Below, piece after piece: positions 1 through 64,000 of a stretch of DNA of 64,000 nt. The position numbers were made by a program, and so were the translations under genes. Where the stretch lies: positions 3,100,001 through 3,164,000 of the forward strand of contig NZ_CP129964.1 of assembly GCF_030503675.1 (NCBI RefSeq). The letters run 5' to 3'. Position 1 is the stretch's first letter; the number at the start of each line of letters is the position of its first letter. The DNA is from Lutimonas zeaxanthinifaciens. Its GTDB lineage: Bacteria; Bacteroidota; Bacteroidia; Flavobacteriales; Flavobacteriaceae. The notes beneath the pieces were generated by a model. It was not told the DNA's origin, made no database searches, and saw nothing but the letters and a program-made list of their open reading frames with translations.

Positions 1-1
1 A

Positions 2-334
2 ATTACTCTAAGTAACAGTACGAGAATACTGAGATTTCTTCAACAATTCAGAATGGATTTTAACGAATACAGCATCTGGAACTATTCAAGAAAAAAATTC
101 CATTTTAATGAATCGAACAGGCCTTTAATCACTGAAAGCATGGATTTTCTTCAGGAACAAGGATGTATTGAGCGGGTAAGAAGGCCCGGTTATTACAAAC
201 TTACTGAGAAAGGAAAAAACTTTATTAGCTGGGATTTAGAAAAGATTCAAGTGACCAGGCAGGAAGAAATTCCGCAACCAAAAAGCTGGAGACAATGGTT
301 TGGACTTGGCTCCGTACAAAGTAGTCGAACTTAA
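2..334 (+). CDS. Partial protein, winged-helix-like C-terminus (5' end outside window)
   Basis: The frame is open from the first bases of the window, so the gene very probably starts upstream. An internal ATG at 53 would give 93 residues, but the residues before it (ILRFLQQF) read like a continuing helix. The visible part contains a helix ending in FLQEQGCIERV followed by GYYKLTEKGKNFI, which resembles the recognition helix and beta-wing of a winged-helix DNA-binding fold. The tail carries a Trp-rich segment (SWRQWFGLG). No family can be named. The next gene converges on it from the other strand, so the two do not share an operon. Confidence 0.6.
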   Translation: MTLSNSTRILRFLQQFRMDFNEYSIWNYSRKKFHFNESNRPLITESMDFLQEQGCIERVRRPGYYKLTEKGKNFISWDLEKIQVTRQEEIPQPKSWRQWFGLGSVQSSRT

Positions 335-382
335 ATCGTAGTATTGTACTATTGATCAAAATTGATTAATACCGATCATTTA

Positions 383-1276
383 TCATAATGGATTGGCATT
401 AAAGGTGTCGCCTTGTGCCAGATCCCCGGTTTCAAACCCTTTTTTAAACCATTTCATTCTTTGGGCAGATGTACCATGAGTAAATGAATCGGGCACTACA
501 TGACCCGTTGATTGCTTCTGTAACCTGTCATCCCCAATGGCAAAAGCTGCATTCAGGGCTTCCTCCAGATCTCCCTCCTCCATCATTCGAGTCATCTGCT
601 GGGAATGATGTGCCCAGACACCGGCTAAAAAGTCTGCCTGAAGCTCCAAACGAACGGAATATTGATTGTATTCCTTCTCACTCAAACGCCCTCTTAAGGC
701 ATGAACTTTATCGGTTGTACCCATTAATTTCTGAATGTGATGCCCTACCTCGTGTGCAATCACGTAGGCCTGGGCAAAATCACCCGGTGCATTTAGCTTC
801 CGCTCCATATCGTCAAAGAAACTTAAATCGAGGTAGAGCTTCTCATCACCGGGACAATAAAATGGTCCGGTGGCACTTGATGCCATGCCACAGGCTGAGT
901 TAACGGAACCTGTAAAAAGAACCAATGTAGGTTCTCTGTAATTATTAAAAATGCCATTCCAAACGTCCTCAGTATTCGCTAATATGACGGCGGAAAACTC
1001 TGCTAATTCATTTTCTTTGGCACTTCCCTGATACGGCGCAGCTGATTGTGTCTGTTGTGGCCCTCCCGTAAAGAAATTCCCAAGTAAACTTAATGGATTG
1101 TTACCCGTAGCAAAAGACAGGATTAGGAATAATCCAACGATTACAAGTCCTGTTTTGGAAAACAGCAGCCTGATCAGCGGACCCAGCAACATGGGATTGA
1201 TCCCCCTGCCTTCTGATCCTGATTTTCCTCGCCTGTCCTCAATATTTGAGCTTCGCCTCCTGCCCTGCCATTTCAT
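383..1276 (-). CDS. ypfJ: Neutral zinc metallopeptidase, YpfJ family
   Basis: This 297-residue protein matches the Zn_peptidase (PF04228) family. It has the typical basic N-terminus (MKWQGRRRS), a glycine/arginine-rich stretch, one membrane segment at about residues 43-60 and a zinc-binding HEVGH motif at 175-179. A likely third ligand lies in ELQADFLAGVWAHHS near residue 212. Two cysteines (in SACG and FYCPGD, about 129 and 141) may form a disulfide outside the cytoplasm. Length and motif order are normal for the family. The family is thought to be an inner-membrane-anchored peptidase facing the periplasm, and its substrates are unknown. The gene is monocistronic here: the downstream gene converges on it, and the next minus-strand gene ends 117 bp upstream. 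Confidence 0.9.
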   Translation of the reverse strand: MKWQGRRRSSNIEDRRGKSGSEGRGINPMLLGPLIRLLFSKTGLVIVGLFLILSFATGNNPLSLLGNFFTGGPQQTQSAAPYQGSAKENELAEFSAVILANTEDVWNGIFNNYREPTLVLFTGSVNSACGMASSATGPFYCPGDEKLYLDLSFFDDMERKLNAPGDFAQAYVIAHEVGHHIQKLMGTTDKVHALRGRLSEKEYNQYSVRLELQADFLAGVWAHHSQQMTRMMEEGDLEEALNAAFAIGDDRLQKQSTGHVVPDSFTHGTSAQRMKWFKKGFETGDLAQGDTFNANPL

Positions 1277-1393
1277 CTAGATAAAGTTTTTGATTTAATC
1301 GAATAGCATTTCAGCTTTTCCAATATCAGTTAATAGTGATACTAATTTAAGGAATATTGAGTGAATTCAGAAAAACATACTTGACGGCCTCTA

Positions 1394-3025
1394 TTATTTC
1401 TTTTTTTGAGCTTTCTTATCTTTTTTCTCCAGGCCCAGAACTTTTTGAACCGATTTTCCCGGAACAATATGCATCATACCATCCATTACCCCCACCCACA
1501 TATAATTAAACGGGCCTCTGTATTGATTTCTTTCTGTATAGTATGAGGCCTGAAGATATTTCCCTTCATCTGGTAAATTATGATGTCGGATTGCCGAATT
1601 TGCAATTGCCGAGACCAAACCTTTATTCTTCAACTTATGTTCTTTGTCCTCCTTAAGAAGGTGCAGCTTAAGATCACGGTAATCAAAATACATTTTATTC
1701 TCTGATGCAGTGGTAGTTGCATTCATTTTATAATAGATCCTGTCAGAATTTCCTGAAACTATTTCAACACCGGCAAGCGTTCTGGTGGTTTGATTCATTT
1801 TGACCAAATCCATTTTTCCAATGTGAATCTCAGCGTTAAAAGCATCTCTGTTATAAGGCACGGTCAGCTTAAAAGTCATCGGAGCAATGCCATTGATACT
1901 TGCATCGAAATGAGCACTAAAATTCTTGTAAGACCCCTTTAATTCCTGAATTGTTGTCAGATTATGAACATATCCATTGATATTTTCGAATCTCACGGTT
2001 CCGGCTTCAGACTTATTCTTTGCCAGTTCCGAATACCAGACCTCGGCATTCTTGAGCACAATACTGTCAACTTTCAATTCAAAAGGAATCGCATCCACCA
2101 TACCCTTAAACATCGGTTTGACCTTATCAGGCGGACGCATCATGTTTTTATCGCGATAATCTTTAAAAACAAGATCCTCAAGGACTATGTTTTTTGCTAA
2201 AATATCAAGCTGACTGTAAAAACTGCTTGATGCTTCAAGTTGTTCAATAGAAAGTTCACCGAGAGAGATTTCCATTAGATCAGTCTGTTTACCAACCTTC
2301 TTGCTTACCACCTTCCAATCTTCAGTATAACCCATAGAAAGATTCTTTATGCTAAATTTCCTATCCTTCATACGGTACTCTATCTTTCCAGAACTGAGCT
2401 TTGTATATTCATTGATATCCCAAAAAAGACTATCTATTGAGGCCTGAAAACTACCCAATTCAAAAGGAATTAAATTTTTCCACTGAAGCGAATCGGTTTC
2501 TAATTCATTGGCAACAAGATTCAAATTATTCAATTCACCAACAACGCTTTTATCCTGTGGTTCCAACAAGACTATGCCTCCGTTTTTAATTTCAAATCTT
2601 CTTAACTTTCCTCTGGATAAAATATCTCCGAACAATTCCTGCAATCCCTTTCCGCTCGATTTCTTAACGGAGTCATTACTTAATTTTATATTAAAAACAG
2701 GCTTTTGAAAAATAATCTGGTTAATATTCAGCTTCCGCCCAGCAAACAGATCGATCCAGACCAACCCGTCAAGCTTGGCATAATCCACAGATCCTCTTAT
2801 AACAGTTCCACTATCTATTTTTATCGGCACAATTTTCATTTCCTCCAGAGTAACTCCCTTGAATAGAACATGCAGGTCCATGTTTTCATAATCAATATTA
2901 TAGGCACGATCGGGATTCTTGTTAATCAGAACTTCAAGTCTGTATTCGATCCACCATTCGATACCTTTATAGAGAATTATAAGGGTTAAAAAGAGTATTA
3001 AAAAAATTCGGTTAAACCTTTTCAA
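1394..3025 (-). CDS. AsmA-like membrane-anchored protein, unknown function
   Basis: The protein has 543 residues with one N-terminal membrane anchor (about residues 5-22) followed by a long beta-rich region. The order of segments (anchor, GVTLEEMKIVPI, then repeated strand-rich blocks) resembles AsmA/DUF748-type proteins, which are linked to outer-membrane biogenesis and lipid traffic in the envelope. That link is by family resemblance only. The C-terminus is very lysine-rich (KKDKKAQKKK). The start is TTG at 3025: no ATG lies nearby and the next internal Met is at residue 49, past the membrane anchor. A terminator-like hairpin sits just upstream, so transcription is probably separate from the 3098-3868 gene. 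Confidence 0.55.
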   Translation of the reverse strand: MKRFNRIFLILFLTLIILYKGIEWWIEYRLEVLINKNPDRAYNIDYENMDLHVLFKGVTLEEMKIVPIKIDSGTVIRGSVDYAKLDGLVWIDLFAGRKLNINQIIFQKPVFNIKLSNDSVKKSSGKGLQELFGDILSRGKLRRFEIKNGGIVLLEPQDKSVVGELNNLNLVANELETDSLQWKNLIPFELGSFQASIDSLFWDINEYTKLSSGKIEYRMKDRKFSIKNLSMGYTEDWKVVSKKVGKQTDLMEISLGELSIEQLEASSSFYSQLDILAKNIVLEDLVFKDYRDKNMMRPPDKVKPMFKGMVDAIPFELKVDSIVLKNAEVWYSELAKNKSEAGTVRFENINGYVHNLTTIQELKGSYKNFSAHFDASINGIAPMTFKLTVPYNRDAFNAEIHIGKMDLVKMNQTTRTLAGVEIVSGNSDRIYYKMNATTTASENKMYFDYRDLKLHLLKEDKEHKLKNKGLVSAIANSAIRHHNLPDEGKYLQASYYTERNQYRGPFNYMWVGVMDGMMHIVPGKSVQKVLGLEKKDKKAQKKK

Positions 3026-3036
3026 ATTAGATAAAT

Positions 3037-3061
3037 TAAAAACCCCAGAAACTTCCGGGGT
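3037..3061 (-). terminator. Rho-independent terminator of the 3098-3868 gene
   Basis: Read on the minus strand, ACCCC and GGGGT form a short GC-rich stem around an AT-rich interior, followed at once by TTTT. It lies 37 bp after the stop codon of the 3098-3868 gene and directly before the TTG start of the next gene. Confidence 0.7.
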
Positions 3062-3097
3062 GAGTTTATTTCAGTTAAAACTTTTATGGATTATGAA

Positions 3098-3868
3098 TTA
3101 TTTTACAGTAAGAACACGCTCATAAATTATCCTTCGCTCAAATCCATTGGGCATCAACTCATCCATTTTTGTTTTATCTATAACATCGTTCCATGCCGCT
3201 GCATTTGGAGAATTATCTGATGTTTCTGTAAATCGCAAATAATCCAGAGCATCATTAAGTTTATTAAAGCCATCAACCGTAAAAACAGAGAATCGATCAA
3301 GATTTCCAACCGGATAAATTACAGATGACATTCCCCAATAGGTCATGGCATTCATAATATTTTCAATACTCGCCTGATGCAGCGGTTTCCACAGTGACCT
3401 GTTTTCCTGAATAAATGCCGTCAGATCTGTTGGTTTTCCATAATTAACCAGGGCAAACTTATAGTTTCCATCAATATAATCTTCTCTTTGCACAAAATAA
3501 TCAAAGGTTGTGGTGGTAAATGACATGGTCTCAACATCTTCTGGCTTTACATCACCAAGTGCATCCATGTTATCAGACCAGACCTTATTCATGTCCATAT
3601 TATCAAGACTTTCAAAAGTATTTACGATAACATAATTCGGTGTGGTGTCATATGAATTCGTAACACCTACTTTTTTCCACAAAGACCAAGAGGACATCTG
3701 CCCTTTTTTAATCGCCGCTTGAGCAACCTTTGACCAATGCTTCGTTTCCCTTTCTACAAACTTGTCTTCATGATCGGCCGGTACATGACGGTATTGTAAA
3801 TAACTTATTTGAGCACTGAGAGCGGTGGCAAAACACAGGGCCATTAAAAATATGCTAAGTTTTTTCAT
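3098..3868 (-). CDS. Secreted protein, possible dimeric alpha/beta-barrel fold
   Basis: A 256-residue protein with a clear signal peptide (residues 1-19, ending TALSAQ). The mature part begins with a block (YLQYRHVPADHEDKFVERE) that looks like the first strand and helix of a dimeric alpha/beta barrel or monooxygenase-like fold, and a second similar block starts near DYFVQREDY. The protein at 5397-6101 has the same plan: signal peptide, early aromatic strand and an internal repeat near TVQRYYLIDVED. The two flank a YdjC-type deacetylase on opposite strands. No catalytic residues can be assigned, so the function is unknown. Confidence 0.6.
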   Translation of the reverse strand: MKKLSIFLMALCFATALSAQISYLQYRHVPADHEDKFVERETKHWSKVAQAAIKKGQMSSWSLWKKVGVTNSYDTTPNYVIVNTFESLDNMDMNKVWSDNMDALGDVKPEDVETMSFTTTTFDYFVQREDYIDGNYKFALVNYGKPTDLTAFIQENRSLWKPLHQASIENIMNAMTYWGMSSVIYPVGNLDRFSVFTVDGFNKLNDALDYLRFTETSDNSPNAAAWNDVIDKTKMDELMPNGFERRIIYERVLTVK

Positions 3869-3971
3869 GATTTTAGGATTGATTAGGTTAATAAATTCTC
3901 TTAAAGTTACGAAAAATTTGAATTCGGCCCTGATCTATACCTAAAAACGTGTTTTTCAGTATTTAAAGGGG

Positions 3972-4169
3972 TCAATCCATATGACTCAATAACTTATGAG
4001 CGAAACTCAACATATTCTGAACCTCGTCTTTCCTTGTTATATGAATGTATTTAAAAATCATTAGTGCCTCGCTACTACTCTCAATATGATGCACTTCATT
4101 TTCAGCTAAAAACTGAAGTAGTTCGTCCGAAAAAAAATAAATGTTTTTAGGGGTCGGTAAAATAAGCAT
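3972..4169 (-). CDS. Possible small ORF overlapping the deacetylase 3' end
   Basis: The reading frame gives about 65 residues from an ATG at 4169, overlapping the last 23 bp of the deacetylase gene. The part outside the overlap (FSDELLQFLAENEVHHIES, then ALMIFKYIHITRK) has a plausible amphipathic composition with few rare residues. No ribosome-binding signal or known family was recognised. It could be a small translationally coupled protein, the remnant of a longer gene, or chance. Confidence 0.2.
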   Translation of the reverse strand: MLILPTPKNIYFFSDELLQFLAENEVHHIESSSEALMIFKYIHITRKDEVQNMLSFAHKLLSHMD

Positions 4170-5100
4170 CTTTAAGCTGCCTCCAGGTAACAAGTTGAAT
4201 ATTTTCTTTTTCCAGGAGCATCTTACAGCTTTCACTTGTAAAAAAATCATAGTCCTTTTGTCGCCAGGCATTTCCCCAGTCAGGATGCTCAATGGTCATT
4301 CCTTTTAATTCTTCATCGTCATAAGCCGTATGGATCAGAAATGTGGACAAACCCGGTTTCAAATTCTTAATAGCCTCCGTATAATACTCAACAGTTCCTT
4401 TTTCATATTGTTCGGGCATGATGGTCAAAATATCCTCCAAAACAATCCTGACATCGTACTTTTCAAGAAGATCCGGAGGAAACATTTTACTTGCCAGGAC
4501 CGGTAGTTTATATTCCTGGCCCATTTTTAAATAAACCTCCATCAATTCCTGAGTTTGAACCAAACAACCCATATGAGTGTCTAAGTGAGTAGGAATCAAT
4601 CCCATTGCATAGGCCCTGTCGATCTGTGCACGTAATTCAGTTTCAACTTCCTCAATATTTACCTCCGATTTGCATTCGTTATGAAAATATCCGTGCTCAT
4701 CGATTAAACTAAGAACCTTGTCTTTGGAGGTCACAGGGCCCCATTTATAATTTTTCCATTCTGATGATAACACTAAGTGAAGTCCAAAATCATGCGTTTC
4801 AGAATTTTCTTTTGCATAATTGGCGGCTTCCATTACCCAGGGAGTAGGCATCATGACGCTGGCCGAATTCACTGACCCCTCCTCGATCGCTTTTATGGAT
4901 GCCCTGTTTTCCGAGTGGGCAACTCCAAGGTCATCCGCATGAATAATTAACAATCTGGTATCAGCTGAATAACCTAGTTTTGATGCTATACTTTCTTGAC
5001 TGAAAGCGGCGGTAATGACACCAAAAAAGCAAAAGAAAAACAGTGATTTCTTAAAAATTACCTTTTTGGATGCTAAAAATATTGTTTCTTTTTTTGACAT
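4147..5100 (-). CDS. YdjC/ChbG-family carbohydrate deacetylase, secreted
   Basis: This 317-residue protein has an N-terminal hydrophobic export segment (about 15-35, ending AAFSQ) and the YdjC-family metal-binding and catalytic motif HADDLG at residues 54-59. Further family blocks follow: SVNSASVMMPTPW, FGLHLVL and the second metal site PTHLDTHMG. Family members remove acetyl groups from oligosaccharides such as chitobiose. The export signal suggests action in the periplasm or at the cell surface, unlike cytoplasmic ChbG. The length is normal for the family. No sugar transporter or glycoside hydrolase lies next to it, so the substrate cannot be inferred. The neighbouring secreted proteins at 3098-3868 and 5397-6101 may be functional partners. 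Confidence 0.85.
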   Translation of the reverse strand: MSKKETIFLASKKVIFKKSLFFFCFFGVITAAFSQESIASKLGYSADTRLLIIHADDLGVAHSENRASIKAIEEGSVNSASVMMPTPWVMEAANYAKENSETHDFGLHLVLSSEWKNYKWGPVTSKDKVLSLIDEHGYFHNECKSEVNIEEVETELRAQIDRAYAMGLIPTHLDTHMGCLVQTQELMEVYLKMGQEYKLPVLASKMFPPDLLEKYDVRIVLEDILTIMPEQYEKGTVEYYTEAIKNLKPGLSTFLIHTAYDDEELKGMTIEHPDWGNAWRQKDYDFFTSESCKMLLEKENIQLVTWRQLKDAYFTDP

Positions 5101-5396
5101 GGTTTGGTTTTTTGGTCTGATATAAGTTCATCTTCGAAAAAATAAAACGCTCCTATCATCAGTAGCTAAATATACAGTAAAATACAGAAATCCTGAACTT
5201 AAGCCTAACTAAAGAGGGTGGAAAATTGGGTTTCGAAAAATAATTCATAGGCCTCGGACAGTTTTAAGCTCCATTCGTCAAAGGTGAGTACCGGATCTCA
5301 AAGGGTTAATTTACATTTGATTAGAATCGGGAATGAACGGCGTTATTTCGATTCAGATTAATTCATTTTTTTAACATTAACTAAAACCAAACGACA
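5101..5396. other. Divergent intergenic region
   Basis: This 296-bp gap separates the divergent deacetylase (minus) and the secreted protein at 5397 (plus). A match to the Bacteroidetes -7 element (TACATTTG) lies at 5312-5319, 78 bp before the plus-strand start, but no good -33 partner was seen. Nothing else stands out. Confidence 0.4.
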
Positions 5397-6101
5397 ATGA
5401 AAAAATTAGTAACACTCTTATTGCTCTTTGCAGCTCTTGTAATCAATGCACAACAATCTTATTGGACCAGCTACAGTTTTATTGTAGAACCAGAGAACGA
5501 GGCAACCGTTTTTAAACTGATCGATGATTATTTCAAAGAACATAAAACGGAAGGTGTAACCGTTTCCTTATATGCAAACCATTTCCATGACTCTGAAAAT
5601 AATGCAACTCATATGATCGTTTTTCACGGTTCATTGGATGCCCTTGGCGGGATGTACGCCACTGACGGAGGTGATGCCTGGGATTTACTCGGTGCCCGGC
5701 TTGATCATCATATTGAGGATGGCGCAGGAGCCAGAATGGGGACCGTAAAAACTGCCTATGGAGATACTGAAGGAGATTATACAGTTCAAAGGTATTATTT
5801 AATCGATGTGGAAGATAGTCAGGCCTTTGAAACAGCCCTGAATAAATTTCATGATGACCATAAAGCGACAGGAAGAGTCATTATGATGGGTGGATTTGCC
5901 TCCGGTGTTTCTCCACACGGCGAAAATCACTGGGCCGTTGTGGGTTATAAAGACTTTAAGAGTGCCATGGCGGGTGCCAATGCAGGTTTAACTGATGACC
6001 AAAAGGCTGCACGCCAGGCCGGATGGAAAACATTTCAGGAGACTAACGGTGGTTCCAGTTTAGTCCGCTCAGGCCTTCGGGTTCGAATAGGACAGTGGTA
6101 A
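5397..6101 (+). CDS. Secreted protein, possible two-repeat alpha/beta-barrel fold
   Basis: A 234-residue protein with a signal peptide (1-18, ending VINAQ). The mature protein seems to contain two copies of a strand-helix unit, beginning YWTSYSFIVEPENEA and YTVQRYYLIDVEDSQ. Each is followed by a helix with a DDYFKEHK or NKFHDDHK type sequence, then a G/N/H-containing strand. This suits two ferredoxin-like half-barrels in one chain. The plan is shared with the 3098-3868 protein. No enzyme signature was seen, so the function is unknown. A terminator follows. Confidence 0.6.
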   Translation: MKKLVTLLLLFAALVINAQQSYWTSYSFIVEPENEATVFKLIDDYFKEHKTEGVTVSLYANHFHDSENNATHMIVFHGSLDALGGMYATDGGDAWDLLGARLDHHIEDGAGARMGTVKTAYGDTEGDYTVQRYYLIDVEDSQAFETALNKFHDDHKATGRVIMMGGFASGVSPHGENHWAVVGYKDFKSAMAGANAGLTDDQKAARQAGWKTFQETNGGSSLVRSGLRVRIGQW

Positions 6102-6126
6102 TTCCCGTTAACTATTAGAGATAGAT

Positions 6127-6155
6127 AAAAAGCCTTTCAAATTGGAAGGCTTTTT
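6127..6155 (+). terminator. Rho-independent terminator after the 5397-6101 gene
   Basis: AAAAAGCCTT and AAGGCTTTTT form a perfect 10-bp stem around a nine-base loop, ending in a T tract, 25 bp after the stop codon. Confidence 0.85.
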
Positions 6156-6213
6156 ATTTGGTAAATCAATCAACAGGTTCGGACATAATTTAAGTAGCTT
6201 CGTCCTAAGCCTG

Positions 6214-6244
6214 TTTGTTCTAATTCCAAACGAAATTATCTTTG
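6214..6244 (+). promoter_or_regulatory. Bacteroidetes-type promoter of the SDR gene
   Basis: TTTG at 6214-6217, a 19-bp spacer, then TATCTTTG at 6237-6244. This fits the published Bacteroidetes consensus (TTTG, about 19 bp, TAnnTTTG). The expected transcription start would leave a leader of about 35 nt before the ATG at 6285. Confidence 0.75.
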
Positions 6245-6284
6245 ATAAAATTTAATTTGATTCATTCTAATAAAAAATACTACC

Positions 6285-7163
6285 ATGAAAAATATTTTGA
6301 TAACAGGTTGCAGTACAGGATTTGGATTTTTGGCGGCTCAACATTTCGCAGATAAAGGATTTAATGTTTATGCCAGCATGAGAAATGTCAACGGAAAAAA
6401 TGCTGAAGCAGCAGCGAAATTAAGAAATTACCAATCCTCTCAAAACAACCCTATCCATGTCATTGATCTGGATGTTTCTTCTGATGAAAGTGTGAGATCA
6501 GCCACTTCTGACCTTCCTGTTATTGACGTTCTTATCAATAATGCAGGCCTTGGATACGGTGGACCTCTTGAAGCTTTCACTTCAAAGCAATGCCTCGACC
6601 AGTTGGATGTCAATATCGTAGGAACCCTAAGAGTGGCACAGGCGGTACTCCCCGGAATGCGTAGTCAGAATTCGGGCCTGATCATTCAGGTAAGTTCAAT
6701 CGCCGGAAGAGGTGCCTTCCCCGGATTCGGCGTCTATCACGCGAGCAAATGGGGATTAGAAGGCCTAAGTGAATCCATGCGCTATGAACTGTCACCATTG
6801 GGCATTGATGTGGTACTTGTAGAACCGGGTCCATTTGCGACTAACTTTTTCGGAAACGTGATACCTCCATCCAATGAAGAGATCGCATCCTCTTATCAGC
6901 ACGTAAACGATTTTCTTGAAGGATTTGGACAGCAGGTTGAAGCAGCTGTTGAAAATCCTGAGGCCCCAACTGATCCAATGATCGTTGTAGATATCTTTGA
7001 TAAACTGATCGAGACCCCGGCAGGTCAAAGGCCATTAAGAACCATTGCAGGCCTTGACTTTGGTTTCCAAACGTTTAATGATACCGTTGAACCTCTCAGA
7101 AAGGCCTCACTGGAATCCATGGGGCTGGCGGAAACGGACGGGCCCATGTTATCAACATCATAG
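6285..7163 (+). CDS. Short-chain dehydrogenase/reductase (SDR)
   Basis: This 292-residue protein is a classical SDR. It has the cofactor motif TGCSTGFG at residues 7-14, the structural NNAG motif (LINNAGLGYGG), catalytic Ser at about 138 (QVSSIAGR), and Tyr151 and Lys155 in YHASK. After the catalytic block comes VEPGPFATNFFG, typical of retinol-dehydrogenase-like SDRs. It should be an NAD(P)-dependent cytoplasmic oxidoreductase acting on an alcohol or ketone. It is about 40 residues longer than the shortest classical SDRs because of a C-terminal extension. It has its own promoter and converges on the PD40-SPOR gene. Confidence 0.9.
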   Translation: MKNILITGCSTGFGFLAAQHFADKGFNVYASMRNVNGKNAEAAAKLRNYQSSQNNPIHVIDLDVSSDESVRSATSDLPVIDVLINNAGLGYGGPLEAFTSKQCLDQLDVNIVGTLRVAQAVLPGMRSQNSGLIIQVSSIAGRGAFPGFGVYHASKWGLEGLSESMRYELSPLGIDVVLVEPGPFATNFFGNVIPPSNEEIASSYQHVNDFLEGFGQQVEAAVENPEAPTDPMIVVDIFDKLIETPAGQRPLRTIAGLDFGFQTFNDTVEPLRKASLESMGLAETDGPMLSTS

Positions 7164-7256
7164 TCCTGAAAATGTATTGAAAGAACATTTAAATCCACAA
7201 GAGTAAATTGAAATTCAGTCATTGAAAAATGTAGGGATTTTTCTGTATATCTTTAT

Positions 7257-8441
7257 TCAGAATCTTTCCTCACCTTTTAATCTGACAATGTAGGCGTCCT
7301 CATAACCTTCATTTATTAAGGACTTTAAATGCTCAAGCGCCTCCTCATGCGAATTAAAAATACCCGAATAATAACGATGATATCCATCTGGATAAATATG
7401 ATCAAATAAATTATCAACCTGATCAAGCTTTTCTTTCTTGGCTTTTCCCTGAAAGGCTCCGATCTGAATGGTAAAAATTTTCCTGTTACCATCAAAATCG
7501 TAGGATACAATTTCTTTATTGTCGGTAACAGCCTCTGATTCATATTTAGTTTTTCCTGTAGTTTTATCTTGAGATAGGGTCGTTTGATTCTGAGGTACAG
7601 GGTTTATACCCATGTTCATAACATGTTCAATCTGATCTGCCTCCTCGGGAGTAATGGCCATATATGCACTGGAATAAGCATCAACTCCAGCGTCTTTTGC
7701 CACATCCAATCGTACCGGTTTAGACATCTTGTTTTCTAAAATCTTACTTGCGTAAACATTCAGTTCTCCATTTTCAGAATCAATATCCGAAGAAAAATAA
7801 AGTACATTTTGAGAATCTATTTCTGGAAAAATTTCACGTTCAGCACTGTTGATAGACGGACCCAAATTTACTGGCTGCCCATAAGTTCCATCATTGTTAA
7901 GATCAACTCTAAAAATATCGGTCCTTCCCAAAGACTCAGGTCTGTCAGACACAAAGTACAAAACGGTGTCATCATTATTCAAGGCAGGCTGTCCGGTTGA
8001 AAATCTATTCCCGTTAATAGGTAGCATTTCAAGATTTTGCCACGTACCATCCTCATTGACACGAGCTTTAAATAACTGAAGATGAACGGATTTCTTTGTT
8101 TTTACACCCTGATCATTTTCACTCTTTACTTTCTTGATTTTACGATTTACACTAAAGAATACGGTTTTTCTGTCCCTGGTAAAGGTTACCATTCCTTCAT
8201 TTAAATCAAATTCATTATCATCGAACAGTTTTGCATTTGCCAACCTCCAGTTGATAATTCCCTTCTTCTCCTTTTTTTTATGAAATACGCTTTCGGACTT
8301 GCTTTCTCTGGCAAAGAAATCACTGTCATCCGCAAAGGCATAGTTTACAATATCATTTTCCGGGTTGTTTAAGACCTGAATTTCCTGAGCATACATTCCA
8401 AACGGCATGCATAGCATTAAAATCATTAGTGCATTTTTCAT
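7257..8441 (-). CDS. Secreted PD40 beta-propeller protein with C-terminal SPOR domain
   Basis: This 394-residue protein has a signal peptide (1-18, ending MYAQ). The middle region contains PD40-like propeller repeats (LNNDDTVLYFVSDRPES, GRTDIFRVDLNNDGTYG, VLYFSSDIDS). It ends in a SPOR-type domain (about 320-394: FTIQIGAF, then YYSGIFNSHEEALEHLK). SPOR domains bind denuded peptidoglycan glycan strands, and PD40 repeats occur in Bacteroidetes envelope proteins that also carry OmpA-like domains. Here SPOR takes the place expected for an OmpA domain. A full-length paralogue lies at 22148-23329. It is probably a periplasmic cell-wall-associated protein; the exact role is unknown. Confidence 0.75.
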   Translation of the reverse strand: MKNALMILMLCMPFGMYAQEIQVLNNPENDIVNYAFADDSDFFARESKSESVFHKKKEKKGIINWRLANAKLFDDNEFDLNEGMVTFTRDRKTVFFSVNRKIKKVKSENDQGVKTKKSVHLQLFKARVNEDGTWQNLEMLPINGNRFSTGQPALNNDDTVLYFVSDRPESLGRTDIFRVDLNNDGTYGQPVNLGPSINSAEREIFPEIDSQNVLYFSSDIDSENGELNVYASKILENKMSKPVRLDVAKDAGVDAYSSAYMAITPEEADQIEHVMNMGINPVPQNQTTLSQDKTTGKTKYESEAVTDNKEIVSYDFDGNRKIFTIQIGAFQGKAKKEKLDQVDNLFDHIYPDGYHRYYSGIFNSHEEALEHLKSLINEGYEDAYIVRLKGEERF

Positions 8442-8493
8442 TGATCCTTTTGTTAGTGTTAAAATCCCCCTGTAAAAGGGAGAAAAGTGGCAT

Positions 8494-8525
8494 CGAAAAT
8501 ACGAATTTGATTTTTCTCATCCAAA
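8494..8525 (-). promoter_or_regulatory. Candidate promoter of the PD40-SPOR gene
   Basis: On the minus strand TTTG (8525-8522) is followed after 20 bp by TATTTTCG (8501-8494), one base away from TAnnTTTG. It lies 53 bp before the ATG at 8441. Confidence 0.45.
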
Positions 8526-8662
8526 ATGTAATTCATTAGTTGTCAATATTTTTATTAACTGATCATATTTATTTGGACACCTTTCATCGAATACCAAATC
8601 AAGTCTATGTAGATTATAGAGAATTATGTCTCCAGATTAAGGATCAATAACCGTCCCGCCTA

Positions 8663-8700
8663 ATTGACCACGGTCAATCGTTTTATTGACCGTGGTAAAT
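8663..8700. promoter_or_regulatory. Tandem CRP/FNR-type operators upstream of ftsH
   Basis: Two 16-bp palindromes lie 22 bp apart. The first is ATTGACC-AC-GGTCAAT (8663-8678), a perfect dyad containing TTGAC-N4-GTCAA. The second is ATTGACC-GT-GGTAAAT (8685-8700), with one mismatch. The half-site and spacing match the CRP/FNR family pattern TTGA-N6-TCAA. If the -7 element is TAATTTTA at 8722-8729, the sites would centre near -42 and -64, the classic activator positions. The two copies can also pair with each other as one hairpin with a 16-bp stem. The match to this regulator family is an inference. Confidence 0.6.
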
Positions 8701-8772
8701 GCGCAGGGTCTTTAAATAGTATAATTTTATAAGGAGGAAATTTCTTCGTTTGAAATCTTATACACGTTAAGG

Positions 8773-10746
8773 ATGCTGCGACAAAATAAAAAGAAATCAG
8801 AAAAGCCCGCAAATCAAAAGGGGCCCGTATATCTTCAGAACAGAAGGAAGCCGATGTTTTGGTTCTATACTATTCTATTCATCATACTGGCTATCTTACT
8901 TTTCACAAGATATGGATACGGGCCAAGAGAAATCAGCTGGCTCGAATTTGAACAAGAAATGCTAACACAGAATGATGTTGAAAAAATTGAAGTGATCAAT
9001 CAGTCAGTGGCCAACATTTATATCAAACAAGATAGATTGTCAAATTCTAAATATCAGGAACTCCAGAATAAATTTACCCGGTCCGGTTCAGGGCCCCATT
9101 ATATTATCCAGATCGGATCCATTGAGAATTTTGAAAAAAAACTTGAAGATGCACAAATTAATACAGTCTCCGAAGACAAGGTTCCAGTGAGATATGTTAA
9201 TCAGATTGACTGGACGAATATTCTTTACTGGATTCTGCCCTTTGCGCTGATTTTCTTATTCTGGATGATCTTGCTGGGTAGAATGACCTCTAAGGGAAGA
9301 ACCGGGAATTTGTTCAATTTTACAAAAACAACTGCCAAGATTACAACAAAGGAGACAAAAAGCAAGATTACTTTTGACGATGTAGCCGGTTTAAAGGAGG
9401 CCAAGACGGAAATCATGGAAATTGTCGACTTTCTTAAAAATCCCGAGCACTACACTAAGTTAGGTGCAAAGATCCCAAGAGGTGTCATGCTCGTAGGACC
9501 TCCCGGAACCGGAAAGACCTTACTGGCCAAGGCGGTGGCTGGTGAAGCAAAGGTCCCATTCTTTTTCCTCTCAGGTTCTGAATTTGTTGAAATGTTTGTA
9601 GGAGTGGGAGCCTCCAGAGTCAGAGATCTCTTTAAAAAGGCCAAAGAAAATACACCAAGCATTATATTCATTGACGAAATTGACGCTGTTGGGCGTTCTC
9701 GGAACAGAGGTAATTTTTTTCAATCGAATGATGAAAGAGAAAACACCCTAAATCAGCTTCTCGCTGAGCTTGATGGTTTTGGTGTAAATACAGGAGTTAT
9801 TGTCCTTGCCGCCACCAACAGAGCGGACATTCTTGACAAAGCCCTGTTAAGGCCGGGAAGGTTCGATCGGCATATCTACCTGGAACTTCCCTCCAAAGAG
9901 GAGCGAATCGAAATCTTCAAAGTTCATATCCGACCTTTGAAAAAGGCAAAAGACATCAATATTGATGAACTCTCAGCACTTTGTCCCGGATTTTCAGGTG
10001 CAGATATCGCTAATATTTGTAATGAGGCTGCCCTGATCGCAGCTAGAAAAAAAAGAAATCAGGTCCATCAGGAAGATTTTTTGATGGCCCGAGACAGGAT
10101 CGTAGGTGGATTGGAAAGGAAAAATAAAATTACTTCCTCAAAGGAAAAAGAAATTATAGCCTACCATGAAGCAGGACATGCAGTAGCGAGCTGGCATTTA
10201 CGGCATGTTGATTCGCTTATGAAAGTTTCCATCATCCCCAGGGGCAAGTCACTGGGTTCAGCCTGGTATCTGCCTGAAGAAAGGCAAATTGTGACCAAGA
10301 GTCAGTTTATTGATCAGATTTGCGCCACCCTCGGTGGGAGAGTTGCCGAAGAAATAATTTTCGGAGATGTGTCGTCCGGAGCTCTCGACGATCTGGAAAA
10401 AGTTACCAAACAAGCTTACAGCATGGTAGCATATTTTGGACTCGATAAAGAGATCGGACCTATAAGTTTTTACGATTCCACAGGTAAAAATGAACAACAG
10501 CTGGTAAAACCCTATAGCGAAGATATGGCTCAGAAAATTGATAAAGAAGTTCATAATCTAATAACCTCCTCTTATGAGCGGACCAAAAAGCTTCTTTTAG
10601 ATCACAGAGAGGAACTTGAAAGCCTTACTCAGCTCTTGATCGAAAAAGAAGTAGTGGAAAAGCACGAATTAGAAAGGATCATGGGAAAACGAAAGAAATC
10701 TTCTTATCGAGAGGAGAAACAGCATAAAGAGAAACAGCATCAATAA
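8773..10746 (+). CDS. ftsH: ATP-dependent zinc metalloprotease FtsH
   Basis: This 657-residue protein is a complete FtsH: a first membrane helix at about 29-49, a periplasmic domain, a second membrane helix at about 150-170, and the AAA+ module with Walker A GPPGTGKT (242-249) and Walker [10 protein letters not shown]. The second region of homology ([18 protein letters not shown]) and the zinc site HEAGH (465-469) follow. FtsH forms a membrane hexamer that extracts and degrades membrane and short-lived cytoplasmic proteins. The C-terminus is a basic, glutamine/histidine-rich tail (HKEKQHQ) from a short duplicated stretch at 10711-10742. A coiled-coil gene follows 23 bp downstream. Whether this is the housekeeping copy or a second copy cannot be told from this window. 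Confidence 0.95.
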
Positions 10747-10769
10747 ACATAAATTTAAACAGATTTATT

Positions 10770-11156
10770 ATGAAAAAAGAACTGATATTTAACACTGACC
10801 TACATTTTGAGCATGAAAACTGGAACAGAGAATTACTTTTTTGGGAAGATGAATTGATTTCCTTTCAAAACAGGCTCGATGAACTGGTACTAAGATGGAC
10901 CGCTAGAGAGGTTTTAACTGAAGTTGAAAAATTTCAAAACCATATTATTGTTCACAGAGAAGCCATTGTTTCCATTAAAAATCAAATCGAATTACACGAG
11001 ACGAATATGGCCGATCATTACAAAAGGGATGAAGACGTCCTCAACAAAGATCTGGTATCCAAACACGAATTACTCAGATACAAAATAGAAATTCAAAGAA
11101 ATCTCTTTAATGAATTCAAAGGGAACTTTTTTAGATTTCTTACCAAGTATCTTTAA
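10770..11156 (+). CDS. Small coiled-coil protein, probable ftsH operon partner
   Basis: A 128-residue protein with no export signal. It is almost entirely charged and helical, with long stretches suited to a coiled coil (WEDELISFQNRLDELVLRW, then VHREAIVSIKNQIELHE). It follows ftsH by 23 bp on the same strand with no terminator between, so the two are probably cotranscribed. No known family was recognised. It could be a cytoplasmic adaptor or modulator of FtsH, but this rests on position alone. A possible terminator hairpin lies just after it. Confidence 0.65.
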   Translation: MKKELIFNTDLHFEHENWNRELLFWEDELISFQNRLDELVLRWTAREVLTEVEKFQNHIIVHREAIVSIKNQIELHETNMADHYKRDEDVLNKDLVSKHELLRYKIEIQRNLFNEFKGNFFRFLTKYL

Positions 11157-11172
11157 TTGTTTTTGACTAAAG

Positions 11173-11219
11173 GATCAGGAATGGGAGATGGCTCATTGAA
11201 TCTACTCCCGTTCCAGATC
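11173..11219 (+). terminator. Possible terminator after the ftsH operon
   Basis: GATCAGGAATGGGAG and CTCCCGTTCCAGATC can pair over 15 positions with one mismatch and one G-T pair. A 17-base loop separates the arms, and GTTATTTTAATTTG follows. The T run is weak, so it may instead be a transcript-stabilising hairpin. Confidence 0.4.
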
Positions 11220-11321
11220 GTTATTTTAATTTGAAGTTATCATTTTTCTTATCTTTAGGATTCAGTTCAATTCCTCTGTGATGGCGTTCCTGATTGGATG
11301 GGAAAAACGCAACTACGATAA

Positions 11322-12023
11322 ATGGCTTCTTCACTCACCAAAAAATCCGGAGAACTTCTGCTTCTTGTAAAAAATGAAGCAGAAGTATCTAATCTCCTTG
11401 ATGAACTGGCTCATCTTTCCTTGAAAAGTTTAGAGGAACAATTAATAAATGACACCTATAAGCTGGTCTTCTGGATCAACATCTACAACAGTTTTTACCA
11501 GATTCTAAACAAGGTGCATCAATTAACTGCTCCAAAAATTTATACATCAAAACAGATACAAATCGCGGGATATAGCTTTAGCCTCGATCATATTGAACAT
11601 GGTATCCTTAGAAAGTTTAGATACAAATACTCTTTAGGCTATGTACCGAATATCTTCATTCCTTCAATGATAAAAAAACTAGCAGTTGACGTTATTGATT
11701 ATCGCATTCATTTTGCCTTAAACTGTGGCGCCAAAAGTTGCCCGGCGATTCGATTTTATTCGGTCAAGGATCTAGATCAGCAACTCGATCTTGCCACAAG
11801 CGCATTTCTCGAATCTGAAACAAAAATTGATGCTGAAAAAAGAGAAGTCAAAATAACGCGCCTCTTTTTATGGTTTCACAAAGATTTTGGAGGCAATAAA
11901 GGAATTAGGAAAATTTTGAAAAATTACCTTCATCAGGATTTTGAAGGATATAAAATGAAGTTCAAAAATTATTCCTGGGACATTCATCTGGATAATTATG
12001 TGGAAGGTTCATTTCCGGAGTGA
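11322..12023 (+). CDS. DUF547 domain protein
   Basis: A 233-residue protein matching the DUF547 pattern: FWINIYNSFY near the N-terminus, then FSLDHIEHGILR, and HFALNCGAKSCPAIRFYS with the two conserved cysteines, followed by a helical end. DUF547 proteins are widespread in bacteria and plants. Their catalytic chemistry is unproven, although a Cys-His arrangement has led to suggestions of peptidase-like or thioester activity. Most bacterial members carry a signal peptide, but the chosen ATG gives none. An earlier ATG at 11281 is in another frame. The protein is therefore predicted to be cytoplasmic, or its true start may be missed. It converges on the radical SAM gene. Confidence 0.75.
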   Translation: MASSLTKKSGELLLLVKNEAEVSNLLDELAHLSLKSLEEQLINDTYKLVFWINIYNSFYQILNKVHQLTAPKIYTSKQIQIAGYSFSLDHIEHGILRKFRYKYSLGYVPNIFIPSMIKKLAVDVIDYRIHFALNCGAKSCPAIRFYSVKDLDQQLDLATSAFLESETKIDAEKREVKITRLFLWFHKDFGGNKGIRKILKNYLHQDFEGYKMKFKNYSWDIHLDNYVEGSFPE

Positions 12024-12034
12024 GCATAGAAAAT

Positions 12035-12062
12035 TGTAATGTCCTATTTTGGGAACATTACA
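12035..12062. terminator. Possible bidirectional terminator
   Basis: TGTAATGT and ACATTACA form an 8-bp stem with further partial C-G pairing inside. It lies between convergent genes and is flanked by A-rich and T-containing sequence on both sides. Confidence 0.35.
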
Positions 12063-12119
12063 GTAGAAAAGTTTATAATAATAAGAAACTCTGCAACAGG
12101 GTATTATTCGAAATTTTAA

Positions 12120-13322
12120 TTAAAGAACACTGTTTTCAAAAATATGACAAGATGCGTCTTTCATTTTGCCAATGAGTTCTTCGGGATGGTATTCAAGAAC
12201 ACTATGGGTTTTTCCAACACAATAGGGGCAAAGATGAGCATCCCCATCGGTATCGATATAAAAAAATCTGTTTCCTCCCCCAAAACAACCCACTTTTCGT
12301 TGATGATAACCTAAAGAATTAATTATAGGATAGGAACTGTATTTTTCCTCATTGTTGTATTTCAAATATATACTATCCAGAGTTTTGATTTCACTTTCAT
12401 TGAGCATAACGTCCTGTCCTTGGTATCTTCCTTCCGCTCTGGGCTCTAATAATTGAACAAAGGAAACCCCAAGATCTTTGGCCAGATCCATATATTTCGG
12501 CAAATTATTTCCCTGGATATAACTTCTGGTTGCACAAAGCGACAAGGCAGTAACCAAACCTGCTTCACGGGAACTGGCAACAGCATCGATTGCCCATTGA
12601 TAAGCATTACTATTTCCTCTGAAGGTATTGTGCTTCTCAGCTTCATGATGATCTAAACTAACCATAACTCCTGTCAACCCATGCTTTTTTAGCAATTGTG
12701 CACTTTCTTTGTTAAGTCCCAGTCCAGAGGTAATGACCCAAAAATCAGTTCCGGGTTCTGACCTGTCCAGAATCTTGACAATATCTTTTTTTCTCAGCAT
12801 GGGCTCTCCTCCGCTAAACATGATTTGTGTGGTCCCATATTTTTGATAGGATCGAACAATTCCGATCAGATCCTGAGTACTTAATTGTTCTTTTTGATTC
12901 AGATTATTCCATTCAAAACAGTGCTCGCATTTAAGAGGACATTGCTTTGTGATTGCTATTATAAGCGTCCGTAATCCTGACACTGACTCGCCTGATATTA
13001 ATCTTGAAATTTCATTTTTATGCATGTTATCGGATGCCAGGGAAGGGAAGCCCGGTGACCCAAGTCGATAATAATATCTGTTATCCACCTGAGCTAGCTT
13101 GGTCATCATTGCATCCCCAAAAACAGTTTTATACTTTTTCTTGAATCTTAACAATAGCCTAAGTGATTTGATGGGATTATTTGTGTACTGGTTCATTAGT
13201 TTTATGAGCCGGAGAAAGATCTTTGTTTTTATTCTTTTTCTTTCTGATTCAGAAACTAGAGCAGACGATGCAGGCAGATGGGATTCACCTCTTAAACCGT
13301 ATTTGATATTTTGGGTTTCCAT
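12120..13322 (-). CDS. Radical SAM protein with C-terminal auxiliary-cluster cysteines
   Basis: This 400-residue protein has the radical SAM cluster motif C128-x3-C132-x2-C135, the SAM-binding GGEP at 171-174, and a C-terminal cysteine set (C346, C365, C368, C392) in the arrangement of SPASM/twitch auxiliary clusters. It has a helical N-terminal extension of about 110 residues. SPASM-type enzymes modify peptides or proteins or act as anaerobic maturases. No small precursor peptide gene was found nearby. The start lies 6 bp after the stop of the lipoprotein gene at 13329-14957, so the two form one transcription unit. The substrate is unknown; the lipoprotein or a protein encoded elsewhere is possible. 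Confidence 0.85.
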   Translation of the reverse strand: METQNIKYGLRGESHLPASSALVSESERKRIKTKIFLRLIKLMNQYTNNPIKSLRLLLRFKKKYKTVFGDAMMTKLAQVDNRYYYRLGSPGFPSLASDNMHKNEISRLISGESVSGLRTLIIAITKQCPLKCEHCFEWNNLNQKEQLSTQDLIGIVRSYQKYGTTQIMFSGGEPMLRKKDIVKILDRSEPGTDFWVITSGLGLNKESAQLLKKHGLTGVMVSLDHHEAEKHNTFRGNSNAYQWAIDAVASSREAGLVTALSLCATRSYIQGNNLPKYMDLAKDLGVSFVQLLEPRAEGRYQGQDVMLNESEIKTLDSIYLKYNNEEKYSSYPIINSLGYHQRKVGCFGGGNRFFYIDTDGDAHLCPYCVGKTHSVLEYHPEELIGKMKDASCHIFENSVL

Positions 13323-13328
13323 AATTAT

Positions 13329-14957
13329 TTAGTATTCCAATGAATTAACAGCGATGTCGTAATCTTTGTTTGTTACCTCCAGGAATCGTTCTCTTGAAAA
13401 ATCAGAAAAATGTCCAGGAACTTTAAATTTGTTCAAATTGGACCATTCGGGAAATCCAGTAAAGCTTCTGATTAATTCGTAATATCCTCTTGTCTTCAAA
13501 AACGTGCTATGGGTACTGTTATGCAGATCATCTGTTACTGCAAACACGATTTCTGTAATATCCCCAATATTTTCCTGCTCCATATAAAGATTATCTGAAT
13601 ATTCAAGTTCATACTTCCAGTCCATAGCACCGGTTCCCGTTGCCAAATAAGGTTTTAAGGTCTTTTTTTGGAGTAATTTGTCCTCACCGAACCCCATTGC
13701 GGCGCAGTCAACTTCCCAAAACATAAAGCCTGTTTCCAGTTTAACACGAATATCATCACCCCAATAATCTGAAAGGTCTATAGGGATAACAAAGTCTCTC
13801 GAAGCTAAGGGGCCAACGGTTAACAGGTAATCAACCATCTTCCATTCTCCATTTTTTTCAATAAAAACGAAGAGTGGGAAATGGTTATCAATAATACTTT
13901 GCATTCTGATTTCAGAGGTGGTATTAAACTGATTTTGCATCCAACTGGAATAGTTTCTTCCAAATTTTTCAAGGAATTCTCCAAATAAATAATCAAACCA
14001 AAGGGTATTTTTACAATTAATTACAAGGTTAGCCTGGTTTGCCTCCTCTGGTCTCTCAAATTCTAATACGATCTTGTTTATTGAATAATTTTCATCATTA
14101 AACAGGTGAAACTTGTCATCCTTTTTAGCCAATAGTGAATTGATGTTTTCACCGTTTGAGGAATAGGCAGCTTCAGCTTCTGTTAAATCATGGATTAAAT
14201 GCGGGTTGCCTTTTTTATCGAGTAATACCCGTTCATATGGTTCATGCTTTACGACGATCATTTCAATTAAATTCGTATACTGCCTTTCCTGAAGTTCATT
14301 GCTCATCCTGATTCGGTAGTTATTATCCGTAATTTTTAGCGACGGTAATGGCATATAATCTGTTCTTTCCAGATTTTTACCGATTGCTCCACCATAAGCC
14401 TCTCCTTCAAAAACAAAATTTTCTCCATTATGAACATATACATAAGGACAAGAACTTTTAGTCATTGCTACTATAGCAGAGATTATTGCAATGGCACCAA
14501 TACCGACAAGTGCATAGACTCCAATCTCCTTCCCGGTGTTTCGATCAATAATTCTAATCTCTGAAATATCGGTTAGAGGAATTTCAACAGTCCCCAATTC
14601 GAGGTCCTGATATTCTTTTCCTAAATACAGATGAACTTCATTTACGATGTTCTTCTCTTCTTCCTTAATTCGCTTCCTTTCTCTTTCTTTACTATAGAAG
14701 ACCTTTTCATCAGTATTGACAAGGGTACCTGAGACTACTGACTCGTTGGCTTCAATGTCATTCAGCGCATATAACCTGTCTCCTGCATGGACTATGAAAT
14801 ACTTGTGAATCTCACCTATATTTAAAATGTTGACGTATTCTTTTTTACCAACCTCATCAACCTTATAGTATTTACATCCCATACACTGAAATATAATTAG
14901 TGTAATCATAAAAACCGCTAAGAATTTGTTGCGAATAATATTTAGTTTCGATCTCAT
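13329..14957 (-). CDS. Large lipoprotein of unknown function, paired with radical SAM gene
   Basis: A 542-residue protein with an N-terminal hydrophobic segment ending in a lipobox-like QCMGC (acylated Cys at 28). A second hydrophobic, small-residue stretch lies near 147-166 (VYALVGIGAIAIISAIVAM). It is followed by a distinctive block with SSCPYVYVHNGENFVFEGE and AYGGAIGKNLERTDY, which I have the impression of as a recurring motif in uncharacterised Bacteroidetes lipoproteins, without a named family. The rest is beta-rich with many Trp and Asp residues. It is first in the pair with the radical SAM gene. A candidate -7 box (TAATTTTG, 15002-14995) and a perfect FNR-type palindrome lie upstream. 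Confidence 0.65.
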   Translation of the reverse strand: MRSKLNIIRNKFLAVFMITLIIFQCMGCKYYKVDEVGKKEYVNILNIGEIHKYFIVHAGDRLYALNDIEANESVVSGTLVNTDEKVFYSKERERKRIKEEEKNIVNEVHLYLGKEYQDLELGTVEIPLTDISEIRIIDRNTGKEIGVYALVGIGAIAIISAIVAMTKSSCPYVYVHNGENFVFEGEAYGGAIGKNLERTDYMPLPSLKITDNNYRIRMSNELQERQYTNLIEMIVVKHEPYERVLLDKKGNPHLIHDLTEAEAAYSSNGENINSLLAKKDDKFHLFNDENYSINKIVLEFERPEEANQANLVINCKNTLWFDYLFGEFLEKFGRNYSSWMQNQFNTTSEIRMQSIIDNHFPLFVFIEKNGEWKMVDYLLTVGPLASRDFVIPIDLSDYWGDDIRVKLETGFMFWEVDCAAMGFGEDKLLQKKTLKPYLATGTGAMDWKYELEYSDNLYMEQENIGDITEIVFAVTDDLHNSTHSTFLKTRGYYELIRSFTGFPEWSNLNKFKVPGHFSDFSRERFLEVTNKDYDIAVNSLEY

Positions 14958-15046
14958 GATAATTGCTTATTAATTAGATAAATAACTCTAATACCAAAAT
15001 TAATTAAGATACAACTAGGAATAGTTGACTACCATCACCTTGAAAC

Positions 15047-15060
15047 TTGATTGTGATCAA
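15047..15060. promoter_or_regulatory. Perfect FNR-type box TTGAT-N4-ATCAA
   Basis: TTGATTGTGATCAA matches the canonical FNR/Anr/FixK consensus exactly. It lies in the 200-bp region between the lipoprotein gene (minus, start 14957) and the SGNH gene (plus, start 15158). A minus-strand -7 box TAATTTTG at 15002-14995 would put the centre near -64, a common class I activator position. No -33 element was seen there, as is usual for activator-dependent promoters. Confidence 0.6.
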
Positions 15061-15157
15061 TTTATGTCAGTAAATGATCAAGATAAATCTTATTCTAAAT
15101 CTCAATTATTCGATCCAATCATTTATACCTATTTTTGACCGAATTAAAATCTAATTT

Positions 15158-16834
15158 ATGCTCCGGTCAACGAATTTCTACTTCCTGTTTTTCTTATTTG
15201 TTACGTCTCTTAGCTTTTCACAGCTCACACCTTCAGATACAACAAGAATCCTTTTTATCGGAAATAGTTATACGTATTACCATAGTGCTCCAGAGCTCGT
15301 CAGGCAACTGGCTTTGGAAAAATTTCCTGATCGAACGATTCAAGTTAAACTGGTTAGCCAGGGTGGAATGACGTTTAGGCGGCACTGGGAATCCGGTGTA
15401 GCTCAAAGAGCGATCAGGTCCGGATCCTGGAATTTTGTAGTTCTGCAGGAACAAAGTAAACTGGGGATGCCTCTAATCATCGATAATGAAGTATATTTTG
15501 GTGAAACCGATCTCTTTTTTGAATATGCTAAAAAGTTTGATCAAGAGATAAAAAATTCAGGAGCGGAAACTGTTTTTTTCATGACCTGGTCAGTCAAAAA
15601 CCGACCCGAGGAACAAGAGCTGTTAACCTATGCGTATTCTTCAATTGCTCAAGAATTACAGGCAAAAATTGCTCCCGTTGGTTTAGTGTGGGACAAGGTT
15701 CGAAATCATAAAGGATTTGACCTTTATGCAAGAGATGGTTCTCACCCTTCTCCTCACGGATCTTATTTAGCAGCTACCACAATATTTTCAGCGCTTTTCA
15801 ACGAAAATCCAGTAGGACTATCCGGGAAAATTTCAGGCCATCAATTATCAAGCTCAGGAAATCCCTCCTTAAACACGAATTTATTGGTAGATATTCCAGA
15901 AGATGATGCGAATCAAATTCAAATGGAAAGCTGGAATTTGGTGAAACAAGCAAAGGAAAATAAAGACTTTTTTGATCTAAAAGAACCCGAACCACATTTT
16001 AGTATTCCGACGCTACCTGAAGGAGATGAAATTAACAGCAAAAACATCTCAGGAAAATGGTTTGGTAACTCAACTTATGGTTCTGATTATCTTGGAATGA
16101 TTTTAGACATAAAAGAGAAAAATGAGAAACTGAGTTTAGGTTTCTCATTCTATAGCCCAAACAAAAAAGACATTATGAACATAAGCGATGTGGGAATTGA
16201 GTCAAATCAATTGCATTTTACTATGGTTGACAGCCTAAGAAACTTGAATTCCAGGTTAAGTTTTTCACTGGAATCAGACCGGCTCAAGGGGCTTTCGAAA
16301 TCCGCAGGCAGTGCCCTTACTGTTTATACCCACTGGGATCTTTCCAAAGAACAGATTTACAATGAGATAGATCTAGTTGCTTTGGATCAACTCTTTGAAG
16401 AATTTGAAACAGAAATTGAAAAAGTAGGCTATGCTGAGGCGGCGATGAATCACTACGAAAGATTCAGTCATCTAATTAATCGTAAGTACATGCCTGAAGA
16501 ATCTTATTTAAATGCGGAAGGTTATAATTTGCTTCGGGAAGGGAAGATCAAAAACGCACTGGGCGTCTTTGAACTCGCCATGCTTCTGTACCCGGAATCA
16601 GTAAACACATATGACAGTTTCGGGGAAGCTTTGTTTATTGCCGGCAAGAAAGAAAAAGCTTTAAAAGTAGTAAATGAAGGAATTAAACTGGCCAGAAGGA
16701 CCTCAGATGCCTCTTTACCTGTTATTGAGGCTACCCTTAATAAAATAGAGCAGGAAGAAACCATAATGAACGATGCTCCGCCGACACCTGCACCTGTTCC
16801 CCCTCCTCCAGCTCCGCCAGCTCCACCTCAATAA
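15158..16834 (+). CDS. SGNH/GDSL hydrolase with TPR-like C-terminus and polyproline tail
   Basis: This 558-residue protein starts with a signal peptide (1-22, ending SFSQ). An SGNH hydrolase domain follows: block I ILFIGNSYTYY with catalytic Ser37, and block V DGSHPSPHG with Asp193 and His196. These act as carbohydrate or lipid esterases. A beta-rich middle part follows, then tetratricopeptide-like helices near 440-530 (YNLLREGKIKNALGVFELA). The last residues are a proline tail alternating with Ala, Thr and Val, probably a flexible spacer. This domain order is unusual. A -7-like TATTTTTG lies at 15130-15137. It is probably periplasmic or surface-located. Confidence 0.8.
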   Translation: MLRSTNFYFLFFLFVTSLSFSQLTPSDTTRILFIGNSYTYYHSAPELVRQLALEKFPDRTIQVKLVSQGGMTFRRHWESGVAQRAIRSGSWNFVVLQEQSKLGMPLIIDNEVYFGETDLFFEYAKKFDQEIKNSGAETVFFMTWSVKNRPEEQELLTYAYSSIAQELQAKIAPVGLVWDKVRNHKGFDLYARDGSHPSPHGSYLAATTIFSALFNENPVGLSGKISGHQLSSSGNPSLNTNLLVDIPEDDANQIQMESWNLVKQAKENKDFFDLKEPEPHFSIPTLPEGDEINSKNISGKWFGNSTYGSDYLGMILDIKEKNEKLSLGFSFYSPNKKDIMNISDVGIESNQLHFTMVDSLRNLNSRLSFSLESDRLKGLSKSAGSALTVYTHWDLSKEQIYNEIDLVALDQLFEEFETEIEKVGYAEAAMNHYERFSHLINRKYMPEESYLNAEGYNLLREGKIKNALGVFELAMLLYPESVNTYDSFGEALFIAGKKEKALKVVNEGIKLARRTSDASLPVIEATLNKIEQEETIMNDAPPTPAPVPPPPAPPAPPQ

Positions 16835-17065
16835 TAAACAATCTATCTGGATAAATAGGTGCTTGCATAGAATACCCTTATTTACTAAAATTTGACTTTT
16901 ATATTTAACTTTTCAAAATTTGGTAAATATATTCCCTATTTGGCACTAACTTATTGATAATTCGTCCAATATCATTTTCAAATGCCAACATAATAAGCTA
17001 ACTTTACTAGAATGATTTGATATTCATAATTTTATGAGTTACACATATTGGTTGAAAACTGAATT

Positions 17066-20000
17066 ATGGTCCCTAAGCTATATCATACAGATACAAATTT
17101 ACACCCGTCTTACCATTTTTCTTTAGGCATCCATGCCATATGTTTTGTACTTTTTTTTCTGCTTCTTTTATTTCTTCCGTTCAAAACTCATAGTCAAAAG
17201 ACTCCATTCAATTTATTACATTATGGATTAGAAGATGGTTTGTCACAAGTTACTATCAACGATATGGTTTTTGACGATTCCGGGTTTTTATGGATCGGTA
17301 CACAGGAGGGCATCAATCGATTTGACGGAAAACTTTTTAAACAATATAAATATTCAAAAAATGACACCTTAGGTCTTTCGGGTAATTTCATAACCAAATT
17401 ATTCAAAGATAGTGAAGGAAACATATGGATTGGTACCGCCAGAAATGGTTTAAATATCTATCGTGCTTCGGAAAAAAAAATAAGGCAGGTTATACTTCCG
17501 GAATATGATCTGACAAATAAAACAATAACCGGAATTATTGAAGGGCCTGATTCTAAAATTTGGGTTGCTTTTGAACAAGGCGGAATTATTAAAATAGATT
17601 TCCGAGAATCGATAAAATTCGATTCTGAAGTCACTTTATCCAATTCCAAAGTACTCCAAATATACAAGGATCCAACCGGAAGGATATGGGTTGCGAATTC
17701 TGATCATATCCATACGCTTCACTCAGAAAATGAAATTACATTCCCATTCAATAACAGAACCATGTCTTTGCATCTAATAGATGATCAATTATTTATAGGT
17801 TCTGATAACGGGCTGTTTAAATTCAATATAACAAATAGAGAAATCAACAAAATAATTCTTGAAAAAAAAGGAGAGACAGAAGTAAGCTATGTTTCATCCA
17901 TTATCGAATTTGATGATCGTTCAATATGGACCGGAACAGGTAGTGGGCTCTATTTTTACAACCATAAAAAAAATAAAGTAGTAAATAAAATTCATAAGTC
18001 CAACAATCAGCACAACGGACTTAGTAACGGGACTGTTCAGTCCTTGTTGAAAAGTAATAATCAACTTTTTGTTGGAACTGCAAATGGTTTGAACATGATG
18101 TGCTTTTCTTCTGCCTTCTTCAAAAATATTTCAATGAATATTAAAGGAAAGCATTTTTCAACGCTTTTAAATGATAACGTTGTATTCTCGATATTAAAAG
18201 ATAAGGAAAAATATTGGGTCGGCACATCTGATGGTGGTTTGAACTTGATCCTGGAAGACAGGGCCTATTACTTCCAGGAAGATATAAAACTTCCCCATTC
18301 AATTGTTGGAGGAACAATAAGAGGAATTGCTAAAGATAGTATCAATAATAAATTATGGTTTGCATCTACCAGAGGCTTAAGCTTTATTGATCTGGCTACA
18401 TTTGATCCAGAAAACCCAAAATTCACCTCGCTACGACAAAATACAGATGATTCAAATTCGATTAGTTCAAATTTTATCAGAGATATTGCCATTGATAAAA
18501 ATGGAGTACTGTGGGCAGCTACGGCTTCGGATGGAATTTTTAACATTCGCTATCATTCCGAGAAAAAATTTCAAATTGAAAAATTTTCACATGACCCCTC
18601 TGATCCGGGAAGTTTGGCGAGTAACACTACCTATAAAATAAGCATTGACAACGCAAATGGGATTTGGGTTGGTACTGATCAGGGTCTGTGTTACCTTGAT
18701 GACACTGGAAAAGGTGAGAATAATAAATTCTGGAAAAAATTTAAAAAGGAAAAATCTAACAAATCAATTGGTGAAAACGTAATTTATGACATTCTTTTTG
18801 ACAGTAACGGAAAGGTATGGACAGGAAGTCGAGCAGGCTTGAGTGTAATGACAGATAATGGCAATTTCAAATCCTGGTATCGGCAAAATCAATTCCCAAA
18901 TGATATTATTTACAGCGTTCTCGAGGATAACAATAAGCATATATGGATGGCGACCAACGACGGACTGGTCCGTTTTGATCCTGAAGCAAATGAATTTAAT
19001 CATTTCGATCATAAAGATGGTATTCAAAGTATCGAATTTAATTTGCATTCAAAGTTCAAGGATAACCTTGGCAACCTCTACTTTGGAGGCCTAAAAGGAA
19101 TTACGTATTTCTCACCCAAACACATTGAAAGGATTGATATTCCTCAACCAATTTATGTGTACGAAATCCGAATCAAGGATTCGGTTCACGAAGTTGTCGG
19201 CCTTGATCAAAACAAATCAAAATCCTCTTTAAATTCATTGAATTTCAATCATAATGACTTTCCTTTTTATCTGAAATTTGGTACCGTCGATTTCAGGGTG
19301 AACAAAAATACAGCGCTGGCCTATAAATTATATCCATTAGACCGGGAATGGAATCCAATACGAAATGAAGAAATTCAATTTCTGAATTTATCTCCGGGAT
19401 CATATACCCTTCTAGTTAATGGTTTCTCAAGAGGGAAACAATGGAACGCCGAACCTGTTGTTATGAATATAAATATTTCACCGCCCTGGTGGAATTCATG
19501 GTGGGCATACGTTTTTTATATATTATTTACAGGCACATTGTTTTATATGTTTTACTGGTTCCTTTTTACTAAAAAGCATGCTATTAATGAAAATATCCGA
19601 TTAAAAGAACTGCGTGAATCCAGGAGTAATTTATTCACTAATATTACCCATGAATTTAAGACACCTTTGATGATTATATCGGGCCTTACGCAAAACCTGA
19701 AAGACCCGTTAGTATCAGAATCAGGAATAAAGAAAAAGAATTATCTTGAAGTAATTGATCGTAACACAACTTACTTACTGGATCTGGTTAAAGACATCCT
19801 TGACCTGACCAAATTGGAAGTAAAAGAGGAAAAACTTGAACTGAAACAATCCGAAATTGTATCCTTTGTAAAATACATCTTTGACAGCTTTAGTAACATG
19901 GCAAAGGAAAAAGAAATTGAATTTTTGATGAATGACGGGATCGATAACCTGATAATGGATTTTGATTCTGAAAAACTAACAAAAGTAATATCTAACCTGA

Positions 20001-21163
20001 TTTCCAATGCAATAAAATTTACTCCAAAACACGGTAAAATTGTAATTCAGTTGGAAAAGTTGGATTTAAAAGGAGCTCCTTTTTTTCAACTGGATGTTAT
20101 TGATGACGGAATTGGAATGAGCAAAACAGACCTAAATCACATTTTTGATCGATTTTACAAGAGCAAAAATGCCGAGTCAGTAAATGATATTGGGTCCGGA
20201 ATCGGGCTTGCTCTTACTCGTGAATTAGTTTATCTCATGCATGGTAACATTGAAGTAAAGAGTACTTTAAATGTGGGTAGTCAATTTTCCATTCGTCTGC
20301 CTGTAACGAATCAAGCCACAATTGAGAGTATTCTTTTAGATGATATTAAACCTCCGAAAGTATCGAACACCTTACCTATTAACTTTAGCAAGAAAAATAA
20401 GGAAGTCGAAAACAGAACTCCATTAATACTTATCGTTGATGACAATCCAGACGTCCAGTTTTATTTAAACACGTGTTTGTCTGAATATTTTCAACTGATA
20501 TATGCTGAAAATGGGGAGGATGGTTTTAAAATGGCAAGGGATTATATCCCGGATATGGTCATAAGCGATGTCATGATGCCGAAAACAACAGGAATTGAAA
20601 TGTGCAAAAAATTGAAAAATGACTTAAGAACAGATCATATTCCGGTTATCCTGTTAACTGCAAAAGCGCAGGACAAATGGAGAATTAAAGGCCTTTCAAG
20701 CGGTGCGGATTCGTACATAACCAAACCTTTTATCAAAGAAGAGCTATTAATCGTTGTTCAACAGCTTCTTCTGAAGAAAAATAAGATGATTGAGAAATAT
20801 AACAATGATTACGCTTTCCTAATTGACCATAACCGGGCTAAAAAAAACAATTCCAAATTCATCGACAAAGCAATACAGTTGATACAGAAAAACCTGGACA
20901 ATTCAGATTATGGCCCATCTGAACTCGCATCAGATCTCTGTCTCAGCGAATCTCAGGTGTACAGAAAATTGAAAGCCATAACAGATAAACCTACATCAAT
21001 TTTTATACGATCAGTGAGACTCGAAGAGGCTAGAAACCTTCTCGAAAACTCAGATAAATCCATTTCAGAAATTTCTTTTGACACCGGTTTTAATGACCCT
21101 TCCTGGTTCAGCAGAGCTTTTAAAGAAACATATGGCCATAGCCCCAGTGATCACGTAAAATAG
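17066..21163 (+). CDS. Hybrid two-component system regulator (HTCS), one chain
   Basis: This 1365-residue protein has all HTCS parts in order. There is an N-terminal hydrophobic export/anchor segment (about 20-45), then two-component-regulator propeller repeats (for example FLWIGTQEGINRFDG and IWIGTARNGLNIY) to about 690. A Y_Y_Y domain (about 730-800) and a membrane helix (808-838) follow. Next come a HisKA domain with His862 (FTNITHEFKTP), an ATPase domain (SNLISNAIKFT, then GSGIGLAL), a receiver with Asp1168 (VISDVMMP) and an AraC-type DNA-binding domain at the end. Such proteins sense periplasmic oligosaccharides and switch on polysaccharide utilisation genes. No SusC/SusD pair or glycoside hydrolase lies next to it, so its targets are not evident. 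Confidence 0.93.
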   Translation: MVPKLYHTDTNLHPSYHFSLGIHAICFVLFFLLLLFLPFKTHSQKTPFNLLHYGLEDGLSQVTINDMVFDDSGFLWIGTQEGINRFDGKLFKQYKYSKNDTLGLSGNFITKLFKDSEGNIWIGTARNGLNIYRASEKKIRQVILPEYDLTNKTITGIIEGPDSKIWVAFEQGGIIKIDFRESIKFDSEVTLSNSKVLQIYKDPTGRIWVANSDHIHTLHSENEITFPFNNRTMSLHLIDDQLFIGSDNGLFKFNITNREINKIILEKKGETEVSYVSSIIEFDDRSIWTGTGSGLYFYNHKKNKVVNKIHKSNNQHNGLSNGTVQSLLKSNNQLFVGTANGLNMMCFSSAFFKNISMNIKGKHFSTLLNDNVVFSILKDKEKYWVGTSDGGLNLILEDRAYYFQEDIKLPHSIVGGTIRGIAKDSINNKLWFASTRGLSFIDLATFDPENPKFTSLRQNTDDSNSISSNFIRDIAIDKNGVLWAATASDGIFNIRYHSEKKFQIEKFSHDPSDPGSLASNTTYKISIDNANGIWVGTDQGLCYLDDTGKGENNKFWKKFKKEKSNKSIGENVIYDILFDSNGKVWTGSRAGLSVMTDNGNFKSWYRQNQFPNDIIYSVLEDNNKHIWMATNDGLVRFDPEANEFNHFDHKDGIQSIEFNLHSKFKDNLGNLYFGGLKGITYFSPKHIERIDIPQPIYVYEIRIKDSVHEVVGLDQNKSKSSLNSLNFNHNDFPFYLKFGTVDFRVNKNTALAYKLYPLDREWNPIRNEEIQFLNLSPGSYTLLVNGFSRGKQWNAEPVVMNINISPPWWNSWWAYVFYILFTGTLFYMFYWFLFTKKHAINENIRLKELRESRSNLFTNITHEFKTPLMIISGLTQNLKDPLVSESGIKKKNYLEVIDRNTTYLLDLVKDILDLTKLEVKEEKLELKQSEIVSFVKYIFDSFSNMAKEKEIEFLMNDGIDNLIMDFDSEKLTKVISNLISNAIKFTPKHGKIVIQLEKLDLKGAPFFQLDVIDDGIGMSKTDLNHIFDRFYKSKNAESVNDIGSGIGLALTRELVYLMHGNIEVKSTLNVGSQFSIRLPVTNQATIESILLDDIKPPKVSNTLPINFSKKNKEVENRTPLILIVDDNPDVQFYLNTCLSEYFQLIYAENGEDGFKMARDYIPDMVISDVMMPKTTGIEMCKKLKNDLRTDHIPVILLTAKAQDKWRIKGLSSGADSYITKPFIKEELLIVVQQLLLKKNKMIEKYNNDYAFLIDHNRAKKNNSKFIDKAIQLIQKNLDNSDYGPSELASDLCLSESQVYRKLKAITDKPTSIFIRSVRLEEARNLLENSDKSISEISFDTGFNDPSWFSRAFKETYGHSPSDHVK

Positions 21164-21363
21164 GAATTCAATATCACTATTATTGCATTTAAAATACAAG
21201 ATTAGTACAAGATATTTTCGTTACAGCACATGAGAATAATCTCCTGGTGAAAGCTCAATTCAATACTCCCATTTAACTTTACATTATTGATAATCAGATT
21301 GATTTAGACAATGATTGCCAACCTGTGATCATTTTATATGTATAACATTTTAATTCCCTCATC

Positions 21364-21861
21364 ATGAAAAAAGTTATTTTACTCTCGTTTTTGTTTTTGA
21401 TATTCGGTTGCTCAGATGATGATACTTTTAAACCTCCTAGCAATGCAACAACTGAAGTTGCCCAATTATCCATAAGTATTTCAACCGCAGACGACTTCGA
21501 TTCTTCTTCCTGCCCTAATATTGGAGATCCCTCATTTTTAATGAAAGACAATTCTATTGTAAGAGGAGCCATTGGAAAAATTGGAAGACTAGACGATTCC
21601 GCAGATAATCATATTAATATATATAGCTGTAGTGGTAATGATAAATTTGCTATCCAACGTTTTGGTGGAATTTTCACTACGACGGATGGCCAGGAGTTTG
21701 TTTTGCAAGGATTCCTAGAAATTGACAGAGATACCCAAAAAGTTGCAGGGTCTATCACCATCGACTCTATGGTAGATAAGGAAATGCCAGACCATTTTGA
21801 TGTGGACGGTATCATAAAAAAATCGGGCTCCTGTATTCTTACAGGTAGAAGTATCGGCTAA
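21364..21861 (+). CDS. Small lipoprotein, unknown function
   Basis: A 165-residue protein with a lipoprotein signal (LIFGC, acylated Cys at 16) followed by the Bacteroidetes-type C-S-D-D-D sequence. The Asp run just after the lipidated Cys resembles the surface-export signal reported for Bacteroidetes lipoproteins, so it may face outward. The mature part is beta-rich with three further cysteines (in SSCPN, YSCSG and GSCIL) that could form disulfides. No family was recognised. It is about 200 bp from the HTCS gene on the same strand; cotranscription is uncertain. Confidence 0.6.
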   Translation: MKKVILLSFLFLIFGCSDDDTFKPPSNATTEVAQLSISISTADDFDSSSCPNIGDPSFLMKDNSIVRGAIGKIGRLDDSADNHINIYSCSGNDKFAIQRFGGIFTTTDGQEFVLQGFLEIDRDTQKVAGSITIDSMVDKEMPDHFDVDGIIKKSGSCILTGRSIG

Positions 21862-21959
21862 AAAATTACATCTAATGGAAATGTCATAACTGCTTTGCTA
21901 GTAATAAAAAAAGTAAAGAACAAAGTTTTAAAATTTAACCAAACTTTTCCCCACTTCTT

Positions 21960-21995
21960 CCCAAAGCCGGATTAAAAAATTTAATTCGGCTTTGG
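21960..21995. terminator. Terminator-like hairpin after the small lipoprotein gene
   Basis: CCCAAAGCCGGATT pairs with AATTCGGCTTTGGG (one mismatch) around an A/T-rich loop, about 100 bp downstream of the lipoprotein stop. It is followed by TATTTATT, a weak T tract. This 286-bp gap shows nothing else of note. Confidence 0.55.
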
Positions 21996-22147
21996 GTATT
22001 TATTCCCTCATTTAACCGCCAAAAAATCGTTAATAACTATCTTAATAACTAATAAGTCACGGATAATCAGTTGACTAAAAAAATTATTATGTTGGAGGAT
22101 ATTAATCCGAATTCAAATTCTGCTTTGATTTCTTAAAAAATAGATCG

Positions 22148-23329
22148 ATGAAAAAATTAATGATTATGATGCTGGCAGCTGTTCCATTCGGAATGATTGC
22201 CCAGGGAGTGCAGGGAGTTGATGAAAGTGCGAATGACATTTTTAACAGCTCTTATGCCGAATTAGAAATTGCTACAAATGACAACCCGTTCAAGGAAAAA
22301 GACTCACCCGATTTAAACATGTACGAGGATAATTCTTCCGAGTATGAAACTTATGAAGTAAATGATCTGTTACTTGCTGACCCTAACTTTGATATTCAGG
22401 AAGACATGATTGCTTATACAAAAGACCTGAAAACGGTTTACTTTAGTGCCAATAAAAAACTGAAAGCCAAAAAAGGGAATACGTCTGATGTGAAGATCAA
22501 AAAGTCGGTACAGCTCAAGCTGTTCAAAGCCAATGTGAAAGAAAATGGGGAATGGGAAAATCTGGAAATGCTTCCTGTGAATGGCAAACGAAATTCAACG
22601 GGATATCCTTCACTGAACAATGATGACACCAAACTGTATTTTGTGGCTGACGGTCCCCAGTCTACCGGAAAAACTGACATTTTTGTTGTCGATCTGCTTG
22701 AGGACGGGACTTATGGAAATGCTGAAAACATGGGTTCAAAAATAAATTCAGAAGAACGCGAGATGCAGCCCTTGCTTGACGAAAGCAATGTCCTTTATTT
22801 TACATCAGATATTGATACTGATGGAGAAGAATTAGATGTCTTCGCCTCAGTGGTAAATGAAGATGAGCCCTCAACCCCTATCAAACTAAATGTTTCAGCC
22901 ACAGGCTCAAAAGAAGATTATGTGGCTGCGTTTAAGGCTGTGGAAGAAGAGGCAATAAGACTGGCTGAAGAAGAAGCCAACCTGAGAGATCTTGAAATTC
23001 TTCTTGAGGCAGAGAACTTAGCTGAAATTGCCCAGGTTGAGGAAGACTTCAAAAATACATTAAGTGGAAAAGCCTACGATTTTGGCGGGGATCAGATCAT
23101 CTATACGGTTCAGATCGGAGCCTTTTTGCAAAATGTAAAGACAGGGACCTACAAGAAATCGGCAGGCCTCTTCAATCATCGTTATGACGATGGTTACAAC
23201 CGGTTTTATTCCGGTGTCTTTAACACCTATGAAGAAGCTCTGGATCATCTAAAGCAAATGAGAAAAGATCGCTATGAGGATGCCTTTGTACTCGGCCTGG
23301 AAGGGACAAAGAGATTTTTACCTAAATAA
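22148..23329 (+). CDS. Secreted PD40 beta-propeller protein with C-terminal SPOR domain (paralogue)
   Basis: A 393-residue protein with the same architecture as 7257-8441: signal peptide (ending MIAQ), PD40-like repeats (SLNNDDTKLYFVADGPQS, TGKTDIFVVDLLEDGTYG, VLYFTSDID) and a C-terminal SPOR domain (YTVQIGAFLQ, then FYSGVFNTYEEALDHLK). Alignable blocks run through the full length, with marked divergence in a charged Glu/Ala-rich linker near 260-300 (AVEEEAIRLAEEEANLRD) that the other copy lacks. The copies lie about 14 kb apart in opposite orientation. It is probably an envelope protein that binds peptidoglycan through SPOR. Confidence 0.75.
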   Translation: MKKLMIMMLAAVPFGMIAQGVQGVDESANDIFNSSYAELEIATNDNPFKEKDSPDLNMYEDNSSEYETYEVNDLLLADPNFDIQEDMIAYTKDLKTVYFSANKKLKAKKGNTSDVKIKKSVQLKLFKANVKENGEWENLEMLPVNGKRNSTGYPSLNNDDTKLYFVADGPQSTGKTDIFVVDLLEDGTYGNAENMGSKINSEEREMQPLLDESNVLYFTSDIDTDGEELDVFASVVNEDEPSTPIKLNVSATGSKEDYVAAFKAVEEEAIRLAEEEANLRDLEILLEAENLAEIAQVEEDFKNTLSGKAYDFGGDQIIYTVQIGAFLQNVKTGTYKKSAGLFNHRYDDGYNRFYSGVFNTYEEALDHLKQMRKDRYEDAFVLGLEGTKRFLPK

Positions 23330-23493
23330 GGGTTGATCATATTTACTTATCCTGTTCTTCCCTTTCACAAGAAGTTAAAAGGGGGGTAAACAGCACCCAA
23401 AAAATAATCGGGACGATGATCTTCTTTCTATTCATTTTTCTCTGTTTAAAGACTTTTTTGAGGAATTCTTATAGAAATCAATGATCCATTTAA

Positions 23494-25755
23494 TCAACTA
23501 TAGTTTAGAGGATTATTTATAAAAGGCTGATGATAATGACGATTTCCGGTTACTCTGTACAAGGCATTCGCGACGGCCCCAAAAACAGGTGGAAAAGTAG
23601 GTTCTCCTAGTCCGGTAGGATCAATATCATTTTTAACAAAATGGACCCTAATTTCCTTAGGGGCTTCGCTCATTCGAATCATTCTATACCTGTCAAAATT
23701 AGATTTATCAGGAACTCCTTCTTTAAAGGTCAACTCCCCATAAAGGGCTATGCCAATTCCGTCAACAATACCGCCTTCACAAAGATTGGAAGCAGCGTCC
23801 GGATTCACCACAATTCCGCAATCAATCGCACAAATTACCTTTTCGATTCGAGGAATCTTATTTTCCAACTTCATATCGACAACCTGAGCTGCATAGGAGT
23901 TATGACAAAAGTAAGCAGACACTCCTCTTTTAAGCGCCGAATCTTCATTCCCCCAGTTTGATTTTTCCTTAACCAGTTCCAATACGCCAGCATAGCGTTC
24001 AGCATCATAATCATTATTTTCACCAACAGGGTTTTTCCTTGCTCTTTCCAATAATTCCAATCGAAATTCGATAGGGTCCTTATCCATTTCTTCTGCAATT
24101 TCATCTAGAAAAGACTGTTCCGCACTTGCCATAAAATTCGAACGTGGCGCCCGAAATGATCCAATGGTAATGTTCGTGTTGATCGTCCAGCTTTCTGCCA
24201 GGTAATTTTCAACGGCACCAGCCGGGAATCTGTTGGCATATAAAGGGCTTTCAGGGATACCACCTGCATTTATATGAATCGCCGTTAACCTGTTGTTTGC
24301 ATCTAAAGCTGCCTTATATTTTACCCGGTACATGGGCCTGTAAATCCCTCCTGTCATGTCATCTTCGCGGGTGTAAATAAGTTTCACAGGTGCCTTCACT
24401 TTCTGAGAAATGACGGCCGCCTCCAAAGCCCAGTGCGCATAAGAACGTCTACCATATCCTCCACCAAGACGCGTTATTTCAATATCTATTTTTTCTACGG
24501 GAATACCCAAACGTTTCGATATCGCAGCTTCAGTGAGTTCTGCTTTTTGAAGTGGACCTGAAAGCTTTGCACTGTCTTCTTTAACATCAGCAAAGAAGTT
24601 CATGGGTTCCATGCAGTTATGGGCCAGAAAAGGTCCCGTATAATCGCGCTCAATCACTTTGGCAGCCTTTTTAAAAGCAACTTCAGGATCACCATCCTTG
24701 CGGATTATATCAGCCTTTTTAGAAGCCTGTTCGATCATCATTCTTCTATGTCCTGATGAACTCTCCAAACCAGCAGGAATATTCAGGGTTCTTTGAGATC
24801 TCCCATAAGGTACCCTTTCCTCTGAATAGCTGTCAAAAGGTTCCCAAACAACATCTAGGGATTTTTTCGCATTCATTACCTCCCAGGTAGAATTGCCCAC
24901 TATTGCCACAACCTCAAGAAAAGCACAGGTATCAAAATGTTGTCTTATATAATCATCTTCAAGAACTTTAATCGCAAATACATCATGAATACCAGGCATC
25001 GACCTAATGCTCGACTCCTCATACGATTTTAATTTCATTCCAAAGGCAGGAGGGTGCACAATCATCGCAATCAACATTCCTTCCAATTGAATATCGCTTC
25101 CAAATAACGGCTTACCCGTTACAATTTTGTGACCGTCCACATTTTTTCTGGAAGTACCTATTATTTTAAAGTCATTAATAGACTTTAAATTGACCTTTTC
25201 AGGAACCGCAAGCTGAGCAGCAGAAGCGGCCAGTTCTCCATAAGTTGCCTTTTTGTTTCCTGATTCGTGATATAACATCCCCGAATTAGTCGTGATTTCC
25301 TCAACAGGTACATTCCAGGCTTGGGCTGCCGCTTCCTTTAGCATCTGTCTTGCTGAAGCCCCAGTCATTCTTAGTCCATTCCAACCCCTACGAATGGCCT
25401 GACTTCCTCCAATAAACTGGCGGGAATACAAATCGGTATTCAGAGGTGCCTGTTGAACGATTACATCAGTCCATTCAATATCGAGTTCTTCAGCAACGAT
25501 CATCGGCATGGAAGTTTTAATGTTCTGTCCTCCTTCCGGGTTAGGAGACACAATGGTTACAAGTCCATTTTCACCAATTTTTAAATAAGCATTGATCTCA
25601 AACCATTCTTTTGGCATTTCCTTGAAAAGTTTGATTTCAGCATCCTTAGGTTTGCAGGAATTCAACCAGCTAAAACCAAGAATCAGGCCACTTCCGGCTA
25701 CACTCGTGTTCTTGATAAAGGCTCGTCTTCCAATTTTTGTTTTCATATGATTCAT
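23494..25755 (-). CDS. Molybdopterin-binding catalytic subunit, xanthine dehydrogenase family (IorB-like), copy 2
   Basis: This protein of about 753 residues belongs to the isoquinoline 1-oxidoreductase beta-subunit-like branch of the molybdenum hydroxylases. The start at 25755 (ATG) aligns with the neighbouring copy; a TTG at 25764 is also possible. It has a twin-arginine signal (IGRRAFIKN) followed by NSCKPKD, where Cys could be a lipidation site. Core motifs are LGGGYGRRSYAHW, NCMEPMNFFA, FRAPRSNFM and the catalytic-Glu region GLGEPTFPPVFGA. Compared with copy 1, the GGGFG motif has Tyr in place of Phe. Such enzymes hydroxylate N-heterocycles or aldehydes in the periplasm, passing electrons through a [2Fe-2S] subunit. 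It is last in the operon, and its substrate is unknown. Confidence 0.85.
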   Translation of the reverse strand: MNHMKTKIGRRAFIKNTSVAGSGLILGFSWLNSCKPKDAEIKLFKEMPKEWFEINAYLKIGENGLVTIVSPNPEGGQNIKTSMPMIVAEELDIEWTDVIVQQAPLNTDLYSRQFIGGSQAIRRGWNGLRMTGASARQMLKEAAAQAWNVPVEEITTNSGMLYHESGNKKATYGELAASAAQLAVPEKVNLKSINDFKIIGTSRKNVDGHKIVTGKPLFGSDIQLEGMLIAMIVHPPAFGMKLKSYEESSIRSMPGIHDVFAIKVLEDDYIRQHFDTCAFLEVVAIVGNSTWEVMNAKKSLDVVWEPFDSYSEERVPYGRSQRTLNIPAGLESSSGHRRMMIEQASKKADIIRKDGDPEVAFKKAAKVIERDYTGPFLAHNCMEPMNFFADVKEDSAKLSGPLQKAELTEAAISKRLGIPVEKIDIEITRLGGGYGRRSYAHWALEAAVISQKVKAPVKLIYTREDDMTGGIYRPMYRVKYKAALDANNRLTAIHINAGGIPESPLYANRFPAGAVENYLAESWTINTNITIGSFRAPRSNFMASAEQSFLDEIAEEMDKDPIEFRLELLERARKNPVGENNDYDAERYAGVLELVKEKSNWGNEDSALKRGVSAYFCHNSYAAQVVDMKLENKIPRIEKVICAIDCGIVVNPDAASNLCEGGIVDGIGIALYGELTFKEGVPDKSNFDRYRMIRMSEAPKEIRVHFVKNDIDPTGLGEPTFPPVFGAVANALYRVTGNRHYHQPFINNPLNYS

Positions 25756-25819
25756 GGCAATCAAATATTTATGAAAATGAACCCAATAGAGGAATTCTCC
25801 CCAAATTCAAATTCAATTC

Positions 25820-28081
25820 CTATCCCATCAAGGTAGATCTATCCGCATTAAACGGTTGATGATAATACCTTTTTCCCGTTGCTTTATATAAGGCATTGGC
25901 CAACGCCCCAAATACAGGAGGAAACGGAGGTTCTCCCAGTCCCGTTGGGTCGATTTCACTTTCAACAAAATAAACCTCTATCTGTTTAGGTGCCTCACTG
26001 CAACGAATGATTCTGTAGTTATCAAAATTAGTCTGCTCCGGTTTTCCATCCTTGAAGGAGATAACCCCGTACATGGCATTACCTATACCATCTACAATAC
26101 CTCCTTCAGCCATATTGGTAGCTGCATCAGGATTTACAACGATACCACAATCAACTGCACAGACCACTTTTTCTACTCTGGGTGAACCATTATCCATTAC
26201 TACATCCACAACATGAGCCGCATAGCTGTTATGACAGAAATAGGCAGAAACTCCTCTATATACATCACTCTCATTTTGGTTCCAATTCGATTTTTCTCTT
26301 ACCAATTTCAATACCCCTGCCAAACGATCCGGGTCATAATCATTTTCTTCTCCAACAGGATTTTCTTTTGCCCGCTGAAGCAACTCCAGGCGAAAATCAA
26401 TGGGGTCCTTTCCTAAAGCTTCCGAGACTTCATCTAAAAAGGACTGTTCCACCCCAGCCATAAAATTAGAACGCGGGGCCCTAAATGCTCCAATAGTGAT
26501 ATTAGAGTTTATTTCCCATTCTTCTGCCAAATAATTATCAATGGCCCCGGCAGGAAAACGATTAGCATACAAAGGAGATTCGGGAACACCCCCTGCCTTT
26601 ACATGAAAACCGATCAGGTTATTCTTATTGTCAAGTGCAGCTCGATAAGTGGCATGATAAGAGGGTCGGTAAATTCCAAAGGTCATATCATCCTCGCGAC
26701 TGTATATCAATTTTACGGGATAACCTGACTGTTTTGAGATTAACGCAGCTTCAATGGCATAATGTCCATAGGCCCTTCTGCCAAATCCGCCACCCATACG
26801 TGTCAGTTCAATCTCTATTTTTTCAACGGGTAATCCTAATCGAGCCGCCACAGAGCCTTCTGTGAGTCCGGGTGCCTGAAGTGGTCCTGCTAATTTGGCT
26901 CCATCCTCTGTTACGTGGGCAAAAAAGTTCATGGGCTCCATACAATTATGTGCCAGAAAAGGACAACTATAGGATCTCTCAATAACTGTTTCTGCATTTT
27001 TAAACACAGCTTCAGGATCACCATCTTGTCGTACCTTTTTAGCTGGTACAGCTGCCATTTCCTTCATCTTCTCATAGTGCGCATTTGTACTTTCCATGCC
27101 ACTGGGTACATTCATCTCTATCTTTGTTCCAAATCTGTCTATATTGAAGCTGTAATCTGCAATAGGCTCCCAATCTGCTATTAACCGCTTTTTGGCGTTC
27201 ATGACCTCCCAGGTTGATTTTCCCACGATAGCTATCAATTCTGTAAACGCATTTGTATCAAAGTAACCTCTCGTAAAATCTTCCTCCAAGGTTTTTATTT
27301 TAAACACATCCACAATTCCTGGCATCTTAAGAATATTCGAACCATCAAAAGACTTTAGTTTCAATCCAAATGCCGGAGGATGAACCACCATGGCAATCAT
27401 TGCATCCTCAAACTGATAATCTACACCAAATAATGGTTGTCCGGTAATAATCTTGTGATTCTCAACATTTTTTTTAGATTTCCCAATGATGGTAAAATCC
27501 TGAATCTCTTTTAATGGAACTTCTTTTGGAACTTCCAACTCTGCAGCCAAAGAAGCCATTTCACCATAACCTGCTGATTTCCCAGAAGCCCTGTGGCTAA
27601 TGATTCCTTTTGAAACGGTTAGTTCCGTAATTGGTACTTGCCAGGAATTAGAAGCAGCTTCTTTCAACATTTGTTTTGCAGTAGCTCCAGCCATACGCAG
27701 CCCCTGCCAACGACGACGAATACCCTGGCTTCCACCCGTAAATTGCCAACCGAAATCTTCCGCATTTAAGTTGGCCTGTTCTACAATGACATCTTCCCAG
27801 TCAATATCAAGTTCGTCAGCAACGATCATTGGCATTGAAGTAATTACCCCCTGTCCAAATTCCGGATTGGGAGAAAATATGGTAACGAGACCGTTATCTC
27901 CAATTTTGAGATAGGCATTGATATCGAACCACTCCTTAGGCATTTCCCTAACATCCATAATCTCGGCATCCCTGGGTTTACAAGAATTTAGAATACTAAA
28001 TCCAAGGACAAGTCCGCCGCTGGCAAGACTCGAATTTCTGATAAATGCACGCCTTCCTATTTTTGTTCTGATATGTTTCAT
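25820..28081 (-). CDS. Molybdopterin-binding catalytic subunit, xanthine dehydrogenase family (IorB-like), copy 1
   Basis: A 753-residue protein very similar to its neighbour along the whole chain. It has the twin-arginine signal (IGRRAFIRN), a possible lipobox (LNSCKPRD), MGGGFGRRAYGHY, NCMEPMNFFA, FRAPRSNFM and GLGEPPFPPVFGA with the catalytic Glu. It lies 13 bp after the [2Fe-2S] subunit gene, so the two form the standard small-large pair, exported together if the iron-sulfur subunit rides on this Tat signal. This copy keeps the usual Phe in the GGGFG motif, so it is the more canonical enzyme. The electron acceptor and maturation (XdhC-like) genes are not in the window. Confidence 0.88.
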   Translation of the reverse strand: MKHIRTKIGRRAFIRNSSLASGGLVLGFSILNSCKPRDAEIMDVREMPKEWFDINAYLKIGDNGLVTIFSPNPEFGQGVITSMPMIVADELDIDWEDVIVEQANLNAEDFGWQFTGGSQGIRRRWQGLRMAGATAKQMLKEAASNSWQVPITELTVSKGIISHRASGKSAGYGEMASLAAELEVPKEVPLKEIQDFTIIGKSKKNVENHKIITGQPLFGVDYQFEDAMIAMVVHPPAFGLKLKSFDGSNILKMPGIVDVFKIKTLEEDFTRGYFDTNAFTELIAIVGKSTWEVMNAKKRLIADWEPIADYSFNIDRFGTKIEMNVPSGMESTNAHYEKMKEMAAVPAKKVRQDGDPEAVFKNAETVIERSYSCPFLAHNCMEPMNFFAHVTEDGAKLAGPLQAPGLTEGSVAARLGLPVEKIEIELTRMGGGFGRRAYGHYAIEAALISKQSGYPVKLIYSREDDMTFGIYRPSYHATYRAALDNKNNLIGFHVKAGGVPESPLYANRFPAGAIDNYLAEEWEINSNITIGAFRAPRSNFMAGVEQSFLDEVSEALGKDPIDFRLELLQRAKENPVGEENDYDPDRLAGVLKLVREKSNWNQNESDVYRGVSAYFCHNSYAAHVVDVVMDNGSPRVEKVVCAVDCGIVVNPDAATNMAEGGIVDGIGNAMYGVISFKDGKPEQTNFDNYRIIRCSEAPKQIEVYFVESEIDPTGLGEPPFPPVFGALANALYKATGKRYYHQPFNADRSTLMG

Positions 28082-28094
28082 CTTGTTTTACTGA

Positions 28095-28553
28095 TCATTG
28101 ATTAGCAGCCGCCATTTTTACAGCCTTCTTTATTCGTGTATAGGTTCCACACCTGCATATATTACCATTCATAGCCATTTCAATTTCAAAATCCGAGGGG
28201 TCTGGATTCTTTTCCAACAGTGCCGCCGCTGTCATGATTTGACCCGTCTGGCAATAACCACACTGCGGTACATCAACCTCCAACCATGCTTTTTGAACCG
28301 GATGATCACCTTTTTCAGAGAGCCCCTCAATTGTTGTGATTTTGGAATTTCCCAAGGTCGAAACTGCTATCATACATGCCCTTACAGCTACCCCGTCAAC
28401 GTGTACTGTACATGATCCGCACTGGGCGACTCCGCATCCGTATTTTGTTCCTACCAGTTTCAAATGATCACGGAGTACCCAAAGCAGTGGTGTATTTGGG
28501 TTTACATCCACTGTACGTGTTTCTCCATTAATGATTAAGTTAAAATTTGCCAT
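28095..28553 (-). CDS. [2Fe-2S] iron-sulfur subunit of molybdenum hydroxylase (IorA-like)
   Basis: A 152-residue protein with the two-cluster fold of the family. The plant-type ferredoxin cluster is held by [12 protein letters not shown] and the following VRAC. The helical-bundle cluster is held by QCGYCQTGQ and NICRCGTY. All eight cysteines are present. Electrons from the molybdopterin centre of the large subunit pass through these clusters. It has no export signal of its own, so it probably hitch-hikes on the Tat signal of a large subunit. One copy serves two adjacent large-subunit genes. Confidence 0.93.
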
Positions 28554-28647
28554 GGTTCTTAATTCTTTATTTATTGTTAAAAATTGTTCACTAAAGTCCT
28601 CTAATCTTTATCAGCTTAATGATCATGTTATGTTAAAAATTAAGCCA

Positions 28648-29118
28648 TCAATGCTCAATTTTATGTGTATCCCTTACCTTGCTAAATGTAAGGTCCAGTA
28701 ATTTCCAATCGTTTCCTTCTTTTTTGTAGAATTCGGTTACAGTAAATTCATTGGACACATCATTTCCACGGACATGGGCAACAAGCGTAATACGATTCCA
28801 TAATACCGCGGTATCGTCGCCAAATAATTCTACGGCGACGTCATGAATATCAGCTTGCTTGTACCAAATACTTCCGGATTCAATGATTTCCAATTCTCTG
28901 TCCTTTTTCCAGGAACCACTCATGTGAACAAACTTAGATTTGTCATGAAAAAGAACGGCCAGTTTATCAACATTTTTCTCCGCCATCCATTCCCATTTGT
29001 TTTTAGAAAGCTCCATAATTTCCTTTTCTAGGCCAGTATCTTGTGAAATGGATTCTTGTATCCCACTGAAGAAGAAAAACACTATCAGAATACCTAGATT
29101 CAGTCTCAATATTTTCAT
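28648..29118 (-). CDS. Secreted NTF2/SnoaL-like (DUF4440-type) protein
   Basis: A 156-residue protein with a signal peptide (1-25, ending SISQ). The mature part has the cone-shaped NTF2-like pattern: helix (EIMELSKNKWEWMAEKNVD), LAVLFHDKSKFVHMSG, strand blocks, and the late strand EFYKKEGNDWKLLDLTFS. Members bind small molecules, and some act as isomerases, cyclases or hydratases. It is first in a likely four-gene operon with the [2Fe-2S] and two molybdenum subunits, 94 bp upstream of the [2Fe-2S] gene. It may bind or convert the same substrate; that is an inference. Confidence 0.7.
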   Translation of the reverse strand: MKILRLNLGILIVFFFFSGIQESISQDTGLEKEIMELSKNKWEWMAEKNVDKLAVLFHDKSKFVHMSGSWKKDRELEIIESGSIWYKQADIHDVAVELFGDDTAVLWNRITLVAHVRGNDVSNEFTVTEFYKKEGNDWKLLDLTFSKVRDTHKIEH

Positions 29119-29288
29119 TTTTTTATCTTATTTATTTAACTTCCCCAAGTTACGAAAATTTGCAAGGTGCTCATTTCAATGAACTTACCTTTTTTACTGT
29201 TTTACTTACCATAATTACAGATTTCACCCAAACGGTTAGATTTATTTTTCTCCAAAACCTTAACTTTATATCAAAAACAGATCGGGTT

Positions 29289-30200
29289 ATGCAAAATATT
29301 GTGAATATAGAAACGGTTAGTGATTACTTGGACATGCGGAAAATGGAAGTCCTTCATCCTCTTTTAGGTATTGTTGATTTTGATCAAGTACCACTGGAAG
29401 GAAAGACCGGAAACAGGCCTGATGCCATCCATTTTAAATGCTATGCCATATTTTTAAAGGATGCCAAAGGTTGCAAGCTGAAATATGGAGGTAAATCCTA
29501 TGATTATGATGAAGGGACCCTTGTTTTTGTAGGGCCGGGACAAACCATTGAATTAGGTAATTATGATGCGGATTTTATTCCCAAGGGTTACGCTGTATTG
29601 TTTCATCCGGATTTATTGTTAGGTACAGGATTGGGTAAAAAAATACACAATTACAGTTTTTTTTCTTACTCATCCAACGAGGCACTTCACCTCTCAGCCA
29701 AAGAACGAAAAGTGATCTTAAGCCTTATCGATAAAATACAGTTTGAACTTGATCAGAGCCTGGATAAATACAGTAAAAAATTAATGGTATCAAACCTTGA
29801 ACTTTTTCTGGATTATTGTACACGTTTTTATGATCGTCAATTTTTAACAAGAGAGAATGTCCACAAAGGAGCACTGGAGAAATTTGACATATTGTTAAGC
29901 GATTATTTTCTTTCGAACAAAGCTCAAAAAGAAGGCTTACCATCTGTGGGTTATTTTGCCAATCAGTTACATCTCTCTCCCAATTATTTTGGAGATCTCA
30001 TAAAAAAAGAAACAGGGAAAAGTGCCTTAGATTATATACAATCAAAAATTATCGATATGGCCAAAGAGAAAATCTTTGACCCTGATAAATCCATAAGTGA
30101 AATTGCGTATGAACTGGGTTTTAAATATCCACAACATTTTTCCAGACTGTTCAAAAATAAAGTTGGTCACTCTCCTAACCAATACCGAAATTTGAATTAA
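29289..30200 (+). CDS. AraC-family transcriptional regulator
   Basis: A 303-residue protein starting at the ATG at 29289 (MQNIVNIETVSDYLDMR), which fits the usual beginning of this Bacteroidetes subgroup. An in-frame upstream extension to 29160 would be atypical. The N-terminal half is a cupin-like effector domain (KCYAIFLKDAKGCKLKYG, VFVGPGQTIELG). The C-terminal 100 residues form the double helix-turn-helix (FANQLHLSPNYFGDLIKKE, ISEIAYELGFKYPQHFSRLF). It is divergent from the NTF2-like and molybdenum hydroxylase operon with 170 bp between the starts, so it very likely regulates that operon. Confidence 0.85.
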   Translation: MQNIVNIETVSDYLDMRKMEVLHPLLGIVDFDQVPLEGKTGNRPDAIHFKCYAIFLKDAKGCKLKYGGKSYDYDEGTLVFVGPGQTIELGNYDADFIPKGYAVLFHPDLLLGTGLGKKIHNYSFFSYSSNEALHLSAKERKVILSLIDKIQFELDQSLDKYSKKLMVSNLELFLDYCTRFYDRQFLTRENVHKGALEKFDILLSDYFLSNKAQKEGLPSVGYFANQLHLSPNYFGDLIKKETGKSALDYIQSKIIDMAKEKIFDPDKSISEIAYELGFKYPQHFSRLFKNKVGHSPNQYRNLN

Positions 30201-30212
30201 TAAGCGGAAAGT

Positions 30213-33200
30213 TTACTCTTCAATCCATCCCATTATCGTGTTGGCAACGAACCTCGGCTCAGGAGGTAAAGCGTAAATATCCTTTTCATAATTTTTGTTA
30301 TAAGGTGAAATATTCATAACCTCTCCGTCGACGACCAATGTACTGCTGCCGCCAGGATCAAATCCCATGGCTTTATCCATTCCGTATTTTAAAAGAATAT
30401 CAGCCATATCAAAGTGAGTCGCCCCTACAGATTCTCTTATTCTGCCATTTACCATAAGAACCATGAGTTTTCCTTCTCGGGTGATACCCACTGCTATTTT
30501 GGGCCCTCGCATATCTGTGAAATCCAATCTCGCAGCCTGTGTCCTGATTGAATTCGAAGTTTTCCAGCCTTCGTCTTCCATATCCAATACTTGGCTTCCG
30601 CCATCAATTAGCATAGGTCCTGCTTCTATGGCATACAAAATTTCGCTCCACCGAAAAGGATGGTTTTCGGGCTCCATTAGATCCATGTGTAATGCTTTCC
30701 CTTCTTCAAAAAAATCCTCAGAAAAAAGTTTGGAAGGAACAGAAAGGGTCATTCCAACCGGTATCACTTGAACATCTTCGTTTTCTTTAGTCTTTATAAC
30801 CTCCTTTACAATATTGCCGGCTACTCTGATTATTACATTGCCTCTTCCTCGAATCTTTTCCTCAGGATATGACAAATCATAGTAGGAGGGTTCTGCTGTA
30901 GCGTGTTTATTATAGTTTGCTGAAGGAAACACAAGTTCATCGTCCTGACCAATTAACTTAAATCCAGCTTTACTGTTCACCTTTCGAATATCTACTTCGC
31001 CATTTTTATAAATGATAAAAGCCGGCTTATTAAAAAGTGGAGGGCAGAACACCTTATTGTCCATAACAAGAAGGCCCAAGGGAGAACCGATATAAGTTTC
31101 GGGCAAGCCCAGTTTACCCACCAGTTCAGGATTTAAAATATAACCTCCGTTCCAGGCTAATTCTATTTTATGCGGATTATTGTTTTTCTTTTTGTATTCC
31201 CTGACCAGTGCCGGGACATTTTTTGGTTTTTTTTCGGCTATATGAGCCGCAAACTTCCAGTTGTACTCTTTTGTGTCAACTTCGGCAAGAACCCCGCTCC
31301 ATGGCAATCCATCTTTATATACGCCACCTGCGTATGAGGATCTTACCCTTTCGGTCTTGTGGCCTTCTTCTAACCCTTGCTTTAACTGAAACAAAAGCTG
31401 AGCCAAGGGAGTTCCGTTTTCAATCGCATCACTCGTGATTCTCTTCATGAGATCCTTTTCGCCTATCTTGTCTTTTAGTTCCTTGAAGAGGTCGCTCTTC
31501 AGCAGGGTTTCAAAATCTTTGGCCGTTTGAACAGGAGTGGGATAAGCCAGGGTTGTTCGGACCCCCGCTGGCACAAACTGAATAAAGCCACTGTTTTTCG
31601 GTATACCCATGATTTTAGCAGTCATTTCATGTATCACCTTACCAATATGAAAATGATCAATTTCTATGATGTCGGTCATCATGGCAGCGTGCTCACCATT
31701 GGTTATTATAAATCCACCTGATTCTTTGATCTGACGCAAAATCCTTATTGCATTTGCTCCCATCTGAGGAAAATGTACCCCTTCAGACCATTGCTTGGTC
31801 TCAACAATCTGAACCACACCAGTTTTGTACAATAAGCCTAATTCAGGCTCAGTGCCACTCTCTAAGTACTCTCTTATATTCGCACTTGAAAACCACTTGG
31901 TAATTCTGGGTTCATGTATGAAAATATAGACCTTCTCCAGATTCTTGCTTCTCTCCTCCAGAAGGTCCGAAGTCAGTTCCTCCTGAATACTAAGTTTAAG
32001 TTGCGCTCTAATGGGTTGCAAGACGAAATACTCTAACTCGTGTTTGATATAGCGACCGGGAAAATAGCCTTTAGGCACATTATTCTTCAGTTTGCTCGTC
32101 AGCATCTTTCTGTCGTCGATTCCTAAGAAATCACTATTGGTCAGTTGAAACAAAGCCAACTCCCAATCCGCAAAAAACTGAGGTGCCAAAGTGAGGTCGC
32201 TAAGATTTTTTGGCTTAAAGACATCATGGTAAATCATATTGACCAAACCGGTTATTTCCTGAAAGGTAAAAGCCTGATAAGCAAATGATTTTTTATTTCT
32301 ATGTCGATAAGAAAGTGCATGATCATGCCTAATGGATAACTCACCATCAACGTATTTAAAAATATCATCAATGGCATTATAGAAATTATGGATTAGGTCT
32401 AAATCAGTATGAACAAGGTCAGGAATGTCATTCTCCATCATTCTGGCATATGTCATCACCATTCCTTTTGTAAGCTGTTCTTCAACCCTGAAAAAACTGG
32501 GATCAATCAAGGATTTTAAATATAGCATAAATGACAAACGTCCGTATCCCGGTAAATAATGCCTGGTTGATTTATTTAGGATCGCATCCAGATCATCGTT
32601 TGAGAAATTCACGAGCTCCCTGTAAGCTTTGATCAAATGAACGATCCGGGGATCTACCTCCTCCGAAATGGAGTCCAATTGTAAATGAAGCCTTTTTAAT
32701 ATATATACGATATTATTTTCCAGGGACTCAAGGCTAAATCGCTTGTTGATGACATTTCTGTTATGCGTTACGTCAATCATCCTGTTCTGCGGATAAAAGA
32801 CATGGTCGGATATTCTTTCCACCAGGCGCTTTGGAATTTTAGAACCTTTAAACTCGAGTACGTTCAAACGCATTGACTCATCCAAATGACGGCCTATGAC
32901 CTCGTCATATACCTCTCGAGGCTCGTATTGCCGGCAAAAAATAGGTGTACCACAAGCCGCGGCTTCTATGATAGGCAGTCCCCTTCCCTCAGTTTGACTC
33001 GGTAACAGGATCAAGGAAGCTACATCGTATAGCTGCTCAATGTCCAGTGGCTTTTTATACTTTTTTTTGAATTCGTTTTTATCAAACTCACTGAACAAAA
33101 ACCCAAGCAGCACCTTAGATCTGAATTCTTTGGGAAGGTCTTTAAGAAAGTTTTTAAAATCCTTTTTTAGATCCTGATAATAATCCTGCTGGCCATGAGG

Positions 33201-34406
33201 AATGGGCCCCGAAACAATCAATGAAAGCGTTAATTGCGGGTTTGTGATAAACTTCTCACAGAATGAATCATAAGAAAAGAGGCGCTTAATAAGCTTGAAA
33301 TTCAATTCTATGGACTTACGGCTGATAACACGAGTAGGTTGAAGAAAGACTATATTATTGTTGACAAAATCAAATTCCTTTATGGTTTTATAACCGAGCA
33401 AAATCGGTTTTAAGGAGCGTTCACTCTTGGTATGCCTTGCGGCAGTATGTACTGTAATCGTATCTTTTTTATTAGCAAAAATACTGGACACCTGCATAAA
33501 GGCCTTAATGATGTCACGTTTGCTCATCCGGTGCATTTTGGTATCAACTGCAGTTCCTATCAATGCGACGTTTCCCGGATTATGGCCATTGATATCAATC
33601 AGGTGATTCTGCTGAATTTTATTGATATTCACGTTCATCCAGGAACGACTTTCCCAGGGGTAAATCATTTCTATAAGAGAGAAAAATTCGCCAACATGAG
33701 CATTGTGAAAAAAGAAATCTCTGGGCCCCCTTTTTAACCCCTTGCTTTTGATATCAACTTCCCGGTTGCCTCCTTCCCAGTAAAAATCATGATTGTTATT
33801 GATTACCGGAAGGCCAAGATATTCCGAAATCAGGACGGTCGCCAGTGCCAAAGAAACATTGCCCGGGTTGGAGCAGACATTGATCAGATAGAGCAATGAA
33901 ATATTGTTTTCTTCAATATAGCTACCCAAAGCTTCAACCAGGACCAATACTTCCTTCCAAAACTTTCCGATCAATTCATTGTACGCAACACTTCCCCGTT
34001 CCATCTTTATTTTAAAGAAGTCATCGTAAAGTGGCCAGGCGTCAAAAGCTTCCATTTGAGGTATAACTTTTTGAAAAGCATCTTTAGGTATCAACTCATC
34101 CGCCTCCTCCTTAATTTCTCCGGCAATATAATGTACAGGTATTTTTGGATAAATACTTTTAAAAGATTTGGCATACTTTTCAGTTTCAACCGTAATCCCG
34201 TCTATGGTAAAATAAAAGGTTATAAAAGCGATCCCTCCCTTCTTTAGGTAATCGTTAAAAGCTTGAGCATCACCTTCAAAAGATGATTTGAATTTTTTCT
34301 CTTTGAACCGGTCAAGAAAGAGTCCCAGATCAAACCATGTGTTTATTTTTTCCTGATGTAAATCATTTAATACTTTATTAATTTTTGCCTTTTCTTTTTC
34401 TATCAT
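30213..34406 (-). CDS. Glycosyltransferase-like / phosphodiester glycosidase (NAGPA) fusion protein
   Basis: A 1397-residue protein with no signal peptide. Residues 1-575 are GT4-like: a HDFYWEGG block at 206-213 and the nucleotide-sugar signature TEGRGLPIIEAAACGTPIF near 472-490. Residues 580-870 are helical, with no family recognised. Residues 1080-1395 match the phosphodiester glycosidase (NAGPA/DUF2233) family: LAWNGGYI (1083-1090), AIEAGPMLIDGG (1259-1270), KIAVGITREGKLMVLMVNGR and DPGGSSTLVVDG (1350-1361). NAGPA enzymes remove GlcNAc from phosphodiester-linked sugars. It lies 10 bp after a GT4 gene and shares the HDF[YH]WE motif with it. It may build and trim one phospho-sugar product; that is inference. 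Confidence 0.75.
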   Translation of the reverse strand: MIEKEKAKINKVLNDLHQEKINTWFDLGLFLDRFKEKKFKSSFEGDAQAFNDYLKKGGIAFITFYFTIDGITVETEKYAKSFKSIYPKIPVHYIAGEIKEEADELIPKDAFQKVIPQMEAFDAWPLYDDFFKIKMERGSVAYNELIGKFWKEVLVLVEALGSYIEENNISLLYLINVCSNPGNVSLALATVLISEYLGLPVINNNHDFYWEGGNREVDIKSKGLKRGPRDFFFHNAHVGEFFSLIEMIYPWESRSWMNVNINKIQQNHLIDINGHNPGNVALIGTAVDTKMHRMSKRDIIKAFMQVSSIFANKKDTITVHTAARHTKSERSLKPILLGYKTIKEFDFVNNNIVFLQPTRVISRKSIELNFKLIKRLFSYDSFCEKFITNPQLTLSLIVSGPIPHGQQDYYQDLKKDFKNFLKDLPKEFRSKVLLGFLFSEFDKNEFKKKYKKPLDIEQLYDVASLILLPSQTEGRGLPIIEAAACGTPIFCRQYEPREVYDEVIGRHLDESMRLNVLEFKGSKIPKRLVERISDHVFYPQNRMIDVTHNRNVINKRFSLESLENNIVYILKRLHLQLDSISEEVDPRIVHLIKAYRELVNFSNDDLDAILNKSTRHYLPGYGRLSFMLYLKSLIDPSFFRVEEQLTKGMVMTYARMMENDIPDLVHTDLDLIHNFYNAIDDIFKYVDGELSIRHDHALSYRHRNKKSFAYQAFTFQEITGLVNMIYHDVFKPKNLSDLTLAPQFFADWELALFQLTNSDFLGIDDRKMLTSKLKNNVPKGYFPGRYIKHELEYFVLQPIRAQLKLSIQEELTSDLLEERSKNLEKVYIFIHEPRITKWFSSANIREYLESGTEPELGLLYKTGVVQIVETKQWSEGVHFPQMGANAIRILRQIKESGGFIITNGEHAAMMTDIIEIDHFHIGKVIHEMTAKIMGIPKNSGFIQFVPAGVRTTLAYPTPVQTAKDFETLLKSDLFKELKDKIGEKDLMKRITSDAIENGTPLAQLLFQLKQGLEEGHKTERVRSSYAGGVYKDGLPWSGVLAEVDTKEYNWKFAAHIAEKKPKNVPALVREYKKKNNNPHKIELAWNGGYILNPELVGKLGLPETYIGSPLGLLVMDNKVFCPPLFNKPAFIIYKNGEVDIRKVNSKAGFKLIGQDDELVFPSANYNKHATAEPSYYDLSYPEEKIRGRGNVIIRVAGNIVKEVIKTKENEDVQVIPVGMTLSVPSKLFSEDFFEEGKALHMDLMEPENHPFRWSEILYAIEAGPMLIDGGSQVLDMEDEGWKTSNSIRTQAARLDFTDMRGPKIAVGITREGKLMVLMVNGRIRESVGATHFDMADILLKYGMDKAMGFDPGGSSTLVVDGEVMNISPYNKNYEKDIYALPPEPRFVANTIMGWIEE

Positions 34407-34416
34407 TCTTTACTTA

Positions 34417-35661
34417 TTAAAACGTAAACAGCTCATTTAATTTTTGCTCAAGCACCTCATAGGAGAAATACTTTTTACCTACCTTGAAATTGTGTTCACC
34501 TATTTCTCTGCAGCGGACAGGATCATAAATGATCTCAGCCATTTGACGGACTTTTTCATCGGATAAAATACTGTCTTCGATCATAACCGTATCAAAACCT
34601 TTGTTACCAATGTCCTGCATATAAACAGGCTTATAATTGTTGACAAATATGGGCTTTTTGGCAAGGACAGATTCGACAAAAGCATTTCCAAAACCCTCAT
34701 AAGTACTGAAATACGTGCACGCTCTTCCATGGGCATAAACGTCCGACAAATCCTTGTGATCCAGAACCTTATGAGCCGCAAAAATGATCTGCCTTGACAG
34801 ATTCAGCTCATGGATCTGGTCAATCAACTCATTGTAATACTCCTTGTTCTCATCATCATTATTATTTCCGGTTATGACTAATTTCAACTTCTTGTCATTG
34901 AGTTGGTCAATTAAGGATATTGCTGTTTCAATAGCTTTACGTCGAACAATACGTGTGACTTGCAGTAAAGCTATTTCATCCTCTTTTACGCCGACATCGC
35001 GCAGGAAAAACTGATTCTCAGGGGTTGGAACCCCATAAATGCGATTAAAATCCATTACATTGGGTACCAGAAGGGCATCAATGTCAAACCTCTTTCTAAA
35101 TGTTTCCACTCCAAATGTGTTGATCACGGCATGTTTCACATCGGGCAGCAATAGCGGAAAGTTGTCATCTACATATCGGTTTATTTCTCCATGAACAGAC
35201 AAATAACGCTCTCCGCGTTCCCAATGAAAATCATGATCATGCGTCACTATGGGCAAGCCGGTAGTTTTTATGAGCTTCTTTATGGCTACACCCATGGATA
35301 ACTGGCAGGGAAGAGCTGAGGCGTTTTCCGAGAGAATAACTTCAATTTTTTTGTTCCTGACCCATTTCAAAAGGTTTCTTTCAATCATGTCTGACCAATT
35401 CTCTACATGATCCAGTAAGGGATCAGGATCACTGTCCGGTTCAAAAAATGCCTTACGTTGTTCCCATTCCGCTTCAGCAGAAAAAAATGACAAGGCTGGA
35501 AACAAGGTATGATGCTCGTAATCCATTTCCCATGATTCAAATTCACCTGAAATAATAAATACCTCATGACCCAATTTTTTCAAGATGTCGATCCATTTTT
35601 CCGTTTCTAATGCGACACCATCCACACCTCCAATTCTTCCTATTATAATTCCAATTCTCAT
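34417..35661 (-). CDS. GT4-family glycosyltransferase
   Basis: A 414-residue cytoplasmic protein with the two-Rossmann (GT-B) plan. It has an N-terminal GIIIGRIGGVDGVALET loop, VTHDHDFHWERG at 139-150, and the GT4 signature EGFGNAFVESVLAKKPIFV at 322-340 with the two conserved Glu. The HDHDF-W-E element resembles, from memory, enzymes making glucosyl- or mannosyl-glycerate type solutes, but I cannot confirm this. It is first in a two-gene operon with the large fusion protein, 10 bp upstream of it. The acceptor is unknown. Confidence 0.85.
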   Translation of the reverse strand: MRIGIIIGRIGGVDGVALETEKWIDILKKLGHEVFIISGEFESWEMDYEHHTLFPALSFFSAEAEWEQRKAFFEPDSDPDPLLDHVENWSDMIERNLLKWVRNKKIEVILSENASALPCQLSMGVAIKKLIKTTGLPIVTHDHDFHWERGERYLSVHGEINRYVDDNFPLLLPDVKHAVINTFGVETFRKRFDIDALLVPNVMDFNRIYGVPTPENQFFLRDVGVKEDEIALLQVTRIVRRKAIETAISLIDQLNDKKLKLVITGNNNDDENKEYYNELIDQIHELNLSRQIIFAAHKVLDHKDLSDVYAHGRACTYFSTYEGFGNAFVESVLAKKPIFVNNYKPVYMQDIGNKGFDTVMIEDSILSDEKVRQMAEIIYDPVRCREIGEHNFKVGKKYFSYEVLEQKLNELFTF

Positions 35662-35900
35662 ACTGTTAATTAAGGGTTCGAATCCACTAAAGATAAGTTA
35701 TTATGTAGAGTTTGAGGCATTTTTGGCTGATATGACGACGGAATTATCAGCTTAAAAATTTTGACCGTTCCAAATTGGGATTTTTAAAATCTGAACCTCG
35801 AATTTTGATAAAATGATAACCGAAAAGTTCAATTTTACAACCGGTTTTTATCCAAAATTTTGAATAATTATTCCCTAAATGAGTTTTTTAAGTTACTAAA

Positions 35901-38138
35901 TCAAATACCCGACCAGGTCGCCTTAAGTTCCCCTTTTGCCGCTTCAACATCTACTACGATTCCTGTCAAATGTGCCATACCGGATATCGTATCCAGTTTT
36001 TCGGGCCCGTCAGCTGCAAGTATATTCACGTTGACGCCCTTGGTCTTGTTTGCATGTTGAAGGCCTATGGCGTGTTGATGCCCCCAGCCATGAGGTACAG
36101 CAATTGTTTTGGGCATTAGTGTAGGTAAACTTTTCACGGCAATCCGTATAGCAGCTGTTTCAGAGCGAACATCGATCATATCCAGCTCCTTTATATTAAG
36201 CTCTTTTAGGTCAGACGGATGTAAATACGCATAATTTGTATTCCTTCCTTTTGCTGTCATTCGCTCAATGTTATGGGTCCAGCTGTTATGGGTTGTGACC
36301 GCACGTTTGGTAATCAATTTAAAGCGGTGTAAATCTGCCTTTTCTCTCTCAAAGTCTTCCTTAAGCTTCCGCGCCTGATTCAACAAGGGATCCGGTGCCA
36401 AATCCACCTTCTTGTCAGCTGTCAATACTCTATCCGGGACAAAACTTCCCGGAACATGTTGCTTTCTTATCGTTCCGTTTTTACTCTTTTGAATTTTCCT
36501 GAAAGACGATTGTCCTGTTAGGCGTAAAAGTCCGTTGAGCATAGCCTCCTGTGGTAAAGATGGCAGGTCCTTTTTACTTTTCCAGGAGTAATATTTTTGG
36601 ATACCTGTAAAAAAAGACTGAGCCATTTTTGAGCCAAACAAAGGCATTCCGCATGCCCTTGCCAGATTCAGATAAATGGAACTCTCGTCCATTTGCTCTC
36701 CTTCAGGTTCTATCACCGCTTTGGTGGCTTCCAGATAAGGCTTTTGCTGAAGGCCGAGCATAAGCGGAAAAATAAACGGAAGGTCAGGACGCTGCAAGGG
36801 ATCCGTACATGGCAAAACATAATGGGCCTCTGAACTTGTCTCGTTTTGGTAGATATCAAGAGCCACCAAAAGTTCCAAATGCTGAAAGGCCGATTTTAAT
36901 TTTTCAGAATTGGGCATGGTAATCAAAGGATTCCCTCCCGTTACAAAAAGAGCCTTCAACTGCCCTTTCCCTGGTGTAAGAATTTCATCCGCCATTAAGC
37001 CTCCAGGAAAAGCATCATTTACAGAAACCATACCTCCTATCCTCGATTTATCCTCACGCATCAGAATACCTTTTTTAACACCAAACTTTAAGAAATCCAT
37101 GACGCCTTTTCCTACCAGGGTTCCTCCTTTTTTATCCAGATTTCCGGAAATGGCATTAATAACTTCCTGCAACCAGTAAGCCAGAGAACCGTTACCACCC
37201 ATGTTCACTCCCGTAGAACAGTACAGGGCCGACCCATCCGACTCGATATAATCCTGAACCATCTTTTTGAGAGCTTTTGCCCTTATTCCTGTTAGCTCCT
37301 CCGTCGTCTCAGCAGGCCAATCCTTTACCAGGTCAGTGATGGCATCAACCCCTTTTGTATGATTCCGAATAAACTGTTGGTCCAAGCCATTTTGTTTAAT
37401 CAGTTCGTGGAGAAAAGACAAGTAGAAAAATACATCTGTTGAAGGTCGGATAAACATATGTTCTCCGGCAATCTTTGCAGTCTCAGTTTTTCTTGGGTCT
37501 ACAATATATAGTTTAGCTCCTCTTCTTTCAAGGTTTTTCAGTTTTTTGCCTGGATTGGGCACCTGTAAAAAAGACCACTTTGATACCACCGGATTCGCTC
37601 CGACGATAATAAGACAATTAATGTTATCAAGGTCAGGAAATGGCAGGGTAAACGGAAACCCATAGATCAATTTTGAAACGGCAAATTTATTGGAACAGTC
37701 CTGAGTTGATGAACTATACATACTCTTAGAACCTACTCCGGTCATAAACCCCTGGGCGAAAACCGGATGCAATACACTAAATCCTGCAGCAGTACCCACG
37801 TACATTCCAATAGAATCGGCTCCGTCATCCTTGTGCAATTGTTTTACCTTATCACCTATTTCCTTTAGGGCCTGCGGCCAGGAAATTCGAATATAGGAAC
37901 CGTCACTCTCTCTCTTTAGGGGGTATTTTAACCGATCCGGAGACTGGTACATTTCATGCTGATAAAGTCCTTTTACACAAGAAAATCCTTCGGTAGCCAC
38001 ATGATTCTCATTAGGCTTTACACCAATAACCTTATTATTCCGGGTCTTTATCTCCAAACCGCACAAAGACTCACATATACGACAAAAGGTATGATGTGTT
38101 CTTATTTCTTCTTGTTCTGATGAAGTATCTGGTTTCAA
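35901..38138 (-). CDS. Molybdopterin-dependent oxidoreductase, formate dehydrogenase/nitrate reductase superfamily
   Basis: A 745-residue member of the DMSO-reductase/FdhF superfamily. The N-terminal [4Fe-4S] motif CRICESLC is followed by the fourth Cys in GFSCVKG. The molybdopterin domain has SSSTQDCSNKFAVS, where the Cys lies at the usual metal-ligand position, and IIVGANPV and IVDPRKTETA. The C-terminal MGD-binding domain ends in VPHGWGHQHA. There is no Tat signal, so it is predicted to be cytoplasmic. It has no obvious iron-sulfur or membrane partner beside it. The start is TTG at 38138: a stop lies five codons upstream in frame and no ATG precedes the cluster motif. It diverges from the Usp gene; a CRP/FNR-like box lies between them. 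Confidence 0.85.
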   Translation of the reverse strand: MKPDTSSEQEEIRTHHTFCRICESLCGLEIKTRNNKVIGVKPNENHVATEGFSCVKGLYQHEMYQSPDRLKYPLKRESDGSYIRISWPQALKEIGDKVKQLHKDDGADSIGMYVGTAAGFSVLHPVFAQGFMTGVGSKSMYSSSTQDCSNKFAVSKLIYGFPFTLPFPDLDNINCLIIVGANPVVSKWSFLQVPNPGKKLKNLERRGAKLYIVDPRKTETAKIAGEHMFIRPSTDVFFYLSFLHELIKQNGLDQQFIRNHTKGVDAITDLVKDWPAETTEELTGIRAKALKKMVQDYIESDGSALYCSTGVNMGGNGSLAYWLQEVINAISGNLDKKGGTLVGKGVMDFLKFGVKKGILMREDKSRIGGMVSVNDAFPGGLMADEILTPGKGQLKALFVTGGNPLITMPNSEKLKSAFQHLELLVALDIYQNETSSEAHYVLPCTDPLQRPDLPFIFPLMLGLQQKPYLEATKAVIEPEGEQMDESSIYLNLARACGMPLFGSKMAQSFFTGIQKYYSWKSKKDLPSLPQEAMLNGLLRLTGQSSFRKIQKSKNGTIRKQHVPGSFVPDRVLTADKKVDLAPDPLLNQARKLKEDFEREKADLHRFKLITKRAVTTHNSWTHNIERMTAKGRNTNYAYLHPSDLKELNIKELDMIDVRSETAAIRIAVKSLPTLMPKTIAVPHGWGHQHAIGLQHANKTKGVNVNILAADGPEKLDTISGMAHLTGIVVDVEAAKGELKATWSGI

Positions 38139-38225
38139 ATTTCTTTTTTGTTATGCAATCGAAAATACGGATAAAACCCCTGAATCGCAAAACTTCAGAT
38201 ACAACCCCTGAAATACCGTTTATAA

Positions 38226-38239
38226 TTGACCAGAATCAA
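38226..38239. promoter_or_regulatory. CRP/FNR-type box with one mismatch
   Basis: TTGAC-CAGA-ATCAA differs in one position from the FNR consensus TTGAT-N4-ATCAA. It lies between the molybdopterin oxidoreductase (minus) and the Usp gene (plus). Centred 112 bp before the Usp ATG, it could act in either direction. Confidence 0.45.
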
Positions 38240-38344
38240 TCCATATCTTGTCCAAAATCATTGAATAGTAGCTCGTTAAAGTTTATATTGAGTTCGTTAT
38301 CCACTTCAAGATTGAATTGGAATGAAATCTAAAATACTAAAGTC

Positions 38345-39148
38345 ATGATTAAAATTCTGGTTCCTGTAGATTTTTCCTCTACTTCGTCAAACGCACTATT
38401 ATATGCCCTACAGCTTTTTGGTGCGACTTCAATAGAAATTACTTTACTGCACATCTTTAGTTCGAATCCAACCACAATGTCAATGAAAAATATTGATGAC
38501 GTGATCGCGAAGGATTCCCAGCGAACAATGGAAAAGCTCGTTGAGAAGATTCGCAAGGATTATCCTGAGGTAAGCTTTAAAACAAAAATCCTCCACGACC
38601 ATGCCGTATCTGGAATTACTTCCTTGGGCAATAGTGGAGAATATGATTTTATTGTTATGGGTACCAAGGGCGCAAGCGGACTCAAAGAAGTCTTTTTAGG
38701 AAGCGTTGCAGGCGGGGTAATTTCTAAAACTTCTGCCCCGGTTCTTGTGGTCCCGGATGGCTTTCGTTTTCATCATCTGGATGAGATCGTTATTGCGCTC
38801 AGTAATAAGGACATATCAGATTCGAAATTGGTTGACCCGGTTCGTACCCTGGCCAAATTACAACAGAGTAAAATCAAGGTACTGCATGTATCCGAAGAGA
38901 AAACAGAATCCATCGAGAACAGCCTCACAATGATTAAAGATCTGAATCCTTCTATTGAATACACTTTTGGAACAGGTGATACCAATAAGGATATTCACGA
39001 TTATATTGTAAAGAATGACTCAGCACTGTTCTGTCTGATACGAGGCCATCATAAAGGATTTTTAAACAGAATCTTCCAAGAGAGCGTCACCTTAAAGCAA
39101 ACCTTTGAGAGCCCTGTACCTTTACTTATTCTACATGATCTGGACTGA
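38345..39148 (+). CDS. Universal stress protein, tandem Usp domains
   Basis: A 267-residue cytoplasmic protein made of two Usp domains. The first (1-142) begins ILVPVDFSSTSSNAL and carries the ATP-binding G-2x-G-9x-GS motif in GTKGASGLKEVFLGS. The second (about 150-267) keeps the overall pattern but lost the glycine motif (RGHHKGFLNRIFQESV), so it probably does not bind ATP. Proteins of this type accumulate on starvation or oxygen limitation, and Usp genes are known FNR-family targets in other bacteria. That agrees with the CRP/FNR-like box upstream. Confidence 0.88.
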   Translation: MIKILVPVDFSSTSSNALLYALQLFGATSIEITLLHIFSSNPTTMSMKNIDDVIAKDSQRTMEKLVEKIRKDYPEVSFKTKILHDHAVSGITSLGNSGEYDFIVMGTKGASGLKEVFLGSVAGGVISKTSAPVLVVPDGFRFHHLDEIVIALSNKDISDSKLVDPVRTLAKLQQSKIKVLHVSEEKTESIENSLTMIKDLNPSIEYTFGTGDTNKDIHDYIVKNDSALFCLIRGHHKGFLNRIFQESVTLKQTFESPVPLLILHDLD

Positions 39149-39151
39149 AAA

Positions 39152-40072
39152 TTAAGGGGAAACCTGCCAGTCTATATCGAACCTTTCTTTTAAGTAAGGT
39201 GCCAGTGGCCCTAAACCAATTTCTGCCCTGCGCTGGTCTACTTGTTCAGGGTCTTCTATGGGATGCGGCTCACGTACCAGATTCTCCATTTTGATTTGCG
39301 TCCCGTATAATTGTTTTTTACCTTCTTCAACAAGTAAACGATCACGCATTTTGGCGTATCTAAGTGGTTGGGCCTCTCCTTTTTTAAAAGCCTCCTCAAG
39401 CATAGGAAAATATTTTAATCGGACCTCATAGGTACTGTGGTTGATGATGAGTGCCGCTCCAGCAGCTGCATATTCTGTAACTTCTGTAGCTGTCGGCCAT
39501 CCGTACTTATCAAGTAACTTAAAAAGTCTTTTTTGATTCTCCTGCATGTTCTTCTCTTCCATGGCAAGAACAGGAAAGATCGCAGGGGTGGAAAAATACC
39601 CTCCGTTTTGCATATATTTTCTTCTTTCAATGTTTCCTGTATACATAAATCCCTGATCCTTTATGATCATTTTGAACAACTCCCTTGCAAAAGGCTCATT
39701 TTGAATAGGTCCGTTTTTAGCCTCGTATTTTCTAATCTGATCCTTTTCGATTTTTTCCCATCTAGGATCATCAATAAGGCTTAAAAACTGAGGCTCATAT
39801 AACGGCTTCAATGTTGAATCTTTTTTGACAGCATAGTTCAAAAAATAAAATGCAGTATCTCTCATTTTAGTGGTCCACAATAGTGCAGAGGTCGATGCAA
39901 TTTTATAGGAAGCTTCTTCCGAGCCCGTTTGAACGAATGTTGAGGCATATTTCATCAAGGCCGGCATTAAAAGCCCTTCGTCCTTTAAACTGTCTCCTTC
40001 TTTCAATATACCTTGTCCAGAGGTTACCTGAATCAATGCGATTAATAAATAAAATGTGATGATACTTTTCAT
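39152..40072 (-). CDS. DUF6624-family secreted protein
   Basis: A protein of about 306 residues from an ATG at 40072 that begins a clean signal peptide (MKSIITFYLLIALIQVTSGQ). An upstream in-frame Met at 40099 would add nine polar residues. The C-terminal half matches the DUF6624 pattern: GWPTATEV, AAGAALIINHSTYEVRLKYFP, LLVEEGKKQLYGTQ and PIEDPEQVDQRRAEIGLGPL. The family function is unknown. The N-terminal region is helical and may be repeat-like. It converges on the Usp gene with a 3-bp gap. Confidence 0.8.
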   Translation of the reverse strand: MKSIITFYLLIALIQVTSGQGILKEGDSLKDEGLLMPALMKYASTFVQTGSEEASYKIASTSALLWTTKMRDTAFYFLNYAVKKDSTLKPLYEPQFLSLIDDPRWEKIEKDQIRKYEAKNGPIQNEPFARELFKMIIKDQGFMYTGNIERRKYMQNGGYFSTPAIFPVLAMEEKNMQENQKRLFKLLDKYGWPTATEVTEYAAAGAALIINHSTYEVRLKYFPMLEEAFKKGEAQPLRYAKMRDRLLVEEGKKQLYGTQIKMENLVREPHPIEDPEQVDQRRAEIGLGPLAPYLKERFDIDWQVSP

Positions 40073-40255
40073 TGTTTCTGATTTTGAATTCGAATACAAT
40101 GATACATCTATTCAGTTCCTCTAAAATTATAAGTCGATGAATTACAGTTTTTACAATGGATTTAACCGGTTCTTAAAGAATTCAGGTAATGAAGTCATGC
40201 TAATCTTTCTTAAGTCATGCATGAATCAGAGCCACAGGCATTTTTGAAGGAATAT

Positions 40256-42223
40256 TTAAAGCTCTCCCATATTTTCCATCCTTTTCACTTCCGCCAGCAT
40301 CTTTCTTTTCCATTCCAGCTCTTTCTTAATGATTGTTTTGAATTCTTCCTCCTCCCGAATATTATCAAATAGGGGGTCTATTTGTATCAAGTCAATTTTT
40401 CGCTCCCATCGATGGGACTGATCGAATTTTTTTAAATTTCTCAAAGCCTCTTTTTTATTACCCAAAAAGGCATGGATTCCGGCATTTTCATATAAAATTA
40501 TATAACCCGCCTGAAAATTGACATAAAGGTTTTCATTCCGTTTAAGTTGATCTTTCATCATTTCAATACCTTGTTCCCTATTCCCCGTTTCTACCAATAC
40601 TTCTCCATATCTATGCCAATCTTTGACTCCGGATGAACTATGAGCTCCTTCTTCTTTTATAAGATCGGCCCATTTTTTGTAATAGCCCAAAGAGCTTTTG
40701 TAATCCCGTAAAAGAAGGTTAAAGAAACCCAAGTCTCCAAGCTTCCTTTGAGAGTCTTCTTCAGATTCCTTTATAAAATCAATAGCTTCAGGAATTTCGT
40801 CCTGAATTACGAAATACCATGCTTTTTCATAATTCACGCCTGATCCTAACTCCAGAGCCTTGTCCAAATAATAAAGCTCTTTTTCCCGATAATCAATTTG
40901 TCTGTAACACAAAGCATACATCTCAAAGGTTCTTTGTAATTCTCTTACTGATCTATCGAGTTTTTCCAAGGTTTTCAATAATTGTAACGAGGTTATTATA
41001 TCCCGATGGTGCAACCTTGTCAACCATGACATTTGTCTTATCGCTCCAACATGGTTAGGATTTAATTTGATTGCCATTTTCAAATCCTCTTCCGCCTTTG
41101 AAATTTCAAAAAGAAAATCATCATAAAATTTACCTCTCAAACTATAGGCATCAGCAGAGGCCGGATCCAATTCGATAGCTTTATTACACAAATAAAGGAT
41201 GCTGTCTACAAGATGTTCATTATTGTAGAATTCAAATTGGTGTTTTTCCTTTAAAATTCTGGCGCGTTCTACGTAGGCAAGTGCAAATGTTGAGTCCAGA
41301 TCCAGGGCATTCTGAAAGAGACGGTCGGCATTATTGAAGTCTTCCTGACGAGAACTAAGCAGGTAATTGTTAAAATACTCTTTGCCTTGAAGGTAGTAAT
41401 CATAAGCGGTTAAATCCTCAGTTGGTTCATATTCTATACTCTTTAGAACTTCAGGAGAAATCGTAGCTTTCAATTTTTGAGCTATGCTCGTTGTCACTTC
41501 AGCTAACACAGAAAAAATATCTTCCATGTCCCGATCATATTTGTCAGACCATAAATTTTGATCTTTAGGGGCATAAATCAAACGCGCCCTGATAATCGAC
41601 CGATCTCCTATTCGTAAAACACTTCCTTCAAGTATATAATTTACGCCTAATTCCTTTGCTATTTCTGTAACCGAAGGTGAATTCTCTCTGTATTGTTCCA
41701 CAGAAGTTCTTGATACAACGCTTAATCCCGGAACCTTTGAGAGATTTTCTCGCACACCCTCCATAATTCCATCACAGAAATAAACATTGTCTTTGTCAGG
41801 ACTGTCATTTTTGAAAGGTAAAACCGCAATAGATTTTTCGTTCGCCCGATGTACGACTTCCTCGACATCTGCTGCTACCGAAGTATCCGGATCCTTAAAA
41901 TAAGTAATTGCAGCCAGCAACATAAGGGTGAGAATGATGATTATATTAAGACGTTTATTAGTTTGTTCGGTAATTGAGTGCTCTTCCGGCACCTTTTTCG
42001 TCTTCTTCAGGCCCTCAGGGGTAAGTTCATAGACCCAAGAGAAAATAATCCATACAGGCAATCCCGCTAAAAGAATAAACATAAAGGTTTTAGGAACCCA
42101 CTGGGGTGCACCAAAGCTTGGTAAAACGACTGAAATTATTTGCAGCAAGACCCATGCAACCGTAATGTAAGCTATGGTTGCTTTAATTACATTTCTCCGT
42201 TTAAGTTCATCAAAAAATTTCAT
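40256..42223 (-). CDS. Membrane-anchored TolB-N/TPR protein
   Basis: This 655-residue protein begins with FFDELKRRNVIKATIAYITVAW, the N-terminus typical of adenylate-cyclase-like membrane TPR proteins. Two or three membrane helices follow (about 17-35, 45-65 and 93-107). Next is a TolB-N/FlgO-like alpha/beta domain (SIAVLPFKNDSPDKDNVYF to about 250). The rest is TPR repeats to the C-terminus. There is no cyclase or DNA-binding domain. Such proteins are abundant in marine Flavobacteriia, and the function is unclear. It is divergent from the DUF6090 gene with 173 bp between starts. Confidence 0.8.
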   Translation of the reverse strand: MKFFDELKRRNVIKATIAYITVAWVLLQIISVVLPSFGAPQWVPKTFMFILLAGLPVWIIFSWVYELTPEGLKKTKKVPEEHSITEQTNKRLNIIIILTLMLLAAITYFKDPDTSVAADVEEVVHRANEKSIAVLPFKNDSPDKDNVYFCDGIMEGVRENLSKVPGLSVVSRTSVEQYRENSPSVTEIAKELGVNYILEGSVLRIGDRSIIRARLIYAPKDQNLWSDKYDRDMEDIFSVLAEVTTSIAQKLKATISPEVLKSIEYEPTEDLTAYDYYLQGKEYFNNYLLSSRQEDFNNADRLFQNALDLDSTFALAYVERARILKEKHQFEFYNNEHLVDSILYLCNKAIELDPASADAYSLRGKFYDDFLFEISKAEEDLKMAIKLNPNHVGAIRQMSWLTRLHHRDIITSLQLLKTLEKLDRSVRELQRTFEMYALCYRQIDYREKELYYLDKALELGSGVNYEKAWYFVIQDEIPEAIDFIKESEEDSQRKLGDLGFFNLLLRDYKSSLGYYKKWADLIKEEGAHSSSGVKDWHRYGEVLVETGNREQGIEMMKDQLKRNENLYVNFQAGYIILYENAGIHAFLGNKKEALRNLKKFDQSHRWERKIDLIQIDPLFDNIREEEEFKTIIKKELEWKRKMLAEVKRMENMGEL

Positions 42224-42396
42224 ATGAACTGATTAATTATTAAAGATAATATTTATTTATAAACTATTGAAATACAGCGATCCTTATCAAATCACATTCA
42301 ATTATAGACTTATGAAGAATAGAAAAGATTCTTTTATCGGCACAAATCAAATCCTATTGTCAAATTTTCTATATTTAAACATTGACAACCTTATTC

Positions 42397-43143
42397 ATGA
42401 TCCCTTTCTTTCGAAAAATACGTAAAAAACTATCTGCCGATAATCAGTTCCTCAAATACTCAAGATATGCCATTGGGGAGATTGTCTTGGTCGTTGTTGG
42501 AATATTGATAGCCCTTCAGATAAATAATTTGAACGAAGATAGAAAGGAAAAAATTCAGGAAAACAAGATTCTTGCTAACTTGAAAGATGAATTTCAGGAA
42601 AATTATCAAAATTTAAAATACAAAGATTCTATCTTAAAAATAACCATCAAAAATTTGGAAACCGTATTTGATGAATTACATGAGAAAGAAAAATCATATA
42701 GGGATGAAGAACTGGATAATATACTTTCACTGGCTCTTGGAAGCCCCACATGGGTTCCAAGTGAATTTATATTAAATGACCTGAAAAGTTCGGGGAACCT
42801 TACGAAACTGCAGAACGATAGGCTTAAAAAACTGCTGTATGAATGGTCGAGATTTTTCAGCGAACTTGATGAAACACAAAAAATGATCGAAGATTCAAAT
42901 ACACAACTCATCAATTATATTAAAAACAATGGTTCCCTGAGAAACATTGACATAAACAATGCATCATTTAATTATGAAAAGAGTCAACTTATAAAGACCA
43001 ATGACCATTTGCTCCTGGATCCCATTTTTGAAAATTATGTAGATGACAAATTATATGTATTGAATGAGGCTTTGAAACAATTTAAACAGGCTGAAGAGCT
43101 CATACTTGAAATTTTGGATGCCACGGCATCAGAATCTGAATAA
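42397..43143 (+). CDS. DUF6090-family membrane protein
   Basis: A protein of about 248 residues from the ATG at 42397, giving the family's normal beginning MIPFFRKIRKKLSADNQF. One membrane helix (YAIGEIVLVVVGILIALQI) is followed by a long, charged, coiled-coil region predicted to face the cytoplasm or periplasm. DUF6090 is common in Flavobacteriia, often next to TolB-N/TPR genes, and has no assigned function. The stop is 4 bp before the glutamine amidotransferase gene, so the two are cotranscribed. Confidence 0.8.
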   Translation: MIPFFRKIRKKLSADNQFLKYSRYAIGEIVLVVVGILIALQINNLNEDRKEKIQENKILANLKDEFQENYQNLKYKDSILKITIKNLETVFDELHEKEKSYRDEELDNILSLALGSPTWVPSEFILNDLKSSGNLTKLQNDRLKKLLYEWSRFFSELDETQKMIEDSNTQLINYIKNNGSLRNIDINNASFNYEKSQLIKTNDHLLLDPIFENYVDDKLYVLNEALKQFKQAEELILEILDATASESE

Positions 43144-43147
43144 GAAT

Positions 43148-43876
43148 ATGAAAAAAATTCTCATTTTACAGATGCGGCCCGAAAATGAAACTTGCGAAAG
43201 TGAGTTTGAATCGATTTTAAAAGTTGGCAAAATCAATAGAGATTCCGTTGATCGAATTCGAGTAGAACAGCTTGATAAGTTTCAAATTGACCTTAATAAT
43301 TATAGTGCTATAATAGCCGGAGGAAGCCCTTTTGATGTTTCCTGCCCGGAAGAAAAAAAGACTGCCACTCAGCGAAATATTGAATCCTTTTTTAACAGTT
43401 TATTTGATAAGTTAATTACAATGGATTTCCCCTTTCTGGGAATCTGCTCGGGCAACGGATTGTTAGGAAACTACTACGGTACCACGATATCCACGAAATA
43501 CTCCGAGCCCATTGGCAGTATAAATGTTACCCTTTCTGAAGAAGGGGTAAAAGATCCTTTACTAATTGGTCTGCCCAAAAAATTTCTTGCCTTAGCGGGC
43601 CACAAAGAAGCTTGTGATGAGGTACCCTCAAATGCTGTGCTATTAGCTTCTTCACCAGCTTGCCACGTCCAAATGTTTCGTATTAAGAAAAATATCTATG
43701 CAGCACAATTTCATCCTGAGGCTGATGAAGATGAATTCATTTTAAGAATAAAGATCTATAAGAATCACGGTTATTTCCATCCTGAACAGGCCGATGAACT
43801 GATCTCGAATCTTAAGAACGTTCAAACTCCCGTCCCCAAAGAAATTTTGAGACGATTCGTTTCCAGATATCAATAG
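43148..43876 (+). CDS. Class I glutamine amidotransferase-like protein
   Basis: A 242-residue protein from the ATG at 43148 (MKKILILQMRPENETCESE). The GATase fold shows the nucleophile elbow FLGICSGNGLL with Cys100, and the His-Glu pair in AAQFHPEAD (His189, Glu191). An N-terminal strand block IIAGGSPFDVSC is typical of GMP-synthase-like amidotransferases. There is no synthetase domain, so it would release ammonia from glutamine, or cleave another gamma-glutamyl compound, for an unknown partner. It is in one operon with the DUF6090 gene. Confidence 0.82.
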   Translation: MKKILILQMRPENETCESEFESILKVGKINRDSVDRIRVEQLDKFQIDLNNYSAIIAGGSPFDVSCPEEKKTATQRNIESFFNSLFDKLITMDFPFLGICSGNGLLGNYYGTTISTKYSEPIGSINVTLSEEGVKDPLLIGLPKKFLALAGHKEACDEVPSNAVLLASSPACHVQMFRIKKNIYAAQFHPEADEDEFILRIKIYKNHGYFHPEQADELISNLKNVQTPVPKEILRRFVSRYQ

Positions 43877-43890
43877 TCCTAACTTTTATT

Positions 43891-46323
43891 TCATTCCATA
43901 CGTGAAGGTTCTTTCCTGTTCTTTACATATTTATCCAACCATTGATCCTGTTCCCATAAAACGTGAAGTATACTTTCCTTTGCTCTGTAGCCGTGACTTT
44001 CCTTGGGTAAAATGACAAGACGTGCGGTTGCTCCTAATCCTTTTAAGGCATTGAAATATCTTTCACTTTGCATCGGATAGGTTCCTGAATTGTTGTCTGC
44101 CTCTCCGTGAACCAGTAAAATTGGTTCATTTACCTTTTCGGCATGCATAAACGGTGACATGGTATAATAAACATCAGGGGCTTCCCAGTAGTTTCTTTCC
44201 TCCCTTTGAAATCCAAATGGAGTCAGCGTTCGGTTATAAGCTCCGCTTCGGGCTATCCCAGCCGCAAACAAGTCAGAATGAGCAAGAAGATTAGCAACCA
44301 TAAATGCCCCGTAACTGTGTCCGCCAACGGCAACCCTGTCTCTATCAATAAATCCCAAGGCATCCACAGCGTCTATGGCCGCTTTTGCGTTAGCCACCAA
44401 CTGCGACCTGAAGGTATCATTGGGTTCCTCCTCGCCTTCTCCAATAATTGGAAATGAAGCATCGTCTAAAACCGTATACCCTTGAGTGATCCAGTAAATC
44501 ATGGACCCATAAGAAGGATATGTGAATTTATTCTGATTCTTGATGTTTTGTCCTGCACTGGACCTGTCTTTGAATTCTTCCGGATAGGCCCAGATTAGCA
44601 GGGGTAACTTTTCCTTCTGTTCCATGTCATATCCAACAGGAAGATATAGAGTTCCCGAAAGTTCGAGTCCGTCATCTCTCTTATATTTAATAACTTCTTT
44701 GTATCCTCCCGTTATGCTCTTAAAAGGGTTCTCATTAAAAGTGAGCTGAGTCAGTTTATTCTTTTTTAAACTTCTGAAAAAGAAATTTGGATAGGCCGAG
44801 GGTGACTCTATTCTAACCACCAACTGTTTGGTCTTAGGGTCGAATTCCTGAAGAGATTCAACCTTGTCGTCCATTTCAGATATATATAACCTTTTGGTGT
44901 CGCCTGAATTTAGATCCATCTGATCTAAAAATGGAAACTGCCCATTTTCGGTGTAACCATCCCCTAACAAATAAGCGGATCCATTTGAAAGAGCCAAAAC
45001 CTCGCTTCCCATATCATTCCTTTTCATTACGAAATCGCCCGGATCGTTATACTGGTCCTGATAGTTTCGATCAAATATTTTTTTTGGTTGCTTCGTGTTA
45101 TCTGAAGGATCAAAAACATAGGTTTTCATGTTACGTGTATTCCACCAGTAATCATAGGCTATGGCTATATCATCATTTCCCCAGAACAAGTTATAAAATC
45201 TGTTTTCCGTCTTTAAAACACTTTGACCTTCACCCTTGAAAGGGGCGTCAAGTTGGAAAACCTCATCCCTATGGTCTGTGGCAACCTCAGGATCGCCTTT
45301 ATCTAAAGCTTTAATATAAACAAGGGTAGAAGGTTTATCGTTTCTCCACCCAAATTCCCTTTTTCCTTCTCTAACCGCCATAAATCCCTTTGGTAAATCC
45401 TCTATCAGCGGCACTTTCGATACAACTTCAATCAGATTTCCCTCCTTATCGTATATGGACGTAGTGGATGGAAATCTTCTGTAAGGAACCAAATACGAAA
45501 AAGGTTTATCTATACTTGTAACCATGACATAATTACCATCGGGAGAAAATGAAATCCGGTGATACATGCTACTCTTGCTCCATTTATTCTTCGATCCGTC
45601 CAGGCCGATTTTATACAATTCAGATAAGGCCAGTTGCTCAAAATTATGCTCATCATTTTTATTTTTAAGCAAGTCCTGATATGTTCTGTTCTGGGCCTTC
45701 TTCCCTTCATTAACAGAAATAGTGGGTCCTGTTGGAACGACTGTCCTGGTATCAATTAACCCGCTTCTGTCGGCTGAGATCATTTTCACAAGCAAAGAGT
45801 TCCCGTCCTCGAACCAATTAAGAACATAGCCCATATTTGCATTAATGCTGGCATCGGTAAGCTTCTTGATACTTGCCGTTTCCAAGTCAAGAACCCATAA
45901 CTCCACCCCTTCTTTTACCGTATTGGTCATCGCCATTTTTGTCTGATCAGGTGACCAGGTAAAGTTTGACAGTTTCGCATTGGCGGGAAGTCCCGAAACC
46001 TGTGTCTGTTGGCTTTCTTTTTTAGTTAAGTCCTTCACCTGGATATTATTATAATAAGTGGTTCGACTTCCAATATTCGTTTTAGGGTCTATTCGCAGCC
46101 CGGCTAACCTTAATTCACTCTTGGATAGGTCTTCAATTGATTTGTATTGGTCCCTGTATATCAATACCATGAAATCCTTATCCTCATTGAGAAGAACCCA
46201 TGGAGCTCTTTGAATATCAACAAGTTCTAATATTTCTTGAGGAGGTTTCTGATAATCCAAATTCTGTTGGCCAAATGCAAAGCCATTGATCAAGCAAGCT
46301 AGAATGAAGAATACTTTTTTCAT
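43891..46323 (-). CDS. Exported S9-family peptidase (prolyl oligopeptidase fold)
   Basis: This 810-residue protein has a signal peptide (ending GFAFGQ), a beta-propeller N-terminal part and a C-terminal alpha/beta-hydrolase. The catalytic Ser670 sits in GGHSYGAF, Asp in HGEADNN and His in ESHGYRA. Length and order suit the S9D-type (glutamyl endopeptidase-like) subfamily. It probably acts in the periplasm on oligopeptides, with the propeller restricting access. It converges on the amidotransferase gene with 14 bp between stops. Confidence 0.9.
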   Translation of the reverse strand: MKKVFFILACLINGFAFGQQNLDYQKPPQEILELVDIQRAPWVLLNEDKDFMVLIYRDQYKSIEDLSKSELRLAGLRIDPKTNIGSRTTYYNNIQVKDLTKKESQQTQVSGLPANAKLSNFTWSPDQTKMAMTNTVKEGVELWVLDLETASIKKLTDASINANMGYVLNWFEDGNSLLVKMISADRSGLIDTRTVVPTGPTISVNEGKKAQNRTYQDLLKNKNDEHNFEQLALSELYKIGLDGSKNKWSKSSMYHRISFSPDGNYVMVTSIDKPFSYLVPYRRFPSTTSIYDKEGNLIEVVSKVPLIEDLPKGFMAVREGKREFGWRNDKPSTLVYIKALDKGDPEVATDHRDEVFQLDAPFKGEGQSVLKTENRFYNLFWGNDDIAIAYDYWWNTRNMKTYVFDPSDNTKQPKKIFDRNYQDQYNDPGDFVMKRNDMGSEVLALSNGSAYLLGDGYTENGQFPFLDQMDLNSGDTKRLYISEMDDKVESLQEFDPKTKQLVVRIESPSAYPNFFFRSLKKNKLTQLTFNENPFKSITGGYKEVIKYKRDDGLELSGTLYLPVGYDMEQKEKLPLLIWAYPEEFKDRSSAGQNIKNQNKFTYPSYGSMIYWITQGYTVLDDASFPIIGEGEEEPNDTFRSQLVANAKAAIDAVDALGFIDRDRVAVGGHSYGAFMVANLLAHSDLFAAGIARSGAYNRTLTPFGFQREERNYWEAPDVYYTMSPFMHAEKVNEPILLVHGEADNNSGTYPMQSERYFNALKGLGATARLVILPKESHGYRAKESILHVLWEQDQWLDKYVKNRKEPSRME

Positions 46324-46569
46324 AATAAAGGAAATTGTTTTTTGAAGTTAAGCAATACGAATTTAGTGATAATTGATTTATACTTTATAATTTGGTTTAA
46401 GATATATAAGATGATGAAACTGTGCTTGAAAAATACTTCAATGATTTCAATTTTCAGCATCAAATCACATCAATTTACCTATATTTAGATTTCAGTCACT
46501 ATAGCAAAATAACGCTGTCAAAAAGGAAAAGATAAACATACCGGGAGGAATATAAAACCAATTAGGAAT

Positions 46570-47796
46570 ATGACACTTGATTTAGAATTTGTAAGAAAAC
46601 AGTTTCCCGCCTTTAATGAACCTTCCCTTGAGGGGTGGGCTTTTTTTGAAAATGCCGGAGGGTCCTATCCCTGCAAACAAGTCATTAACAGACTCACTGA
46701 TTTTTATATGAAGAATAAGGTGCAGGTCAATTACCCGTATCCAGCCTCGATGCTGGCAGGCAGGTTAATGGATGCTTCCTATACAAGGATGGCGGATTAT
46801 TTGAATGTAGATCCAACAGAAGTTCATTTTGGCCCTTCAACTACCCAGAATATTTATGTGTTGGCCAACGCGATGCGTCCGATGTGGGAAAATGGTGATG
46901 AAATCATTGTTTCTTGTCAGGATCACGAAGCCAATGCAGGCGCCTGGAGAAGACTGGCAGATCGCGGTATAATAATTAAAGAATGGCATGTTGATCCTGA
47001 TACCGGATTGTTAAGCCTTGAAGTGCTGGATTCCTTGATTTCCACGCGAACAAAAATGGTGGCTTTTCCTCATTGTTCGAATGTAATTGGACATATTAAC
47101 CCTGTAAAAGCTATTAGTCAAAGAGCCCATGATTATGGAGCGCTTTCCGTAGTTGACGGAGTTGGTTATGCCCCTCATGGATTCCCTGACCTAAAAGAAC
47201 TGGGAGCAGATATTTATCTGTTTTCCTTATACAAGACATTTGGTCCTCATTTGGGCTTGATGTATGTTGACAAGGAATTGATCGGTAAAATGGAAAACCA
47301 AAGCCATTTTTTTAAGAAGGGAATTACGCGAAGCATGCTGACCCCTGCAGGCCCGGACCATGCCCAAATTGCTGCGGCTAGTGGAATACTGGATTATTTT
47401 GACTTGGTTTATGAACATCATTTTAAGGAACAGGCCAATCCTGCTGTACGAAACCGCGCCGTAAATAGTTTGTTTCAAAATCATGAGACCAAACTTCTTG
47501 AACGATTACTTGGCTTTCTTAAAAGCCGTGATGATGTCCAGATTGTAGGACCCGATACTTCGAAAGAAAGAGCCCCAATCGTTTCTATTATTCCACGAAA
47601 GAAAAATATTAAAAAGGTTTATGCCAATTTAACAGAACACAAGTTGATGCTGGGAATGGGTAATTTTTATGCAGTGCGACCACTCGATGACATGAAAATC
47701 CCAAGACAACCGGGTGTGATCCGAATTTCCTTTCTTCATTACACAAGTATGGAAGACATTGATCAACTTATTGAGGGGTTAAAAAATGCGCTGTAA
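46570..47796 (+). CDS. PLP-dependent aminotransferase class V-fold protein
   Basis: A 408-residue protein with the class V aminotransferase fold: GPSTTQNIYVLA near 88-99, VVDGVGYAPHG with the PLP Asp196, and the Schiff-base Lys222 in SLYKTFGPHLG. The sequence suggests the cysteine-desulfurase-like branch (NifS/SufS/Csd). However, the C-terminal active-site Cys loop of true desulfurases is missing; the equivalent stretch reads MGMGNFYAVRPLD. It may therefore be an isopenicillin-N-epimerase-like, kynureninase-like or other lyase member. It has its own 246-bp upstream region, with AGGAAT about 20 bp before the ATG. Confidence 0.82.
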   Translation: MTLDLEFVRKQFPAFNEPSLEGWAFFENAGGSYPCKQVINRLTDFYMKNKVQVNYPYPASMLAGRLMDASYTRMADYLNVDPTEVHFGPSTTQNIYVLANAMRPMWENGDEIIVSCQDHEANAGAWRRLADRGIIIKEWHVDPDTGLLSLEVLDSLISTRTKMVAFPHCSNVIGHINPVKAISQRAHDYGALSVVDGVGYAPHGFPDLKELGADIYLFSLYKTFGPHLGLMYVDKELIGKMENQSHFFKKGITRSMLTPAGPDHAQIAAASGILDYFDLVYEHHFKEQANPAVRNRAVNSLFQNHETKLLERLLGFLKSRDDVQIVGPDTSKERAPIVSIIPRKKNIKKVYANLTEHKLMLGMGNFYAVRPLDDMKIPRQPGVIRISFLHYTSMEDIDQLIEGLKNAL

Positions 47797-48086
47797 TTCT
47801 AGTAATTGCTTAATACCTTTAAATAACTGGAAGACTTCTTAAATTGTGTCCTGATAATATACCTTTGGCTAATGACTCTTGTGGTCAAAATATCCCCGGG
47901 AAACTAAATGAAGTCCTTCGGACATTTAAACTACTCCTTCGTCCTTTTTACTTTAAAAACTTAACAAATAAAACCTAACTTGAAGTAATCATAAGTGCTT
48001 ATTGGAATTTAAAAATCCTTTTGTACGACTCAAATAAGCTTGTTGGTGACCTTTCCCTTTTTGTTTAACCCTCAAACCAAACCCTC
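47797..48086. other. Intergenic region before the propeller lipoprotein gene
   Basis: This 290-bp gap between two plus-strand genes contains one weak hairpin near 47906-47926 (AAATG, then CC-TTC-GG, then CATTT) that might end the upstream transcript. No convincing promoter, palindrome or short gene was seen. Confidence 0.4.
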
Positions 48087-49865
48087 ATGAAAACAAAAAA
48101 ACGAAGTATTTTAACATTTATCTTTAGGCTTGCTATGGCAATGCTCATTGTAACGGCCTTTTCCTGTAGCCCAGACTCTATTTTGACTGAAGAAATCCCT
48201 GAGGCCAACAAATCTAAGAATGCAATTAAGGCAAAAGAAATAGCCCGAGGTGCTCATATACGCGGGACGAATGGTATCAACTTTGGCCCTAATGATGTCC
48301 TCTATATTGCCAGTTTTTATAGTCAGGAAGTAGTTGCCATGAATAAGCAAAATGGAAAAATTCTCAATAGATTTGGAGTAAACGGTTATGACGTGGAAGG
48401 TCCGGATGACCTTGTATTTCATCCCGATGGTGAATCCATATACTTTACGGATATCCTGACCGGATTCGTTAAACGAATGGATTTGAATGGTAATGTAATA
48501 GACAAAACTTATCTTGCTGATGGAGTTAATCCAATCACCTTCACAGATGACGGTAGTCAAAGGCTCTTTGTTGCATTGGATTTTCAAGGTGACGGACTTT
48601 ATGAATTGGATCCTGACGATCTTAGTACTTTCCGGGAAATAATAATCCCAAGTGCGACAAATCCTTTTCCACTGGGCTTTTTCAATGCCTTTGACTTTGG
48701 CCCCGATGGACTCTTATATGGGCCTTCATTTTTACGTAAAGAGGTTATTAGAGTAAATGTAGGTGAATGGGGAGATGCCACCTCATCCGACCCTTTTACA
48801 GATGGAATAGCTGAAGTTGTGAATGATGATGAGGATTGGGAATATCCCGTAGCTGCAAAATTCGGGCCTGATGGATTCCTCACTGTATTGGATCAAAACG
48901 GTAAAGTTTGGAAGGTAGATCATAACACTGGAGACAAAACTCTGTTTACTACATTACAACCTGGTCTTGATAATCTGGCTTTTGATTCTGAAGGCAACCT
49001 CTATATCTCCAATGCCGATTTTGGCTGGATCATACAAATTCTTCCAAGTGGCCAGGCTCGCACCATCAGCGGAGGAGGCATGATTGGGCCCCAAGGCGTT
49101 GCTGTTTTATCCGGAAAAAATAACAAGGATGCCGTTTTTGTAGGCGACTTATTTAGAATGCGAAATTTCAATGGCCGTACCGGTAAAGAAGAAGAGGTTT
49201 TCAAAGGGTATTTAGTGCCAGAGACTGATAAACTGACCATGCCATTTTCTGTTCAGCCGGATGGAAATAATCTCGTGGTTACTTCTTGGTTCAGCGGATT
49301 GGTTCAATCGTGGAGCCCGAAAACAAATGATGTCAGTGAAGAGTATCAAATGGTATTTCCTATTGACGCTGCAAGGGTGAATGGTGAAATTGCAGTTTCA
49401 GATCTCGGACTTGGCGGCGTGGTTTGGGCAAATAGCAAAAACCCTATACTTCCCATAGACGGCTCAACTGTATTTGCACCAGGTGGTTTGGCAACTGACG
49501 GGGTAAAATTATGGGTAGCTGACTGGGGATCCGGTATTGTATGGGAGATCAATTTTAATGGCAATACACCAAATAAACCGGAACCAGTTGCAACCAATCT
49601 TAAATTTCCAGAAGGTCTGGCGTTTGAAAAAGAAGGTAGTCTGGTTGTCGTTGAAACCGGAACTTCCAGTCTGTTACGCATCGACTTGGAAAAAGATCCG
49701 GGTGATAATGTAACAACCATTGTGGATGGCCTCGAACTGAGTGGACCTTCTCTACCTAATAGTATTCCAACCTGGTGGTTTGACGGCGTAGCTGTAGGCC
49801 CTTCGGGTGACATTTATGTTACTGGTGGGGGCGCCAATGTGCTTTATCGCGTTTCAAAAGAATAG
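48087..49865 (+). CDS. NHL/SMP-30-like beta-propeller lipoprotein
   Basis: A 592-residue protein with a lipoprotein signal peptide (TAFSC, then SPDSIL). The rest is a propeller of SMP-30/NHL type repeats: LVFHPDGESIYFTD, FGPDGLLYGPSF, AFDSEGNLYISN, LATDGVKLWVAD and VGPSGDIYVTGG. Such propellers often bind ligands or act as lactonases and hydrolases, but no clear metal-ligand set for a gluconolactonase was identified. It lies on the outer membrane, either periplasmic or surface-exposed. A strong terminator-like hairpin follows. Confidence 0.75.
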   Translation: MKTKKRSILTFIFRLAMAMLIVTAFSCSPDSILTEEIPEANKSKNAIKAKEIARGAHIRGTNGINFGPNDVLYIASFYSQEVVAMNKQNGKILNRFGVNGYDVEGPDDLVFHPDGESIYFTDILTGFVKRMDLNGNVIDKTYLADGVNPITFTDDGSQRLFVALDFQGDGLYELDPDDLSTFREIIIPSATNPFPLGFFNAFDFGPDGLLYGPSFLRKEVIRVNVGEWGDATSSDPFTDGIAEVVNDDEDWEYPVAAKFGPDGFLTVLDQNGKVWKVDHNTGDKTLFTTLQPGLDNLAFDSEGNLYISNADFGWIIQILPSGQARTISGGGMIGPQGVAVLSGKNNKDAVFVGDLFRMRNFNGRTGKEEEVFKGYLVPETDKLTMPFSVQPDGNNLVVTSWFSGLVQSWSPKTNDVSEEYQMVFPIDAARVNGEIAVSDLGLGGVVWANSKNPILPIDGSTVFAPGGLATDGVKLWVADWGSGIVWEINFNGNTPNKPEPVATNLKFPEGLAFEKEGSLVVVETGTSSLLRIDLEKDPGDNVTTIVDGLELSGPSLPNSIPTWWFDGVAVGPSGDIYVTGGGANVLYRVSKE

Positions 49866-49925
49866 GACACGTTCGAATTTTAACAGTTAAAATCCCATTT
49901 ATTAAATCTGTAATATTCAACCTGC

Positions 49926-49965
49926 CAACAACCATTCCAGGATTAGAATCCTGGAATGGTTGTTG
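49926..49965 (+). terminator. Strong terminator hairpin after the propeller lipoprotein gene
   Basis: CAACAACCATTCCAGGAT pairs perfectly with ATCCTGGAATGGTTGTTG over 18 bp around the four-base loop TAGA, 61 bp after the stop codon. The T tract is short (CTATTT), so it may also serve as a general stem-loop. Confidence 0.65.
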
Positions 49966-50035
49966 CTATTTAGCAAATTCTTATTATTAATGCGGCAAGG
50001 AATTTTTATATTTATTCTGGAAAATTACTAGAATA

Positions 50036-50539
50036 ATGGATAAAAAAGACACAAATTATAACGTCCTTAAACGAATTAGCGGGACATTGCACAGAGTTGT
50101 CCCTGTCGCGGATCAATCTGGCAAGATCATCAGTTATGCCTTAAAACCTTTTATGTGCGAGTTTAGGGCCCAGGATATCATTCAGGTAATCATTGGAGCC
50201 GCATTACTTGCGATGCCAGTATGTTTAACAGAAGAGGCATGGACTTTAGGAGAAGTGTTACCTACAAAAAATGTTGTTTACATAGCTATTGCCTCTACGG
50301 TCATGATCTCAATTTTTGTTTATTACAATATTTACCGATCGAATTTCAGAAATTATATCTTCCATTTTTTTTATCGAGTTGTAGGAACCTATTTGATCTC
50401 GCTGATAGTAGTGGCCCTCATCTTGCTCATTTTGGATAAATTCCCTTGGGAATCAGATAGAATTTTAGCGATTAAGACCGTGATCATCGTAACCTTTCCA
50501 GCATCTTTAGGAGGTACTCTTAGCGATATGATCAAATAA
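50036..50539 (+). CDS. DUF2391 (TIGR02587-like) integral membrane protein
   Basis: A 167-residue protein with membrane helices around IIQVIIGAALLAMPVCL, VYIAIASTVMISIFVYYNIY, YLISLIVVALILLIL and a final one near IKTVIIVTFPAS. The arrangement and the EAWTLGE block resemble DUF2391/TIGR02587 membrane proteins, whose function is unknown. The DUF2784 gene starts 15 bp after its stop, so the two are cotranscribed. The gene lies upstream of a PPSR-type kinase/pyrophosphorylase gene. Confidence 0.7.
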   Translation: MDKKDTNYNVLKRISGTLHRVVPVADQSGKIISYALKPFMCEFRAQDIIQVIIGAALLAMPVCLTEEAWTLGEVLPTKNVVYIAIASTVMISIFVYYNIYRSNFRNYIFHFFYRVVGTYLISLIVVALILLILDKFPWESDRILAIKTVIIVTFPASLGGTLSDMIK

Positions 50540-50554
50540 TAAACATCTAAAAAT

Positions 50555-50953
50555 ATGCCAGAATCACTTCTTAAATTTTTAGATGTATTCTTTTTTGGAT
50601 TTCATTCAATTCTGATTCTTTTCAATGTTTTTGGGTGGATGGTCCCTCGATGGCGTTTTGCGAATTTGATCTCTCTTTGCCTTACTGCTTTTTCATGGTT
50701 CATCCTGGGAATATGGTTTGGCTGGGGTTATTGTATTTGCACAGACTGGCACTGGCAAGTAAGAGAAATGCTGGGTTATGATAATCCGAGTTCTTCCTAC
50801 ATTCATTTTCTTATACTCAAACTAACCCATATTAATTTCCCTAAAAATTTGATTGACACCTTTACGGCTATCTTGTTTTTCGCTGCCTTTACAATCAGTA
50901 TCTATTTAAATGTTCGAAAATGGAATAAGAGAAAAAAAGAAACCCTAAAATAA
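50555..50953 (+). CDS. DUF2784-family small membrane protein
   Basis: A 132-residue protein with three to four membrane helices and the DUF2784 landmarks: an early F-H-S/N-W helix pair, the GWGYCICTDWHWQVREMLG block, and a late helix (TAILFFAAFTISIYL). The two Cys and several His/Trp residues between helices 2 and 3 could form a metal or redox site; this is only suggested. It is the second gene of a group of three. Confidence 0.7.
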   Translation: MPESLLKFLDVFFFGFHSILILFNVFGWMVPRWRFANLISLCLTAFSWFILGIWFGWGYCICTDWHWQVREMLGYDNPSSSYIHFLILKLTHINFPKNLIDTFTAILFFAAFTISIYLNVRKWNKRKKETLK

Positions 50954-51020
50954 CCTCCTTTCTTTATTGAAATTAACCCCATCTGTCACTACATTTGTTA
51001 TGCAATCAAACTTCACAATT

Positions 51021-51869
51021 ATGAGGGACAGAACGAATAAGGCAGTATCCATTTTTGTCGTTTCCGGTGGTAAAGGTGTAACCGGACATACTATAGTTCA
51101 AACTCTAATTATTCAATATCCTGAAAACAAACTAAATGTAAAATTGATTCCGGATGTACGCACTGAAGAAAAGGTTCTTGAAGTCATTAAAAAAGTCAAA
51201 GATGCCAATGGAATACTTACCCATACCATGGTAAATTCTGACATGCGCAGCTTCCTTATCGAGGAGTGTGAAAAGCAAGAAGTAAAACAGGCTGATCTGA
51301 TGGGGGGCCTGGCTAATATTATAGAAAATGACTACGGCCTTCCATCTTTAAATACGCCGGGGCTGTATCATAAAATCAATGCCCAATATTATAAGAGAAT
51401 TGAAGCGATGGAATATACACTGCATCACGATGATGGGCTTAATGCTCAGGATCTTAGAAAAGCAGATATTGTGGTTACAGGCGTATCAAGATGCGGAAAA
51501 ACACCTTTGAGTGTTTATATGTCCATGTTTGGTTGGAAGGTGGCTAATATCCCTTTGGTTAAAGGCATCGATCCTCCTAAAGAGTTATTTGAAATTGATA
51601 AAAATCGGGTTTTTGGCTTGAATATAAATTTGAACCATTTAGTGATCCAAAGACAGAAGCGATGGAAAGGGATCGGTAATTTATCCAATATGAACTACAC
51701 GGATACGAAAACAGTTGGCCAGGAGCTGCAGTATGCAAAGTTCCTCTTTAAAAGAGGAGGTTTCACGCAAATCAACATTTCGAATAAGGCAATTGAATCT
51801 ACGGCAAATGAAATAATTGGACTCATCATTGACCGTTTTGGTGAAGAAAACCAATTTATCGAGGATTGA
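51021..51869 (+). CDS. PPSR-family kinase/pyrophosphorylase (regulator of PEP synthase/PPDK-type enzymes)
   Basis: A protein of about 282 residues from the ATG at 51021 (an ATG at 51000 and a TTG at 50967 are alternatives). It carries the family's strand-loop SIFVVSGGKGVTGHT, the P-loop-like GVSRCGKTPLS starting at residue 154, and WKVANIPLVKGIDPPKELF. PPSR proteins phosphorylate, with ADP or ATP, and dephosphorylate a Thr of PEP synthase or pyruvate phosphate dikinase. Cys in GVSRCGKTP, where Thr is more usual, is a small deviation. No ppsA or ppdK gene lies nearby. It follows the DUF2784 gene by 67 bp. Confidence 0.78.
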   Translation: MRDRTNKAVSIFVVSGGKGVTGHTIVQTLIIQYPENKLNVKLIPDVRTEEKVLEVIKKVKDANGILTHTMVNSDMRSFLIEECEKQEVKQADLMGGLANIIENDYGLPSLNTPGLYHKINAQYYKRIEAMEYTLHHDDGLNAQDLRKADIVVTGVSRCGKTPLSVYMSMFGWKVANIPLVKGIDPPKELFEIDKNRVFGLNINLNHLVIQRQKRWKGIGNLSNMNYTDTKTVGQELQYAKFLFKRGGFTQINISNKAIESTANEIIGLIIDRFGEENQFIED

Positions 51870-51871
51870 TA

Positions 51872-52402
51872 TCAATCCTTATTCTGGCCTAATGAGTCTT
51901 TTGCATTATAAGGTCTCTGTTCAGTGATTACGTTTTCTTCATTTAATATTTGTCTAATTTCCTTTTGAAAAGAATCCGTAAATGAATTCTCATTTTGGAT
52001 CCACATTTTTTTAGAAGCAGGGTTATTCGTTATTAAACTCAGTATGATGACCCTATACCTTGTCCAAGTCTCAGGTTCCAGCAGTTCCTGTTCATATTGA
52101 TAAAATGCATTTTCGAACACTCGAAAATTTACATGTTGTCTGGCAACTAACTGACTCATCTCTACGCCCGAAAGTTCAATATCATTTTCAACTTTATAGG
52201 ATGCAACGGCTAAAATACTATTATCTAACGATGTCATTAAGTAAGTAATATCATTATCCGCCACAGATTGCCGAATTGCGGATTGAGTTGCCTTTGTATT
52301 CTGATTTACCTGGATGCCGACATAGATTAAAGATAGCACTACTGCAATAGCACTTATAATCTCGGCTATTTGTGTTATAAAGGTTAGTTTGTTTCTTATC
52401 AT
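51872..52402 (-). CDS. Small protein with N-terminal membrane helix, unknown function
   Basis: A 176-residue protein with one membrane helix (IAEIISAIAVVLSLIYVGI) near the N-terminus. A charged, helical region follows in which Gln/Asn-rich QVNQNTKATQSAIRQSVAD precedes a domain with several aromatic residues. I recognise this as a common marine bacterial protein without a named function. It converges on the PPSR gene with 2 bp between stops. Confidence 0.6.
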   Translation of the reverse strand: MIRNKLTFITQIAEIISAIAVVLSLIYVGIQVNQNTKATQSAIRQSVADNDITYLMTSLDNSILAVASYKVENDIELSGVEMSQLVARQHVNFRVFENAFYQYEQELLEPETWTRYRVIILSLITNNPASKKMWIQNENSFTDSFQKEIRQILNEENVITEQRPYNAKDSLGQNKD

Positions 52403-52536
52403 GATTAATTTTTGGTTGGCAATGCATTCGTTATAAGCAACAAGATAGTTATTTTATATCTAAAGAATTTGGAAAAACTCGAATGTAACATTGGAGGGTT
52501 AAATAAGTCTTATAAGAGAAACGTATATCAATCAAA

Positions 52537-53193
52537 ATGAAACATCCAATTATAATATTACTACTAGCCTGTATTACATTAACCTCTTCCTGCTCTTCGG
52601 ATGATACAATCATTGGCTCGGGTAATCTGATTACAGAATCCAGAGAAGTTGATGCCTTTACAAAAGTCAGCAGTGAAGGAGTGTTTGAAGTAACGATCAC
52701 TCAAGGAAGTACTCAGTCGGTTGAAATACGTGCTGACGATAATATCATGAATCGGGTAAAGACAAAAGTCATTAATAATGAACTCCAGCTTTACTTGGAT
52801 GAAGGTTTTAATTACAGCGGAATTGCAATCGATGCTCATATCATTGCTACGGATATGAATGGGATCACAAACACGGGTGTCGGAAACATGAAGGTTTCCA
52901 ATTTGGATGAGAGTGAAGCTTTTTCAATTGAAAATTTCGGTACGGGAAATATCTCGATTGACGGAAAGGCAACCGATTTAAAAGTACTAAACGAAGGATC
53001 AGGCGATATTTCGGCTTTTGATCTGCAGGTGGAGAACGCTTCCATTGAAATTGAAGGCTCAGGGTCTGTTGAAACCCATTGTTCCGATAACCTGAATGTA
53101 ACTGTCGTTGGTAGTGGAAATGTGTTTTATAAAGGAAACCCTTCAATTAATACAAGCATAACCGGCTCAGGGAATGTAATAGACTCCAACTGA
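52537..53193 (+). CDS. DUF2807 (GIN domain) lipoprotein
   Basis: A 218-residue protein with a lipobox (LTSSC) followed by SSDD. The mature part is the parallel-beta DUF2807 repeat domain: ESREVDAFTKVSSEGVFEV, then VEIRADDNIMNRVKTKV, and a series of GTGNI, GSGDI, GSGSV and GSGNV turns. The family is widespread in Bacteroidetes envelopes and is thought to be an outer-membrane-associated beta-helix. Its function is unknown. Confidence 0.88.
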   Translation: MKHPIIILLLACITLTSSCSSDDTIIGSGNLITESREVDAFTKVSSEGVFEVTITQGSTQSVEIRADDNIMNRVKTKVINNELQLYLDEGFNYSGIAIDAHIIATDMNGITNTGVGNMKVSNLDESEAFSIENFGTGNISIDGKATDLKVLNEGSGDISAFDLQVENASIEIEGSGSVETHCSDNLNVTVVGSGNVFYKGNPSINTSITGSGNVIDSN

Positions 53194-53418
53194 AAATTCT
53201 TTTAGCTTTTCTTACCAAGAAGTTACTTCCATTCTTTAGAAATGCGGATAACTCAAATAGATAAAAAAGCTCATTGAAATCAGAATGAATAAGATCAATT
53301 CAGTGAAAAGATTTCTTTTCTCTTTTTCAAAAACGTTCATAGCAAGGTTTTTTTTACATTTAATAGTAAAACGAAAAAGTTTTTAAAATATTTGAATTCA
53401 ATAGGGTAGTATAATATC

Positions 53419-55791
53419 CTAACGCCTTCTTCCTGAGTAAGTCATAGCTTCCCCTTTCCCAAATCCGTAACTCAGACCCAGCGTTACAAAACGCCCTCTA
53501 AGACTGTTGCTGTAGACATAAAAATCATCACCGGAGGTCATTATTTCCCGGTTTCTTGAAGCGAAAATATCGCGTATACTAAAATTCAGGACCAGTTTTC
53601 CTTTGGAGATTTTTTTTCTTAAACCCAGATCCGCAAAAGTCACACTGGATATCTCACTTTGAATGTTTTGAAAGGAGGATCTGTGATTACTTATAATTTC
53701 CAGTTCGAACTGGGCAGGTAATTTAAACTTACCCGTCAATCTCGAGGTCCATTGATCGCCTGTAAAATCGAAAGACTGGTCTTCAAACTCACCAAGTCGC
53801 TTGAAATAGCCATAATTGAAGTCTCCGTTCAGGGTAAACCATTTGATGGGGCTGTATTTGAAATTGGCCTCAAATCCGATGCGCTGATTCGTACCAACGT
53901 TTTCCGGAGTAGTAATACTCACATTATCCTCAAAGGTGGTAACGCGTTCAATAACATCAGTAGTATAGATATAGTAAACTCCAGCATTTAAGGAGATTTT
54001 TTCAAATACAAGAATACTTGTAAGTTCAAACGAATCTGTATACTCCGGCTGCAAGTAAGGGTTTCCTTTTCTTATTACAAAATCATTCCTGATATTGAAA
54101 AAAGGGTTTAGATCCCAGAGCCTTGGCCGATATATTCTTGAGGAATAACCCAGTTGAAATGAGGTGACATCGGATAGTTTATAGGAGATATGCGCACTTG
54201 GAAACAAATCCGTATAGTACTGACTGTTCCTCTCTTCCGTATCCGTCAAAAAAGTCTGAAGATCGGTGTTCTCCAATCGAAGACCGCCCTTGAACCCCCA
54301 GACATCCCCCTCATAAGCAAAGGTGCCGTAAACTCCGAAAACCTTTTGATCAAACTCAAAATTATTGGTAAGATTGGGGTCAGTAACCCATTCCCCGTCG
54401 ATCAAATTTCGAACCGTGTAGTCATTCCCAACGTCACTGATAAAATACTGTGAACCAAGTTCCATGGTTATACGTTCTGAAAAGGGTTTGGTGTAATCCA
54501 GTTTAAAGATATATTCCGCCTGCTGAAATTCAGTTTCGGTTTGTTGATCATTAAATTCGAGATCTCCCTCTGTCGGGGTCACCTCAAACTCCGAAGCCTG
54601 GTCCTTGCCAAAAAATCGACCCTGGGTACTGAACAGTAATAGATGATCTTCTGAATCTTCAAATTCCCTTTTGAATTGTAAATCAAACTGCCATTTGGGG
54701 TTTGTCGCTTCTGTGGTCTCTTCACGTATCCAGGACGACACTAAATCTCCGGAACTGTCAAAATAACTGAAATTCGTTTCTGAAGGCTGATCTTCAATTT
54801 CATAAGCATAATTTCCCGAAAGGGTTATTACATTGAGTTCGTTGATATAGTAGTCACTTCCTAAAATAATATTGTAAAAATTTTCGTTGCGATACTCGGT
54901 CCCTGTACTGTTAACTGTGGTGTTGTTCACCAGATCCTGATTGCTGTTTTCATTTTCTCTCGGCAAGGACCTGTAACCAACTCCAAGCTGCGTAAATAGA
55001 TTGAACTTTTCCGTTCTGCGATTAAGACTAAATCCAATACTATGGTTGTCTGGAATACCCGTATTTATGGTTACGGACCCGTTCATTCCAGTCTTATCAT
55101 CCTTTTTCAGAACAATATTCAAAATTCCTGAAGTTCCTTCTGCATCGTATTTTGCAGATGGATTCGTAATCACCTCTATTCTTTCGATCATTTCTGCAGT
55201 TATTGAACTCAGCGTATTGGCCGGATCATCTGCAATAATCGAAGGTTTTCCGTCAATAAGGATCTGAACGCCTGAGCTTCCTCTTAAACTGACTTCACCT
55301 TCAATACTTACATTCACCGAGGGAACATTATTAAGCAATTCAAGAGCTCCCATTCCGGTTGAACTCAAATCTTTTCCTACATTAAAAACTCTTCGATCGA
55401 GCTTAAATTCAGTTGAAGACTTTTCGGCTCTTAATTCAACCTCATCAAGGACAGTATTGATCTTTTTCAGCCTAATAACACCTAATTTAGCCTCACCTCC
55501 TTCGATAGCGAATTCAGAAACAATCATGTTTTCAAAACCGATAAAACTAATTTCCAAGCTAAATTTTGAACTTGCCGCCTGAAGGATAAACTTCCCTTCT
55601 TCATCACTGGTTGTTCCGGTAATATTTTCATTGGATTCGGAATCCCTTATCAAAACTGTAGCAAAGGGCACAGGTTCTTCATTGATTTCTTCCACAATTT
55701 TACCGGTTACGGTGATAGCATTGTTCTGAGCCAAAAGCGAATTAACCGCGGCTACAAACAAAACCAGAATCATATATTTTACGGAACTCAT
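53419..55791 (-). CDS. TonB-dependent-receptor-like outer-membrane beta-barrel protein
   Basis: A 790-residue protein with a signal peptide (ending SLLAQ) and a carboxypeptidase-regulatory-like domain (ITVTGKIVEEINEEPVPFAT). A TonB-receptor plug-like domain follows (ELLNNVPSVNVSIEGEVSLRG, VQILIDGKPS, ITNPSAKYDAEGTSG). The barrel is of the OMP_b-brl_3 type and ends with TLGLSYGFGKGE. No separate TonB box is obvious. It is predicted to import or bind a ligand across the outer membrane. It lies back to back with the LytS/LytTR genes; repeated palindromic boxes lie between them. Confidence 0.85.
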   Translation of the reverse strand: MSSVKYMILVLFVAAVNSLLAQNNAITVTGKIVEEINEEPVPFATVLIRDSESNENITGTTSDEEGKFILQAASSKFSLEISFIGFENMIVSEFAIEGGEAKLGVIRLKKINTVLDEVELRAEKSSTEFKLDRRVFNVGKDLSSTGMGALELLNNVPSVNVSIEGEVSLRGSSGVQILIDGKPSIIADDPANTLSSITAEMIERIEVITNPSAKYDAEGTSGILNIVLKKDDKTGMNGSVTINTGIPDNHSIGFSLNRRTEKFNLFTQLGVGYRSLPRENENSNQDLVNNTTVNSTGTEYRNENFYNIILGSDYYINELNVITLSGNYAYEIEDQPSETNFSYFDSSGDLVSSWIREETTEATNPKWQFDLQFKREFEDSEDHLLLFSTQGRFFGKDQASEFEVTPTEGDLEFNDQQTETEFQQAEYIFKLDYTKPFSERITMELGSQYFISDVGNDYTVRNLIDGEWVTDPNLTNNFEFDQKVFGVYGTFAYEGDVWGFKGGLRLENTDLQTFLTDTEERNSQYYTDLFPSAHISYKLSDVTSFQLGYSSRIYRPRLWDLNPFFNIRNDFVIRKGNPYLQPEYTDSFELTSILVFEKISLNAGVYYIYTTDVIERVTTFEDNVSITTPENVGTNQRIGFEANFKYSPIKWFTLNGDFNYGYFKRLGEFEDQSFDFTGDQWTSRLTGKFKLPAQFELEIISNHRSSFQNIQSEISSVTFADLGLRKKISKGKLVLNFSIRDIFASRNREIMTSGDDFYVYSNSLRGRFVTLGLSYGFGKGEAMTYSGRRR

Positions 55792-55853
55792 GTACTCTCT
55801 TTAGTTATTTCATGCAAAGAAATCCAATTCTTGTCGGTTTTTAAAAACAATTC

Positions 55854-55941
55854 CGTGAACGACAGAAATCATCTTGTCAATGACGGCTAAAACATTTACC
55901 AGTAAAAAAATGCATTAACCGGTAAAAATATGTCGTTCGCG
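55854..55941. promoter_or_regulatory. Repeated palindromic boxes within a longer inverted repeat
   Basis: Two boxes lie 20 bp apart: TTTACCAGTAAA (within 55893-55910) and TTAACCGGTAAA (within 55913-55930). They share CATT-ACC-GTAAAAA. Flanking them, CGTGAACGACA (55854-55864) and TGTCGTTCGCG (55931-55941) form an inverted repeat (10 of 11). A -7 element TATATTTG for the sensor gene is at 55975-55982. The spacing fits a dimer binding side by side and could be the LytTR target, but it does not match the published LytTR consensus exactly. Confidence 0.5.
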
Positions 55942-56001
55942 GATTTGATGTCTAAACACTGAAAAATTTGTATATATATTTGCTGAACAAAGACTTCAAA
56001 A

Positions 56002-57024
56002 ATGATCAAAACAAAATACAGATGGTCAACAGAACTTTTGTTTCAATTGGTTTTGATCATCATCGTATTCCTGTTTTATTCCTTTGACAAGAATGACCCC
56101 TTGATCGAGGAACATGAGATCGTTTTTTTCTCTACTTATGTTGCCGCTGCCATGGTGGTCAATTACATCTTACTTGACAGGTTTTTATACAAAAAAAATT
56201 ACATCGGTTTCTTTTTCTGGTTTTTTGTGCTTATTTCGACTGTGATCGTTATCGAAGAGGGCGTTTTGGAAAAGATCTATTATCCGGATACCCGAGGAAA
56301 ATATATTCCTAATATCTTTTTTAATTTACTGGACGTTCTTCCTCCGATTATTATCCTGTCCGGATTCAAATTTGCCTGGGACGCCGTTCTCAAACAAAAG
56401 GAGCTCGATGAAGTCAAATTAAAGGCTCAGGAAAGTGAACTTCAACTGCTAAAGACTCAGATAAATCCGCACTTTTTGTTCAATAACCTGAATAATCTAT
56501 ATGCTCATGCTGTTGAAAAGTCGAATAAAACCCCAGAGATCATTTTGGCCTTATCAGATTTTCTTCGATATACCCTTTATGAATGCAAAGCCAGATACGT
56601 GAGTATCAACAAGGAAATTGAACAGCTGGAGAATTATATTCATTTGCATAAGATGCATTTGGAAGGAAGAGGAAAGGTCTCTTTTACATCGGATATCCAG
56701 GGAATCGGATTTCAAATAGCACCATTGCTTTTGATGGTTTTTATTGAGAATACCTTTAAACACAGTACATCCAGCCAATCTGATTCTATTGAAATAGCTA
56801 TTCATTTAACCGTAAACACCAAAGGTAAACTCACGTTTGAATGCAGCAACACATTCCAGGAACAAACAAATACAGAAAGCCTCTCTAAAGGAATCGGATT
56901 GAAAAATGTTCAAAAAAGACTTAACTTACTCTATCCAAAACAGCATACACTGACTATAACCGATCAAAAGGAACTGTATCAGGTATTTTTGGAAATTCAG
57001 TTAAACCCATTAGAAGTTGATTGA
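56002..57024 (+). CDS. LytS/YpdA-type sensor histidine kinase
   Basis: A 340-residue protein with four membrane helices in the first 125 residues, then a coiled-coil linker (KQKELDEVKLKAQESELQLL). The His_kinase (PF06580) domain has the conserved QINPHFLFNNLNNL motif with His157, and an ATPase domain (FIENTFKHSTS, GIGLKNVQKRL). It is the sensor of a LytTR pair; its 3' end overlaps the regulator start by 8 bp. Signals for this group include membrane or cell-wall state and small ligands. No extra sensory domain is present. Confidence 0.92.
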   Translation: MIKTKYRWSTELLFQLVLIIIVFLFYSFDKNDPLIEEHEIVFFSTYVAAAMVVNYILLDRFLYKKNYIGFFFWFFVLISTVIVIEEGVLEKIYYPDTRGKYIPNIFFNLLDVLPPIIILSGFKFAWDAVLKQKELDEVKLKAQESELQLLKTQINPHFLFNNLNNLYAHAVEKSNKTPEIILALSDFLRYTLYECKARYVSINKEIEQLENYIHLHKMHLEGRGKVSFTSDIQGIGFQIAPLLLMVFIENTFKHSTSSQSDSIEIAIHLTVNTKGKLTFECSNTFQEQTNTESLSKGIGLKNVQKRLNLLYPKQHTLTITDQKELYQVFLEIQLNPLEVD

Positions 57025-57724
57025 TTGTATTATCATAGAGGATCAGGCACCTGCTCAACGTATTTTACAACGGTATATAGAAGATGTGGGCTCTCTGAAC
57101 TTGTTGGAAACATTTTCCGATCCATTAAGGGCCTTGTCTTTTTTAAATACAAGACCCGTCGATTTGATTTTCCTGGATATTCATCTGCCTAAATTATCGG
57201 GTATAGAATTTTTAAAATCCATTTCAAATCCTCCTAAGGTCATCCTCACCACCGCTTTTACCGATTATGCCTTGGAGAGTTATGACCTGGACGTAGTGGA
57301 TTATTTGCTGAAACCTTTTTCCTTTCAGCGTTTTGTCAAAGCGGTTTCAAAACTACCCTTGAATGATCCTAAGGTCCAGGACGCCAATGAATCAGGCGCA
57401 AAGGCGACGAAATCCTTGTTTTTAAAATCCGGACATGAATACATCAAAATAGATATCGATCAAATCTCTCATATCAATTCGGATGCAGACTATACGGATA
57501 TATATTACGCAGATAAGAAACTAATCTCCTCTGAATCATTAAAGTATTGGGAAGACAGCTTAAGCGACCATGAATTTATCCGAGTTCATAAATCCTATAT
57601 CGTGAATTTAAAGATGGTTGAGAAAATATCAAGAAATGAGATTCACCTTCTTACGAATTACAGAATACCGATAGGACGCACCTATAAAAAGATTTTAGAC
57701 GAGAGCTATTTAAAAGGAAAATGA
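57017..57724 (+). CDS. LytTR-family response regulator
   Basis: A 235-residue protein with an N-terminal receiver (MIDCIIIEDQ, phospho-acceptor Asp54 in FLDIHLP, Lys in LLKPFSF) and a C-terminal LytTR DNA-binding domain (about 130-235; SHINSDADYTDIYYADKK, FIRVHKSYIVNL, IPIGRTYK). The start is TTG at 57017, 8 bp before the end of the kinase gene. No ATG lies near, and TTG gives the normal receiver N-terminus, so the two genes are probably translationally coupled. It probably controls the outer-membrane receptor gene next door. Confidence 0.9.
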   Translation: MIDCIIIEDQAPAQRILQRYIEDVGSLNLLETFSDPLRALSFLNTRPVDLIFLDIHLPKLSGIEFLKSISNPPKVILTTAFTDYALESYDLDVVDYLLKPFSFQRFVKAVSKLPLNDPKVQDANESGAKATKSLFLKSGHEYIKIDIDQISHINSDADYTDIYYADKKLISSESLKYWEDSLSDHEFIRVHKSYIVNLKMVEKISRNEIHLLTNYRIPIGRTYKKILDESYLKGK

Positions 57725-57759
57725 TATTGGTTTTTATAGGAATACCTAAAACCCAATAT
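57724..57759. terminator. Bidirectional terminator-like hairpin
   Basis: ATATTGG-TTTTT-A-TAGG and CCTA-AAA-CCCAATAT form an imperfect hairpin between the response regulator (plus) and the permease (minus). It carries T-rich sequence on both strands. Confidence 0.45.
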
Positions 57760-57772
57760 TATCCATCAGTCT

Positions 57773-59089
57773 TCAATCAACTCCAGCTCTTTTTTTTATC
57801 CATTTCATTGCAAAAAAGATGATGCTAACAAACGCGATAAAAATAATCGTGGCTATTATTTCCATTTTACTTAAACTACTTAATAACCAGACAATACATG
57901 CAATGGCAACCACGGGCACAAGCAATCCACCCGGCACTTTAAAAATTTTTTCATTCGCCTCTTTATTTTTGACTTTCAACCTGATGGTAGCAAAAATGAC
58001 CATGAGATAAATCAGAAGTATCGCAGCACTTGCCAGCAAGGCGAGCTGCTCAAAACTACCCCAAACAGAAAAGACAAAAATCAACGCAACAAAACAGGTG
58101 ATTGACCAATAAGGTGTTGCGAATTTTGGATGAACTTTCCCCAGAAACTTAGGAAACAATCCATCATTGGAACCTGCAAAGATAACGCGAGGTGTGTTTA
58201 AAATATCTGTGCTTACCGACCCAAAGCAGGATATTGCCGCTGCCAGCAAAAGAATCAATGAGCCTGCCGGGCCCACAATTCTGTTGGCCACTGCAGCAAG
58301 GGGAGCATCTTTTACTTCAAGCATATCATTTCCCAAAATTCCCTGGGTCACAGCTTGCAACAATAAATAGATCACCAATATAATAGCGCCTCCAAACAAA
58401 ATACCCAAAGGGATCGTGCGTTGCGGATTCTTTATCTCACCACTCACCCCAAGAGCTGTTTCAAATCCGGCAAAGGCAAAAAACAATACCAAAGTAGCAC
58501 TTGAAAAGGTTTCAAATCTCGGTAAATGTTCCCATTGCAAATTTACTGTATCTATAGAGGAGAATCCAAAAATTATAATACCGATCAATGGTAACAACTT
58601 AATAATGGTAATCACTTTTATAAAAGCCACACCTTCCCTGGCTCCTCTAATATTCGTGATAAGCAAAAATCCCAGAAGCACGGCATGCAATAAAACACGA
58701 ATCCCTTTTTCAGAAAAAACGGGCATTACAACGGCAACTGAATCAGCAATGAGATTCATTAAAGCTGCACTTCCTAATATACTCCAGCCAAAAACCATTA
58801 ACCAGCTTACGATAAATCCGGCGTAATCTCCAAAAGCGGCTTCAACATAGGCATAACTTCCTCCAGAATTTGTAATTCTGGTTCCTATTTCCGCATAACA
58901 GAGCATAATCGCTGCCATCATCAAGCCACAAAAAATATAGGCAAATACTGAAAACCCTCCCAGGGCAATTGCAACTCCGGCGGGAAGAGCAAAAATACCG
59001 GCTCCAATGGTGATATTTACAATATTAAGGGATAATCCCGTAACGCCAATGACGCGTTTTAATCCTTCTTCTTTTTCTGATGGTACCAT
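57773..59089 (-). CDS. Amino acid permease, APC superfamily
   Basis: A 438-residue protein with about 12 membrane helices and the APC-family landmark at the first helix (NITIGAGIFALPAG), followed by EIGTRITNSGGSYAYVEAAFG in helix 3 and FFAFAGFETA in helix 6. It is predicted to import or exchange amino acids across the inner membrane; the substrate cannot be told. It converges on the LytTR gene, and the Gfo/Idh/MocA gene ends 95 bp upstream on the same strand. Confidence 0.9.
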   Translation of the reverse strand: MVPSEKEEGLKRVIGVTGLSLNIVNITIGAGIFALPAGVAIALGGFSVFAYIFCGLMMAAIMLCYAEIGTRITNSGGSYAYVEAAFGDYAGFIVSWLMVFGWSILGSAALMNLIADSVAVVMPVFSEKGIRVLLHAVLLGFLLITNIRGAREGVAFIKVITIIKLLPLIGIIIFGFSSIDTVNLQWEHLPRFETFSSATLVLFFAFAGFETALGVSGEIKNPQRTIPLGILFGGAIILVIYLLLQAVTQGILGNDMLEVKDAPLAAVANRIVGPAGSLILLLAAAISCFGSVSTDILNTPRVIFAGSNDGLFPKFLGKVHPKFATPYWSITCFVALIFVFSVWGSFEQLALLASAAILLIYLMVIFATIRLKVKNKEANEKIFKVPGGLLVPVVAIACIVWLLSSLSKMEIIATIIFIAFVSIIFFAMKWIKKRAGVD

Positions 59090-59184
59090 ATTAGGGTTTG
59101 ATTTGTCATGTAAGATAGGAAAGTAAAACCTAACAAATGTTCTTAGGCACTAATATCAGAACTTTTGGCCTTAAGCTAAATAGG

Positions 59185-60756
59185 TCAGACTTCATCCAGC
59201 CCCCAACCTTTTCTATAGGATCTGTTCAGGTATTCATTGGCTTTTTGGTCATTTTTTATTTTCATCGCATCAGCATCGTAATGCAAGGTTTTTTGAGAAC
59301 GAAGGGCTACTGCATATAAATTCACAGCTTCAGTTATGGGCCAGGCCTGACGGAACCCTCCTTCTATTTGTTTACCCTTCTTAATCCCTTCAATAAAACG
59401 CTGTATTCCAGGCATTTTTACAGCTCCCGCCGCTGCAGTGACTTCCTTACTGTCCTTCACCCCTTCGGAAAGTAAATAAGGGGCCGTTGCGTGAAAACCT
59501 CGGGTCATAATAATGCCTTTACTCCCTTTGAACATGATCCCTTCTGACGGGAATTCAATTCCCTGTTCGTAAAACTCATCAGGAACCGGAGGACGCATTC
59601 CACCATCATACCAGACCAGGTCTATGGCCGGGCGGCCTTCAACTGCAGGATATTTAAAGCGCATGGAACTTGCATAAGGAAAGCTAAAATCATTTTGAAT
59701 TTTAAAGGCAGTTCCTTTATCGGTGATACCACAGACATGATTAAAATTAGGCTCTACAATAGTTGGCCTGCCCAGCTTCAAATGCTCAAAAACGGTCCAT
59801 AAACTATAATGCCCCATGTCTGCCATGGAACCACCTCCAAAGTCATACCAGCCTCTAAAGGTCATATTGGTATAATGTGGATGATAAGGCCTGTCCGCTT
59901 CAGGGCCCAGCCACAGATCCCAGTCAAAACCATCTGGCACCTTGGGTGTATCGGCAGGTAAATTAGCATATTGCGGCCATACCGGACGGAAGGACCAGTT
60001 ATGAACCTCCTGCAATTCTCCTATGGCTCCGTTGTTGATCCAGTCCATTATTTTGGGCATATCCTCACCATTTAAATCCCAGGGTTGCAGATGGGTCGTT
60101 ACGCTTGATTTATTTGCCATTTCAAACACCTTATTAGCTTCTATTAAACGGTTTGACAAAGGTTTGTGTACCGAAACAGCGATATTGCGTTTTAAGGCAG
60201 CCCCACAGATGATCCCGTGCAAGTGATCCGGAGTCATGACCTGAATGGCATCCAGGTCTTTTTCTTTCTCCAGCAACTCACGGAAATCGGTATACGGATT
60301 GCATTTGTAATTCTTTCCTGTTTTGGCATAATAAGCATCTACAATCTCTTTACCGTTATCCAAACCACCAGGAATCGTATTGTTGCCCCCCGTAGTCCAG
60401 TTTGGATTACCAGTTAATTCTCGCATCTGATCACGCAGCCAGGTTGGTCCCCAATCATAGTAATTAATCGCTTTTCTCTGCGGATCACAAACCGCGGTGA
60501 TATGAACATCCGGCAATTGAATAATATCCGGTAGTTGACGAAGACCCTGCGTACCTAAGCCAATATAGGCCACATTTATTTTGTCGCTGGGAGCAACATG
60601 CCTTCCACCCAATACAGTTGACGGTACAATGGTCAGACCTATGGCTGCTGAACTTACTCCTTCAATAAACTTTCTTCGATCAATTGACCCCTTGGGATTT
60701 ACTTTTGAAGATTCTTTGGACAATTCTGTTTTGGTTGAACTGGTATATTCTTTCAT
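59185..60756 (-). CDS. Exported Gfo/Idh/MocA-family oxidoreductase
   Basis: A 523-residue protein with a twin-arginine-like signal (DRRKFIEG, then GLTIVPSTVLGG). The Rossmann domain starts NVAYIGLGTQGLRQ, and VMTPDHLHGI is followed by the catalytic-lysine block SVHKPLSN. The usual E-K-P of the family is H-K-P, a variant seen in secreted Bacteroidetes members. The long C-terminal domain has MTFRGWYDFGGGSMADMGHY. Such enzymes oxidise or isomerise sugars, using tightly bound NAD(P) when exported. The substrate is unknown. It precedes the amino acid permease on the same strand. Confidence 0.85.
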   Translation of the reverse strand: MKEYTSSTKTELSKESSKVNPKGSIDRRKFIEGVSSAAIGLTIVPSTVLGGRHVAPSDKINVAYIGLGTQGLRQLPDIIQLPDVHITAVCDPQRKAINYYDWGPTWLRDQMRELTGNPNWTTGGNNTIPGGLDNGKEIVDAYYAKTGKNYKCNPYTDFRELLEKEKDLDAIQVMTPDHLHGIICGAALKRNIAVSVHKPLSNRLIEANKVFEMANKSSVTTHLQPWDLNGEDMPKIMDWINNGAIGELQEVHNWSFRPVWPQYANLPADTPKVPDGFDWDLWLGPEADRPYHPHYTNMTFRGWYDFGGGSMADMGHYSLWTVFEHLKLGRPTIVEPNFNHVCGITDKGTAFKIQNDFSFPYASSMRFKYPAVEGRPAIDLVWYDGGMRPPVPDEFYEQGIEFPSEGIMFKGSKGIIMTRGFHATAPYLLSEGVKDSKEVTAAAGAVKMPGIQRFIEGIKKGKQIEGGFRQAWPITEAVNLYAVALRSQKTLHYDADAMKIKNDQKANEYLNRSYRKGWGLDEV

Positions 60757-60990
60757 AATTAAGGTATCTGGTTGATTATTATGGGTTTTGCGTCTTACAA
60801 GTTATAATTTTACCTCAAAATCCCCAATAGTTTGAACAAAATAAACAGAATTTTAGATCATAGTTTTGATGAATGCTGAAATCGGTATAAATCCATTCTT
60901 TTTGGAATCTTTTTAATTTAACAAAGGATTATATTATTTCATCTCCAAATCAATTGTTTTATGCCTATCTTTAGACTAAAGCCCTCGACT

Positions 60991-61800
60991 ATGAAAATAT
61001 TTCTGTCAATATTTATGATTTTCACTTGCTTTCTCACAGTTTCTCAAGAGATCAAACGAGAAAATATTGTTGGTAAAATCATTGTAGAAGGCAGTGATCT
61101 GGAAGGAATTACTATTTTCAATACTTCCTCTCAGAAAGGAGCTGTGACGGATGCAAAAGGGAATTTCATCATCTCTGTAGCCTTAAATGACCTTTTAGAG
61201 TTTAGAGCCCTGGAATATCAAAGCATTAATGTTAAGGTGAACAATGCCGTATTAGAATCAAAAAGGATGAGGGTTTATTTGATTGAAAAAATGAATGTAC
61301 TTCAAGAAGTAGTAGTAACCTATAAAGAACTAAGCGGCACATTGGTTGCAGATGCCAATAAGTTAGAATCTTTTAACCCGAAACAAAATGCCTTTTATTT
61401 TGGGATAAGCAATGATGAAATTTACGGTTTAAGTGATGATAGCCAAAGTCAAATAAGGAATCTTGAAAAGAACGAACAAGGAAAAACAACGGTCAATGGC
61501 CTGGATGTGGTTAATATTGTTGATATGCTTCTGATACCACTTTTCAGGTCTGAAGTAAAAAACAAAAAGGCAGCAGGTGTTCCCGAAGTACCTGCCGAAC
61601 ACATTAAATACTATTTTGGATCCGATTATTTAGTTGAAAATTTTAGTATTCCCGAGCATCGCGTTGAAGAATTCATTCGCTATGTGGAAGACGATACCTT
61701 TGATTTTGACCTGTTGAATTATGGCCACGAGATAGAACTTCTTGATCTTCTCAGCAGAAAGAGTAAAACATTTTTGGATACTCAAACCGGATTTGATTAG
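60991..61800 (+). CDS. Secreted protein with carboxypeptidase-regulatory-like domain
   Basis: A protein of about 269 residues from the ATG at 60991 (MKIFLSIFMIFTCFL), which begins a clean signal peptide ending TVSQ. An earlier in-frame ATG at 60961 adds ten polar residues. The first half is a CarboxypepD_reg-like domain (VGKIIVEGSDLEGITIFNT, AVTDAKGNFIISV), the module usually found before outer-membrane receptors. Here it is followed not by a plug and barrel but by an acidic, mostly helical region. It is probably periplasmic or outer-membrane-associated. Confidence 0.72.
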   Translation: MKIFLSIFMIFTCFLTVSQEIKRENIVGKIIVEGSDLEGITIFNTSSQKGAVTDAKGNFIISVALNDLLEFRALEYQSINVKVNNAVLESKRMRVYLIEKMNVLQEVVVTYKELSGTLVADANKLESFNPKQNAFYFGISNDEIYGLSDDSQSQIRNLEKNEQGKTTVNGLDVVNIVDMLLIPLFRSEVKNKKAAGVPEVPAEHIKYYFGSDYLVENFSIPEHRVEEFIRYVEDDTFDFDLLNYGHEIELLDLLSRKSKTFLDTQTGFD

Positions 61801-61951
61801 TTAAGGTGCACATTGTTGTCAAATCTTCCTACAAGGTATATTATGGAAATGACTTTTAGTGATGGAAAGTATCGATTAAAATCAAAAAAAGTCAACTGAT
61901 TTTTCTAAGATTCACGTTGAAACATTGAATTTAAATTTTTGAAATTTAATA

Positions 61952-63121
61952 TCACAAATTATTCCTTCTGAATTCCACAGGTGTGATCTGAGTGAATTTT
62001 TTAAAAGCTTTATAAAATGTCGATTTTGAGTTGAACCCTGACTCCAACCCAATGGATATGATTGTGTAATCCTCAAAATCTTTATCAATTAACATTTTTT
62101 TTGCCTGTTCAATACGAAACTTATTTATATAATCGGTAAAATGAGTGTTTGTAAAAGTATTGATCAAATTCGACAAATATCCACTACTTAACTGTAAACT
62201 TAGGGCCAGAGAATCGAGACTAAGAAATGGATCAAGATATATTTTTTGATTAATAACATAATCGTTTACTCTATCAAATTGCTCTCTTTGTTTTTCAGAT
62301 TTTATCTCTGGATTCTGTTCATGGTCCCAAAGAAACTCCTTATTTTCAGTTTTTAACTGCTTCCTGATGCTCTTTCTTAAAACGATACGATCTTCTTTTA
62401 CTCGAAACCTGAATAATCCTTTAAATCCAATCCAGTAGATAAGAATTGTTGTGCTCAAGCGCAATGGGTAATAGATTTCCGGGGAACTGAATACACTGTT
62501 TCCAATGCTTTTTATGATTGCTGTCAGCCAAATAATAAGAATCACTCCCGCGAGGTTCATAAAATGTTTGATCCATTTGAGATCGTCATATTCGAGGACC
62601 CGATAAAATAAATGTTGTCGTTTGTAGAAGGTTGTCAGAGATAAAAGAAAGATAACCAAGGTATAGGAATAGGATACGATTTCCTCAATACTGCTATAAT
62701 TATCCATAAAATACTTGATTTCTACTTCGCTAAATTGATTTTGCTGAGCATAATAAATCAGGCCTAGCCTTAATATAATAAAGGTGCAAAAAAGTCCGAT
62801 GGTAATTCTGAGAACATAAAAACTTCTTTTGGATAATTTCAGGTAATTGACCATAAAAACATAAAACATTGGCATACAAAGAACGTACCATGGAACTCTC
62901 ATATATCTAATGTAAACAAAAGAACTAACCAAATTCATATCGATCAGCCATGCCTGCAAATTATTAAGGGTAATAAAGAGAACCTGCAGATTTAAAAACA
63001 AAATGGGCTTCCCCATTTTTCTCTTCAAAAAGAAAAGGGTGACCGTAAAAATCAAGCCGTAAAAGACTCCGGTTATAAATAATAGATTGATCAGGTCTAT
63101 TAACGAAATTTTATTTTCCAT
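61952..63121 (-). CDS. Membrane-bound AraC-family regulator
   Basis: A 389-residue protein from the ATG at 63121 (MENKISLIDLINLLFITG), chosen because the extra 26 residues of the longer frame lack family resemblance and the membrane pattern begins here. About seven membrane helices fill residues 8-235. The C-terminal 100 residues are an AraC DNA-binding domain (SLALSLQLSSGYLSNLI, ISIGLESGFNSKSTFYKAF). Proteins of this plan combine a membrane sensor with direct DNA binding. Its targets may include adjacent genes. Confidence 0.85.
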   Translation of the reverse strand: MENKISLIDLINLLFITGVFYGLIFTVTLFFLKRKMGKPILFLNLQVLFITLNNLQAWLIDMNLVSSFVYIRYMRVPWYVLCMPMFYVFMVNYLKLSKRSFYVLRITIGLFCTFIILRLGLIYYAQQNQFSEVEIKYFMDNYSSIEEIVSYSYTLVIFLLSLTTFYKRQHLFYRVLEYDDLKWIKHFMNLAGVILIIWLTAIIKSIGNSVFSSPEIYYPLRLSTTILIYWIGFKGLFRFRVKEDRIVLRKSIRKQLKTENKEFLWDHEQNPEIKSEKQREQFDRVNDYVINQKIYLDPFLSLDSLALSLQLSSGYLSNLINTFTNTHFTDYINKFRIEQAKKMLIDKDFEDYTIISIGLESGFNSKSTFYKAFKKFTQITPVEFRRNNL

Positions 63122-63308
63122 GATGTCATTGGCGTTGACTTCCAAGGTACTGAAAAACTCGGACAGTATAAAAAACGAACACATTGAACCCTTTTTCAAT
63201 AATTAGCCTGTAATTTGTCCTATTAATTACAGATCGTGTTTTTTGAGACATTAAGATAAAGGCCTGTAAATACATTTGTTCATAAGTTTAATCAAAACCT
63301 GTTGAGAA

Positions 63309-63827
63309 ATGAAGACAAGTCTTATTTTTATAACGTGCATAGCATTTTTTTTGAGCCCGTTCTATAATTATGGTCAGCGAGAGAAAAAACGGAATTATAA
63401 AATCTGGATTGAATCAAATGTAAAGGAAATTAAATATAAAGGAAGATTGATCAAATTAAAAGACAGTTCCATTGTAATCAGTTTCTTGGAAGACAAAGTT
63501 TTGGAAATTCCGGTAAAGGAAATAGATAAACTAAAGTTTCGAAGGAAAGGATCGATTGGAATGGGCGCCGGCGTAGGTGCCGCCACAGGAATCGTTGTAG
63601 GAATTATTTCAGGACTGGCTGATGGTGACGATCCCCCTCCGGAATATTTCTTTGATTTCTCATATACGGCAGAGGAAAAAGCAGGTGGAGCAGCGGTTTC
63701 ATTAGGAATATTAGGAGCCGCAACCGGTTCTGTTATTGGTTCATTGAAAAAGAAATTTAAAATAAACGGCGTTCAGGAGAATTACAACAGATTAAGGCCT
63801 GAACTGATCAAATATCAATCTGATTGA
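63309..63827 (+). CDS. Secreted protein with glycine-zipper-like segments
   Basis: A 172-residue protein with a signal peptide (1-22, ending FYNYGQ). A strand-rich part (YKIWIESNVKEIKYKGRL) is followed by two glycine/alanine-rich membrane-like stretches (SIGMGAGVGAATGIVVGIIS and GAAVSLGILGAATGSVIG), resembling glycine zippers. Such segments insert into or pack within membranes. A TACATTTG -7 element lies at 63271-63278 upstream. The function is unknown. Confidence 0.7.
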   Translation: MKTSLIFITCIAFFLSPFYNYGQREKKRNYKIWIESNVKEIKYKGRLIKLKDSSIVISFLEDKVLEIPVKEIDKLKFRRKGSIGMGAGVGAATGIVVGIISGLADGDDPPPEYFFDFSYTAEEKAGGAAVSLGILGAATGSVIGSLKKKFKINGVQENYNRLRPELIKYQSD

Positions 63828-63903
63828 TTCCATGAAGTTGCTCAAACAAATTGATACAAAAAGAATGACCCCATTTCATTTCCCTAAAAAAATATCTAAA
63901 TCT

Positions 63904-64000
63904 ATGAAGCACAAGTTTCTTATTGCATTATTCCTTGCGCCATTAATTCAAGTATTTTCCCAGGAAAGGCTGGATATTCTGACCCTCTCTGGACGTTATG
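63904..64000 (+). CDS. Partial secreted protein running off the window end
   Basis: The first 32 residues show a signal peptide (MKHKFLIALFLAPLIQVFSQ) followed by ERLDILTLSGRY. An in-frame ATG at 63832 would add 24 residues before the signal peptide and is less likely. The frame stays open to the window end. The protein type cannot be named. Confidence 0.6.
   Translation, partial: MKHKFLIALFLAPLIQVFSQERLDILTLSGRY

What the first reader, a model, noticed from the sequence alone, without database searches (positions are those of the whole stretch)
30213..34406. 1397-residue fusion of a glycosyltransferase-like half and a phosphodiester glycosidase half
The N-terminal 575 residues look GT4-like, and the C-terminal 315 match the NAGPA/DUF2233 family, which cuts sugar phosphodiesters. 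Joining a sugar-adding and a sugar-removing domain in one chain without an export signal is unusual, because NAGPA-type domains normally work outside the cytoplasm. It could make a sugar-phosphodiester intermediate and uncover it, or edit wrong products.
Basis: partly seen in the sequence, partly recalled or inferred. Interest (0 to 1): 0.7.

Follow-up and report, generated by a model that had tools for sequence, protein, structure and literature searches.

The report
Three-domain sugar enzyme with partner
A large bacterial enzyme joins a sugar-adding domain, a previously undescribed middle domain and a sugar-phosphate-cutting domain in one chain, and it nearly always comes with a second sugar-adding enzyme, which points to an uncharacterised pathway making some sugar compound, in bacteria many of which live in the sea.

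Summary
The fusion is real, but it has three domains rather than two halves. It is one 1397-aa minus-strand ORF (34406..30213). Residues 1-575 form a GT-B/GT4 domain with an intact EX7E motif. Residues ~576-1074 form a conserved domain that no Pfam model matches; its predicted fold resembles DUF89/ARMT1 phosphatases but lacks their sequence motifs. Residues 1075-1397 form a NAGPA/DUF2233 domain with family-wide changes (RTAIG to KIAVG, LDGGGS to FDPGGS). No signal peptide is evident, so it is probably cytoplasmic.

It is not a local oddity. A species-level scan gave 118 relatives; of the 80 kept, 69 have full-length ORFs, 9 are contig-cut and 2 interrupted. It has a near-obligate partner, the GT4 gene 10 bp upstream. 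Among 397 Flavobacteriaceae genomes the fusion and the partner each occur in 8, the same 8. Of 12 searched genomes without the partner in the fetched locus, 10 hold it elsewhere.

Best reading: a two-gene cytoplasmic module that builds a small glycoside, with the NAGPA domain acting on a glycosyl-phosphate bond. Substrates are unknown. The known mannosylglucosylglycerate route is not supported: the partner scores far below that family's cut-off, and no GpgS reached its cut-off in the window genome or 59 relatives.

The parts
30213..34406 (-). Three-domain fusion gene, 1397 aa (P0001)
32682..34406 (-). GT-B/GT4 glycosyltransferase domain, residues 1-575
   Evidence: Pfam; predicted structure of residues 1-660, pLDDT 81.7, and Foldseek to GT4 structures
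32964..32990 (-). EX7E motif of retaining GT4 enzymes, E473-E481
   Evidence: both Glu in 73 of 73 aligned rows; motif name recalled
31185..32681 (-). Undescribed middle domain, residues ~576-1074, with a DUF89/ARMT1-like predicted fold (about residues 590-1010, placement inferred)
   Evidence: apart from NAGPA no Pfam family is matched by more than 2 of 48 members of A2 at E <= 1; Foldseek 2g8l E 4.8e-7; no profile match
32475..32513 (-). Conserved block SLIDPSFFRVEEQ of the middle domain, residues 632-644 (D635, R640, E642 in 73 of 73 rows)
32292..32330 (-). Conserved block RHDHxxxYRHRNK of the middle domain, residues 693-705 (D695, Y700, R701, R703 in 73 of 73 rows)
   Evidence: low pLDDT at 695-702 in the model
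31527..31574 (-). Conserved block xPAGxRxxxxYPTPxQ of the middle domain, residues 945-960
30216..31184 (-). NAGPA/DUF2233 domain, residues 1075-1397
   Evidence: Pfam PF09992 67.7 bits; Foldseek to NAGPA structures
30498..30500 (-). Lys1303, at the place of the Arg of the RTAIG motif of solved NAGPA structures
   Evidence: K in 73 of 73 rows; alignments with 5h3k, 6u11, 6pku, 6pky, 6pki
30339..30362 (-). FDPGGSST, residues 1349-1356, at the place of LDGGGSAT
34417..35661 (-). Partner GT4 glycosyltransferase, 414 aa (P0002), 10 bp upstream of the fusion on the same strand
   Evidence: Pfam 58.6 bits; NF041101 209.9 bits against a cut-off of 640; co-occurrence

Best explanation
The fusion and its partner form a cytoplasmic two-enzyme module that assembles a small glycoside. 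Shown by sequence and model: a GT4 domain with its conserved catalytic motif, a middle domain with a DUF89-like predicted fold, a NAGPA domain, and a near-obligate second GT4 enzyme. Inferred: the two GT4 enzymes add two sugars in turn from nucleotide sugars. The middle domain binds or processes a phosphorylated sugar with a site different from that of DUF89 phosphatases. The NAGPA domain cuts (or transfers from) an alpha-glycosyl-phosphate bond in the same pathway, either in a phosphodiester intermediate or in a nucleotide sugar. The product may be a solute-type glycoside, because the partner's nearest named family makes the osmolyte mannosylglucosylglycerate and the named host genera are marine to my knowledge; this last step is the weakest.
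For: Domain identity and folds. E473, E481, R359 and K364 of the GT domain are the same in 73 of 73 rows. The NAGPA part is the most conserved third of the chain (mean column identity 66% over 23 rows, against 57% and 58% over 24 rows). In 397 Flavobacteriaceae genomes, the window's included, the fusion (E <= 1e-100) and the partner (E <= 1e-40) each occur in 8, the same 8. Of 80 loci, 49 have the partner directly upstream on the same strand, 15 have it downstream on the other strand and 16 have none in the fetched locus; of those 16, 12 could be searched and 10 have a partner elsewhere at E <= 1e-40. Distances of the partner correlate with those of all three domains (r 0.86-0.93 over 39 of 48 representatives, 0 of 2000 permutations as high). 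The best NCBIfam match of both GTs is mannosylglucosylglycerate synthase. No hydrophobic N-terminus. UCE, the animal NAGPA enzyme, hydrolyses UDP-GlcNAc (passages of PMC12024695). In one Calditrichota-group locus a true DUF89 gene lies beside a related two-GT pair.
Against: No activity, substrate or product is known. The DUF89 sequence motifs are absent from the middle domain. The NAGPA domain has changed residues at conserved motif positions, so it could have lost or changed its activity. No GpgS (recalled as the acceptor maker of the known osmolyte route) reached the family cut-off in the window genome or 59 relatives, 8 of these 60 carrying the fusion. Two of 12 searched genomes show no partner (incomplete bins are possible). 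Neighbouring genes give no pathway, and the DUF89 neighbour was seen in 1 of 6 loci only. The distance correlation has no housekeeping-gene control.
Confidence: 0.4

Rival explanations
1. The pair is the known mannosylglucosylglycerate (MGG) osmolyte pathway in another guise: the partner is an MGG synthase and the fusion makes or dephosphorylates its acceptor.
For: NF041101 is the best named match of the partner (209.9 bits) and of the fusion (44.4 bits). MGG occurs in the marine planctomycete Rhodopirellula baltica (abstract start and passages of PMC3694870).
Against: Both scores are far below the family cut-off of 640 bits. A GpgS above its cut-off was found in 0 of 60 genomes, the window genome included, 8 of which carry the fusion. 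The known route, as recalled, needs no NAGPA domain.
Confidence: 0.12
2. The NAGPA domain is an editing or drain activity: it hydrolyses wrong products or excess nucleotide sugar of the GT domain.
For: UCE hydrolyses UDP-GlcNAc to UDP and GlcNAc (passages of PMC12024695). The domain is on the same chain as the GT domain in all 69 full-length ORFs.
Against: No known GT needs such a domain (recalled). The middle domain and the partner enzyme are not explained.
Confidence: 0.18
3. The NAGPA domain is a transglycosidase: it passes a sugar from a glycosyl phosphodiester or nucleotide sugar to a sugar acceptor, so the module makes three glycosidic bonds.
For: Family-wide changes at motif positions (R to K, LDGGG to FDPGG) with very high conservation fit a changed rather than a lost function.
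Against: No NAGPA-family transglycosidase is known to me (recalled); no structural evidence of an acceptor site.
Confidence: 0.12
4. The pair makes a cytoplasmic step of a surface or storage glycan or glycolipid rather than a free solute.
For: GT4 enzymes often do this (recalled); HepE is the top fold match and is a polysaccharide GT (recalled).
Against: None of the 15 shared neighbour families that I read by eye looks like a flippase, polymerase or other glycan-assembly gene; unshared neighbours were not systematically annotated. In the Flavobacteriaceae loci the unit stands as a two-gene pair among changing neighbours.
Confidence: 0.13
5. The pair is a defence or mobile-element cargo system.
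For: Patchy distribution and changing neighbourhoods; a weak match to GT4-conflict (19.4 bits, cut-off 26).
Against: No PADLOC match for either protein at E <= 0.01; no protein-level match of the fusion in 72,556 plasmid records; no DNA-level match in 50,697 phage records (less sensitive); housekeeping-like neighbours in Bacteroidales.
Confidence: 0.05

Closest known systems
NAGPA / DUF2233 (PF09992), mannose-6-phosphate uncovering enzyme and bacterial relatives (5h3k, 3ohg, 6pku)
   Same: Fold, Asp and GGS of the glycine loop, overall Pfam match
   Different: No export signal; RTAIG to KIAVG and LDGGGS to FDPGGS throughout; joined to GT4 and an undescribed domain
NAGPA domains in multi-enzyme chains with a prok-TelC (lipocone) domain and extracellular binding domains (passage of PMC12419801)
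   Same: NAGPA as one of two enzymes on a chain
   Different: There the setting is described under toxins with extracellular ligand-binding domains; here a GT4 partner domain and no export signal
GT4 glycosyltransferases (HepE, MshA, BshA, sucrose-phosphate synthase)
   Same: GT-B fold, EX7E, conserved R/K pair
   Different: 10-14% identity to the top 50 structures; carries two further domains
DUF89 / ARMT1-like phosphatases (PF01937; 2g8l, 1xfi)
   Same: Predicted fold of the middle part (Foldseek E 4.8e-7)
   Different: No sequence match; DN, ND/SD and KG.xNY motifs absent from the family alignment
Mannosylglucosylglycerate synthase (NF041101)
   Same: Best named NCBIfam match of the partner and, weakly, of the fused GT
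   Different: Far below the curated cut-off

Membership tests
GT4 glycosyltransferase (N-terminal domain) | GT-B fold | tested here: met
   AlphaFold2 model and Foldseek
GT4 glycosyltransferase (N-terminal domain) | EX7E motif and basic donor-phosphate residues (recalled) | tested here: met
   E473, E481, R359, K364 in 73 of 73 rows
GT4 glycosyltransferase (N-terminal domain) | Sugar transfer from a nucleotide sugar | not testable with these tools
   needs an assay
NAGPA / DUF2233 | Pfam score above cut-off and NAGPA fold | tested here: met
   67.7 bits against 25; NAGPA matched in 48 of 48 A2 members at E <= 1, best 4e-21; Foldseek
NAGPA / DUF2233 | Arg of the RTA(I/V)G or RSAI motif seen in solved structures | tested here: not met
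   Lys in 73 of 73 rows, against Arg in the 5 structures aligned
NAGPA / DUF2233 | DGGGS loop | tested here: inconclusive
   Asp and GGS kept, first Gly replaced by Pro, in 72 of 72 rows with letters there
NAGPA / DUF2233 | Work outside the cytoplasm (signal peptide or N-terminal anchor; recalled as usual, not universal) | tested here: not met
   no hydrophobic N-terminus in 73 of 73 rows
DUF89 / ARMT1-like phosphatase (middle domain) | Fold | tested here: met
   13 DUF89-type chains with E <= 0.001; predicted model only, aligned range not printed
DUF89 / ARMT1-like phosphatase (middle domain) | PF01937 profile match | tested here: not met
   0 of 48 A2 members at E <= 1; window genome 0; hhalign probabilities 2.9 and 0.3%
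DUF89 / ARMT1-like phosphatase (middle domain) | DN and ND/SD metal-site motifs (role recalled; motifs visible in the sequences) | tested here: not met
   absent from A3; residue correspondence judged by eye, coordinates not available
Mannosylglucosylglycerate synthase NF041101 (partner) | Score above curated cut-off 640 | tested here: not met
   209.9 bits
Anti-phage defence (PADLOC) | Match to a defence model | tested here: not met
   0 families for each of 2 proteins at E <= 0.01

The most novel reading that the evidence does not exclude
A previously undescribed biosynthetic pathway, in bacteria many of which are marine. One 1400-residue chain carries three active sites (a GT4, a new enzyme built on a DUF89-like fold, and a cytoplasmic NAGPA-type enzyme acting on glycosyl phosphodiesters or nucleotide sugars). 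Together with a dedicated second GT4 it makes a new phosphodiester-derived glycoside.
Probability: 0.3. Interest if true: 0.72.

Novelty: new variant of a known kind. Interest (0 to 1): 0.52.

Why it matters
It would place a NAGPA-type phosphodiester glycosidase inside a cytoplasmic biosynthetic enzyme, add a roughly 470-residue domain that the Pfam copy searched here does not hold, and define a two-gene pathway whose product could be found by gene deletion and metabolite analysis.

Tried and rejected
Chance or assembly artefact: rejected. 69 of the 80 kept loci (of 118 relatives) have the full-length ORF.

Membership of the middle domain in DUF89 by sequence: profile comparison with two DUF89 alignments failed, and a PDB profile search at E <= 10 gave nothing. 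The two alignments hold 5 and 4 of the 11 loci looked at. L104 was left out because the ORF picked there was wrong, and L108 as a near-copy of L107. The profiles are therefore thin. The fold relation stands on Foldseek alone.

Known MGG osmolyte route: model NF010496 (accession and function, GpgS, recalled; the tool names it PRK13915.1) reached its cut-off in 0 of 60 genomes; 42 of 60 had weaker matches of the general glycosyltransferase kind.

Gene-neighbour inference: the conserved Bacteroidales neighbours look generic and were named by eye from their sequences (HemW-like, RpiB-like, RuvB-like, quinolinate-synthase-like, PheS-like). They give no pathway.

Different-architecture homologues of the middle domain: none found. 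Hits were 1 of 395 genomes of the window's phylum (the window genome itself), 7 of 40 of the phylum of L087 (labelled Calditrichota) and 1 of 199 of the phylum of L082 (labelled Planctomycetota). Shorter ORFs in three or four of the seven (1148, 1156, 922, 513 aa) are probably contig-cut; I judged this only from match positions near contig ends.

Papers: searches (listings of titles and abstract starts) showed nothing that describes this fusion. Passages were read in PMC12024695, PMC9862828, PMC12419801 and PMC3694870; a search inside PMC11009771 found none of its terms. Das 2013 and Gorelik 2020 were not held, so the catalytic residues of NAGPA could not be checked.

Tree: two rows (L137, L138) were the wrong ORFs. 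One search repeats the tree with the right L137 and without L138. It uses 15 fused GTs and 15 partners, a hand-picked subset.
Full report
WHAT IS THERE. The reported ORF is real and lies on the minus strand: ATG at 34406, stop at 30213-30215, 1397 aa. The gene directly upstream (35661..34417, minus, 414 aa) ends 10 bp before it. Pfam finds Glycos_transf_1 at residues 450-495 (29.5 bits, cut-off 26.4) and NAGPA at 1226-1372 (67.7 bits, cut-off 25), and nothing above a cut-off between them. The window genome shows one NAGPA match, this one. The nearest named relative is in Lutimonas saemankumensis, 97% identical.

THREE DOMAINS. I aligned 48 non-redundant homologues (chosen from 73 rows: the window plus 72 ORFs over 1300 aa) and predicted two overlapping parts. 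Residues 1-660 (pLDDT 81.7) match GT-B/GT4 structures: HepE 4xsu E 4.5e-13, with MshA, BshA and sucrose-phosphate synthase among the top 50. Residues 560-1397 (pLDDT 85.0) match NAGPA structures (5h3k E 4.8e-22; 6pkg 1.1e-13; 3ohg 8.8e-12) and also DUF89/ARMT1-type structures (2g8l E 4.8e-7, target-normalised TM 0.58-0.62; 1xfi, 2ffj and others: 13 of the 28 chains with E <= 0.001). As the NAGPA matches explain the end of the chain, the DUF89-like part is the middle, about residues 590-1010; the tool does not print aligned ranges, so this placement is my inference from the order of secondary structure.

THE MIDDLE DOMAIN IS NEW AS A FAMILY. No Pfam family apart from NAGPA is matched by more than 2 of 48 members at E <= 1. 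A PDB profile search gives nothing at E <= 10. Comparison with DUF89 profiles built here from 5 and 4 sequences gives probabilities of 2.9% and 0.3%; these profiles are thin. The DUF89 motifs visible in those sequences (DN, ND/SD and KG.xNY) have no counterpart that I could see in A3. The domain has its own invariant polar residues instead: D635, R640, E642, D695, R701, R703, E717, D912, R950 and D1032 are the same in 73 of 73 rows, and H696, H920 and D993 in 72 of 73. That is what an active enzyme with a site different from DUF89 could look like, but it is also compatible with a binding domain. I did not find it outside the fusion: hits were 1 of 395 genomes of the window's phylum (the window itself), 7 of 40 of the phylum of L087, 1 of 199 of the phylum of L082, and one copy in each of 10 genomes of known loci. 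Three or four of the seven in the phylum of L087 have shorter ORFs, probably contig-cut.

CATALYTIC FEATURES. GT domain: E473 and E481 (EX7E, motif recalled) and R359/K364 are the same in 73 of 73 rows. NAGPA domain: it is the most conserved third (mean column identity 66%, 23 rows, against 57% and 58%, 24 rows each). In the 5 structures aligned the Arg of RTAIG (RSAI in 5h3k) stands where all 73 rows have Lys1303. The loop LDGGGSAT reads FDPGGSST. The position before LA/MA/FA, which is Glu in 4 of those 5 structures and Gln in zebrafish, is Asp in 70 of 73 rows. Whether these positions are catalytic could not be checked, because the two primary papers were not held. No row of 73 has a hydrophobic N-terminus; 68 of 73 have some internal 19-residue window of hydropathy 1.6 or more. 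In the window protein it lies at residues 184-202, inside the predicted GT fold, and is not taken as a membrane span; its place in the other rows was not checked.

DISTRIBUTION AND PARTNER. A scan of one genome per GTDB species gave 118 stretches that encode relatives; 80 were kept. By record titles these are Bacteroidota (most), Chlorobiota, Calditrichota, Planctomycetota, Gammaproteobacteria and Desulfobacterales, with a few unlabelled bins; many are metagenome bins, so the labels are not certain. The named genera (Lutimonas, Winogradskyella, Flavivirga, Marinifilum, Polaribacter, Maribacter and others) are marine to my knowledge (recalled). The gene is rare: 8 of 397 Flavobacteriaceae. Of the 80 loci, 49 have the partner GT upstream on the same strand (38 of them with a gap of 31 bp or less, one overlapping), 15 have it downstream on the opposite strand, and 16 have none in the fetched locus (matches of at least 140 bits). 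Thirteen of those 16 were put to a genome search; one was not held; 10 of the 12 searched have a partner elsewhere at E <= 1e-40 (one of them a 129-residue match, E 3.8e-41), and two show only the fusion's own GT domain. In 397 Flavobacteriaceae genomes, the window's included, 8 have the fusion (E <= 1e-100) and 8 have the partner (E <= 1e-40), and they are the same 8. Partner and fusion co-diverge: r = 0.93, 0.89 and 0.86 with the GT, middle and NAGPA domains over the 39 of 48 representatives with a usable partner ORF, none of 2000 permutations as high. I had no housekeeping gene as a control, so part of this is shared ancestry. In a tree of 15 fused GTs and 15 partners each set is one side of a branch, so the pairing looks old.

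FUNCTION. The best NCBIfam match of both GTs is mannosylglucosylglycerate synthase NF041101: partner 209.9 bits, fusion 44.4 bits, cut-off 640. MGG is an osmolyte of the marine planctomycete Rhodopirellula baltica (abstract start and passages of PMC3694870). But a GpgS model (recalled as such) gives nothing above cut-off in 60 genomes, the window genome included, 8 of which carry the fusion, so the known route is not supported. The uncovering enzyme hydrolyses UDP-GlcNAc to UDP and GlcNAc (passages of PMC12024695), so a cytoplasmic NAGPA domain would have nucleotide sugars or glycosyl phosphodiesters as plausible substrates. One locus of the Calditrichota group (L164) has a true DUF89 gene (PF01937, 209.7 bits) 366 bp upstream of a tandem pair of related GTs. 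This echoes the fusion's GT plus DUF89-like combination but was seen in 1 of 6 such loci, the other five judged by eye only. My best reading is a two-enzyme cytoplasmic module that builds a small glycoside through phosphorylated intermediates. Architecture and pairing are shown; the chemistry is inferred.

VERDICT. It is a new combination of two known enzyme families with one undescribed domain, in an old and near-obligate two-gene unit. Function is open but directly testable.

Noticed in passing
L162-L167 (e.g. L164:2343-4847): Other genomes of the phylum of L087 (labelled Calditrichota) carry a tandem pair of MGG-synthase-like glycosyltransferases without the fusion; six complete pairs score 231-258 and 78-90 bits to NF041101. 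In L164 a PF01937 (ARMT1/DUF89) gene lies 366 bp upstream on the same strand.
   Followed up: partly
L095:332-2990: Two tandem copies of the partner glycosyltransferase precede the fusion.
   Followed up: no
L096:10599-14791 and L101:11212-15380: The fusion ORF is interrupted in these two records (two ORFs each); sequencing error or decay was not distinguished.
   Followed up: no
window 23494-28553: Two MoCoBD-type molybdopterin-binding subunits and a [2Fe-2S] subunit on the minus strand (xanthine-dehydrogenase-like set), near an AraC-type regulator at 29160-30200; a separate Molybdopterin/Fe4S4 oxidoreductase at 35901-38138 lies on the other side of the glycosyltransferase pair.
   Followed up: partly
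window 17066-21163: 1365-aa protein with histidine kinase and response-regulator parts (hybrid sensor kinase).
   Followed up: no
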